This document shows, one piece after another, positions 1 through 64,000 of a stretch of 64,000 nt of DNA. The stretch's first letter is position 1, and each line of letters begins with the position of its first letter. Where the stretch lies: contig CAWUHX010000367.1 of the NCBI GenBank assembly GCA_963922205.1, positions 186,001 through 250,000 of the forward strand, written 5' to 3'. Below the pieces are notes generated by a model. It ran no database searches. It was not told the DNA's origin and saw nothing but the letters and a program-made list of their open reading frames with translations. A program made the translations under genes and the position numbers. The DNA comes from Romanomermis culicivorax (lineage: Eukaryota; Nematoda; Enoplea; Mermithida; Mermithidae).

Positions 1-1
1 T

Positions 2-514
2 ATAAGTGCCCACCTTATACGACAGGCGCTCCTTGGGTGCTTTTATCGAAGCTACATACCAGAGGCTAGCTTCTGCCCGACAAAGCAAAGCTTGTTCGGT
101 TACATACCCATAAATGGAATAGGCTCACCCCCCCCCCCCCATTCGCCGCACCTTATCGCCAAAATGTTAATTGGGTTAAGTGGGCCCAGCAAGAAGCGTT
201 CCGAGCTTGCCTACATAATTTATGGACTCCATAAAGATGGGAGGCTGTGCTTAGGCCAGCTATTAGAAAAATCCGGATTAACCCCGAGATGGAATTTGGT
301 TCTCGAGACTAGTAGTTGGAGGCGATAATCATTAATCCAAGATGGCCAAAGCGTAGAATATTGCTTTGACGAATCCTGCTCCGATCAAACCGGAATGACC
401 CATCTAGAATTTGACTTTTCACGAGTTCTAGGAACAAAACCTGATAAAAAATCTTTTGATTTCTGTAATCTGTACCAGCATATATTTTTCTTTCTAAAGA
501 AGAAATTAAACTGA
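2..514 (+). pseudogene. Partial long open frame entering from the left edge, one internal stop
   Basis: A reading frame is open from base 2 (the gene must begin left of the window) to a TAA at 326-328. The same frame then stays open for another 61 codons to TGA at 512-514. The predicted peptide has ordinary mixed composition rather than low complexity, and a run of Cs at about 129-142 encodes consecutive prolines. I do not recognise a domain. The uninterrupted length without introns resembles the transposon-derived frames at the right end of the window more than the short exons of the host genes here. It could be the 3' end of a retroelement or virus-derived gene with one disabling stop, or a real gene ending at 328. 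The protein family is not assigned. Confidence 0.4.
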
Positions 515-540
515 CGCCGAAACGGCCAGTACCAAAACGG

Positions 541-564
541 CTGGCGCCGAAATGACGGCGCCAG
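541..564. repeat. GC-rich perfect hairpin (9-bp stem, 6-nt loop)
   Basis: CTGGCGCCG at 541-549 is the exact reverse complement of CGGCGCCAG at 556-564, with AAATGA between. It sits about 27 bases after the end of the left-edge frame, in otherwise AT-rich DNA. It could be an RNA hairpin near a transcript 3' end or part of a decayed repeat; its role is unknown. Confidence 0.5.
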
Positions 565-3500
565 AGCGTCCTATTCCGATAACTACGAGGTGTATTTTAT
601 GTGTTGCTGAAATCATGTATATCATGCTGACCATAACATGTTAGTTTTCCTATGATTCCAGGGCGAAAATGATTGGAATAAAATTAGATTGCTGTAGGTT
701 ATCAAATACACTCTAACGTAAACAACTTCAGGAGACATGGAGTCTCCCCCTTTGAATTAACGAGTGCCTGTAAAGCCTTTAATTACAATAAACGATCCGT
801 CCGGATTCGATAGCTCCTTGGCTTGCAATTCGACTTTTTCTAGGTAACATCGATGACAAAGAAGAAAATTGTACTGACCTTTTTTTCACTCGCCACGTTC
901 TTTGATGAACTTCCCGTTCTCTAGTTTAGTGAGGATAAGATTTACTGCTCCGTATATACTTCGAAAATTGAGTTGTTTTTTTGCTAGCCGAAAAATGAAG
1001 GCGTCACACACATACGCACATACAAAACTTAGAGCAGCCGTCAACTTATCAGTTAGAGCACGAAGATCAAATTTTTTCCATGAACTGCTTTCTCGCCTCA
1101 CTTGACGATCAAAAAGTTTTATTATTGCTACTGAACATATATTGGTCCAATCCAATCAATATGCTAATTTAATGTCAAAAAATTAGTAATTAATTAGCAT
1201 AAAACTTCGAGTGGGCGTAATTGGTACGACTGTTTTGCTATAGGTTATTTTCCGTTTGCTTTTCATTTTTATCAAATGCATGGTTGCCATGTCGATGTGA
1301 TGAAGAATATCTCCTGATTCTATAGTCAAACTTGTCCGGTTGCTTTTATGTGTAGGTTAAAAATTTTTGGAAAGCGGCCAATCTTCAATTCACACATGAA
1401 AGTAATGATGTCTTGTGTTGTAACGATCACAGTAGCTTCTATAGTTTCTTGTGATTTTTACTTTCTTTGGATTCATCACAGAAACAGTGAAAAAATTGTG
1501 TGTCATTACTATTTGCCTTTATGTCACGTGAACCACTTTACTTTCATGATCTTTAGAAAAATATGCTCCAGCATAATACTGAAATGCAATGTTGATTTGA
1601 ATCTCATCCACGTTTTTCCGTTTCAAAAGATTCAGACATAGGCCTTGTCTAGTCCATTGTATAAATTTCATACACGTAGCTACAGTACACGTCAAAGTTG
1701 GCAACACACTTTACAGTAAAAGTTCTTCGCGGTATAGCAGTTTTACTTTAAGCCACTTCGACCGGTCTGTGGATTCCAAATACGGATGACAAATGATGAT
1801 AGAGTATGATTTTAACAAATAATCCACGAAACCGAAAGTTCTATGTTACTGTAATGAACTGTTTTCCTTTTGAATCTTGTAAATTATCTGCTATTTTCAA
1901 TTTGGTCAATTTTTGCTCATTCTATCAAATATCCTGATCGACTCCTGTCGGACGAAATTTTTCCATAGTTACTATGCACTCTTAAAAAACGTGCTATAGT
2001 GAGTCTTATATCACAGAACATTTCGAGCTCAGAAAAAAGATCAGATTTCCAATAGAAAGCAGGACGAGGCTCGTTTTGTTGGAAAGGAGCGTCGAGGTAT
2101 ACCTTTTATTCCATGAAGTGCCAATTTTCAAATTAAATACCTCGATAATAGTCATGCTTAAGTTAAGAGCATTCTCAGCTGAAGAAGAGAGAATAAAAAT
2201 GGTGACGATCAAAAATAAAAGTTTAGTTTTCTTTTACGATAGTTAATAAGATTCCTAGAGATAGAAAATTGACACTTTAAGATTTTTTGGTTCATTATTA
2301 CTATTATTATTAAACTCGAAGTTGACGAAAACTGGATACGATTATCAAATGTTAGAGATGCCAATTTACGATTTTTCTCCAAATTACCCGAAACCTGAAC
2401 CGGAATTTGGATTTGGAAAATCACGCGCGTTATTTGATATCGGGATTTGTACGAAGAACCTGAAAACCTGTTTTTGGTTTTATGCTCCTAAATATAGATC
2501 GCAGTTTTCTTTGCTGAAAAATCTTTTCAGTAATATTAAATGTGCTTAAAAAGCTTATGCATTGTGTTTTTTATCAAATTTATGAAGAATCAATCACAAA
2601 GAGAATTTTTAGCATCAAAATTGTTCCGTGTTGTTATGAAGCTTTTTTCCGCACCTTATTTGATAGAACAAAAATAGACTCAAATAGTCGAGTAAAAGAA
2701 TGTTATTTGTAGCTAAAAGTTAGACTATATAAATTAACAAAAAGCTTGATAGCAGTTTAAAATTATAAATTGAGCCCTATAGACAGTGACAGAATAACTG
2801 TGCGACACAATAACATAATTAGGTTATAGTAAACGCCATTTTTCTCTACATAATGCTTGGTCAGCTTCCGTACGACTAAGTCCGGACCTCGTAAAATAGG
2901 TCTCAACAGCAACTGTTTCGATATATTCTTTGCTTGTAGTGTTCATATACGTTTTGTTTTGGGAATGTTCCAAATGTATTCAACTTCTCGAATGATTCAG
3001 AGTTTTTCCTTTTAAAATTGCTTCAGAATCATGTCATTGATTTTCGAACCTTCTGCCCTAGTCATACTTTTACCATTTTTGTTGACCAAGCTTGTTTTGT
3101 GAAATGATTTTTCATTTGAAAGTGTCAGAATCAGTCTTCAAAAATGTTCTACACTGAAATTTTACTATAGAACCTTTCGCTCATTTTTATCTAGTTTTTG
3201 ATATTGTAGTATAAGAGGAGAAATGAAAAGTTACGTATTTTTTTGTTTTGTGAATTACGAAAATTATAGGAAAAATTGACTAAATACCGTGCTGGTTTTT
3301 GGATAAAGTTTGCCTGCCATCCTGAGACTGGATAGCCCACCTCCCAGCAGAATTCTCACTGAACGCAACGAAGTTCAAAGATAGTTAAAAATCAAAGAAA
3401 TTGTTTGTAGAGAAATCTAGCTAATGGCATAAATTATGATCAGAAATATTATGAGCCTCCATGAAACGTACGTTTTCTGTATTATTCATGTTCCATAATA

Positions 3501-4995
3501 TTTGTATGCTCGAAAACGTCCGAAGAAATTGTACTTACCCATGTAACTGTAAAATGTTGAGTGCTACCGCCAAAAGATTTGGAGCTCTGCACTTATACTC
3601 TGTAGACGGAATTCTGTGGCAAAGAGAGAAAGATAGAGCTGAAATGTTGATATACGATGCAGCAGTTCTCGCCAACAAGAGACGAACAAATACTTTTGAG
3701 TTGTGGTGTCTGAGAAAGCTTTCAATTTTATATGCTCATCTTAATTTGACTACTGTAGCCCTTTGTTCAATGTCGTGAAACTTTGCACTTCTAGCTTTAG
3801 GTTTAGGTTCATGTTTATTGCTAGATTTAGGCTTCAGTGTAAGATTTAGGCCTAGGCTCGCGATGCGCTTGGAGCTGATATGGTAGTATGAATGCTATCA
3901 TATTGTAAGAGTATGGGTACCAGCATGTATGTACAGCAGCCATCTTCTGGGTATCAGAATCCATGGGGCTTGAACTTTTTCTACCGCAAAATTTGAAAAA
4001 TGATTTTATTAAAAATTTTGAGGTAGTGAAAAATTCTATTGGAACTTCTAAGAAAAGCAAGCAAGTCGTGCATAGATAGCTAGCCTGGCATATAAAAAAT
4101 ATGACGTTATAATCAATAAAGTTTTTGAGCTATAGATGAATACTTCATAGTTTGTGTAAGAAATTGAAGGTTCGCTGAGCTAGTCTTTTCGAGGATGAAG
4201 TCTGTAGGGGGCAATCATAACTCTGCATGGAGTCAATAATTACTCTGCATGGAGCCGAAATCATAAATTTTCTTGGGGAGTTTGGGGGTATTGACCCCTG
4301 GCATACCACCTGTTTATCCAATGCAGTATTCTGACTGACACGCAGCAAATTTTACCCCAGTGCATACTCTGAGTTCATCAGACCTTAGAAAACATTCAGT
4401 TTTTAGAAAATTAGTGGAATTTTAAAGTGTTGATCAAAAAATTAACTATGAATCATATTAAAGTTTTGGAAAAGTATCACAAATTCATATACATGGAAGA
4501 TGAGGGACACCTACCTAATTTGTGTGAGGTCAGAGTTATATTTGCACGAAATTCGATGGTATAAAAGAAAGTCTCACCTATATCAGATTTCAGCTGCTGC
4601 ACATATGGTCGACACCCCCAACGCTCAATCAGAACATATACGGGCACCAGCCACAGTGATACCAATCTAATCAATACATTAAAACCGTTTATCCCATAGC
4701 AGCCTCTCCTGACTGACAACTGTAATTCTCTGAATTTTACAGTTCTACGCGGCAAGATTTTTTAGACGTTTTCACTTCTAAAGAAACATTTTCACTTTTC
4801 TCACGGTCGTTGGTCAAGCGATAGCGGATTTTCTATTACTCGCCCCAATCGTTAAATAGTTTCTGATTTATATTTGTATTTTTTGTCATCCGTTGGCCAT
4901 TTTTTATACCCCGTTTAATCAAAATGTCAAATTCTGATTTAAGCTTCCAATATATGTAGCATACCCACGTTATAAACCGAATTTGTAATTTTTAG
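565..4995. other. Intergenic DNA, no supported gene
   Basis: AT-rich DNA with only short open frames that lack a recognisable domain, codon bias or convincing splice partners. A 105-codon frame at 3461-3778 is the longest and is not convincing. Imperfect TTTAGG-like words occur at about 3795-3855. Scattered TACTGTAG/CTACAGTA octamers occur, for example at 1680 and 3751. Confidence 0.6.
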
Positions 4996-5043
4996 GATTG
5001 AAAAAATTCCTACGGTGCCCAAAGCAATATTGTAAACGGGAAT
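4990..5043 (+). promoter_or_regulatory. Candidate splice or trans-splice acceptor and 5' UTR of the receptor gene
   Basis: TTTTTAG at about 4989-4995 is followed by G and then 48 nt of leader before the ATG at 5044. An in-frame TGA at 4999-5001 rules out extending the coding region upstream. In nematodes such an acceptor close to the start often receives a spliced leader or joins a 5' UTR exon; which applies here cannot be told from sequence alone. Confidence 0.35.
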
Positions 5044-8000
5044 ATGGATATTTGTTTAAATAGAACTTGCTATCGACCGTATTTCGGGCAAAATTGTTTG
5101 GATGGAAAGTTATTGGTGGTTTTCAATTTCTCAGTCATCGGTCGATTTTTGAACGAAGGTTGCACTTGCGACCATTTGCGCAATGACAATTCTATAGAAA
5201 ATTGGCACTGTGAGGAACAATTTTTCGACCATTCTTGGTACCTACAATTTTTCTACGTCGTACTTTTCACCTTGATCGTTACGGCTTCTATTGGCGGTAA
5301 CGCCATCGTCGTTTGGGTCGTTTTGGCTCATAAACGTATGCGAAACGTGACCAATTATTTTTTGGTCAATTTGTCAATCGCCGACGCCAGCATTTCTTTG
5401 TTGAACGTTTGTTTCAGTTTTACGACCAATTTTTACTACGAATGGTTTTTCGCGGATTTTTATTGCGCCTTCAACCATTTCATGGGTGTTATGCCCACTT
5501 GTGCCAGTGTTTTTACGTTAATGTCGCTCAGTTTGGATAGGTGAGATGACTTTTTTGAGCTCAAAATGATGTCAGCAAGATGCCTAGTAGCAGATTACTG
5601 TAGTGAGTCATGAAACATTGTAATAATCTTTTCAAATATTTCACGCATGTATTGTTGCCGTTTTGTTATCCAATAGGGCCAAGATATCACTCTAGGGTAG
5701 TCGTTTAATGTAGCTTTTCACAAAAATTCCGTTCAAGTAGCTGTGGTACTCAGAAAAATTATTTGGGGAGCCATATTTTGAATGCTCATGTCTCAAGGAA
5801 AATGAATAATTTTTTTCTTACACCTGGGTAAAAATCGTATCAACTTGTTTGCATCTCAAAAAATTTCACTTCAAACTTCAGGATGAAGTTTTATTGTTCT
5901 TCAAAGTAGTGCTTTTTGCCTTCATGTTTTTGTCAATGTGTGCTGTGCGTGTAGTTTACCGATGTACAATAAATTTCACACATATATTGTGAAAATGCTT
6001 CCACATATATTTTTCTTGAGCTTATACGTACGTGGATGAAAATCTTGAACCAAGATTGCAATGCAAGAATTTGCAAAATTAGCATGCTGAAAGAAGTTTT
6101 TACTCAAATCATGATCATAAAATATAACGGTGCTCTGATCGGATATTTCGGGGATCAGCAACGACTTTTATGGGTGGGGTCAAAGTTTGTCAAGAATTTA
6201 AGGATAATAAATAAATCAAAGTTTTCGACTTTGAACACCCACTTCCGGAGTTAGTTTTTAAGGTTTAAAAATACATAAAAATTTTAAACAACGGTATTTC
6301 CAATCAAAACCTTGAATTTTTTTAAGTTAGGTTAAGTTTTTAAAGTTTTTTCCTGTTAGGGGCCACCACTTGTTAGGCTTCTGTGGGGTTAGATGATGTA
6401 ACTGACCTTTGGGTTTATACAAAGGAGGTTGCAACAGTTCTGACCACAGGCTAACAAGCACAAGCACACCAAAACTCTCTCACACGGACTCTCGGATACC
6501 TTCACCAGTACTTCACTAAGTCTCAGGCAGAACACCTTGACACGTACCTCAGAAGCTCCTACCCAAGTCTCCACTCCTAATCTTAAAAAACCTTCTACTA
6601 CGCTCACAAAACAAAACAATTTACCGTGTCAAGCGTGTATTGGGAATGCAAGGCGACGCCGTCAATAAAATACAAAATAAATATCATAAGACTATAGGGG
6701 CGATGCATATCAAAATACCAAAAAAACTAATAATAAATAACACCAAAAATACGCGAAACATTGGCATCATATTTCTATGTAAATTTATATTTTCTTTTCG
6801 CCACTTTTCGCTGCGTCCACCGCCTGCGCACTGACGCCAGAAGTTGAACACATGCACCTACAGTAACCCTGACACTTTCATAGCTGTATGACTGGAAAAT
6901 CTTGCGGGGTCACCAATCAACATGGGGTTGACGTTTCCTAATTATACATGTATCATCTGAATGTGACAGTTAACCCAATAATAGTTTCGAGAACTGAAAT
7001 TTGAGCGTAGATTTCAGGGCAAGAAATGGCTCACAATTATAGGAAAACTCGTAAGTGACTAAAATCATTTTTGGGTTTGCTCAGATCAAAAGATTTAAGG
7101 TAAAATATTGATTCAGCTTCATGGCTGTGAATTCTATAACCTCATAACTCCAAAAGTGCTCTTACTCATTCCGATTTCATTTATGGAAGACATTTGACGA
7201 AAATTAAAACTGAATGGAAAAAAATTACCTGGACTGTTTGTAGTCAATAAATTGAGTCTTTGAACATGATGCATTGTCTTTCAAGTTCAATTTCCAGCTC
7301 TCAGTAAAATATTTTTTGAAATCGGAATTTTGCTGCGCTTGTCGTTTTTATTATTTTTGATTTTCATTTGCTATTTTTCAGTCATTCACCGTTCTAATTT
7401 TTTATTTCTTCATTCTAGAACGAGAACATTTTCGAAAATTTAGGTCGTGTTGCATCTACCAACCCTCTTAAACCCTGTTTGAGTTTCACATACTTTGTTC
7501 CTTCACGTCTAATCTTCAAGCCTTAATCCACTTCAAAACTTTCCTTTGAAAGTTTCCACTGATTCATCACAACTTCATTTTATCTGAACTTCATCATTAT
7601 CATCATCGTAACTGTCGTTGTCGAAAGAAAGCTGCCATCAAGACACCCGAAAACCAGCTGCCCCCGACCGATTCATTGAATCTCTACGACTAGCTTACTG
7701 TAATTTGATTCTCATGTGATTGCTCGAGCTCCTCCGAGTGCCTGCTTACAGAAAAATCCATTCAATTTGAGAAGTTGACTTCCTTCCTCTCTTTTCGCGA
7801 CGTAAACCAATGGGCGCTTCGAAATTAGATATGGAAATTAATTTAATACTATTAATTGAATATGGTAGATAAAATGTGGGAAAGTTTTCGATTATTGAGG
7901 GAAAAGAAAAAACCTCTAATGGGAAAAGTACTAATAGTCAAAGGCTGCATATGGTTCATTATTGGTCAATCATGATGAACTTTCATAGAAATTAGGAAAC

Positions 8001-11000
8001 TTCTTCGTGACAACTGAAATGTTTATCATTCTGTTCATTTAAAAATGAGTCTCGAAAGACAAAGAAATCCGTAATCTTGCATCGTATGCCTCTTTGTTCA
8101 AGTATTTGCATAGGTATCTTTTCTCCTAAGCTCATTTGCAAAAATGAACTATACAGCCTGTTTTTCTATGTATCTAAATAATAAAACTGGATAACAAGCA
8201 TTGCTATTTTATAGTTTTTACGATTTCATTCGTAAGTCACATTAGGCTTAGAGTCCAGAGCATAATCATGTAATTCTCAACAATTTTTTTGGGCTGAGAA
8301 TTTTTACGGTAGTAATAATTTTTGTAATTTTTCAGTCTACGAGCATTTTATAAAACAATATCAAAAATATATTTACAAGATGTATGAGAACAATATCAAA
8401 AAATTTATATCTGCCGTTAGAGAATATGGAAAAACAAGGAAAAGGGTTGACTGAGAATAGAAACAGCTTGAGGTGAAGGAGAATCGGGCGTTCTAAATCT
8501 GAAATCATGCGTGGTGGATTCGATACAAATTCAGTGAGTCAGTAAATTTTCTAATAACCACTCGATCCCCTTTTTGGATTTCAATTGTTTACCAGTAAAT
8601 GGACTGAAAAAATAAGTGTGGCAATCCTATATATTCTTCTGTTTATGGCTGCAAAACCTGATTTGAGATGTTCGATATTTCTGATGACTATTCTGAATCA
8701 TATTTTTTTGATCTTCAGATTGCTCCAAAGACTGGAGAAAAATCAATTGGTAACTGATGAAAACAATAACACGGATCAGGTCTTTCATTAGGCATCAGAA
8801 AAGGATTGTATACAGCCTGGAATAGGGTGTCTTAAATGCCCATGGCTCGAGGCACCTTGCAAAATTTCCAAATACATCATCCCTTAGCCACATGATCCAG
8901 TCTTTTCATTCACGATTTTTAGTAAACTTGTATATTTTTGATTCATGTGGTTTAGGCAGACAATGATTTCACTTCCATTTATATTGCTGGCCATTCTTTT
9001 CATGCACAACACACATCAGTTTGTTCATAACTTTGTTTTCGAATCAATAACTTGGACATAAGTCTTTCCTCGAAGGCACATTGACTAATTCGGATTGATA
9101 TTCCACATTTGTCGTGGCTCAATCAGCTGAAAATGCTATGACATTGTTGCTAATCCAAGAATCTTGTTCAGTTTATTGATTTTTCCATTTTATTGGATTG
9201 AGTTTTGTATTGAGAAATTTCACATGGCAAAAATTGTAATATAAAAATGCTCTACTCGGGCATATTAAAAAAAACTCTTGTTTCCATGTGTCTAATTACG
9301 CAAATTAACTCCTGAAAAGACTTACTTCATTCACGTAAAGTTCGTCTTTGTGCCTAATTAAGGAATCCTCTGAAAAGCTGTCCATTGACGTCAAATACGG
9401 TTTTTTTACATCTTTCTTTTCGTTTCTTCGGCAACACGCATGTTTTCCTTCGTTTTCTTTGGCAACATGTCTATGTTTTCTTTTTATAATATTCGACTAA
9501 TTTTTGTGCTTGTCTTCACACCTCTAATCTGCACGCCATATGCATTTTTCCACTAAAAACTTTTCGCCGTTCCGCTTCACCGACCGTGTTATAAGGCGAC
9601 AAAAAATTTATGTTTCCATGGGTCATTTTTCTATTTTAGTTAATTACTATCGATTTGTATTATATTACAAAAAATGCCAAAAAGAGGAAAATGGCGTAAT
9701 TGATGGCCCAAAATTACATAAAAAGATAAATGTGCCAAAAGCAAAAACCGAGAGTGTATGATGCCGATGTCAAATCTATTCCATTCGCCCTCGAATGATC
9801 CTCGACGGGGCTCAAAAAGCTATAGAAATGAAGAAATAATTTGCCGAGCTATAGAGAAAAAACCAGATAGCAAAAAACCCAATGCAACAAGTCCACGTTG
9901 CGATGAGTTGAAGGAAAAATGAGAATGATATCTGAAGCTTTAATTGAAGCATAAAGTTCGGCGATTTAGAACATGAGAAAAAACGAGATTTTGCCTAGGA
10001 AGAGGCACAAGCCGAATTTAGAATTGCTACAGTGATATGACGAAACTCATCAGAACCTTTCGGCTGATATACAATCCTATTCGAAATCAAATTTTACCGT
10101 AAAAAATATTTTACTGTTGCTTGGTAAGAAGTTTTCATCGGCGGAAGTTGGAATTGATACAGTAAAATGACCGAAACTCATTGAAACCTTTTGGTTGATG
10201 TACAATCCTACTAGAAATTTAATTTTTTCAACGCTGTTATCAACAGAATATTTTTCAAAGTCGAGAAGTTCAGAAATTCAGTTCGACACTCCAGAGCAGT
10301 TCTACACCATTACTTTTAGAAAAGCCACATTTATAGCTGTTCAGCTCAGAGGTTCATAATTTCAGAAATTCAGAAGTGAGTCGTTATCGGCAGCAAGGAA
10401 AATCTAGGGAGGTCAATCAAATTTTAACCAAGCAGAATTCCGTCAAGAAAAGAGGTACGCCATTAAAAAATATTTTTGAACAGATTTTAAAGAGATCTGA
10501 GCTGTTTTCAAATATGAATCTCGCAGTGAATCATTTACCAGTGTATAGGTCACCGATGTCATCAGCCAATCCATTTGTTTTGGATTTGGACCTTTGATAT
10601 GTCGTTTGTTTCGGACCTTTGACATGTTGTTTGTTTTGGACCTTTGACATGTTGTTTTTTGGACCTTTGACATGTTGTTTTTTAGTTTTATAAAATTCAT
10701 CTAATTGAGCATACTGGTTAACTGTAGCCATTGCGTTAATTTCAACAGTACGATGTGTGTAAACTTAATAGAATATGATCATTCAATCTTTGATGAACCA
10801 ATGGGGCAAAAATAAGTGTAAAAAGCAATGGTTTACTGGAAATCTTTAAGCATACTTAACAGCTTAAGAATTCTGCGAATGAAAAGCCTTACTGTTAAGC
10901 CTTCGTGTGAACATAACATACTGATTTTTGTCATTTTTCAGTTGACAAGCAATGCATAAAAACTGACTATACAGTCAACTGTGAAAATGGCTGTAAAATA

Positions 11001-14000
11001 ATAAGCAATCTGCCGAACAGCGTAGAATGTAATGTTGCATGCTAAGAAATAAGCACTGCTTGTTCATTCCAGGTGAAAGAGATCAAAATAAGCTAAAATA
11101 GTCGCCGAGTAGCATGCACACTTTTGCCATCGAACGACAGTGGTAGATTAAAATTTACGTAAGTCAGACACTTTCCAGCCAGATGACCATTAAAGATAAA
11201 TTTAAAATTGAAATGAAACTCATCGGAATTTAATTCGGAACATTTTGGATTTACATTTTGAATTTTTAATTCTTTAAAATTAAAATGAAATCCCCAGACT
11301 ACATCTCGCGAACAAGAAGCTTATTACTAGATTGGAGATAAGGGACCAATAATTGCAGAAGACTGGATTCAACGTTAGGATGATTGAGCACAATCTATTA
11401 TTAAAATCGACCTACTATAGTGAGCAATGAGATATCATGATTTCAGACTTTGTAGTTTAACACTCTTTGTCATAGCTTAGAAAAGAGAATCTATCAAACA
11501 ATTAGTGATATGATTATTGACTTGGATCAAAATGCTGGATAGTCTGTATGTCATTGAGCATCAGAAATCCAGTGGATAATGATATATTTTCTCTCATCAT
11601 TTAAAGACTGTAGATATGTAATCGCTGAAGCTTTGGCTCTAGCCGATTTATTCACGCTAATAGCTGGTACAACCTGTGATCTTGCAGCAGATCAAAATTT
11701 ATATTTTGAAAAACACCTCGTGGAAAATTAAGTAAACTATCTAATATTTCGTGTTTTCCAATATTTTGTTCCAAAAGTACAAACTTTCTGCACTTTTATC
11801 CAGGTATTGGGCCGTCGTTTATCCTTTGAGAAAACGGTTATCGCCCGTCAAAACCGTCGCCATCATAATTATCATTTGGCTATTGGCCTGCCTGTGCGCT
11901 TTGCCCTTATTATTCTATTCCTATACGCAAAAATATTTCATGGGTCAAGACGGCCGAAGCGTGAAAACCGTTTGCCAATCGGACGGTTTCCCCGACGGCA
12001 ATTCACAAACTAGCGTCATTTTTCGGGTGTAAGTCCTTTTCGTAGATTTGAGGACGAAATTTGGAAGGACGATTTCAATTACTGTAGTTCTGGGAGGTCA
12101 GTTTTCACAATCTTTTTCGATGACCAAAAACGTGCGTATTCACCTTTGACGTTTATGGTTTTCTGCAGCTACCTCGGCACAATTTTTTGCGCCATATCTG
12201 CTAAAAAATTTTTTCTTGAACGGATGTTATTTCACGACGAACAATTGGTTGATGATAGCATCGAAATTTATGCTGAACAGCCAATCGAAAAAGTTGAAAA
12301 TCATGATGTTTTTTTGCTGAAGGAAGGGAAAGGCATGAATATCGGGAGATGACGCCAAGGACCACACTAAAACTTGTAAAAATAGGTAAAATTTATGTCA
12401 TTTAATAGAAAATTCTTTTTTTGAATATCAATGGAACAAATTTCGGTGTGGACATTGATGCATTATAGCAAAAATTATTGCAAGTAATAAGTGTGGCGTT
12501 TTTTGACCCACTTCATGATGATATTTTTCTCTATGTTCTTTGTGAAATTAATCATATACCCTCAGATCCAATCGCATGATTTTCTACTTACTCCGAGTAC
12601 TGTGGAAGTTAGGCTTCGATATTCTCCCAATCAGGACCTCCCGCGATCGCGGGACGGATTCCGATTACCCGTCGTGATTAATTATTTTTTTGCAGCTATA
12701 ATTACTTCCTACTATTCATTACCTACCTTTCGCCATTGATAGTGCTTTCCTTCACATACGTCAGGATGGGCCTGGAATTGTGGGGCAGTTCGCACATAGG
12801 CGACCATAGGCAAGAAGCTCAAATAAAAGCGAAAAGAAAAGTAAACAAAAGAAAACAAATAGTAAACGAACCGCGAGAATTTTCTATTTTTTAGATTATT
12901 AAAATGATGATTACTGTAGTGGCGATTTTTATGCTATGTTGGCTACCGTACCATTTATATTTCACCATTTTTGTGAAAGCTTTCGCCGAAATTCCGCCAA
13001 AAACGGCCTTGTTCATCTATTTACATATTTACCTGCTAGCTATGAGTTCGACTGTAGTTAATCCGATTATTTACGTTTGGATGAATAGGAAGTAAGTTAC
13101 AGTAAGTTCAGGGTCGTTAACTAAAAATGGTAAAAACAGAAGCGTTATAACCATAACAAGTGAAAGTAAACAAATAAATAAGCACAAACAAAAAAGTATT
13201 GAAGATTAAACAAATACTAAGATTTACTTATGTCTTCCTACAGTGACAGAAAGCAACAACAGAAAAAATAAAAATAGAAAAACTATACGATGCGAGTTAC
13301 AAAATACGAAAAAATGAAAAATGAAGAAGCTTGAATCAAAACAAAAAATAAATTAAAAACATAAACAGATATCAACGGAACATCGGATAAAAGTAAATCG
13401 AAAAAATTAAAATTAAAACAGAAACTACAGAAGAAAGCGTAAGGAAAAGACGAAATATAAAAAATATAAAGATATGAGATAAAAAAGTACGTTTTGCATG
13501 GAAAAAACTTACAACGGATATGCTCAAAGAGCGAAAGAAATATGCGTTTGTTGGAAATAGACGTAGACGTGAAAAAACTTTTTCCTGACGTCGTTAAACG
13601 CTTGAGGAGAAGTAAACAAAAGAATGATTAATGGCAACAACTTAAAAATATGACATCAAATGAATTATTGACAAGCAACGAAGGCGAGAAAACTTTCGGC
13701 CGGAAATAAAATAAACAAAATATAGAAACGATGGGAAAGTCAGAAAATGACAGATAAATCATAAAGAAAAAACTAGCACAGAAACAAAGCATAAAAGCAA
13801 GCAATACAAAGCATAAAAAACAAGCAAAACAAAGCGGAACGTGAAAATGGGAATGAAATAAATAACGCGAAGCGATAACGAAACAAAAGAAATGGCAGAA
13901 GCCGAACGAAAACATTATAATATAAGTAAAATACAATAGTATCGATAAAAATAAATAGAGAAATGCTAAGAAAATAATAATAAAATGAGAATAAACATGA

Positions 14001-15636
14001 AATAGATCTCAGAGATTCGGAAAAAGTAAAACTAAACGAAAAACATAAAAAAATAGATAGATAAACTGTGTAGTAACCGTTTGATCAAAAAGACGATAAG
14101 TAAAAAGCACAAAATGATAAAGTACTAACAAGAAAAAATGAAACAAACGTAATACAAGAAATGAGTCTTTTGAAAAAGAGAATCGAAATAAAATGAAGAA
14201 AAATGAAAAATGAGAAAAGGGATTCTTAATCAAATGTGAATATCGCAAAAAGAGGAATAGAAGAATGAGAATAGAAGAAATACATATGTGAGTAGAAAAC
14301 CGGAAGAGCAGATTAGAAAAGCGAGAAAAACTAGACAAAAAAAGAAATAACATATAATTTGAAAAAAGATGAAAAATAATTCTAAAAAAGCAAGAGATGT
14401 ACTCTGGAGATCATCAAGAACATCAAAGCAAAAAGATAAAGATGAAAGGAATAAAAAATGAAGATATCAAAGGGACATAAAAGCCAATTTAAAACTTGGA
14501 TGAAAAACTATGCAAAACAGAAGGAATCATATAAAAGGAAAACAAATTGGAAAGTTGAAATTTGAAAAAGTGCGACATGTAAACAAAAGACTCATTGGAG
14601 AAAAAAATACGAAATGAAAAAATATAGGGGAAAATGATGAAAAGAAAAGTAGTCAATCAATGACGAAGGAGCTCAAAATTTCGGAACAGAAAAAATAAAC
14701 GAAAAAATAAAGACGGGTAGAAAGGACCTGTGACAAAGGTAGGAAATAACTATAAAGAAATAATTTTCATCCCACCCACTAGGTAGGATGAAAGGAAACA
14801 TGGGATGGAAAACAAAAAAGAGAAAAGAATGAAAAGAAAGTTAAAACAAGTGAAAGGAAAAATTAGGATGAAAAAAGGTAAAAATGGATGGAAAAACACA
14901 AATTGAAAAAATGACATTATAGAAGTAAGAAAATACATACCATCATAATAAATTTTGATTTGAAAAAGGGAAAATAAATTAAAATAGGGCATAATTGATG
15001 AAATAACCAAAAAAAATGGAAAGTTCGGAAAAAGGAGGAAAATGCAAAACAAAATTTTTTAGGTTTCGCGAAGCGTTCAAGTACGTCTTCCGTTTCCTCC
15101 CCTGCGTCGAATACACCCGCGCCCAATACCTGAGCAGCGAACTGCGCCGCGACATGAACGGCAACTTGGGCGGTGCTCATACGCCGCGCAGCGTCCTAAA
15201 CCAACGCGACATCTTCCGGAATGACGCCAGCGGCAGCAGCGGCAGCACCACTGAAAGGACAAAGTGCCAAAACGGCCAACTGTTCACGCGGGCTCCGTCC
15301 ACCGTCAGCCGGTGCCGCTCTACTTTTGTTAGCTGCGAAACGATGGAACATTGTGTTGCCGTGACGTCGGACGCCGCCACCGCGAGCCAAAAGCCTTTGC
15401 TTTCGGTGGCCGAACGGCATCCACCCAAAGGACGGTTTTCCTTACAGAACGACGCCAAGAAGAGTCGGCCCGATAGGAATAAGTCGTCGTTAAACGTTCA
15501 CATCGGCGGAGACGCCGGTATATCGAAACGTTCGACAACATCGAGCGCCAGGTCGTCGAATTCGAAGAAATCGGGCGTTAGAATCGGCTTTGACGGTATC
15601 AGATCGAAAAAAGAGAAAAAATACGTTTTCTATTGA
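5044..15636 (+). CDS. Tachykinin/neurokinin-like neuropeptide GPCR, five exons
   Basis: Rhodopsin-family receptor for an amidated neuropeptide, acting at the plasma membrane. Exons: 5044-5540, 11804-12028, 12696-12840, 12895-13091 and 15063-15636. All junctions are GT-AG and in phase, and the total is 1638 nt (545 aa plus stop). Exon 1 carries an extracellular N-terminus of about 65 residues with NxS/T sites, then TM1 (GNAIVVW), TM2 (NLSIADA) and TM3. The DRY motif reads LDRYW across intron 1. Exon 2 holds TM4 and the second extracellular-loop cysteine, which pairs with the one before TM3. Exon 3 is TM5, and exon 4 is TM6 (FMLCWLPYH) and TM7 (NPIIYVWMN). Exon 5 starts with FREAFKYVF, as in tachykinin receptors, and encodes a basic Ser-rich tail of about 190 residues. 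The family is confident; the exact ligand is inferred. The ATG at 5044 is chosen because a stop lies in frame upstream. Confidence 0.9.
8151..8385. mobile_element. MITE of the TATAGTCTG-end family
   Basis: The left end resembles TATACAGCCTGTTTTTCTAT and continues with CTAAATAATAAAACTGG. The right end carries CAGTCTACGAGCATTTTATAAAAC, the same arrangement as the better preserved copies at 21939, 22879 and 31536. No coding capacity. Edges are approximate. Confidence 0.5.
10575..10690. repeat. Tandem repeat, about 24-bp unit, four copies
   Basis: The unit GGACCTTTGACATGTTGTTT recurs four times with small changes and shorter T runs in the later copies. It creates Gln/Lys-rich spurious frames on the minus strand. 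It lies inside receptor intron 1. Confidence 0.85.
12029..12695 (+). other. Receptor intron 2
   Basis: The intron begins GTAAGT after the codon start GT and ends TTTTTTGCAG before 12696. It contains a TACTGTAG octamer (12080-12087) and no exon that I can support; the short frames at 12146-12352 and 12491-12739 are intronic. Confidence 0.75.
13092..15062 (+). other. Receptor intron 4, A-rich and T-poor
   Basis: The intron runs from GTAAGT at 13092 to TTTTTTAG before 15063 and splits a Lys codon. Its + strand is dominated by A with G and very little T, for example runs such as GAAAAAATAAAAATAG. Phe/Ser-rich frames on the minus strand (about 13628-15052) are a by-product of this composition and not genes. 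Confidence 0.8.
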
Positions 15637-17182
15637 AACTTTGATCGTTTTTTGTTGTTTTTGTATCTTAATCAGGTTTTATTCTTTAAAACGTATTTGA
15701 AAAGTCACAGTTTAGCGAAAAAGATAGTGGGCACTTTGCTAGAGAGTGATCTGCAACTATTCACTCATCCAGATTCTAAAGTTCCCGAAAAATATCATAA
15801 CAAAGAATCAAAAACAAATTTGGTCGTCGGTTTTTCAATGAATTTGTAGTATTTCGTTTGCAGGAAGAACATAAAAAAATAAGAGACATAGGAATAAAAC
15901 AAAAATGAAGTGGGAAACTGAAAAAATAAATTAGAAGAACAACAAAAGAGCACAAAAGAACGTAAAACTAATAAAAAAAATTAAAGAGAAGAAAACTGAA
16001 ACAGAATTTTAATAGAAGAATAAAAACGAAAAGGAAGAAAACGAACACTGAAAACCAGGGTCTGGTTGCAATAAATAGGATGATCCGGAACTTGTGATAA
16101 TCGTCAACCGGTCCCAGGAACACAAATAGATGATTGTCAAAGATTTTACAAAAATAGAAAGTAAAAAACATGAAAACAAAAACAAAAACATAAAAGACAA
16201 ATAAAAATCAAAAAAAGTAATAGTGACGCAAACATCTGGAAACATTCGAAAAGTTATAGAAAAATTTGCTGAAGACTATAGCTTGAGAATCGTGACGAAA
16301 TAGAAAGTGATGTTTATCCAACGGCATAGCCAAAAAAATAATGTGAGTAAGAACAAGCAAAGCAATAAAGCACAAAATGGCGGAAAAAGCTGCTATGAGA
16401 AGACGACAAAGAAATAAAACGAAATAATGGAAATAAAACCAAATAAGAAGAAATCGTAGCAGAAACAAAAACTAAAGAAATAAATGCATGACGAAACAGG
16501 AAAAAACTATTTTATGGAAAAACGGGATGTGAAGAGCAAGCGAAGCGCAAAACAATGAATTCACCAAAAAATATCAGTCGAATAAAGGCGAAATAAGAAA
16601 AAAGAAAAGACATAAAATGCAAGAACACTCCAAATATGAAGACTAAAAAATCACAAAAAAACATTAAAATAGATTTGCTAAGAGGGATAGAAAGACGGAA
16701 GTATAAATACGACACGTATGCGAAGAAAACAAAAATAACGAAAAATTAGAAAAGTAGTTAGAAAAAGGAATGGAATAACAAATTGGAGAAACAAATAAAT
16801 TATCTGAACAGATAAACAATTAAAGTTGCAAAAACAATGGAATGGGAAGCAGAGAGAAAAATAGAATGAGAAAATGCACAAATACTGACGACAAAATGCA
16901 GTACATAAAGTTCATAAAAACGGCTATATTATGGAAAATTGAATGATTTTCGGACTGCATCATCGTCGAACTGTACATTTTGTCAATAGATTATCGCCAA
17001 AAGGTTGCTCATTCTTGGAAGTTTCCGCATTTATACTGAATTCGACGGAGTTGAAAAAGCAAAAGTTTCAAAATAAATGTACGGATGAAGGAAAATTATA
17101 GTCAGAAAACGGAAGGATAAACAAACACACCGTATTGCACTCAAAATATTTCATTGACATATAGCTGAAAAATCGAATAGCA
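15637..17182. other. A-rich spacer between the receptor and protease genes
   Basis: The purine-rich, T-poor bias of receptor intron 4 resumes from about 15850 to 16900. Candidate AATAAA signals for the receptor transcript lie in this tract (for example near 15892). No gene is supported on either strand. Confidence 0.6.
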
Positions 17183-19738
17183 TCAACCAAGCATAGGAAC
17201 AGTCTTCAGTCGATGGCAAAATTTGAAAAACGGAACACATTTCACCCGTTTCGGTTGAGCAAACGATTCCGATTTCTTCTGCGTATTCGATTTGCTCGCT
17301 AGAATGCTCGCTATCCATGGTAAATAAGTCGGAACCCAAACAAAATGTATAGAATATTCGGTTGCCGAAGATTCATACCGCGAAACGCCAAAAACGACTC
17401 CAGTGACATAAAAATTGTTTCTAACTAAACATACCATTGGATTGCCAGAATCACCCTGAAATATTCATAGACAGAGATTGTGTTATTATGTTTTTTCTAA
17501 TCTGAATGCAACACCTTTCTCAATCTCGATGAAGTGATCGTTGAACCTATGGCGATGTCTTCGCTAGAAACACTTTGACTGAATAAGGCTCTTACACACT
17601 GTATGACACTGAGTTGAGAGCTCGATTCCTCTAAAAATAAAAAGTTACTGTCTCTTATTGCTAAGTCAATTATACAAAATCCAACAGCCAGAAAAGACAG
17701 ATTTTAAGGCTGGAATGGACTACTGTGTAGATCAGTTGAAAGTAAATATTTCAACGTAGAAAAGGCCTTCATGATTCATTCATTACATTGCACAAGAGGG
17801 ACATGAAATGTTACAGTATTCACCAAGATTTCGAAGTTGCTCTACTTTATGCACAAACTCCTCACATAACATTAGAAAAATCTACATTTGGGCGTTATTC
17901 CGGAAATTTTGCTTGCATTTTCGGATGACGAAAGTCTCAATTTCTGGAATTTGAAAAGAAAAGCAGTAAGTTTGCTCCCTTAATGATTCCAGGTAGAAAA
18001 CCCGCAAAAGTGTTGAGAGTGGTCACAGCAACCACATCAGCTACGAATTGTTGCAAAATGAGAGCGCTTTTCCCGTTGCTCGGTTGGCTCAGTTGCTTAG
18101 AGCGTGCGGATGGTAGCCGCAAGGTACCAGGTTCGAGCCTCGGACCGAGTCTATCTTTTACTGGAGCCCCAAGTAGCGGGAACGGGTTGCCTCAACAAAA
18201 GCAGGTATTATTTCATATTGGTACAATTTACTGCTAAACCGTTTGCCACATAGGACTGGACACCTTAGATATATAACTAACCTTTAATAATCTTTCGAAT
18301 TGAAGGTTCTACAGTAAAAACTTTATGAATTTTTCCAAGCTTTTTACCTAAAGTAGACTTGGCAATGGTCTGGAATCATAATGTGTAATTCTATTGTGCA
18401 GAGGAAAAAAATTAACCGTTTAATAAATATTTTCAACAATGTGATCAAGATCCTATCATGTAGATGCCCCACGAAATAAGTGTTTACTGTACATAGTTAA
18501 ATTGTTACTATAGCGGCATTGAACGGAATGCTTCCATGAATGATGTGTCTGAAAAAAAAGTCAAGTCCTATCCGAAAGTGTATTGTGACTCATAAGACAG
18601 GCTCGTGTTCGCACGAGCAATATCACAGTACGGACGGAGTGCTCGAAATGCATGTCAATTGTTCAGAACTTTCCAGGTAGCATCGCATGGCTCAAGAGGG
18701 AAGGTCTCCAAATCTTAATTCCGTGGTATTTTTGGTACAGTTTCGGCATGGAAGCTCTTATAATTTTCACTTTTATAAATCCCAGTTCGTATAAATAACT
18801 CTTCGTTTTTCCCAAAGAACTGATGCGCTCCTAATCAACGTTACCACTTGTTTCTGCATAACCACACATAGCACATAAATTCGGTTTGTCATTTGCATCC
18901 GGCAAGCACAATGAGTTGATGTAGTTATCGAATAAAACTGGCCTATCAAATTTTACGACAGCTATATCATTGAAATGTAGATCAAAATCTGGATGAATAT
19001 GCACGTTTGAGATTTTCCTATGAGTCAAACGTGGAGTTGCAAAACGTAGATCACTCGCTCCGAATAATAGGTCAAATTTTCTGTAAGGGAAAATCTACGT
19101 GAATCGTAACGTAAAAAGGCTAAAATTTTCTAACTCAGTGTTCAACGCTTGCCCCCCTTTCTGGAAACAATGTGCTGCAGATAGTCCAAATGGCGTCGAT
19201 GTTACACTCTGGCCTGCTGCTATCAACGAAATTCCACAATGAAGTTGCTTATTAATGGCCACAATACCCAACCAAGGTTGACTGTACGGTGCTGCAAACT
19301 TTCCACCGAACATCCGTTTGGATCTGCCGTGTCTGTTCATTGTCGATGTACATATATTTTTTCTCTTCACACTATCAGCAGTTGAGATGTTTGGATAACT
19401 CACGGCTTAAAACATCGTAAAAGTCAAAGAGATCATGATTACTGCGCTAAAAATGTTTAACCTTTGCATAGTAGCACAAAATATATGGAATTGTCCACTG
19501 CTTTATATATCTGATTTTTGTAACGATTGAATGACGTTGACATCAAGCATACTTTCACAGATGGAAAATATGTACCAGACTGACAATGTTTTTGATGTAG
19601 ACATGATAATAAACAGTCTGCCAATGAAAAATTTTCCACTAGACCGATCGGATCGGCAGCGAAAAACCCCAAGGTTTTGTGAATTTTGCAAGCATTGTGC
19701 GCATATTCGTCGAAAGGTCTACGATCAAAAATTCTGAC
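17183..19738 (-). CDS. PAN/Apple-domain trypsin-like serine protease (5' end missing)
   Basis: Probable secreted S1-family serine protease. Exons in coding order: 19738-19462, 19405-19153, 19080-18845, 17630-17515 and 17455-17183; phases agree and the sum is 385 codons including stop. The first exon is a cysteine-rich PAN/Apple-like module. The catalytic domain follows, with an activation site of the form R-MFGG, His in LSAAHC, Asp in NDIAVV and Ser in GDSGNP, and it ends with the family's typical YLPWI helix start plus a basic tail. GDSGNP replaces the usual GDSGGP. Intron 2 (19152-19081) must be of the GC-AG type; read through instead, the frame meets a TAG. A signal peptide exon is expected right of 19738, but I could not identify it. 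Substrate and physiological role are unknown. Confidence 0.8.
17631..18844 (-). other. Protease intron 3
   Basis: This 1.2-kb intron has a GTAACG donor and a TTTTTAG acceptor on the minus strand. It contains, on the opposite strand, the tRNA-Thr-like sequence at 18078-18151. I see no other coding exon in it. Confidence 0.65.
18078..18151 (+). tRNA. tRNA-Thr(GGT)-like gene or SINE head
   Basis: The sequence folds as a cloverleaf. The acceptor GCTCGGT pairs with ACCGAGT (one G-U), the D-arm is GCTC/GAGC, and the anticodon arm is TGCGG/CCGCA with loop ATGGTAG, giving anticodon GGT. The T-loop is TTCGAGC, matching a B box. The T-stem CCAGG/CTCGG has one A-C mismatch, and TTTT follows shortly downstream. 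Eukaryotic threonine tRNAs for ACC normally use AGT, so GGT and the T-stem mismatch point to a pseudogene or a tRNA-derived SINE rather than a working tRNA. It lies antisense inside the protease gene. Confidence 0.6.
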
Positions 19739-20407
19739 CTAAATTATAAAAGTAAAGGAAGTTAAAAATTCGCACTTGTCGCATCTATTGACTACCGTGT
19801 TCACAGTACACAATATACGGATAAGAACAATGAATGTTATTAACATTATTACTGACATTAAATCATAGAATAATGTTGCGTGACACATTGTGTTACCAAT
19901 CGCATGTTTCACAAGAGCCTAAACAAACAAAAAGGTTGCTGGTAAGTTTAAATCTCTATTGATTGTTCATAAAAAAATCTGGGAAAATGTGGTATGATGA
20001 AAGCAGAAAAATACAGTACTAGACGTCAATATACTTCGTCATAAATACTTCACGTCATCTGCAAAAGTTAGCCAAGGGTAAAATCTATGCATGTACAAAT
20101 AAAGCCGTCATGACTGTCGAATACCACGTTCATCATTCATCAACTGTAAAAATCTTTATCATGCCAGAAGACGTCAAATTCTAAATTATTTTCTTCCCAA
20201 TTATTGTTAAAATACCAGTTACTCTATTCGCTTAGTTTTCTGCCCCAACAGAATACTCATATAGGAAAACAACAAGTATTTTAGAATGAGCGAATTGATC
20301 CAAAGATAATGTCTTTGAAAAAGCAGTGCTACAGCAAAAAGGCTCGATGCTGCAGTGCTGTTCATGACAGTCCGACTGTGGATATTTGTCCGTTTGATTG
20401 TGTGCCA
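19739..20407. other. Upstream flank of the protease gene
   Basis: The acceptor TTTAG of the PAN exon abuts 19738, so at least one more upstream exon is expected on the minus strand. I see no clear ATG exon with a hydrophobic leader and a matching donor here. No other feature is supported. Confidence 0.5.
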
Positions 20408-20536
20408 TTTCCCCGACCATCCCTTTTCCTCGACCATCCCGTTTTCCCGACCGTCCCTTTTCCCCGACCATCCCTTTTCCTCGACCATCCCGTTTTCCTG
20501 ACCGTCCCTTTTCCCCGACCATCCCTTTTTGCCGAC
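20408..20536. repeat. Minisatellite of about 17-bp units with 51-bp higher order
   Basis: Units of the form CGACCATCCCTTTTCC alternate with CGACCATCCCGTTTTCC and GACCGTCCCTTTTCCCC, and a three-unit block of about 51 bp is repeated. Unit length and phase keep open frames on both strands, which explains the repetitive peptides predicted here; they are not genes. Confidence 0.85.
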
Positions 20537-20670
20537 TTATGTTATAAATAAAGAAAAAATTTATGCCTTATTACAAAAAATTGCCTGCAAGAAAATTCAA
20601 ACTGAGCTACACGTTATTTTCCCAGGGATGTTTTCCCACGGTGCTTTACAAAACTTCAAGCCCCAGCAGG

Positions 20671-20795
20671 TATATAAAGCAAAGAATGTCTGATTAGTTT
20701 AGTCTTAGTTCTTTAATTTCTTGTCAAAAATGGAAGATCATGGTCATGCAACATTTATTCCTACCAAACATATTAGAGTGGAAGAGTTTGGCTAA
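20671..20795 (+). other. TATA-like box followed by a 21-residue ORF
   Basis: TATATAAAG at 20671-20679 is followed 50 bases later by an ATG with A-rich context (20730) opening a frame of 21 residues ending TAA at 20793-20795. CAGGGATG near 20623 resembles hAT terminal inverted repeats, so this could be the promoter end of the decayed hAT element that follows. The short peptide itself is not recognised. Confidence 0.25.
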
Positions 20796-21431
20796 TCCGA
20801 ATTATTTTTATCGCTTCGTGCCGACAAAAATATTGGAGTTTTTATATTCCAAAACGCTGGAAAATGATAACTCTCTGCAATTCGTGAACATAAGTTCTAA
20901 AATTACAGTCTAGAATGATTTCTCCAATTTCCATCGTTAATAAATGCAAAATTTCATGTTGAAAACATTTGAAAAATTCCAAGCACTGAGAGAAAAAATT
21001 GAAAGAATACCGATTGTTAACTACTACAAAATGAGATGTGCTAGCTTGATTGATAGAAACTGTTGAACATTAATTAGCAAGTGGAAATCCTGAGAGAAAA
21101 TAATGATTATTATACCCATGACCAGTACAAAGTGCTGGAAAATTTTGAGATTTTGACCTTTTAAAGGCCACCAGAATGCATCTTTTCATTTCTGAATTCC
21201 CCAAAAATTTTTCCACAACGAGAACCGTACCCAAAATTTTGTTCCTACTTTCCAAATTTGAGTCTGTCTTTGTGTTTGCGTAACTCAACTGTTTTTAATT
21301 TCTATAATTCTATTTCAGGCAATTGCCTTGCATGCATATTTTGTCTATTTGTACCAAATTCTGTAAGATTTAGCAAAAATTATTAAAATTACGATTGATG
21401 TTTTTTGATAATTTAAACATGATGAAAATTA

Positions 21432-22790
21432 TTGATAGTTTTCATCGAAAATATTCATAAAAACGGCGCCTCTGTGTTGGAAGTTATTGATACTGATGAT
21501 GAAGAGGATCAATCGTTCATAAATAATATGGATGCCATGGATGAATCTGCAAATGATGGTAATAATAGTACTGATAATATTTCAGATTTGGACAATATTG
21601 ATAAAAGTACTGATCAAAAAAAAAAATCAAAATAATTCAAAATTAAGGAGAAGCTTTGTTCAAAATTGGCTCTCCCAATATTGAGCTGGTTGGTCAAAAT
21701 TTCAGACAATGAAGTCAAACGTTCCATTTGTGAAAGGAATTGTTCTGATAGAAAAAATGAGTGGGCTTCAGGAAAATTATTTTTCGAATGGCATAAAATG
21801 ACATTAAAGTGACATGCTAAAAGTAAGAAACACTGCGAAAATTTTTTTAATTGCTCCTCAACAAAAAACTTGACAAAAGCAACAAAGAATGTAAATATGA
21901 AGACAGAATCTCAAACCCAAGGACTCATGTTGAATGTACTATAGTCTGTTTTTTATAAAATGCTTCCAAACTGAAAAGTGACACAAATCAGTACTGTCGT
22001 AAAAATCTTTTACATACAGCTTTCACCGTGAAATTTTTCACCCGAAAAACTGTTAAATGTTAGGCCAGTATCCTCACAAGTTTCCATTCCTATATGATAT
22101 ATTTTTCATCAGGAAGTGGTGATAATGTGAAATACTACTTGCTTTCCTCTTTCATTATTTAGAAGCATTTCAAAAAATACAGACTATAGCAGCTATGTAG
22201 ATGGAAATGAGAATCAATAAAATCGATTTTATGCATTGATTATCCAATTTGAATATTTAAAGAACATTGCAAAATTGCAATGGTGTGGCTGATATTTCAA
22301 CAAAATTATCTACTAAACACCATTTGTTATATTCAACTTACAAGATTATAAATACTCTAAATTTAGCTGTTATAAGAGATGAAATTCACAAGTTTAAAAA
22401 TTGCCTGGCATTCTGCCTGCATGTTGATGAATCAACTGATTTTAACACCAATAAATATTTACTTTTGTATTTGACCATCATCTCCTGTTATGATTCACAA
22501 GCTAGTGAGGAACATTATGGTGTTACTTTACCATTGGAAGACAGCTGTTATGCAGAAACAAATGCTAGAAAAATTGCATAATGGCTAGAAAATATTAGCA
22601 TCAAAAAGTAACAGCTATGTAGTTATGTTCACATCCGACAGCGCATCCATTATGCACGGTCAGGTACAGGGTGTAGCTGGAAGATTTCGACCAAACTACA
22701 GTTATGCTCACCTGCTGGACTTCCAATTCAATTTTTGTCGTCGTCAATCGGCGACTGCACTTCTGAATTGGGGTTTATCCACATTGTTTT
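21432..22790 (+). pseudogene. Decayed hAT-type transposase (ZMYM/zinc-finger-like), MITE-split
   Basis: Fragments of one protein lie in order on +. First comes an acidic region at 21432-21635. Next is a zinc-finger-like stretch at about 21685-21880 with a spaced Cys, Trp and His pattern ending near HAKSKKH. After a MITE, 22267-22581 carries the hAT-type catalytic block, including LHVDESTD. Continuing in another frame at about 22622-22790 is TSDSASIMHGQVQGVAG, which corresponds to the family's second conserved aspartate region. Several stops and frame changes make it non-functional. The MITE at 21939-22189 sits between the N-terminal and catalytic parts, so it inserted into the hAT copy or its decay product. 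The terminal repeats of the element were not resolved. Confidence 0.6.
21939..22189. mobile_element. MITE, TATAGTCTG-end family, well preserved
   Basis: CTATAGTCTGTTTTTTATAA at the left is matched by the inverted end finishing ACAGACTATAG at the right; subterminal bases also pair (AAAATGCTTC against GAAGCATTT). About 250 bp with no ORF. The palindromic TA-rich ends suggest a TA target duplication. It interrupts the hAT remnant. Confidence 0.75.
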
Positions 22791-22878
22791 AAGTCTAGGA
22801 GATTACACAGAGCATAAACAATGCTTTCCAATGCTGGCAGATGACAACATTGGTGAGCAAAAACTTTTTGCGAGTTTC

Positions 22879-23127
22879 TACAGTCTGTTTTTCTTCACTA
22901 CGCTTCTAAATAATGAAAGTGGAAAGCAAGTAGTATTTCAGATTTTCACGATTTTCTGATAAACAATATACCGTATAGGACTGGAAATTAGTAGGCATAC
23001 TGAAAATAATATAACAATTTTTTGAGTGAAAAATTTTACGATAAGAGCTCTATTTAAACGATTTTGATGACAGTACTGATTCGTGTCACTTTTCTATTTG
23101 GAAGTATTTTATAAAAAACAAACTGTA
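22879..23127. mobile_element. MITE, TATAGTCTG-end family
   Basis: Left end TACAGTCTGTTTTTCTTC with AAATAATGAAAGTGGAAAGC; right end GTATTTTATAAAAAACAAAC followed by TGTA. Size and internal layout match the copies at 21939 and 28315. It lies 90 bases after the hAT remnant. Confidence 0.7.
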
Positions 23128-23321
23128 CAATCCTCGTTTCATGTCGAAGTGAAACTTGGGCGACTACTCGACAATCCCTTCGGCAACGTTGGAATCGAAA
23201 ATCCAGAAATGCTTTATGTGATCGACTTTAAAAAAGTTCTTATTTCCGTCATTTGATAGGAAATAGACCGTAGAGGTAATGAATTTGTTTCATGGAAACA
23301 CGTGTGAAATCGTATTTATTT

Positions 23322-26300
23322 TTACAATATGGTTTCACGTTTCACGTTTTGTCCGTTGACGTACATTTTCTTCGCAGTCTTTTCTATCATACTATTGATA
23401 GTAAACTGCAAATCATTGACTTTCGATTCGAGAGCATTGCATTTGATTTTATATTCCGTTTTCAATCTTTGAGACTCTTTTTCATATTTGATGCGAATTT
23501 TGCCAATTGTTTCGAGCAAACTTTGATTCGCCTGCTTCAATTCGCTAATGTACGTTTCAGTTTGACGTGATTTGTAATCAATTTGGGCACTTAATTTATC
23601 CAACGTTTGAGTAAATTTCCTGACCAAATGATTGACGTTCGATGTCTTGTCTATCTGAAGAGCATAAATTTTTAATGCTGCTACAGAACGGTTCAGTACA
23701 CATACATAGAATCCCACAAAACCTTTAGTATCATGGGATGGTAAGATATATTGTAAGAGTGACCTAAGATTATGTCACAGGCTCAGTTATGGTTTCAACT
23801 ATGGAAATAATTACTTGAACAGTATTGAAAATTCTGCAGTACTTTCTACATTCTGTCCCCTCTACCAGTAGTTGAACAACTGAAAATATTTCACTGGTAA
23901 ACCTGATACTACTGCAGTTAAAAGAGCATTTACTTTAAGTTTCCGTTGAGTAATATTTTCTTCATTGCTATAATGTACATAGTCTACTCATAAATACTCA
24001 TCTTCCCTGATCTTTTAAGTCAGCTAAATGATTTCTTTGGAAACAGTCGAAGATTAGCTTCGTCCCTGAATCTTGATTTTCCGAGCAGACATCGTTATAG
24101 CACATAAACTAAACATTGCAGATCGTATAATTAACTGCTTTTCATTGTTCTCTACATGTATGTTATGTACTCCGTTGCGCACTGAATATTCAAAATTTCA
24201 AATGATCATTAAGGCCCTGTCATACTTCACCGCCTTTGAAGTATGAATAGGTTTTTGTAATTTTTGCGGCGCCCCGTCAGGTTTCAACTAAACCAATACA
24301 CATTTTTTGAGAAGAGCAAATTCCAAAAGTAAAAAAGCGGCGCCGCGCGGCGCCGCCTGTTAGTAAGAATAGGACAACCGGCGCCGCGCGGCGCCGCGCG
24401 GTGAAGTATGACAGGGCCTTTAGAGTTGAAGTACAGTTGGTTATTTCATTTCTATTCGATCCAAAATTTACTGAACGTCTGCAAGTGTGATGAGGAAGTA
24501 GCAGATCATATTTAATATTTCGTATTTGACAGAGTTATAGCTACTTTGCATTTTTAGGTAACCTCATACGTCTGACTCCACATAATATCTTGACTTGGTT
24601 TCCATTCTCGATTTTCCTCGACAAATAGTTGTTTTGTATCCTGCATGCTTCCAGTTCCGTTTCTTTAGCCAGAAGTGTCAAAACGTACAGTTCTCTTTCT
24701 TTCTGAATCATAAATATCTGGGCTCTAAGATCCGTTCTTTCTTCCTAAAATCAAGCTTTGGCGAATTTTACTACGTAGTTCGGAATGTTACGTGTACCCT
24801 TACCTTGAGTTTAGTCAGTTCCTGTTGCATGATAGCATTTTCCAAGTTCAATGTCTTTGCACTAGAATTCAAATTTTTCGTTATGTCGCTACCAAGAGCT
24901 CCCTCTTCTTCATTGCATGAGAATGTCACTGATTCAGACGAAAAACTATTCTTATCGATTATATCGTGTAAACTGGTAGAAACAGGCAGCAGCGTTGCCA
25001 TTATTTTGTCTTTTTCACATTGCAAACGATTTATGTGCCCTTTCAGTTTCTCTTCGCATTCAAAGATGTCTTTCGATGACCTTCGGAAAAGAAAATGAAG
25101 ACTGTCAGTTCGAAAATAAAGTTCTACTTGTCTTCAAATATTCCATTCGATTCTAATAGATGTTCGTGCTCATTGAATTTGTTCAGAGTTTCCATTGCAA
25201 CAGTTACAGCGCGTTTTCTTTGCATTTTTGAAACAACATTCAATCTGTAATAAAGTCAATGTTGTCAGTAACACTACTAAAATAGTGAGCATATTAGAAG
25301 ATATCGCACGGAAGCAGTTTATGAAACTCTATTGCAGTATTACTGTTCAAAAATTCATACTTCTGACATTCATCTTTCAGACTTTCCATGGACAGCTCTT
25401 GATCCACAGCTTCTGATAAACGATAGTTTGCCAGAAACACAGCCAACTGAGTTTCTATCAAAATCAGTAGAGCATCATTGGCCTCTTTTATTTGATTTGC
25501 CTTTTCTAATGCCAAATTCAAAGCAGTTTGATTCGATTCCAATTGTGAGCAAATGATGCTCAAATTTTCGTTGTAAGATTTTGACTCGGATAACGACGCT
25601 TGCATAATATTCAGTTGCGCTTTCGTTTGGTCCATTTGACACTGTAGTTTTTCGGCTTTATGCTAGACTTGGAAATTAATTCAAGAATAAGCAAGCAAAA
25701 TACATGTTCGACTTGAGAGCAGGTTCCATTTACCTATACGTTTAAAAACAAAAAACGTTTGTCCGAAATCAAGAAAACTGTAAAATCTTAATGTGCGACT
25801 CTCAGTTTAAGACGAAAACGATTGTGGGTGGCAACAGCTGGGTTTCTAAACTATGATTTATGGACACAGCATAGAGCTTGATGTCGGTTGCGTTAAACAA
25901 TACTCTATTCGAGCCACCGAATACAAAAAACTCAAAAAAGAATGTTAACAGGAAATGACTATGCATCGCAAGACAGCATTTTCTATTTTCAAATTGCAGC
26001 CCTAGCTGCTACAGTCAATCTAAGAAAAAACGCGGCCGCGTACGCAGGTTCCATTTGGAAAAAATGGACCATAGCAACTTGAATCTTTATAACTTTCTCA
26101 GACTTGACTTTCATTGTTTGAATTTTTTAATAGGAAGGAATTTTCTTCACCCCATCCATATTCACTCAGCCTTTTATAATTCCGAATTCGAAAAAGAAAA
26201 TTCGAATGCATGATCAAATTTGTCCAATGACAATGTGCCTTGCACTGACGGATTCTTTAGACATCATTCTAAGGCACTCGCACTCACAAAAAGGACTGAA

Positions 26301-26520
26301 ATTATACATATTTTACCTTTTGCTCATAATTACAGATTTCAGTCTTCAGGCCCTGCATCCAACCTTGACTTTGACCTTCATGTAGAAACTTTCCATCTGT
26401 CAAATTGAGATCCGATAATAAAGGATTTGTCAGCTTAAGATTTAGACGCCTAGGTAGCGGATTAGATAAATAGGATAAATTTCTTGCTTTGATATCATAT
26501 CCAAATTCACCATAAAGCAT
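23322..26520 (-). CDS. Coiled-coil protein of about 460 residues, six exons
   Basis: Exons in coding order: 26520-26317, 25662-25361, 25244-25128, 25080-24804, 24744-24595 and 23654-23322. All phases agree and the sum is 1383 nt (461 codons with stop). The ATG at 26520 opens an N-terminal region of about 65 residues without heptads. From exon 2 onward the protein is rich in Lys, Glu, Gln, Leu and Asn with heptad-like spacing, as in long coiled coils; exon 4 has a Ser/Asn-rich break. There is no signal peptide, membrane segment or catalytic motif. A structural, cytoskeletal or centrosomal role is possible from the architecture only; I do not recognise the family. Donor choices for exon 2 (GTATGA) and exon 5 (GTCAAG) are the weakest junctions, and an additional small exon between exons 5 and 6 cannot be excluded. 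Confidence 0.7.
24211..24420. mobile_element. 210-bp MITE with 23-bp perfect terminal inverted repeats and GC-rich core
   Basis: AAGGCCCTGTCATACTTCAC at the left is the exact inverse of the right end, extending to the shared CGC. The interior contains the palindromic run GCGGCGCCGCGCGGCGCCGC and a second similar block near the right end. It has no coding capacity. It lies in intron 5 of the coiled-coil gene (24594-23655). Confidence 0.85.
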
Positions 26521-28314
26521 TTTCCTCGATTGAAAATTTTCCGGTAAACGTAGAGAATCGTATTTTTACCGCAAAGAAGTATAAACGGCTGTTTTATCAG
26601 CTAGAAAACCCAGAAATAAGGTTCATTTGTCAGCTTTCAATCTGAACTGTATGTTTTGGTCATACCACGATTTCAATATTCCCGTCTTGACTTAATTTCT
26701 GGGCGACAATGTTGGTGAGTGTGTATAACGTGTAATTTCTGGAGGCTATGGATACAACACAATGATAAATGCTCGTTATCTTCTGGAAAATAAACGTAGT
26801 TAAGAATCAATATTGATATGCGTAAAAACTTCTACGTTCTAAATTGATGACGTTAAGTGATTAGTTGTGTTGGAACATTATGCATTTCCATATTCGAAAA
26901 CACTCAGAATTTCATTGTTCGACCTTCTATTAAAACTTCATCGTAATTTGTTACTCTAATTTTTCATTTTATCAATTGTGTCATTGATCTCTTTCTTCGA
27001 TCTTCGACACAGACCTGACTTTCGTACATTGTATGTGGCAGGAAAATTTGTCATCACTTGATGATTTTCACCAAAATTTTACTCACTTTGACGCGCATTA
27101 AAATTATCACAACACGTTTTATATGTTACAGTACTGCATGCCTGTCATGTTAAAAAAGTTGTGAAAATGATCAGCAACACAATTTCAGTGACTGGGCTAC
27201 TCATGTTAAAAAATCGAAATGATACACCTTATTGTGTTGATATAAGTAAATTAAATGACATCCGGAATGCACAAGGATGCTCTGCAGATATTAAACCTGC
27301 ATCAAAAAAATAAATCTCACCTGGGCCACATATGTAAGATCTATCCTCGAATATTGTTCGTCAGTATTACTCATTTGGCATCAATTATTTGGAAAGAGTA
27401 CAAAGATTATTCACAAAAAGAATTTTCGTATCCAATGGTCCCTTGTTATACAACCAAGGACTTATTGAATTAGGTCATAACCATGTTACTCCGTCCCTAA
27501 ACAAATACGATTTCTTCAACAGATATGGAATTATCTTCCCAATCAAATAGTTTTCCGCTCAACTTGCAATTCTTTACAATAAGGTTAAAAATCTTTGATC
27601 AGGGTAATTACCTGAGGGTGCGCTGTATGTGTTGTTGTGGTAACGTTGCGTATCCCATTGCAGAACTAACTCTGATTTACTGTAACCTATGTTCCACCAT
27701 GTGCGGTACAAGTACCGTATTACATTTATTTCGCTCGTTCAATTTTTTGTCAATTTTTTAAGCAAATTTTTTCGTTTGTGTTTACTAACCTGGTAACTGT
27801 GTTTTTTCCTTTTCTTCCCGTAATAAATCCTTATCTTGATCTTTCTACAACATAGAGTTGAGTCGAGAAATGTACTGGTTTATCATATGCGTTATCACGT
27901 TGTGCGCTCCTAGTCTGACTTTTAAAAAACTGTGTAAATCAGATTGCTGACAGTGGTGCGGAAGTTCGTAAAATAATGCTCTCGTTATGTAAAAAACGAC
28001 TACTCCATCAGTCATGAATCGCGATGCAGCGAATCGTAACTTGAGTAATTGTATGGAGACATAAAAGAAGTCTAATGGCGGCTCAACCTTTTAGTAATAT
28101 AAGAAAAGAAAAATTGGGCTCCTCTCACATATTCAATGTATTCTAAGAGTTTATTTTCATAATTCTTGAACTTTTTGCAGAATTTTTCAAATTTTTATTG
28201 ATTGAAGCTGAGAATTATAAAAAATGTTTCGAGAATACTGTCATATCATAAAAAATGTAGCTTGACAGAAAAAAATCATTTTAATCAATGTATTATGTTA
28301 TGAGAATTATGGCA
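26521..28314. other. Spacer between the coiled-coil gene and a MITE cluster
   Basis: AT-rich DNA with no supported host exon. The only recognisable content is the LINE fragment at about 27290-27530. Confidence 0.6.
27290..27530 (+). mobile_element. Non-LTR retrotransposon (LINE) RT C-terminal fragment
   Basis: Two overlapping frames carry hallmarks of the end of LINE reverse transcriptases: TYVRSILEYCSSV in one frame, then YLERVQRLFTKRIF in another. One frameshift separates them. The order and spacing match jockey/CR1-type elements. Only this short piece remains; no endonuclease or poly-A tail was found. Confidence 0.6.
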
Positions 28315-28555
28315 TATAGTCAGTTTTTCTTGAAATGCTTCTAAATAATAATGAAGTAAGAGAGCGAGTACATTTTCACGTTTTTACCATTTTTTTGTTA
28401 AACAATATGTCTCCTAGTTCAGTAAATTTGTTGGTATACTGAATCAATCATTTGACTAACGAATTCTACAGTAAACGCTTCGTGTAAAAAATTTTCACGA
28501 CATTACTAAATTTGGTCATTTTTCAATTTGGAAAACTTTTATAAGAAAAAGAGTG
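28315..28555. mobile_element. MITE, TATAGTCTG-end family
   Basis: Begins TATAGTCAGTTTTTCTTG with AAATGCTTCTAAATAATAAT and ends with TTTTCAATTTGGAAAACTTT and ATAAGAAAAAGAG. Length and ends match the 22879 copy. A degenerate example without coding capacity. Confidence 0.6.
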
Positions 28556-28658
28556 ACTTGTTTGACACTATTTGGGTCATTGCGTACAAACTAATCATCA
28601 TCACATTCCCTGCGAGCTCATGCGGAAGAAGGTACATAATTACTGAATAAATCATCTC

Positions 28659-29137
28659 TATAGTCTGTTTTTTTCAAATGCTTGTTAGGCAAAAATGCTA
28701 AAAGTACGCATGCAGAATTCTGTGCCGAGATAATATCGTTGTTGACTGTATGTTAGGAATCGATTAAGCGGCAGCGGTAAACTGTGACTAAACTCTTAAC
28801 TAAACTCGATAACTCTTTTAAAATAATTTCCGTCCGGTGCGAGAAAAATTAAAAAAAAAAATTCGCACGGCTAAAAAAGATATTCGCTCTGCGCAGAAAA
28901 AGCTAAGCATATGATCAGCGCTACGGCTTGATGCGCCGGATTTTGAGATTTCAATTTTCCAAAGCACACCAATTGTATCACGATCTACATCCCAATTATT
29001 TTCATTAAATGAGAACCCTGTGCAAAAAAATTTTCTCATTTCCAACTTTTTTTGTAACAAGCTTGTAATAGCCTTCAATTCCCTCAAACTTCGATTGCCG
29101 CGTTTTTCCCGTAGTAGAGTATAGTGTGCGTACCCCC
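28659..29137 (-). mobile_element. Longer MITE-like element, truncated copy A
   Basis: Starts TATAGTCTGTTTTTTTCAAA, the same terminal sequence as the 250-bp MITEs, but has a different interior. That interior is repeated, inverted, at 33693-34212, sharing for example the block around CCGTCCGGTG and the TAACTAAACTCGATAA segment. The far end lacks the matching terminus, so this copy is truncated. Open frames within it are not genes. Confidence 0.65.
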
Positions 29138-30143
29138 GGAAATCGAACAACTATATAATAGTATGATGCTGCCTTAACCAATCAGTGCTTATTTGGGTGA
29201 TAAGGATTTAGTGTACAAAAGTCTGATTCGAGCATTATGATTCTTGTTGACCCCAAGCAAATTCAACCCACCAGCGTTGACCAAGAAGATGATAAAGGAA
29301 AATAAGAAAAAAGAGAAAAACGTCATAAGAATGAAAATGATGCTGTTGTTCAATAAATTTTCTAAACAAAGCATACTTGATTCTAAACAAGTAACATAAA
29401 AACTTTAAAAAGTGCTGACTAAACGAATAGTTTCATATATTTGATTAATATAGCTGCTTGGATGTTACAATATGCTGCTTGGATGTTACAAGACCTTTTT
29501 TTATTATCAAAAAAATTTTCTCATGCCGTGGCTGATCACCAACAGAATTTCCAGCTATGAATGTGTGATGATACCTGAAAGACGCTTAGAAGTCAGATTT
29601 TGTTATAGGACAAGGGAAATGCTAATAAATTTTGGGGAGTGAATTATACTACCTGAACCAAACTTATTCCTTTACATGAGAACTTGATTGATTTCAAACT
29701 TCTGACCTTTGTTTGTGGAAACATGTACAAAAAAATATGGCCAATAATCTTGATTTAATCTATTTCGCCATACTTTAAATGCCTAATCCAAACATTTTGA
29801 ATCGTGCAGACGCTAAAAATAAACTTCAAAATTAGGACTTACGGCAAGAAAACACTGCAACTGCATATACAAGTTTTGAAAATTTCAAAAAACAACAAGC
29901 ATGAAATTCGAATATATCGATTCGAGAAAAGATATGAATATTTCTGAGTCAAAAAATAAAAAATAAAGTAATTCTCTTGCAGCCTTCTATACTCGGTGAA
30001 CCGGTACAAAATACTAGAACCGTACCATTTTGCAAAATTTTGATCGATATGCAACTTCATCTATTTGTTGCCCTTGTACATGAACATTTTATGCGCATAA
30101 AATTCGTATTTTAACAACAACAAAATCAGATCACGAAAAATAT
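29138..30143. other. Spacer upstream of the arrestin 3' end
   Basis: AT-rich DNA. A short duplication (about 22 bp around GGATGTTACA) occurs near 29459-29491. No gene, transposon end or RNA gene is supported. Confidence 0.55.
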
Positions 30144-32764
<2,621 letters not shown>

Positions 32765-32833
32765 TTAACCAACTGTATTTTTTAGCATTTTTATTTTAGG
32801 AATTGATGTCAATGATATATATATATATATATA

Positions 32834-33605
32834 CAGGGTGAGCCAAAAAAAAGGCGACCGGTACTGACTTTCATAGCTTTCAAACGGGTGAAGCTTTTTT
32901 AATGCGGTTTCCTGCCGTCGATAGATGAAACATCTGGCATAAAAACCGCAAAGTTTCAGTCAGATTGCTCGTATATTGATTGACTAGAATCAAAAATACT
33001 ACATGTGGGTTTTTCTGCAAATAAATTTTGAAAAAATTGACAAAAATTGACAAAATCAACATGTTTTACAACAGAAAAGTGCACTAAATCCAATCATGAG
33101 AACCATAAAACAGCTGGAAACTACAAGAGAACCGTTTTATCGTGTCCTACATTCTTTAACACCAATAATTTCAATCGTTTTTTCGATCTGGTCAATGACA
33201 GAATTGATTTTGTTTTGATTTTGGTTTTTTCCAATTTCAAAACAAAAGCCCTTGATTTTGGCAAAATTTTGCCCCATATTGAAACAAGAAGTTAATGACT
33301 TTAAATTACGTGTAACTTATGAACCTGGGTGACTTTTGAAGTATTTTTGTGCGTAAAAATCTTTACAAAACTTTTTTCACAATAGAATAACTTTACTTTG
33401 ATTTCACAATTTTTGCTTTTTGAAAAATAACCACTTTTACTAAATTTATGTTTGTACAGTAATCATAAATGCTAGGAGCATAAAATTTTGACTTTACAGC
33501 AAAGATAAACAGGGCATTCTAATTCAGAAATCCGCATTGAAAAAGCTACATCCGTTCAAAAGTTATGGAAGTCAGCACCGGTCGCCTTTATTTTGGCTCA
33601 CCCTG
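32834..33605. mobile_element. Non-autonomous mariner/Tc1-like element with long TIRs and TA flanks
   Basis: CAGGGTGAGCCAAAA at 32834 is repeated in inverse at the right end (TTTTGGCTCACCCTG ending 33605). The similarity extends inward for about 75 bp with mismatches, through GGCGACCGG. TA dinucleotides flank both ends (32832-32833 and 33606-33607), the target duplication of the Tc1/mariner superfamily. The 770-bp body has no transposase. An AT dinucleotide run abuts the left side. Confidence 0.85.
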
Positions 33606-33692
33606 TACAAGTGTAGTCTGCTTTTTATAAAATGTATGTAAATTGAAAAATGACAAAAAAGTACCGCCCTCAAGGTCATCTACATAAGACTC

Positions 33693-34212
33693 TATAGTCT
33701 TTTTTTTTAAATGCATGTAACGGAAAAAAGATGAAATAAAGTATACATTGATTGTTCAATTAAGCCGCGTGCGTACACTATACTGTACTACGGGAAAAAA
33801 CGGGCAATTGAAACTTGACGGAATTGAAGGGAAGAAAATTTTTCGGACATGGTTCTGATTTAATGAAAAAAATTGGGAGTTGGGATCGTGATACAATTGG
33901 TGTGCTTTGGAAAGTTGAAATCTCAAAATCCGGTGCATTGCGCCGCAGCGCTGTTCATTTGCTTAGTTTTTTCTGCACAGAATGAATATTTTTTTAGCCG
34001 TGCGAAAATTTTGTTCGATATTTCTCACACCGGACGGAAATTATTGTTAAAAGATTTATCGAGTTTAGTTAAGAGTTCAGTCACAGTCTACCGCACCTGG
34101 TCATCGATTCCTAACAGACAGTCAACAGCGATATTATCTCGGCACGAAATTCTGCATGCGTACTTACTTTCAGCATTTTTTCGTTACAAGCATTTAACAA
34201 AAACATACTATA
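33693..34212 (+). mobile_element. Longer MITE-like element, full-length copy B (about 520 bp)
   Basis: TATAGTCTTTTTTTTTAAAT at the left and ACAAGCATTTAACAAAAACA plus TACTATAG at the right form inverted ends of the same type as the 250-bp MITEs. The interior matches the inverted copy at 28659-29137. The 126-codon frame across it is a by-product. Confidence 0.65.
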
Positions 34213-34269
34213 GCTGTAGGATTCTGGTTTTTACTATAAAAGACACTGTCTGAGAAAATTTAGCTTCTT

Positions 34270-37195
<2,926 letters not shown>

Positions 37196-39210
37196 TTATC
37201 ACAACTAAGTTGAATCCTACCAGAAATCGTGTCTTTAAATGTGGTAGAGTTGAGTTTGTTCAGAAATTTCCACTTCTATGTGGCATACGGTTTATCAGGA
37301 AATCGTAAAAATATAGAAAGTTACTTGCTTACCACTTTTATTATTCACAAACATAATAGACCATGTACTATTGATTTTTCTCGGTTGTTCAAACATAATT
37401 GGTTATCTTCTTAGTCCACACCCCTTTTTTCGAATACTAATTCAATCGAATTCAAAATTTTGAGCTGTAGATTTTCCAAAATGCATCATAATCAGGGTTT
37501 TTTTTACCTACGAGTCACAAGCCAAGTGGCTTGTTGACCTAAAATTTTACAAGCTATTCCAAATTTTTACAAGCCAATTTTATAATATCAGTATACGTGA
37601 ATAAATTCCAATGCTAGGTTATTTTTTAAAGAAATGTATATATTGAGCATCACGGCAATCGATCAAAAAAGAGATGTCATCCAACATTTATTCAATAACA
37701 TTTTAGAGCCGTTAATTCATTAAAATTCAGGAAACATTTGAAATTTTTGAGTTTGATCGAAGTCTAATCTACAAGCATTGTGGAAAAACATTTTCCAGCA
37801 AACTATCGAAGAACATAATGACTTTGAATTACATGAGAAATTGACGTTTAAGTCTTTTATGATGACAAGTGAGAGCCCAAAAAAGCTAATAATCTTTCCT
37901 GCCCGGAACACCGGAAAAATTTTTTGGGTATTGACATTCTGCGATGCTGGAAAATCAATTTTCCAACCGCTTATTTGAAGAATTAGTTTCGAATTTTCTG
38001 TTCAAAAGTCGTAATTTCTGGAATTTTATGTTTGAAAAATTTTAAAACCATCAATGTATTCACACACTCTCATGAACTTGGCCGAAAAGATATGAGTAAG
38101 AAGAGTAGAAATTTCCGAAAACTACTTCCATGAAGCTTTTGGATTGATTTTACGTTAAGAAAGGAATAATCACTTCAAAAAGTTTACAGACTTGACGTAT
38201 TGATCTTTCTCAAAAAATGTGTCAAGGGAAAAATGTGAATCTTCATTAAATATCAAGATGAAATATTGAAGATTACCAATTAAAACATGAGATAATACGT
38301 TTAAGATGATTAAAACTATTAAAGATTAAATGATAAATGAAGGTAGACATGTTAGAAGCAGCGCCTGAGCTAGGAAATAAATAATAATGCTTATTTAAGT
38401 TATAACCGGCGCGAAGTGCCGGAAAATTTTGAGGTTATGACCTTCTAAAATGCACCAAAATGCATCTTTTCTGTATCCGATATGGATCAAACACATGACT
38501 TGTTGGACTAAAATTCTACAAGCCATTTTGTCAGTCCAACAAGCCATGGCTTGTAAAATGCTAAAAAAAACTATGATCATAATGAACCTTTCCGATTTTA
38601 AAATCCAAATTTTTTCACATTTCCAAATTTGTTACACCAAAAATACCGATTTTGCGAAAAAAACAGTGATACAAACCGGCCGAAAATCGGCCAAGCCATA
38701 ACAATACCGGCCAAAAAAAAAATCCGCCCAAAAACTGGCTGGTGCATCAAAAACCAGACAAAATTGGCCAGTTTCCAGCCAATCTGGTAACACTGATCAG
38801 AAAATACGACGCCGAAATTTTCAAAATTGGCGTAAGCATATGTAAAATCAGCCGACAAGATTTTTGCACTGCCTGCTTGCGCTAGCGGGTCAGGAAAGGC
38901 CTTTTGGAGGGAGTAAGTAGGTCGGTTGGTAACACTTCCATAAAAAGGCCAAGGAGGTCAAACAAAAAATCATGGTTTTTTTAGCTAAAACTTGTTGGAA
39001 ATGGCCTGTTTCTTGATGTTTTTCATCATTTGAATCAAATTCAGAACAACAATTTTCGAAAAATTTCCAACATTTAACAAATTTTGGAAAAACAGCCGCA
39101 TTTTGATTTAAACGTCATGATTCACTCCGTTTCAAATTTCGTGAAACAATGCACAGAAAAAGGATGCTCATTCTTGATGGAATCATGAAAACTTTTATTT
39201 GGGTTAGAAA
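37196..39210. other. Repeat-rich spacer left of LTR element 1
   Basis: This stretch contains several relics. The word ACAAGCCA and its inverse recur near 37520-37560 and 38500-38550. A stretch at 38400-38470 resembles 21115-21190 (both include GTGCTGGAAAATTTTGAG-like sequence). A block at about 38808-38870 resembles 51281-51355. No intact gene is supported. A weak arrestin-like frame on - at about 37720-37920 is noted elsewhere. Confidence 0.5.
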
Positions 39211-39840
39211 TGTAAGGTTTGTCAATTTTTAGGTCAATAGTAAATACAGGTTACTGTAGCTGAATAACCTGCAGATCGGACGGAATACTAAACGTTTTTG
39301 AGTTATTCTATCTTCTTCAGAATCGTCAACGAAAACGTCAAGGATGGGCGGCAACGGCGACGATTTAGGAAAACGCCAAGGTAATTTTGAAAGGAAAATC
39401 TTAGTCTCGTAATGAAAATATATTTCTTCCAGCTTCCAATGGTCCCAAAAGCCGGACGTAACAAATGACGATTTATCCAGCGACCCTACGACGATGGTGA
39501 AGAGCAGAGAAAGCAGGTAAGCCAAATTTATTAATAAAATAGTGAAGTGATTTTAACATACAAAACAAGCGTTTATATATAAAGAGAAAGACATAAAAAA
39601 AGACATAAAAACTAAGTATTGACGTCATAGTTTCATATAATCTTAGATCATAATCTTAATAAGCGTAGTGGTATAAAAATAAAAAAATTGGGTGACGTAA
39701 ATGAAGAATCTTGGCACGATGTCTACAGTAGGATTGGATAATGTAGGTTTGCCTGACATAAGCGCGATGGTGAAGGTATCGCTGTTTACTGTAGGGTGCT
39801 CAACGGCAATCATTATTGATTGATTGGCGGCGCTCCCACA
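39211..39840 (-). repeat. 3' LTR of element 1
   Basis: 630 bp, near-identical to 49413-50043. Reading leftward it begins TGTGGGAGCG and ends CCTTACA. A TATATAAA-type box (39574-39583) and nearby AATAAA signals on the minus strand fit promoter and polyadenylation functions of an LTR. A 98-codon minus frame (39525-39229, no ATG) is open in both LTR copies. Confidence 0.95.
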
Positions 39841-40217
39841 TTCTTCTGGTGCTGGTGAAAAGGCTGCCCCCAGCCTACATTTGGCACGATTCGGGATGGC
39901 GAATTGGCGCCAAATCGAGGGCGGATTTTTTGGGTAAGTGTTTTTATGGCGGTAAAAATTTGTTCTCTCTTTTTTTCCAATCCTCAGATTTTCTCGTTAT
40001 AATTTTCTTCGCTTCTCTTTTTTTGTGCCTTCCATCTTCTCCAATTTTACGTTCCGGTTTTTCTTTATGATTTTTCCTGTTCTGTTTTATAATTTTCCCA
40101 TTTCGCATAGATTTAAATTTTACAAATTTGTAAATAACCAAAATTGAGACAGTGTGTTCGGTTGTGTTTTTTTTCATATATATACGACGCAACAAATGGA
40201 CAAAAATCGACGAAAAT

Positions 40218-41090
40218 TCAACGAAGAAGGACGACGGATACGACGATATTTGGGACAAAGCAACGATGACGAATTAATCGATGGTGACAACGATTGTGGG
40301 ACAGCGATTTAGGGACGAGGGTGACGAACGATGCGGCTCTCGTAAGTATATTGTAAAATTTGGCCATTAGGGCATCAATTTGTTCGGGTGATAACCGGGG
40401 GTCGCGTCACAATTGGATTCGTAAGTGGACGCTTCGATGTTCGACTAATTCTTTGACGGCGGGCATCATTTCAGTATAATATGGCGGCATATAGCAGATG
40501 ATGAAAGCGGCCATCGATTCCATAAATGGCTCCCAGGGATAAATCGTAGGTTGAGATTGGGTTTGCGGTGAAATGATTTTAGGCTTCTCCGATGTTGACT
40601 TTATCCACAGATGATGTTGAGGGAACTTGGGAAGCAATCATAGGGCAACCGCGGGAGTCAGTGCGACTTTGATTAAGCTATTATTAATCGAATCGGGAAC
40701 ATTTGACAATGGAGGCAATATACCTTTGGTGTTAGCTACCATTAAACTGGAAGCTTTCAATCGTGTATTTTGCGTCGACGAGGGTATAATTGATTGCAAG
40801 AAAGATTCAGGGGTTGGACTGATCAAATAATGTTCATTCGTCGATACACGGGTGTGAGGAGGAATCATTGGGGCATTACCTCCTGAGGCATCGCTCATCG
40901 ATGGCGGCGGTTTCGGTTTAAAGATATTCGGCATTTCGGTCATTACTTGGACGAATTTTCGGTTTTCTTCGGCAACAAATGGGGCGGTTGTCGTAAAGCA
41001 TCGCCTAATCGAGAAGTTTTTGAATGTTTTTGACTGGCGATCAATTTTTCTATATGTCGCGTAGATTCGTGGGATACGGGAGGCGTAATT
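40218..41090 (-). pseudogene. Extra ORF between pol and the 3' LTR of element 1
   Basis: One minus-strand frame is open from 41090 to 40218, about 290 codons, apart from two TGA codons (40638-40640 and 40407-40409). The first ATGs lie at 40943 and just after. The peptide is Pro/Ser/Thr-rich at its start (PKPPPSMSD) and later contains LSPEQIDALMAKFYNIL, without a known domain. Its position is where retroviruses keep env or accessory genes. Since the glycoprotein lies elsewhere in this element, this would be an additional accessory product. The frame might also be chance; only one copy is available. Confidence 0.4.
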
Positions 41091-41511
41091 TCACTTAAAT
41101 TCTTCGTATAACGTTGGGTTCTTTAGATGAATGGTTGACAACAATAATTTGTCTATTTTAGCCGGCGCCTGAGATTCTTGTTTTATCGGCGGAAAATGAT
41201 TATTGTATTGACAGTCAAGTTTGTAGATGATGAAGTGATCATCGATCAGCAGCTATCATCGTTGTAATTTTCGCGAAAGGCATCTCTTCAGATGTAGAAA
41301 TTAGTTAATAACAAAGTATAAATGAGTACACAAATAAAATAACAATTTACCGAAAAAGAGTATATAGAAAAATACTTCGATGAAAGAATAAAAAATAGTA
41401 GGAGTACACAACTGAATAAAAGAATAAAAATGAGCCTCCTCAATAACTTATATAGAAAAATAATATGCATTATATACAAGTATTTATCTATTTTTCCTTT
41501 TTTTTCTTTCT

Positions 41512-44500
41512 TCACATGGACAAACATGTAGATAAGAGTTCTGGAGGCTGGTCTGATGATACGATCAAAGCTTGAGTCATGGACAAATGGTCGTCCGTTT
41601 TTTTCTTTTTCAACATATTGAAATGTATTTTTTCGTATGGGCGGCTCGGATTTTCTTTCAATTGCAGTAAATATGTCGGATGTTTCTTTTCAATGATGAT
41701 GTAGGGTCCTGCCCATGGAAAAGTAAATTTAGGTGAGTGTTTGGGCTTCACCACTGGACTATACTTAAAAACTTCTTCTCCTACTGTGAATTCTTCTCCA
41801 TGTTCTTTTTTATCGTATGCAATTTTCTGAGCGTTTTGTGCAATTTTTATGTTTTCTTTGGCAGATTGCCAGGCGTCCGACAAAAGACGTTGGATGTTGT
41901 CGCCATAATCGTCAACATCGATTCGATAGAAAGCCGGCGAGAAATGAAGAGCGGCCTCGATCGGCAAATTTGGATAGCGGCCAAAAAGAAGAAAAAACGG
42001 TGAGTACTTTGTTGATTTTTGTGTGGCCGTGTTATATGCAAAACATGCGTAGGGCAGATAGGAATCCCAATCGTTGTGTTTTTTATTGATGTACATCGAG
42101 ATAATTGTAGCCAACGTTTTATTGAATCTCTCCACTAGTCCGTCTGTTTGTGGGTGGTAGGGACTCGTGTTTATTTTTCTCGTTGCACATATTTCACAAA
42201 TGCGTAACATTAGATCAGATAAGAAATTCGTTCCTCTATCTGAAAGTAACGTTAATGGCGCACCAAAACGTAGCACTATTTCTGTCATAAAGGCTTGTGC
42301 AACTCTTTCTGTCGTAGTCTCTGGTAGAGCTACTGCCGTCACATACTTCGTTAAATATTCGCTGAACACAATGACGTATTTATTTCCATTTTCGCTCATA
42401 GGCAAAGGACCTAAAATATCCATAGCCACTCTGTCAAATGGACCTGTGACTGGTATAGGCATAAGAGCGGCGCGATTTCTTTTTGTGGATGTTTTTCTCA
42501 TACTGCAACTGATACAATTTAAGCAATTTTCTCCTACGTCGCGGTATACTGTAGGCCAGTGGTAGCGTAAGCGAATTTTTGCCAATGTTTTCATAAAACC
42601 AAAGTGTCCAGAAAAAACGTCATCATGACAGGCTTCTAAGATTTCTTCTTTCTTCAAAACTGGAACTTCTAATTTCAATTCGTTTTCATCTGCATCACCC
42701 AAATAATATAGAATTTCGTCTTTTATTGTAAATTGGGATGCTAGTGAAACAATTTTCTTGGCTTGCTTAAGATCTTCAGGCAGGTAGTCTGACTGTAAAT
42801 AAGCCAATAGTTGACCACAAAATTGATCACTTCTTTGTGCTTTACGAAAGTTGTTTATATTACTCGCGTTGAAGTCGTTTTCTTCCTTTTCTGTAACTAT
42901 AGTTCGAGTTTTCTCGAAAGTACTTCTTTCTATAGTTGGAAATTCTTCAAAATTCGCGTCTTCTTGAATTGGAAAGAAGTTATCAGGCGTTTTTGAGCAT
43001 GTAGTTTGAGTTTCATCTAGGCTAGTTCTTGCTATAGTCGAAGTTTTTTCGGAACCAGCTTTTGCTATAACAGAAATTGAGTCATTTGGCCTACTTTTAT
43101 AAGTTTGTGAGCATGTAATCGCGTTTATGTGAAATTTTATGCCTTTCTTGTCGTTTCCTCCACATACTGGATTTCTTGAAAGAGCGTCTGCATTTTTGTT
43201 GATTTTTCCGGCGCGATGTTTGATGTTAAGTTCTTGAAATTCTTGCAATGCTAGTCCCCATCTAGCTATACGACCGGAAGGGTTTGATTTTGAAAAAACG
43301 CTCTGTAAGGCTGAATGGTCCATAAAAACAGTGACCCGCTGCTGATACAAATAGTGACGAAAATATTTTACTGCCCAAACTACGGCTAGAGCTTCTGCTC
43401 CGTAATTGCGTAGTTTTTTTCTGCTTTCATCAAACTTCTGCTGGCATAGGCGATAGGTTTTTCTCCATCTTCTGTTTTTTGAGATAGAATGGCGCCTAAT
43501 CCTTCATTAGAAGCATCTGTATATAAGATAAAAGGTGCATGAAAATTCGAATGAATCAGCAGTGGCGCAGTCGTTAATTTTTCTTTCAACGCATCAAAAG
43601 CTTGTTGGCAGGCGTTCATCCATTCATATTTCTGGGCTTTCTTCAGTAGAAAATGTAGGGGATAGGTAATTTTTGCGAAATCTTGTATAAAACGTCTATA
43701 ATAGCTTGCTAAGCCCAAAAAGCTGCGTAATTGATCAATATTCGTTGGTGGTGTAAAGTTCTTCACGCTGCTGACTTTATTTTCATCTGGTTTTATTCCT
43801 TGCACTGAGATTTCATGTCCTAAGCAACTGGTATCTGCCAATAGCCCCAAGCTTGATCTAGGGTGGAAAATAGAGTAGCTCCTCGAACAGCATCAAAAAT
43901 ATCGTCAATTCTGGGTAATGGGTAACTATCCTTTTTGGTAACGGCATTTAGTTTTCTGTAATCGACGCAAAAACGAAATCCTCCCGTCTTCTTAGGCACT
44001 AAGACAACTGGGCTGGCCCATGGACTTTGGGACGGGGTAATAACTCCTTTGTCTAACATTTTCTGAACTTCTTCATTTATTTGTTCTTTTTGTTTATAGG
44101 GTGCTCGATACGGGATTTGTCGGACGGGGATGTTGTCACCGGTTTCGATTCGATGTTCGACCAGAGTGGTTCGTCCAAGATCGTGGTCGGTGGCGAACAA
44201 GGTCGAAAAGCGGGCCAGAAGACCGAAAAATTGGCGATGTTGGACATCAGTCAGGTGAGCTTCTTTTATATCACTCTGAAGTTCAGGATTTGCTAACAAA
44301 ATCTCGGCTTTTTCTTTTTCACTCTTTTCGCAAAAATCTTGAGATAAGCAAACTTTTTGATAGCAAGATGTAGGTTGATCAGAATACAAATTCTGATAGG
44401 CTCGAACTTTTCCAATTTTGATTCCTTGATAAAGGGTAATAGGGCTTTCCGTAGTGTTGAGAACGCTGACCGGAATAAGTCCATTGTTGGGTTTGACTAA

Positions 44501-45133
44501 ACTAGAGGCAACTTGTAGGTGAAAACGGAGTACAAATTTTGACAAAGGTTCAAAAATCAACGAATTCAATCGGGTGTAAGGCATCTCTAGCTGGGCATCC
44601 ACAAAATTAATAGTTCAGGGTGGAATGACTACTGTCTCGGCCAGAACCACTATTCCTCGGGTGGTATCGGGCAGGAAAATATTCGGATTTTTCATGGGTA
44701 CGGTGATTGAACCAAAATCGATACAGGCGGCTTTCCAATGTAGCCCGGTTTTTGCGAATCGTCGTAAGAAATCAGTTCCCAATAGCAAATCATAGGTGGA
44801 ATTCTTGACTACATGTACTCGAAGAAATTCGGGCGGTGACGACAAATTTTGCTCCACTGTAAGTGAGATTCTAACCCAACAAGAAGCCGTAACTTCTGCA
44901 GTTTGACTATTAAAAACCTTGTAACTTTTGATCATCGGGGGGAGTATTTGAAATCCTCTTTTTATCGCTAAGTTGTAACCAATAAGGGAGATATCCGAAC
45001 CACTGTCGACTAATGTAGTTATAGGTTCTTCTACGTCTTCGTTCAACCATACATCAATGGTAGGGCATCAATCTTGAGTCGGTTGGGTGCTGAGTCTTAT
45101 ACTGCAGTTCGAGGTCGAAGATTTGTCTTTTGA
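41512..45133 (-). pseudogene. pol: Pol of element 1: protease, RT (core deleted), RNase H, integrase
   Basis: Reads leftward. The aspartic protease has LVDSGSDISLI. After a TGA at 44615-44617 comes RT with SPWASPVVLVPKK and FRFCVDYRKLN. At about 43820-43850 the sequence jumps from YWQIPV directly to the GHEIS region, so the segment that should hold the YxDD catalytic motif is missing. RNase H follows (YTDASNEGLGAILSQ); a one-base loss near 43400 shifts frame before it ends. The last part (43350-41512) includes the integrase zinc module (HxxxxH, CxxC), catalytic D, D and E (MDILGP, SDRGTN, VERFNK) and a C-terminal GPY-type module (WAGPYII). Domain order RT-RNase H-integrase is that of Ty3/gypsy elements. 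Confidence 0.9.
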
Positions 45134-47320
45134 TTAAGTTTTGCGACTTAGCCAAGGCGAAAAAGCCTTCTTCAACATAGTAGAATAAGCTACTTCAGAT
45201 GACGTGGGATCTGCATGTTTGTTTGGTGTTTGTTCTTCATTTCCTCTTTCCGTTTCTTGCAAATCGGAAAATCGAACAATTGGTTCACGATCATTCTCTC
45301 GGTGGCCAAAACATTTCCCAATCCTTGCTCTGAGGTAATGACGAAAAACAAAATATCCTATCAAGAGTAAAACGATCAGGACCGCTAGGACAACGAGCAT
45401 ATTTAAAATGAGTTGTAGGGGGACAGAAATCAAATAATCGGTAGTAGTGACCAAATTCTTCACGCCTGTAGTGCTGATATGTTCCAACGAGTTGGTGGCT
45501 CCTTCCCTGATTTCTGCTACCATCTTCCCTGTACCAGCCAAAGTCTGATACACCACAGTCGGATCCAGCGATAGTTCTGCTGTATATCGTGTGAGTCGGT
45601 TCAAAGTGCTTTCAAGGATCGAAATTTTGGAAAAATAGCTTCTCATAAGGCCAAAAGTGTGTAAAACGCCAGCTTGTTGATCGTGAAAATAGGAAGGCGT
45701 ATTGAAAGTTTGCAACTTAGTTCTGCCTTGCCACTGGATACCGTAAGGGATCATTGCAACGTGCACTGGGCCAGTAGATGTTCTCCATCCAGTTCCTGTT
45801 TCGTGATAGATACCAACCACATGGTGATTGCAATCTACGACAGGCGATGTTCCAATCACATCCTTCGTTCCGGGAACCACAAAAAGTGTGTGATTTTGGA
45901 ATGAGATTGGCAAATAGGCGTAGCAGGTTTGGTTAACTTGATAGTCCCAAAATATATGATCTGGTACGATTCTTTCGCATTCCCAAACCATGAGAGCTTG
46001 ACCGGCAAAGGAAGCGATAATATCATTTCGCATAAGTAAAGCTCTGGCTCCTAGAGTCGGATCCAGTTTCAAAAGTTGCCAAATCATCACTAAACGTTGC
46101 TTTGAAGAATGACATAATTTGGTCCAAATAGTTTGGAAAATTCGACTTTCTTGCTCGATGATTTTGTCGTATAAAAACTGAAATTTTGAATTCATAGGAT
46201 CTTTTTCGAGTGTTCCAAGATTGATATTTGATGTTTCTCGATCAGCCAAAAGTTGATGAACATCCTCTTCGAACTGCAGAATAGGTCCTTGCTCAGTGGA
46301 ATAAGCATTTTGTAAATGACATGTAGAAATTGTCGCGGAGAGCTGAAAAGCTCCTTGAACTTCTTCCACTATCACATGATCTTGTAGGATATGTCCTGTG
46401 AAATTTCCTACTAGAGCCAATGGACAATAATTTTCGAAGGTGGTGGCATTCCAAATGATCGTTCCTCCAGCGTTCAAACATTGTCCAGCAACAGGAGGGC
46501 AACCACCAGTGTCTCCAAGATCACTAATAGTTACTTTGTGATCAACAGCTGCTATCGTCCCAACTTCCATGAGTAAATTCTGGACTGATCGACAAGTATC
46601 TTTGCAGCACCACTTGAATTCTACTTGCAACGCCTGATTTATGGTCCAAATTCCATGTTGAATTTCTGCTAGATTGTGTCCCATGTAACTTTTATCAGAC
46701 CAAACTTGTCTGCATAAACCTGGAGTGACAATATTCTGCAAAGTGGTGTCGGACACAATTCCTCGGGATCCAAAAACTCCTGTATTTGTACAAACGGTTC
46801 GGTTTTGTAAAACGCATTGAACGGCTATAATTTGATTCAAATGTCCATTGGTGGACCAAATGTGCAACTTTATTTCTCGTTTTTCAGCTTTGATCAGTGG
46901 CGGAGGGCGACATTGCGTCGTTTTCGGGACCATCAAGGCACGACCGCCTCGTGAAGCGCCACATTGGTAGAAAGGTTCGCCGAACGAATAGCGGACAACA
47001 AAAGAAAGTAACAATACGGCGGCGAACAAAAAATAAGAAGAAGGGAGTGAGACTAAATTTCTAAGAATTCGTTGGAAATGGTGTTGAGGAACTCTTCTTC
47101 TGTTACCTTTTCTGCTTCTTTGAACTGCTTCTGCTCTAAATTGAAATTGTAAATCTTCTAGCCTTCTTGGATCCATTCTTGAGTCAGTTTGAGCTGACTG
47201 ATGTCGCATGGAATCTTCCAGGGAGGTGACTTCGGGCCTCCAAACAATCCATGGTGCCGACTCGTTGATCCATCCTTCTGTCGTAAATTCCAAGGGTCCT
47301 TGTCTAGCGATCACTCCTCG
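45134..47320 (-). CDS. env: Membrane glycoprotein (env-like) located between gag and pol
   Basis: A frame of about 728 codons is open from just after the gag stop to TAA at 45134-45136, in the same frame as gag and pol. A basic leader of about 85 residues is followed by a hydrophobic signal-like segment (about 88-109). A large Cys-rich ectodomain with several NxS/T sites follows, then a second strong hydrophobic segment (about 631-654) and a cytoplasmic tail of about 70 residues. This is the plan of a type I viral fusion/attachment glycoprotein. The tract GTIIWNATTFENYCPL with surrounding cysteines loosely resembles rhabdovirus- or chuvirus-type G proteins. I regard that as a hint only; it does not look like the short env of classical gypsy. 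Role in cell-to-cell transfer is inferred. Confidence 0.75.
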   Translation of the reverse strand, partial: RGVIARQGPLEFTTEGWINESAPWIVWRPEVTSLEDSMRHQSAQTDSRMDPRRLEDLQFQFRAEAVQRSRKGNRRRVPQHHFQRILRNLVSLPSSYFLFAAVLLLSFVVRYSFGEPFYQCGASRGGRALMVPKTTQCRPPPLIKAEKREIKLHIWSTNGHLNQIIAVQCVLQNRTVCTNTGVFGSRGIVSDTTLQNIVTPGLCRQVWSDKSYMGHNLAEIQHGIWTINQALQVEFKWCCKDTCRSVQNLLMEVGTIAAVDHKVTISDLGDTGGCPPVAGQCLNAGGTIIWNATTFENYCPLALVGNFTGHILQDHVIVEEVQGAFQLSATISTCHLQNAYSTEQGPILQFEEDVHQLLADRETSNINLGTLEKDPMNSKFQFLYDKIIEQESRIFQTIWTKLCHSSKQRLVMIWQLLKLDPTLGARALLMRNDIIASFAGQALMVWECERIVPDHIFWDYQVNQTCYAYLPISFQNHTLFVVPGTKDVIGTSPVVDCNHHVVGIYHETGTGWRTSTGPVHVAMIPYGIQWQGRTKLQTFNTPSYFHDQQAGVLHTFGLMRSYFSKISILESTLNRLTRYTAELSLDPTVVYQTLAGTGKMVAEIREGATNSLEHISTTGVKNLVTTTDYLISVPLQLILNMLVVLAVLIVLLLIGYFVFRHYLRARIGKCFGHRENDREPIVRFSDLQETERGNEEQTPNKHADPTSSEVAYSTMLKKAFSPWLSRKT

Positions 47321-49239
47321 TCATGACTGGCTTCCAAATTCTTGCATATGCATACAATTCAAAATATTACATAAATTACAAATACTGGCTGCAGCAGGCC
47401 CATTCAAAATTCTAAAATAAACTTCACCCATGAGGCGGCTTCCAGAGGGACGGTCGGAATTAGAACCTCCAGTCTGAGCCGTATTCATGAAAACATTAAC
47501 TGATTCGACTTGCCCAGAATTTTCAAATCGCTGACGGCGCCATCTATCTTCATAATAGTCGAAATCAGAAGTTTCATCAAAATCAGAGGTTTCGTCTGAA
47601 CCATTTTCTAAATAACCATTTTCTAAATGTTCTGGGGCTTCATTATCTAAATAATTGCCAGTATACCCATGGGAGGCAATAGTGGGATTATCGCTAATTT
47701 CTTCAGATCCTGTCCCACTACTCACCAATGTGGAGTATTCGGTTCCAAAATAAAATTCTTCATTATATCGGGCCATAAAAACATGTGCCTGAGGCCTCAC
47801 ATTGGAATTTTCTGTTGGCAGATCGAAATCATCGCAATTCCAGGGATCGGACTGTTCTGCGATGGTGTCAGGATTAAATACTGACACGTTGGGCCCATTA
47901 GCCTCGGCAAGACAAAGCTGACTATTGACTCCTCGGGTTCCAGAAAGGGCATCTCCTGGACTCCTAGGGTTCGAAACGCCTCGGGCTGGCATTTGTACTC
48001 GGGGCGATCCACCACGCCACGTGCTACGCGGGGAACTCGAAAATCTGGAATCTTGATTTCGTTCGAGCATGGGGCAAGTAGAAGAATAATGCCCACTTCT
48101 ACCACATCTAAAACAAGAAACGGTACCATCTGAAGACCTTCCTGACAGGCGGCCGCGGTTAAAGTTGGTATTTATTGCGCGATTTGGGTGACCTGCCATC
48201 CTGTTGGGCTCTTGGGGACCGTTCGATTGAATCTGAAAATCTCTCGCGTTATTCCTAGACCAAAAACGATTTTCTTGCCGTGGCCATCTGTTGAAATTAG
48301 TATTTTGATTCGTCCTTTGTTCGTGTCTTCTTTCCGAATTTGAATTTCCAGCTAGGTTGACAGCACTCAACTGTTGCACTAAATTTGTCAGCTGACTGAC
48401 AGAATTCGTCAAAACTTGAAATGAAGGGTTATTTTCACTGTGATATTGTTTTTCTCGTAATTCTTGTTTTTCAGCTTCAGCAACGGCGGCCTCGAATGAA
48501 TCCGGTTTGGCGTTTTGGACCCAACGACGAATGTCAGGTATTAGTCGATTTATAAAATGATTTTTAATAATTATATCAGGTTCTCCGGCTCCGTTCCAGG
48601 TTGGAAAAGCTCGTTTGGCTAAACGACGGACGTCAGCGGCGAAAACGGCGACGGGTTCTCCCAACAACTGCGTTCTGGCGACTAATTGCTCGTATTTGAC
48701 GTCGATTTGGCGATTATCCGGAAACTTGGCTAGGTAAGCACCAGTCCATGCATCCCAGTCAGCCAAAGGAGGTTGTCTTGCTTCTAATTCTCCAAAATAA
48801 TTGAGTGCAGCGCCTCGTAAATAATTTGCTAGCAGGGCCGTTTTTCTACTTAGGGCTGTAGCACCTGCCAAAATCGCTAATCTCGAAAATTTTCTTTCCC
48901 ATTCTGACCAATTTAAATCGTTGGGGTCGCCAGCAAATGGGGATAGATCGCCTAGACCGGTGGGGATCGTTGGGCGGGTTTCATACAGTTCTGTAACTCG
49001 AGCCACTGTATTTCGTAACAAATCATTGATTTCTTGCATGGCCATTACGTCTCTATTTCCAACTAAAACTTGATCTTCTTGATTCGCCAAAATTTGTAAA
49101 TTTTCTTCTTCTAAATTTTCTTCTGGTGGTACACGTTCAAATAATGGTCGTCCACTTCTAGTTCGTCGATGTTTTGTAGGATTCTGGCGAGCGCGGGCGA
49201 TTACGTTATTAAAAATCGAAAAAAGTGAATTTTCTTCTT
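47321..49239 (-). CDS. gag: Gag of element 1
   Basis: Structural nucleocapsid polyprotein. The frame is open from about 49239 to TGA at 47321-47323. No ATG appears in the first part; a TTG near 49090 or a splice acceptor upstream may set the start, so the N-terminus is uncertain. A retrotransposon gag core (WSEWERKFSRLA, LRGAALNYF, and a region of repeated basic/acidic helices) lies about 60-215 residues after 49090. It is followed by an Asn/Arg-rich linker and one CCHC zinc knuckle (CFRCGRSGHYSSTC, about residue 326). The remainder is Ser/Glu-rich. The env-like frame follows directly without frame change. Confidence 0.85.
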
Positions 49240-49385
49240 CAGCCGTTCTTCAAGAAAAATCGTCAAGCTCGAAAAATTCGAAAAACGCCAAGTAAGTTGC
49301 CAAATAAAATCCTCGGCCTTCGTGCTTCTTTATTTCTTCTTTATTTTTAGGCTTCTTCAAGGTCAATTCGAATCCAAAGATTGCA

Positions 49386-49410
49386 GTCGATGTCCTGCCA
49401 CGAATCGCCA
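49386..49410 (-). other. Primer-binding site of element 1
   Basis: Immediately inside the 5' LTR end (…CCTTACA) and after a 2-nt AG spacer, the minus strand reads TGGCGATTCGTGGCAGGAC, beginning with the TGG that pairs with the CCA end of a tRNA. The complementary tRNA 3' end would be that of an Arg-type or other tRNA; the exact species needs a tRNA set. Confidence 0.65.
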
Positions 49411-49412
49411 CT

Positions 49413-50043
49413 TGTAAGGTTTGTCAATTTTTAGGTCAATGGTAAATACAGGTTACTGTAGCTGAATAACCTGCAGATCGGACGGAATACTAAACGTTTT
49501 TGAGTTATTCTATCTTCTTCAGAATCGTCAACGAAAACGTCAAGGATGGGCAGCAACGGCGACGATTTAGGAAAACGCCAAGGTAATTTTGAAAGGAAAA
49601 TCTTAGTCTCGTAATGAAAATATATTTCTTCCAGCTTCCAATGGTCCCAAAAGCCGGACAGAACAAATGACGATTTATCCAGCGACCCTACGACGATGGT
49701 GAAGAGCAGAGAAAGCAGGTAAGCCAAATTTATTAATAAAATAGTGAAGTGATTTTAACATACAAAACAAGCGTTTATATATAAAGAGAAAGACATAAAA
49801 AAAGACATAAAAACTAAGTATTGACGTCATAGTTTCATATAATCTTAGATCATAATCTTAATAAGCGTAGTCGTATAAAAATAAAAAAAATTGGGTGCCT
49901 TAAACGAAGAATCTTGGCACGATGTCTACAGTAGGATTGGATAACGTAGGTTTGCCTGACATAAGCGCGATGGTGAAGGTATCGCTGTTTACTGTAGGTT
50001 GCTCAAGGGCAATCATTATTGATTGATTGGCGGCGCTCCCACA
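49413..50043 (-). repeat. 5' LTR of element 1
   Basis: 631 bp and the partner of 39211-39840. Differences are concentrated around 49870-50010 (TGGTGC/TGCCTT-type changes) with one extra A in an A-run. TG...CA termini and flanking GAAA support insertion by an integrase. Confidence 0.95.
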
Positions 50044-50194
50044 GAAACATACATGTCATTGGGGAGGAAGTGCTAGTGGAACTTCTTCTCCCCCCCCCCA
50101 GAAATCGTCGGCCATACGGCTAGCCATTAGACGACCCCCCATAGTTGTCTTAGGGACCCCCATACTCTTGCTTGGAAAAATACTGGAAACCAAT

Positions 50195-50351
50195 GCCGTG
50201 CACAAGGGAGAGGCGGGGGCGGCCGCCCCCTTTCTTTGGACAGCATGCACACGGTGTATCGCGTAAAATCAACATTTTCTGGGGCTATTCAGTAAAAAAA
50301 ATTTAGTCCGTTCCCCTCCCCCCCCAATGAGAAAGTCCTGCGCACGGCCCT
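50195..50351. repeat. C-rich inverted-end repeat, copy 1
   Basis: Begins GCCGTGCACAAGGG and ends GCACGGCCCTG. It contains CACACGGTGTATCGCGTAAA and poly-C runs. The same elements, closer together, recur at 50648-50780. Probably a small non-autonomous element. Confidence 0.5.
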
Positions 50352-50647
50352 GCTGGAAACTTTATTTTTTTAATGAAAAATGTCAATTTTTGAACAATAA
50401 ATTGTCCAAAACATCAATTTTTTCGGCACTTCCCACCAAAAATCATTTTTTATCACTTTTTAGACAAAAATTACAATTATTCGAACCATTTTTTGAACTT
50501 TTTTCGCCAAAAAATCGATTTTTTCCTTTACAGATCCCACCCCAAAATTTTAGGAAATTAGTGACCCCGGCCCCAAAAACGTCGTCTCACCCGTCCCCCC
50601 CAGGCCTCGAGCCCCTATAACACGTATGGTTAGAAAACATAGGGAAG

Positions 50648-50780
50648 CAGGGCTGTGCACAAGGGGGGGGCGAGGGGACGGCCGCCCCCCCTATTGAGGC
50701 AGTATGCACACAGTGTATCGCGTAAAATCAACATTTTAATCTAGTCCGCCCCCCATGAAAAAATCCTGCCCACGGCCCTG
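50648..50780. repeat. C-rich inverted-end repeat, copy 2
   Basis: Begins CAGGGCTGTGCACAAGG and ends CCCACGGCCCTG, which are imperfect inverses of each other. It shares CACAGTGTATCGCGTAAAAT with copy 1. No ORF. Confidence 0.55.
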
Positions 50781-53480
50781 TAGAGAAGAGACAATTTTGA
50801 TCAAAATTTGCCGAAAGAGACAATTCTGATAAAAATTTGCCAAAAATCAAAAAATTTGTTCCGGGTCCTATATAGTTTAAAAATATCGTCATAATTTTTC
50901 CGATCCCAAAAAATCAAGAATTATGAATATTAATTCGGTTGAAATTTGCCAAAAATTAGAAAATATTGCATGAGCGAAACTTCGGTCGCAATTTCCAGAA
51001 AATTAGAAAATATTGCGGGAACGAACCTTAAGGAAACGCTATTTTGATGGTTAAAAAACATCACAATATTTTTTTCCGACGCAAAAAACCTATTGGCCGA
51101 TGAAGATGAATATTGGCCAAATATTCGCTGAAGATCACGAAATATTTTGCATCGGGAAAAATTTCACGAAAAAAAAAGCTTTTCCATGTTTTAAAAACAT
51201 CACCAAAATTTTTCCCGCCTCCAAAAATCCAGAAAAATTTAAAATGTCGCTTGACTTCAAGTTAGAAATCAAAAAATATGACGCTGAAATTTTCAAAGTT
51301 GGCGTGAGCTGGCGTAAAATCGGCCGAAAAGATTTTTTCACCGCCTGCTTGCGCTGGCTTACGCCAAGCCTAGCGTAAGCTGGCGTAGCGAGGCGCAATT
51401 TCATTTATACTGTAGCATAAGCCAGCGCAACAATTTTCGGCGGCGTAAGCCAGCCCAGCGCAGTGAGTATAACTGAGCCTTTAGAAATTTTCTCACCTAT
51501 GGTTCTATCGAAGACCAACCGTTCAACAGATTTTGGAAGAGGATTTGCAAACATTGCCCTTGATAAGTGTTGTCTCTGCTGTCAAATGCGTAGTTTTGCA
51601 CATCAAACCACTTAGCACATGTGTGCCAGAAAGTCGAGTGTGCACTGAATTCGAATTTCTAAGGTTACACTTTAGGACTCATGCGGGTAACTGTTGAGTT
51701 ATATTTCTGCTTCACTATAATTTGTTCATTTTGAAATGATCAATGCAGCGATCCCATGAAAGTAAGTTCAATACAGAAAAAACTACTAGGCTTACTGTAA
51801 TTAATGAGAATAATGTTCTTCAGTAAGCGGCAAATAGAACAGCTGAAAATTCCCTGTACTAACCTGGTTAAATCGTCAAAATTCTCCAGTACTCCGGTAC
51901 TGTCCAAATTGACAGTGGACGTGCATACAGTTTTTTCAATGATTTAAGCCTATCTGCGCTTTTCTACACTATAAAGTCTTCCATCAAGTGAAAATTATCT
52001 ATTTGAACCTGCTACATCTATCATAAAAAGTAAGCAAAAGTAAAAGTAAAAGTAAAAGTAAAAGTAAAAAAGTAAAAGGAAAAGTAAAGTAAAAGTAAAA
52101 GTTAAAGTAAAAGGACTAAAAGTTATTGACTAAAAGTTATTTAAAGTAAAAGGACTAAAAGTTATTGAACTTTCATAACACACCAGAAGATGAAGCTGCG
52201 AAATGGGCTTTCCCCAAACACACCTTTGAACCGTGGCCAAAGTTATCTGGTAAGTTGTGAAAAATCATTGACAGAATTCCAGAAAAACGAGGACAATTTT
52301 GGAATTATAAAATCGGCGAATAAAATTAATTTCATTTCTTTCCACCCAATTTTCACATAAAAATTTTCAATATTATCCGGAAAACACTTATCTGAATATG
52401 TAAGAAAACCATCTTAGGTCAAATCCGTAATTTGGTTGCATAAATAGAGGTCGAAAAACAACTTTATGAGGATCAAAATATAGTAATTTTCGTGAACTCC
52501 TGAAATTTTACCTCCAAATCACTACACTTATCAGTTCACCATTACATAGCAGGGTTTCTTTCAAGTCATGAAAATCCAGAATTTTCTTTTGAAAAACTAA
52601 TTACGTTGTGGAATAGCAGTATAGTACCGTATGATTTTCCTGCAGACCCCACTTAGCAGATCATAGTTGTTCTATCTGGCTCCATTGAGAATTTCCACAA
52701 CACCAATAGTTTTTTGCGAGTCGCCACATGCCTGTTGTAGAATCACAGGATACTGTATGAGTTGTTCGTAGATCAAAATGATTACTGCATGATTTTTCTG
52801 AGAACAAAAACTATACTGCATGTTCTGTCCACAAAGCAAGAACATACTGTAGAATATCAATTATACAATATTACTCTGCATCAGAGCACAATCATTATGC
52901 ATAGTTTCCTTGAAAAACCTAATCATACTACACTGGGTGGTATGAAAAAAAAAATGTGTTCAGCAGTTTTATGTCACAGCAGACTGCAAATTTTTTTCCA
53001 CGTGTGCTTTTGAGAATAGTACCATTTTTTGACATTTTTCAATTTCAAAGCATTCTATAAAAACAGAATATAGTGTTCGACTTTGTTCTTCAGATATCCT
53101 ACACTGTCCGTTTTTATAAAATGTTTGTAAATTAAAAATGAAAAAAGTAAGAACTGTCTTAAAATATTGGGCACCCTGTTGATGACAAGTCGCATGGGGA
53201 AATCGCCATGCAAATCGAACAAATGGACGACCAGCAGCGCAGACATTTTGCATAGAAGTGGAGCGCCAAAGAAAGACCAAAAATGATAGTGAAAATCATT
53301 CTTCACTATTTACGTTTTATTATATTTTGATATTTATTTACTGGCATCCATTAAAATTAATCCCAGCAACTTCGCCTCATTTTGCATAAAAATAATAGTG
53401 GTCATTCCACCTTTTTTCTATCATTCGTCAGATTTATTGATTTACATATTTGTTTATTATTTAGATATTATCGATCAACA
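50781..53480. other. Spacer between LTR elements 1 and 2
   Basis: No host gene is supported. The spacer contains a GGCGTAAG-rich repeat relic (51281-51480) similar to 38808-38870, the AAAAGT tandem repeat (52028-52170), and two abutting ends of the TATAGTCTG MITE family at about 53035-53075 and 53096-53150. Confidence 0.55.
52028..52170. repeat. AAAAGT tandem repeat with variant units
   Basis: AAAAGT is repeated about ten times from 52028. Irregular units follow, and then GGACTAAAAGTTATTGA repeated twice. A microsatellite-type expansion. Confidence 0.85.
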
Positions 53481-53556
53481 AAGGCGGAGGGCCAAAGGCC
53501 CAGGCGCCAGCTTGCTGTAACCAAGCATTGGAAAACCCGCTAGGGGTTTCATCCAA

Positions 53557-53656
53557 GTAAGTCTATCCCTGAGGGGATTCCTTGTCTCATCTAGGAGACT
53601 GCCAAGCTCTCTGGTGAGGCCCCGCATTTGAGGTTAAAGTATCTTTGTTGTTGTAG
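53557..53656 (+). other. Candidate 100-nt leader intron of element 2
   Basis: CAAGTAAGTC gives a consensus donor at 53557 and TTGTTGTTGTAG a good acceptor ending 53656, upstream of the gag ATG. The segment contains small hairpins such as CCCTGAGGGG. It may instead be structured leader RNA or LTR sequence. Confidence 0.3.
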
Positions 53657-53780
53657 GTCGGGGATAATGGACTGTTGCACTATCACCGAGGCTTAGCCAA
53701 GGGAGTAGTTCTAACAGGTCAGTTCAGACCCAAAGCCTCTATCTTTTCTTAGGTCTCTAAGGAAAGACCTGCACAACAAG

Positions 53781-53798
53781 TGGTGGCTTTTAACTCCT
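53781..53798 (+). other. Putative primer-binding site of element 2
   Basis: TGGTGGCTTTTAACTCCT begins with the TGG expected of a tRNA primer site. It is preceded by CA and a 2-nt AG spacer, the same spacing as in element 1, which places the 3' end of a 5' LTR near 53778. The matching 3' LTR is not in the window. Confidence 0.45.
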
Positions 53799-53802
53799 CA
53801 TC

Positions 53803-56381
53803 ATGGAACTTCGTAGTCACACTAGGAGAAAAGAAAATCCTCCAGGTTTCTACAGAAAGTTAGCAGGATTTAAAATGCCTAACGAAATGATACCGAGAGG
53901 TAATACTTTCAATAAATCACCACCCAGAGTGGCGAGTGCTGGGAATCTTGTAAATTTGGGAGACGGAGATCAGCAACAGCATGCTGCTCCAGACCCAGTG
54001 ATCCCAGATCAAACTCCTGCAAGGGTTCAACCATTGCAACAAAATGCAATGCATTTTACGCCCCAAGATGTGGGTGTACCAATTGATCGCCCACCAGCAA
54101 TTGCCATCGATCCACAAGAGGTAGGACTGGTGAACCCAAACCCAGATGCCGATGGACCGCGGCCGCGAAATTGGAAAAGGTCACCGCCAAAGGTTGAGTT
54201 AGCAGGACCAAAGAGGGACGTTATTACGCCCGAATTTCGACCAAATTTGGAAGAAAGGGACCCCGAAATCGATCGACGATTAGAGAGGATCCCGCAAGAT
54301 CAAGAGCAATTCCGCCCGCAGGAAAGAGCTCTCGAAATGTCCACTCAAGAGTTGGCGATGTAGCTATGCGAATTGAATGGGACCGTCGAAGCTTTGTTTG
54401 ACATAATCCCGAATGCCACCACCGAGGACAATAAAAGGGAAGCCGACAGTCGCTGACAGGAGCCGGATAGACAGGTTAGATTATGTAATAGGGGTGCAGA
54501 AAGAGACAACCGTCTCTATGCTGAAATGAATGCAGGCGCAGGGCCTAGTAATAGGCCTGAAGTTGATGAAGGGCAAAGACTCAATTTTGAGCCCAAAAGT
54601 TGGAGAGGTCCAGCTAGAGATCTTCGATTCGAGGGAGCTGAGCAATGGGCAGACCTCAGGAATCCAAATCAGATAGCTTCGCAGCATCCAACTTTAACAA
54701 GAGTGGTCTATGATGGTAGAAGAAATATAGTTGATCCAAATACTCTTAGACCAGATCAACTGGCATGTTTCCCATATAGGGATTATAGGTTTGACAGAGA
54801 CAACATACCATCAAATCAAGGAGGTGTACCACCTCAATGAGATCCAAATAGAGTTATGCTGCAATCTCTTCTGATATTGATCCAGTGTTAACAGCAGCTT
54901 ATGATCAGAGAGAAATGCCAACAAATAATTTGGCACAAGAGATTGTTGTTAGGAATATTGTTAAAGGTGTGTTACCCAAACTTTTAGATGAGGGTATGGT
55001 AAATCAGCAGGTGCTTAGTTTCTTAACAGCACTTGAAGGGGAATTCTGTAGGGATACACCCGAATCAGTCAAATATGAGGCACTGCTGAGGCTTTCTAAA
55101 GGTAGACCAAAGGCTGTTGCAGGAGACAACATGACCTATAGGGAGGCCAGGAGAGCCATTATAAATGTCTTTGCACCTGAGTGTAACCTGGAAATGTTGA
55201 CCAGGGAGTTATTTGAGATCCAACAAAGACCCAATGAACAGGCCGTAGAGTTTTAAAAAGGGTCAGTATTCTAGTGGAACTAGTAAAGGGTGATTTAGAC
55301 TATCAGTCAAAACAAAGACTGATTATTGACACCTTTATATATAAGAGTGATCCCGCGTTTCAGTCTGAACTGAAAAATTCGAAGCATACCTTTAGAACTT
55401 GGTATGACTTAGCAGTAGAGGTTCATGACATTGAATGCAGGTACAGAAATGCCTTTCAGAGATGCGGACCTAATGGTACACAACAGGATCCTATTGTTAT
55501 TAATGAAGTAGGTATGCCTAGTAGGCATGATCCTGAAATTGCCGTAGTTGCTAGGAATCAGTCAGAAGAATATCAACAAGGCCAGAGACAAAGGTTTCGG
55601 CAACCATATCAAACTGTAGGTAATCAGGTACCGGCCCAAATCCAAAGGTCAAGGAGTGATTCTTGTGAAATAGAAGAGATTCCAGTTCGGGAAGCCCCTA
55701 GGGCTCAGACCGAAAAAGGTAAGAAAGATTGCCTTCTATTAAAAATTTCTAAAGAGATGGTACAACTGGTCGAAAGGTTCGACCAGCTTCAGCAAAAGGT
55801 TGATAATAATCAAATGGAAAATCAGTCTGATGTGGCCATACCCAGCACCAGTCAGGGAGGTCAAGGTTCCCGAGATCCGACAAAGCCATGGTGTGAGTTC
55901 CACAAGAACATAACACATAATACTGCAGACTGCAGGACATTGAAAGTGTTGTCCAAGCGCAGGAGCAGAGGTAGAGCCAGCTTCCCTAGCTTCAACATGG
56001 GAGGCTTCAACAGTTTTGCTAGAGGTAACTATAGAGGTAGAGGAGGTTACCCAAATGCCAACTTCAACAGCAGAGGCAGAAGTGTGTATAATATAAGCTA
56101 TTAAGGTTATCAGGATAGCCATGAGAGTTACCAACAGAATTCCGATTACAATGAATTTCTGGAATTCAGAAGGCAAAAGGAGCTGCAGAAGCAGTTCCAA
56201 CAGATGCAGCAATACCAACAGCAAGCTGCATTACAGCATCCTCAGCCATCTCAGGCTATTACGGGTCCGACTCAGACTCTTCAACAGGGTCAATTCACAA
56301 ATCAGCAGCCCCAGAAGGATTATTCAAGTGTAATGGTTGCAAGGCAATCAAAAATGAATCCTTTGGGCGAAGTAAATTAGA
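53803..56381 (+). pseudogene. gag: Gag of element 2 with stops and frameshifts
   Basis: ATG at 53803. A basic, Pro-rich N-terminus runs to TAG at 54361-54363, continues in frame past another stop near 54457, and meets TGA at 54838-54840. A shift near 54860 moves to the gag core (KYEALLRLSKGRPK) ending TAA at 55254. A further shift leads to 55274-56104, with a zinc-knuckle variant C-x2-H-x4-H-x4-C (CEFHKNITHNTADC), an RGG/Gly-rich segment and then, past TAA at 56102-56104, a Gln-rich tail to TAG at 56379-56381. The Cys-to-His change in the knuckle is known from other gypsy gags. Confidence 0.75.
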
Positions 56382-56383
56382 GA

Positions 56384-59300
56384 GTGAATTGCCCTAATGT
56401 GGTATTAGGTAGTATTGTTCAAATGAATGCTATTGCGCCACAATGTGTAGTACCATCCGTACAAGTAGTAAAGAGAGGCACACTAGCTAGCCCTCAGGAA
56501 CAACATTTGCTGGATACGTACCCCCAAACAGCCCCACTCCACATTGAGGTTGTTATAGGAGGTCGTAAGACATTGGCTCTAATTGACACAGGAGCTCAGT
56601 GTGCTGTTATGTCGGCTAAGTTTCTGAAAGAAACTTTGGGCCCGCAATACACTGAATATCCGAGGATATTAAATGTTACTGTAGCCAACGGTAAAACAGT
56701 CCAAGCCCATGGGTATATCCAATTTAGGATGGATACATTGTGTGGACAGTTCCCCGTTAAAGCAATTGTAATTCCTGAAGCAGGTGAAAACATTATAGTG
56801 GGAACAGACTTTTTGGCTCATCCTCAGGTAGGAGCCATAATAGATTTCAGGAATAGGACCATGACGCTCAACAACCGTCAGCAGCGGATATACGTGACGC
56901 CGGACCAGCCCCAAACAAATTGTGGAGAGGTCATGACCAGGAGCACCAGGGAATCTACGACGAGCGCCCCCGACCAGTATCAGCCAAAGATTTGTCTGCT
57001 AAAGGTTTCGGTGCCAGTGGTGAGTGTGAATCCCATCTACTTACCTAGTGGTACTGATATACTTCTGAAAGCAAAGCTTTGGGATAAGGTAGGTGAAAAT
57101 CGTCTGAACGGAATCATAATAGAGTCTGAAGAAAATGAAGAAAGGTTCCACATTGATAGTACTATAGTAGATGGTACAAAAGATGATTTTGTAGTTATGG
57201 TATCCAACAACACAGGATCAGGATGCCATTTGAAAAGAAATCAAATAATTGGCCATACTAATTCTGTGTTATGTGATACCGATAACCAAGACCAACTAAA
57301 GGGGAAGATAGTTGAGGATTTGGAGAAGCGGCAAACCTGTGCAGTCCAAGCTAGACCTGATTCCACTCAATTGGATGAGAAGGAATTCAAGGAAGCTCTG
57401 TACAGTATGCTGGCTAAGTCCAACATACCATCTGAACAATTGGAACAAGCTTTATGAGGTCTCGCAAAATATAGAGACGTGTTCAGCTTGCCCAATGATC
57501 CTCCAACTACTACACCCTACTTGACCTGTAAAATAAATACAGGGGATGCAGCACCTGTGGCAAAAAGGTACCACAGGACTGCTATTAGTTTACGGCTACA
57601 TGTTCGTGAGCATGTCCAAGATATGCTCAAAAAGGGTGTAATAGAACCATCAAAGTCGCCTTGGGCAGCTCCGTTATTCCTTGTAGGTAAAAAGGATGGT
57701 ACCAAGCGACCAGTAGTGGACTTTAGGGGTATAAATGACGTTACCAAGGATGATAAGTATCCCATTCCTAGAATGGATGACTATCTAGACTGTTTAGGTA
57801 AAGCGAAGTTTTATACAACCGTAGATCTCAAATCAAGATATTGGCAAGTGCCAATGGAAGGAGAAAGCAAGGAGAAAATTGCTTTCATATGCCAGGAAGG
57901 GCTTTACCAATTTAAAGTCATGCCCTTTGGCCTAAAAAATGTGCCAGCAGAGTTCCAGCACATGATTGAATGAGTTTTGCACCCCTATGTTTGGAAAATC
58001 TGTCTAGTATATATAGACGATATAATAGTATTCTCAAATACGTTTGAGGAACATTTAGTTAATTTAGAGCTAGTCCTGCAAGCTCTAAGGAAGGCTCATT
58101 TGACCTTGAAGCTGGAGAAGTGTGAATTTCTCCCAGAGAGAGTTCATTTTTAGGACATATCTTAAATTTGGATGGAGTTTCCCCAGATCCGAAAAAGGTC
58201 AAAGCTATTAATGATTTCCCATTCCCAGAGTTTAAACGTAAGCTGCAAAGGTTTTTAGGAATGTTGCAGTGGTGTACAAAGTTCATACCAGGGTTGGCTA
58301 AACAGGCTGAACCATTGTATAAATTAACTGGGAAGAAATGTGTTTGGGAAATCACGGAGGTTCACCATCAGGCTTTTAGGAGCCTAAAAGAAGCACTATT
58401 GTCAGTGCCTTTTCTAAGATATCCGGTTTTGGACGGGTCTGCGGACTTTGTCCTTCAGACAGATGCCAGCGGAACGGCACTAGGAGCAGTTCTCTACCAG
58501 GAGACCAAGTCTGACCGCTGGGTAATTGCGTATAACAGCAGAATTTTAAAAGTGGACGAGAAGATGTGGTCAGCCACAGAAAGGGAGTGCTTGGCAATAG
58601 TGTATGGTTTAAAGTTATACAAGCACTACTTAGTGGGTCATAAGGTGATCATAAGAACTGAACACAAGCCTTTACTTTCTATGAAGGTCAACGCCATGAC
58701 CAATGGTAAATTGAAGAGATGGTACTTGTCCATCTCTCAGTTCAACCATAAACTAGAGTATGTGCCTGGAAAACAAAATGCCATGGCAGACTTTTTGTCT
58801 ACGATGAATGAACCAGATGATCAAGCAGAAAAGATACCGCCAAAATGGGAACACTTGTTCTCAGAGGATAAACGAGAGTCTGAAAATCTGAAAGATCTAG
58901 AAGCACAGCTTATTGAGAAAAAGCATCTCAATTTGGTGAAGAGATTCAGAATTCTGACAGATCGGAATCCTGAAGACCATTATATTCAGAGCCAAAAAGT
59001 AAGAAAAATCAGAGGATTGACACTAATCCGGGATTCACCCAAATTTATCCAAGAGATTCTGGGGGTGATCCAGAATCAAGCTCGCCTGCAGACTTGGTAA
59101 ATGCTGTAGGAGGAGCATGGTGAGAGAAGCGGAAAAAGATAATCAGGCTCAGGTCCAGCCTGATGGCAATAAGGGCAAAGAAATGGTAAGTAGGGGAAAC
59201 CAGGAAAAAAGTAAGGAAGAGTTACCTGGTTATACCTGGAAAAAGAACCAGAATTTACTTTGGCAAACCCCAAAGAAACTGAGTTGCCAAAAGGGCTCAT

Positions 59301-60543
59301 TAGAGATGGTCTCATGGCCCTCTTGCAGAGAAAGGATGAGGTACTAAAACCTTATTTTGATAGATTGGGTCCAAATTGGACAACCAAGTATCATAGTGGA
59401 TTTTATATCCAGAATGAAGTGTTATACCGCAAAGCCGGACAGGGATTGGATGATCAAGTGGTCGTCCCATCCTGCCTAAGGGACAATACTTTGCACCAGT
59501 ACCACGGTGCCGTAATGATGACTCATCAGGGGTTCAAAAGGACCCTTGCTATGATTAAGAAATGGTTCTGGTGGCCTGGAATTGAAAAGGATGTCAGGCA
59601 CTGGATAAAGTTTTGTCCAGTGTGTCAAATGGCTAATCAGGGAAACACTGAAATTCCCCCACTGATACCTATTCTTCCATAAGGTCCCTTCAACATAGTA
59701 TCAGTGGATATCGTGAGTATTTCTCCACTTAGTGAGAAGAGACCGTATGTCATAGTCTTTCAGGACTATTTTACAAAGTGGGTTGAAGCTGAACTGATCC
59801 CAGATCAGTCAGCTAGCACCGTTGTAGATACTTTTCTACAAGCTGTTGTATTTAGACACGGGACTCCACGGAGATTACTCAGTGACAGAGGAGGTTGTTT
59901 TACCTCAGATCTGATGAAAGCAGTCTGCAAGTTATTGGAGTGTCAAAAAATTTATACAACAGCCTACCATCTACAAGGAAATGGTATGGTAGAAAGGTTT
60001 AACCACACACTCATTAAGCAGCTCAGAAAAGTGGCCATTGAGGAAAAAGATAATTGGCCAAGATATTTGAGAGCCTTGGTGTTTGCCTATAATGCCACAC
60101 CACATGCAGCAATGGGGCAATCCCCATTTTCATTGCTTAGAGGTCATGAGGCAACTTTGGGGTTAAACTTATCGAAAGCATATGATATTGTAATGCCGGA
60201 CAGCAATGCAGAGGCATATAAATTTGTGTTGACAAATCACTTAGTCAACCTTTACGAGGATATAGCTAAAAATATTCAGAGTGCTGCCGAAAAACCGAAG
60301 AAATACCTCGATAAAAAGTCCAAACAAAATGGGTTCAAGGAAAAGGACTGGGTTCTGCTCAAAGTAGATAAGCAGAAAAAATTAGGACTACCATGGTCCG
60401 GTCCGTTCATAGTTACCGACATTTTGCGAGAAGCAGAGAATGTTGTCACCATTGTGCATTGGGACAACCTGCTAAATCGCCAAGTTGTTTCAATCAGCAG
60501 GTTGAAACATTTTTGTTATGAGACCACTAGGGTCTTTCCATGA
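56384..60543 (+). pseudogene. pol: Pol of element 2: protease, RT, RNase H, integrase
   Basis: Protease ALIDTGAQCAVM at about residue 65 of the first frame (56384-57457). RT (57479-58150) has SPWAAPLFLVGKKDG, VVDFRGIND and an intact YIDD catalytic motif at about 58008, with a TGA at 57974-57976. A one-base loss in a T run near 58150 shifts frame. RNase H (58440-58700) starts QTDASGTALGAVL. Stops and a shift occur between 59098 and 59260. Integrase (59260-60543) has the HxxxH/CxxC module, catalytic D, D and E (SVDIVSI, SDRGGC, VERFNH) and the GPF-type C-terminus (WSGPFIV), with one TAA at 59680-59682. Catalytic residues are present but the copy cannot make one polyprotein without bypassing the stops. 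Confidence 0.88.
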
Positions 60544-61102
60544 ATAGCGCAAGCCAATCAGGACGCGCCACGTGACAAAAACACGTCACTTTCCAATATG
60601 GCGCAAACAGTTACGACTGGAGCGCCAAACGAAATGAAGTCATTTGGAAATTCGCCCAAGGGGAATCTATGCAGGATCTCGCGCTGATTTTTTTTTTATT
60701 TGTGTACATATCTCGCGCGTGTAGGTACTTATTTTAAAAATAATTTGTAATATCTATCGCGTTTATGTGATATGCGTATTTATTTTGTAAATTTTTTCTA
60801 TTCATCTCAGACTTTGGGAAAAATTCTTCGGAATTTTAGACCAAAGTGGCAACCCAAAATAATTTTGACATTTTTTCAAAAAATATAATTTTCAAAGTTT
60901 TTTCATTTTTTCAAAATCAAATTATAGCTGCCCTGCTTATCTGAATTCTAAACTTCCATCGGAAGGAAGAAGTAAAACATTCCCCAAATCGCACGTAAAA
61001 AGGAAATTAGCAGAACTGCTAGATTATACTTTTTCAGCGTTTCAAAATTTTAAATTTTGCAAATTTTATTCAAAAGAAAGAAAAATTTCGAAAAGAAAAG
61101 AA
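60544..61102. other. Spacer between gag-pol of element 2 and the exonuclease gene
   Basis: Begins with a GC-rich stretch after the pol stop (CACGTGACAAAAACACGTCA is a near-palindrome at about 60569-60588), then becomes AT-rich. No LTR-like repeat of sequence left of 53781, no polypurine tract that I can define, and no gene. Confidence 0.5.
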
Positions 61103-61223
61103 ATGGGAAAGGGCGCGCAGAACTGCCAACATTTTCCGACACGTGAGTGGTCGCACACAGAGCAATATGTCGAACATGGCAGAGCCCAGCACTGGCAAGA
61201 TAACCGGTTTTTCTTTATTGATG
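61103..61223 (+). CDS. Possible first exon of the exonuclease gene
   Basis: ATG at 61103 opens 40 codons up to a good donor (GATG followed by GTAAGG, with GT at 61224). This exon ends after one base of a codon, exactly the phase needed by the acceptor at 61904 (TGTTCAG). An alternative donor GTGAGT at about 61142 has the same phase. If neither is used, translation would start at ATG 62000. No transcript evidence is available. Confidence 0.35.
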
Positions 61224-61904
61224 GTAAGGTTCGAACTTATTTTATCAAACATTCTTGGAAACCGCAGGTAATGCCCAGAAGTCACTGGAAGACCAGCTCG
61301 GTGCCCCAAAGGGCAGACGAGGTTAGAACTTAGAGGGAATGAAAAATGGGAGTACTGAGAATCGGAAGCTCATAGCCAATCAAGTAATTTCCAAACTTGG
61401 AAATGTACCTGATATTGGGGAGAGCTAGATGTTTCAAGGGAAACCTAGAACCTTGGGTTCAGCCCATTCAAAGTTTTATCATCAAAATTTATCAAAAATT
61501 AATTATTTTCAAATCAAATCATATCACTTTATTGATATCAAAATCATCAAAAATTATCAATCTCGAGCGCTATAAAAATTGTAAATACTAAGCGCCACAA
61601 ATGGAGCGTAGTTGGTCGCTTAAGCAGCTGGTCAGAGATTGGTGTCCGATCAAGTGGTGGACAATCGGATCAGGTCTACCCTCCCCAACATATAGAGGTA
61701 GCAAGGGTAAGATTTGGTAAGGTGTTAGTTGCCTACCAGCTCAATGTTTGTATATCAGTGGCTCACCTAACAACCCTGCACTAATTTATTTTTCTGCGAA
61801 ACTTAACCTGCTTGGTGTTGTGGTGCTGGTGTAGTATAGACCCGGAAAATATGCTGAAAAAAGGGGAATAAGTACAGAAATTAATAGTATCTTTTAATGT
61901 TCAG

Positions 61905-64000
61905 ATTACAACGTCAAAAGGGTCGTGAGAATTCACGAACTGGATCAGTGGTTTAAAGCCACATTTGGGTACTGGCCGGCTAATCCCAAGGAACCTCGTA
62001 TGGTAGACATTGGGAAAGTTAGCCAGGTACTCCACTTTATCCGAGAAGTATCAATCTTCAGAGGACAACCAGTTTGTGGATTCGATGTTGAAAAAGTCCA
62101 TCAGGATAAGGTGGCCACCTTGTTCAAGACGAGAGAGGTCGACAATCCGATGGGAAAAGAATTTGCCCCGTACATAAGCTTCGCGCTCACCAACGGCCAA
62201 ATGTACATTAATGATACGACAACCTTAATGGTCAAGGAGTGGACAAGCCTCCACGATTTCCTCAACTCCGACATGCTATTCGCGGGATATTGGGTATTGG
62301 AGGACTTGGTAAGTATTTATAACCTATGTGGTTCAGGGCGAGACAATAAGGATAGGGACAAAACTGTCCCCTTACCGGAACATCTTAGGAAGACCAAGGG
62401 TCGATACTTTGATCTAGACCGTTTTGCCTTGACTATGGTAGGGGTTAACCTAGAGAAAAAATGTTTTCAGATGGGTATTTGTCCCGAAAGCTTTCGGTTA
62501 AAGGGACTGTTAACAGAATTTTATCTAATAGACGTGGGCCCCTACCAATATGATTTTTCACTAAAGGCGAACTGTGATCAGTTTGCCAAAAGAGGAATAT
62601 TGCCAGAAGAGCTTAGGTACGCAGCTCTAGACGCATATTATTCGTTATTAGTCATGTTTGCAGTGATTCACTATGGCATGGCCAATCAACTGCTCATGCA
62701 AATGCAGATTTTCGATCATGACAAGGTTGATCCCAAACAGATCAATACCATTGCCTTATATTTTTACCAACAATATTTAATAATACCAGGCAACCTCAAC
62801 AGAGAAATGGGGCTAGGTTCTCCAGTTATGGAAACTGATCAGGTACAGCCTAATATGGTATACCATATGATGAAATGTGAAATGTATAACCATTGGGCAG
62901 TACAAATGCAGGGAAATAACACAGGTTATTATACCGCACCTATGGAGTGTAACCCCGTTCGTCCTCAGGGTGTTCAGTTGCCAAGTGGTTTCTATCCGCT
63001 ACTCCCGAGAGATAGCAAACCAGTAAAAGATGATGGGTACACTGAAGACAGTGATCCGGATGAAATCCAGGATGTACAAATACTAGACTGGGTCAACATC
63101 ACCAAGGATATTGTGGAAAATCTCAAATCAGGTCGATCCTATTGGGATTTAGACGGTAAGATATCTTTGACTCTCTATGAAAATGCTAAGCTATACTGGC
63201 AGCAAGCCGGGAAGCCTGATGACATCCCACAAGAAGTGTTTTCTTCTAATAACCATTACCCAGTGGGTATAGAGGGCCATAAGGAAGTCTACATGACAAA
63301 CTTTTATACGCCAAACTTGGCCAAAATATCGAGTATGCTAGATGAGCGAAACTTTCCAGAGTTAGAGCTCATCTGCAAATTCATGCCATTGGCCTATCAT
63401 TTGGCCTGGTCTCATTCGAGAGCGGAGTGCGACTATGAAACTAACGCACTGCTAAATTATAACTTTTTAAATAGTTATACTAGAGAAGGCCAGGAAATGA
63501 TCAAAGGCATGTCCTGGAAGTCAGGCGACCGCCTGGCTTATTATTTAGAATTAGCAGCTACGTTGCCGCCGTCGGAACCCCGATATCCAACCAAAAAAGG
63601 GGTATACACTTGGCAAAATTGGTTTGGATTTGTCCCGCTATGGTTCAGAGAAGCCGAGGAAATTTTACAAATTGGTGACGATAAATCGTTATTAAAGGAC
63701 GAAGCTTATAAGGTAAACCCTTATTTTTATGTAACTTTTTACTACGTAGGCTTCAAGACTTTGATGCGGGGATTGCGGTATCCGATGACGGAAGACGCAC
63801 AACCAACCAATTATCCAACGGCTTATGCACCACGGAATCCACTCGAACTCAGACCGGAATTTGTCAGTAAAAGTTTCCGGGACAGAGCAATTGCTTCGGA
63901 TATGTCTGTGTATACATTAACTTATACCCCAGCCAGTGAGTTAATTTCTAAAGTACCCTTAAACCATCCCTCAGCTACCCAAACAGCCCAAGCTGGAGGG
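61905..64000 (+). CDS. DEDDy 3'-5' exonuclease (RNase D/WRN/EXD-like), partial, intact frame
   Basis: The frame is open for 699 codons to the window edge with no stop. It begins after an acceptor at 61904; the first internal ATG is at 62000. The exonuclease fold lies in the first roughly 260 residues: Exo I as GFDVEKV (about 62077), Exo II around [15 protein letters not shown] (about 62282) with the FDLDRFAL strand after it, and Exo III as [11 protein letters not shown] (about 62624), giving the DEDDy tyrosine four residues before the last Asp. The intervening [13 protein letters not shown] matches the family's conserved helix. Such enzymes trim RNA or DNA 3' ends with two metal ions. The following 430 residues, rich in aromatic residues, match nothing I know. 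The contrast with the broken gag-pol next to it suggests this frame has been kept functional. It is either a host gene or cargo of element 2. Confidence 0.85.

What the first reader, a model, noticed from the sequence alone, without database searches (positions are those of the whole stretch)
39211..50043. LTR element with gag-env-pol order in one reading frame
In retroviruses and known errantiviruses env follows pol. Here a 720-residue membrane glycoprotein frame lies between gag and protease. Seen directly: gag end (47321), glycoprotein (47320-45134) and protease/RT (45133-43820) are all in the same frame. The element is bounded by matching LTRs with a GAAA duplication, so this is not two chance neighbours. 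A retroelement expressing Gag-Env-Pol in this order would be a new genome architecture.
Basis: partly seen in the sequence, partly recalled or inferred. Interest (0 to 1): 0.88.

Follow-up and report, generated by a model that had tools for sequence, protein, structure and literature searches.

The report
Retroelement with envelope before polymerase
A parasitic nematode's genome carries many retrovirus-like elements in which the membrane-fusion envelope gene sits between the capsid gene and the protease-polymerase genes, in one long reading frame, instead of at the end, which points to an unusual way of building such particles.

Summary
The element (minus strand, LTRs 49413-50043 and 39211-39840, GAAA duplication) has gag, a chuvirus-like class III-type glycoprotein (PF24664, E 1.3e-18), then protease-RT-RNaseH-integrase of Ty3/gypsy type. 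This copy is decayed. Other copies in the same genome (size and scaffold count match Romanomermis culicivorax v2) have one open frame of about 2,660 codons holding gag, env and protease matches. I read eight lineages (A-H; proteases as little as 35% identical to the window's); all eight have the order gag-env-protease. Seven (all but C) gave at least one locus stop-free from gag C-terminal sequence through env into protease and RT. No gag-protease pair among 38 was closer than 2,071 nt. Env is under purifying selection (dN/dS mostly 0.04-0.19), much like PR-RT. Lineage G has a second protease: Gag-PR-Env-PR-RT. A metagenomic protein of unknown origin has env-PR-RT-RNaseH in one frame. Best reading: one Gag-Env-Pol polyprotein with an internal signal peptide and one membrane anchor, so Gag and Pol stay cytosolic. 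Order and frame are shown; processing and infectivity are inferred. My searches of one paper library found no report of this order.

The parts
49413..50043 (-). 5' LTR (631 nt)
39211..39840 (-). 3' LTR (630 nt), 98.3% identical to the 5' LTR
50044..50047 (.). GAAA target-site duplication, 5' side
39207..39210 (.). GAAA target-site duplication, 3' side
49390..49412 (-). primer-binding-site-like stretch just inside the 5' LTR; tRNA not assigned
   Evidence: sequence only
47321..49249 (-). gag frame; first ATG in frame at about 49045 (by eye); closed by a stop at the gag/env boundary in this copy
48071..48118 (-). CCHC zinc knuckle of gag
   Evidence: PF00098
45134..47320 (-). env frame, 728 codons, chuvirus-like fusion glycoprotein
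   Evidence: (PF24664 E 1.3e-18)
46997..47053 (-). internal signal-peptide-like hydrophobic segment of env
   Evidence: hydropathy
45356..45412 (-). transmembrane-like segment of env
   Evidence: hydropathy
44615..45067 (-). aspartic protease (DSG)
43820..44614 (-). reverse transcriptase, N-terminal part
43386..43892 (-). RT C-terminal part and start of RNase H, in a shifted frame
41512..43503 (-). RNase H and integrase (H2C2, rve), again in another frame

Best explanation
An env-bearing Ty3/gypsy-type (Metaviridae-like) retroelement whose gene order is LTR-gag-env-pol-LTR, and whose unbroken relatives encode one Gag-Env-Pol polyprotein. Proposed working: the ribosome makes Gag first, in the cytosol. 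An internal signal peptide at the start of the env part sends the chuvirus-like ectodomain into the ER. The single transmembrane segment stops transfer, and protease, RT, RNase H and integrase are made on the cytosolic side. Signal peptidase frees the ectodomain's N-terminus, and the element's own protease separates Gag, the Env tail and Pol. Gag and Pol would thus be made tethered to the membrane that carries Env, in equal amounts. Shown: order, frame, open frames, conservation, two hydrophobic segments, selection, recent insertions. Inferred: translation as one chain, the cleavages, particle formation and infectivity.
For: Open frames of 2,664, 2,662 (subfamily A) and 2,665 codons (B) with no stop in the env match, and of 2,571 and 2,703 in two D rows; the gag and protease matches of the A and B rows lie in frames of the same length, the protease matches of the D rows too. 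Stop-free for 500 codons on each side of env: L002, L004, L009 (3 of 30) and L031, L034, L035 (3 of 12). Lineages E-H, one locus each: gag C-terminal sequence (E, F, H) or first protease (G), then env PF24664 and protease in one stop-free frame, open on into RT with YLDD, no break at the borders; for G the gag part lies in the adjoining stretch L055, same frame. Gag-to-protease gap 2,250-2,265 nt in most A copies, never under 2,071 in 38 rows. dN/dS 0.04-0.12 (env ectodomain) and 0.08-0.10 (PR-RT); 0.07-0.19 and 0.07 for undecayed A/B pairs. Two hydrophobic segments 523-554 residues apart in every lineage. Env and RT trees agree in their main groups. P0003: env-PR-RT-RNaseH in one 1,424-aa frame. 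Two inspected insertions have 4-bp duplications and LTRs identical where compared.
Against: No RNA, ribosome-profiling or protein data. In the window copy the first in-frame ATG lies 69 codons into the gag frame (by eye). Most loci carry stops: 27 of 30 A loci and 9 of 12 diverged loci have at least one in the stretch fetched, and no stop-free C locus was seen. A stop at the gag/env boundary occurs in 4 of 30 A loci, the window copy included. Synonymous divergence dips over the zinc knuckle and adjacent linker, and a GTRAGT donor-like motif lies upstream of env in A (3 of 4 loci), B, C and E, though not in D, F or G; an RNA-level device is possible. The near-identical D pair L034/L035 gives uninformative dN/dS (0.29 env, 1.19 PR piece). 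The env structure prediction was poor (mean pLDDT 48), so class III membership rests on sequence profiles.
Confidence: 0.66

Rival explanations
1. The order gag-env-pol is real, but Env is made from a spliced subgenomic RNA or by internal initiation, and Gag-Pol from an RNA with env spliced out; the shared frame is a by-product.
For: Errantiviral env RNA is spliced (recalled). Donor-like GTRAGT about 700-760 nt before the env start in A (L002, L004, L009; not L026), B, C and E; synonymous constraint over the zinc knuckle and linker.
Against: No TTTYAG acceptor shared by all lineages lies between gag and the signal peptide or just before protease; D, F and G lack the donor motif upstream of env. 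Eight lineages keep both junctions in one frame; the linkers measured are about 300-384 codons (A, B, D, E) and 78-104 codons (A-E). None of 38 gag-protease rows has gag joined to protease, as retrotransposed env-less RNA would. Weaker splice sites were not excluded.
Confidence: 0.22
2. A fixed stop between gag and env (as in this copy) is used by read-through, so Gag is the main product and Gag-Env-Pol the rare one.
For: The window copy and three other A loci have a stop there, at the same or the next codon (4 of 30).
Against: 26 of 30 A loci have none there, three A loci are stop-free throughout, and B, D and E-H loci are open there.
Confidence: 0.04
3. The glycoprotein is an inert or domesticated membrane anchor for Gag and Pol, not a working fusion protein; the elements move only inside the cell.
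For: No infection data; fusion loops were not identified here.
Against: Ectodomain under purifying selection; 16-18 cysteines and 5-8 N-glycosylation motifs in the one or two loci examined per lineage.
Confidence: 0.15
4. Chance neighbours, nested insertion or assembly artefact.
For: The window copy is broken.
Against: Same order and spacing at dozens of loci, eight lineages, UniRef R. culicivorax proteins P0001 (named a gag-domain protein, runs into env) and P0002 (env, then a tail that resembles RT by eye), and a metagenomic protein.
Confidence: 0.01

Closest known systems
Ty3/gypsy LTR retrotransposons (Metaviridae)
   Same: PR-RT-RNaseH-integrase order, RT of lineage E closest in the PDB to Ty3 RT (4ol8, E 3.5e-95), 4-bp duplications, TG...CA LTRs; in lineage G a Ty3_capsid match
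   Different: an envelope gene lies between the Gag zinc knuckle and protease
Errantiviruses (gypsy-type insect endogenous retroviruses)
   Same: Ty3/gypsy pol with an envelope gene
   Different: there env follows pol (recalled) and likely derives from baculovirus (stated in PMC12440569, passage seen); here it precedes protease and is chuvirus-like
Anakin (BEL/Pao element with a chuvirus glycoprotein, mosquitoes)
   Same: captured chuvirus-type glycoprotein
   Different: BEL/Pao pol. PMC7642597 (passages seen) places the env-like proteins of Roo, Tas and Cer-7 downstream of the polyprotein; I did not see Anakin's own gene order. P0004 begins with what looks to me like a BEL/Pao integrase tail (recalled, untested), which would be that env-last order
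Jingchuvirales glycoprotein EVEs in Nematoda
   Same: glycoproteins of the same type in nematode genomes
   Different: PMC10084718 (Results section read) reports two, flanked by simple repeats and low-complexity sequence; no gag-env-pol element is described there
Alphavirus and flavivirus polyproteins (works like, not related)
   Same: cytosolic capsid part, internal signal peptide, membrane glycoprotein, then more proteins in one chain (recalled)
   Different: positive-strand RNA viruses; no reverse transcription
Troyka and other single-frame Gag-Pol LTR elements
   Same: Gag and Pol made as one protein (PMC12440569, passages seen)
   Different: no envelope protein

Membership tests
Ty3/gypsy (Metaviridae) | RT of Ty3 type | tested here: met
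   best PDB match Ty3 RT, E 3.5e-95, with lineage E; window copy RVT_1 1.1e-6, just below Pfam's cut-off on a partial RT, RNaseH above it
Ty3/gypsy (Metaviridae) | pol order PR-RT-RNaseH-IN | tested here: met
   window copy
Ty3/gypsy (Metaviridae) | LTRs with TG...CA and a short (4-6 bp) duplication | tested here: met
   GAAA; GATC at an A copy; ATAT at a B copy
Errantivirus | env downstream of integrase | tested here: not met
   env lies between gag and protease; the longest frame wholly after integrase in the window has no Pfam match at E 0.01
Errantivirus | baculovirus F-type envelope | tested here: not met
   PF24664 Monjiviricetes_fusion and weak gB; no baculovirus F family among the matches up to E 1
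Retroviridae | order gag-pro-pol-env | tested here: not met
Belpaoviridae / Anakin | BEL/Pao pol | tested here: not met
   Ty3-type RT; no BEL/Pao family among the Pfam matches
Chuvirus-type glycoproteins | sequence-profile match | tested here: met
   PF24664 above cut-off in window env and lineages E-H
Chuvirus-type glycoproteins | class III fold | tested here: inconclusive
   AlphaFold2 model of low confidence; no fold search was run on it
Enveloped infectious retrovirus | enveloped particles that infect | not testable with these tools

The most novel reading that the evidence does not exclude
An old, diverse lineage of enveloped reverse-transcribing viruses with a genome order not yet described: Gag-Env-Pol made as one membrane-threaded polyprotein. 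Particles would form on ER-type membranes with Gag, Env and Pol made in equal numbers. The lineage reaches beyond this nematode, and it includes a branch (Gag-PR-Env-PR-RT) that may preserve a trace of how env was captured between two protease copies.
Probability: 0.5. Interest if true: 0.9.

Novelty: new variant of a known kind. Interest (0 to 1): 0.83.

Why it matters
Among the retroviruses and env-bearing LTR elements I know of (recalled), env comes last and is expressed apart from Gag-Pol. A lineage that places Env inside the Gag-Pol frame breaks that rule, makes a testable prediction (a membrane-spanning Gag-Env-Pol precursor), and offers a case for asking how Gag, Env and Pol amounts are set when one frame makes all three. 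It also adds a Ty3/gypsy element with a chuvirus-type glycoprotein in a nematode, kept under selection, with recently inserted copies and a dual-protease branch that bears on how the capture happened.

Tried and rejected
Chance, nesting and assembly artefact: rejected by recurrence. Env-less relatives: of 69 gag rows typed from the 82 matches (13 short rows left out), 38 have a protease row within 9 kb downstream, none closer than 2,071 nt; two of the 38 are pieces of one C252 element. Of 78 protease rows typed from the 151 matches (the first 77 listed and one later row; the rest left out), 59 have an env row within 6 kb upstream, one of them 3.5 kb away; of the other 19, two have a gag row 2.4-2.7 kb upstream and 17 cannot be judged, because one search scored only 61 of 4,017 candidates. 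Four protease loci outside those 78 and outside the env list (C180, C202, C52, C278) were fetched, and all four have env.

Structure prediction of env: poor, so no fold search was run. Viral-contig scan with the env alignment: 47 pattern matches, no relative. Protein searches: window env, 2 R. culicivorax proteins; env region of L050, P0003 and P0004; env alignment, the same 2 R. culicivorax proteins. No chuvirus glycoprotein was fetched, so the donor of env was not placed on a tree. The first RT tree included a piece of the window's other Ty3-type element, whose very long branch left A, B and E unresolved; I dropped that row and rebuilt. The tool warned of long branches (P0003, P0004). Protease tree to root the duplicated proteases: unresolved.

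Splicing: the GTRAGT/TTTYAG scan found no acceptor shared by all lineages; weaker sites were not excluded. Literature: searches gave 0 papers and 67 gave 1 irrelevant one; others (5 of 6 listed; 9 of 9; 15 of 17; 10 of 1,374) were seen as titles and starts of abstracts. Passages were seen in PMC12440569 (also its abstract), PMC7642597, PMC10879605, PMC9963324, PMC5177903 and PMC5408684; passages and the Results section in PMC10084718. Nothing describing gag-env-pol was seen; the library holds no preprints and few subscription papers.

Full report
WHAT IS IN THE WINDOW. The element lies on the minus strand between LTRs 49413-50043 and 39211-39840. The LTRs share 619 of 630 aligned bases, begin with TG and end with CA, and are flanked by GAAA on both sides. 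In one frame follow gag (49249-47321), a 728-codon glycoprotein (47320-45134), a 22-codon piece, protease (45067-44615) and the start of RT (44614-43820), each closed by a stop; RT/RNaseH and RNaseH/integrase are frameshifted (43892-43386, 43503-41512). Pfam finds a zinc knuckle in gag, Monjiviricetes_fusion (PF24664, 1.3e-18) with weak herpes gB similarity in the glycoprotein, RNase H and integrase above cut-off, and protease and partial RT matches that are significant but below Pfam's cut-offs. A PDB sequence search gives only weak gB matches for the glycoprotein (best E 0.005). This copy is decayed.

HOST. The assembly has 359,112,060 bases in 595 contigs. The published R. culicivorax v2 assembly has 359.1 Mb in 595 scaffolds (PMC10879605, passage seen). 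The two proteins found with window env are R. culicivorax proteins in UniRef. I take the host to be this mosquito-parasitic mermithid nematode.

OTHER COPIES. An env search of the genome gave 63 matches, with 61 of 4,017 candidates scored. Two subfamily-A rows (C100, C95) and one B row (C34) sit in open frames of 2,664, 2,662 and 2,665 codons without a stop in the env match; two D rows sit in frames of 2,571 and 2,703. The gag and protease searches place the A and B copies' matches in frames of those same lengths. In 30 fetched A loci (L001 is the window copy), three (L002, L004, L009) are stop-free across 500 codons on each side of env. A stop at the gag/env boundary, at the window copy's codon or the next, is in 4 of 30; the 22-codon env/PR piece is stop-free in 27 of 30; 24 of 30 are free at both. 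Of 12 diverged loci, L031 (B), L034 and L035 (D) are stop-free throughout. C (L033) has the same order but one stop in the gag-env linker, and no stop-free C locus was seen. From gag end to protease start the gap is 2,250-2,265 nt in most A copies, and never below 2,071 in 38 rows.

DEEPER LINEAGES. Four more families were found through their proteases (54% and 35-38% identical to the window's): E (L047), F (L048), G (L049) and H (L050), one env locus read for each. In each, env (PF24664 above cut-off) precedes protease in one stop-free frame of about 1,200 codons, and the next 1.6 kb is open into RT with YLDD, with the frame continuous at the border. E has one and F and H three CCHC motifs upstream of env. 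In G the gag part, with Ty3_capsid and three CCHC motifs, lies in an adjoining open stretch in the same frame. G carries a first protease before env and a second after it, 38% identical to each other, both with DTGA. The first protease is present in all three G copies inspected (C52, C84, C33); env between the two was read only in C52. PR2 is closer to F and H (45-49%) than PR1 is (39-40%). This fits a duplication older than the F/G/H split or a faster PR1; the tree does not resolve it.

OUTSIDE THIS GENOME. A protein search with the env part of H found P0003, 1,424 aa from a metagenome contig of 6,278 bases: env, protease, RT and RNase H in one frame, 40% identical over the env query. Its organism is unknown, and whether gag precedes env is not seen. 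P0004 (739 aa) starts with what looks like a BEL/Pao integrase tail (recalled, untested) followed by env, as in an env-last element.

SELECTION AND HISTORY. In one search, dN/dS is 0.04-0.12 for the env ectodomain (five pairs with unsaturated dS) and 0.08-0.10 for PR-RT (four pairs); linkers are looser (0.08-0.77). In one search, undecayed A/B pairs give 0.07-0.19 for env and 0.07 for PR-RT; the decayed window copy gives 0.15 and 0.29; the near-identical pair L034/L035 is uninformative (0.29 and 1.19). Synonymous sites are saturated between distant lineages. Env and RT trees give the same main groups, {A,B}, {C,D}, E against {F,G,H,P0003}, but differ inside the second (one outlier row dropped from the RT tree). 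This fits one env carried with pol since before these lineages split. At an A copy the LTRs are identical over the 565 nt compared, with GATC on both sides. At a B copy they match at 809 of 810 aligned positions; the one difference lies past the CACA end that I take as the LTR boundary; ATAT lies on both sides. So insertions are recent.

HOW IT PROBABLY WORKS. In the stretch read for each lineage there are exactly two hydrophobic segments above threshold, 523-554 residues apart, enclosing 16-18 cysteines and 5-8 N-glycosylation motifs, with basic residues after the second. The plain reading is an internal signal peptide and one anchor, leaving Gag and Pol on the cytosolic side. Two linkers, 301-384 codons (A, B, D, E) and 78-104 codons (A-E), stay in frame. 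At 3 stops in 64 codons, about 380 random codons would be open with a chance near 1e-8; seven lineages were seen stop-free across both junctions. I therefore favour one Gag-Env-Pol polyprotein, threaded through the membrane as in alphaviruses or flaviviruses (analogy, recalled). Splicing or internal initiation remains the main rival (donor-like motifs, synonymous dip).

NOVELTY. By RT, pol order, LTRs and duplications it is Ty3/gypsy; by order of genes it fits none of the env-bearing groups considered. My searches of the paper library found no such order (calls named in Tried and rejected). I file it as a new variant of a known kind, with a genome architecture that I believe is undescribed.

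Noticed in passing
L044 (C117:622900-628400), L045 (C61:389500-394000): A deletion derivative: gag codons 1-73 joined to about 321-642, then the first 547 nt of env fused in frame to RNase H-integrase, lacking capsid, most of env, protease and most of RT. It looks amplified: 26 of the 69 gag rows typed cover only residues from about 311-325 to 642 and have no env or protease row nearby; 11 of these have a listed row for residues up to 73 next to them. Only two copies were read.
   Followed up: partly
L044:4731-5396; L063:289-954: Both derivative copies read carry an RNase D-like 3'-5' exonuclease frame (PF01612, 7.1e-10) after integrase, 88% identical to each other; no match in the window element's 3' region. 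PMC5408684 (passages seen) describes such exonucleases as ORF3 of bdelloid rotifer LTR elements.
   Followed up: partly
L049, L055-L057 (C52, C84, C33): Lineage G has two proteases flanking env (Gag-PR-Env-PR-RT), both with DTGA motifs.
   Followed up: partly
window 47797-48171 and loci codons 240-420: Synonymous difference between subfamilies A and B (L002, L031) falls to 0.27-0.36 over the zinc knuckle and first linker part, against 0.45-0.90 in the other windows. A +1-frame ORF of 119-124 codons overlaps it in five of six A loci checked (96 in L009) and one of 69 in B; none of 60 or more was found there in C. A cis RNA element or an overlapping gene; unexplained.
   Followed up: partly
L006, L010, L016, L019: Four A loci share nearly the same run of upstream stops in gag (L016 lacks one of ten), as if a gag-frameshifted lineage had been copied, perhaps with help from intact copies.
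   Followed up: no
window 53794-60543 (+): Pieces of a second Ty3/gypsy-type element; three pieces tested match protease, RT and integrase and no glycoprotein.
   Followed up: no
window 5002-5544 (+) and 18078-18151 (+): A host rhodopsin-family receptor exon (PF00001) and a tRNA-Thr gene.
   Followed up: no
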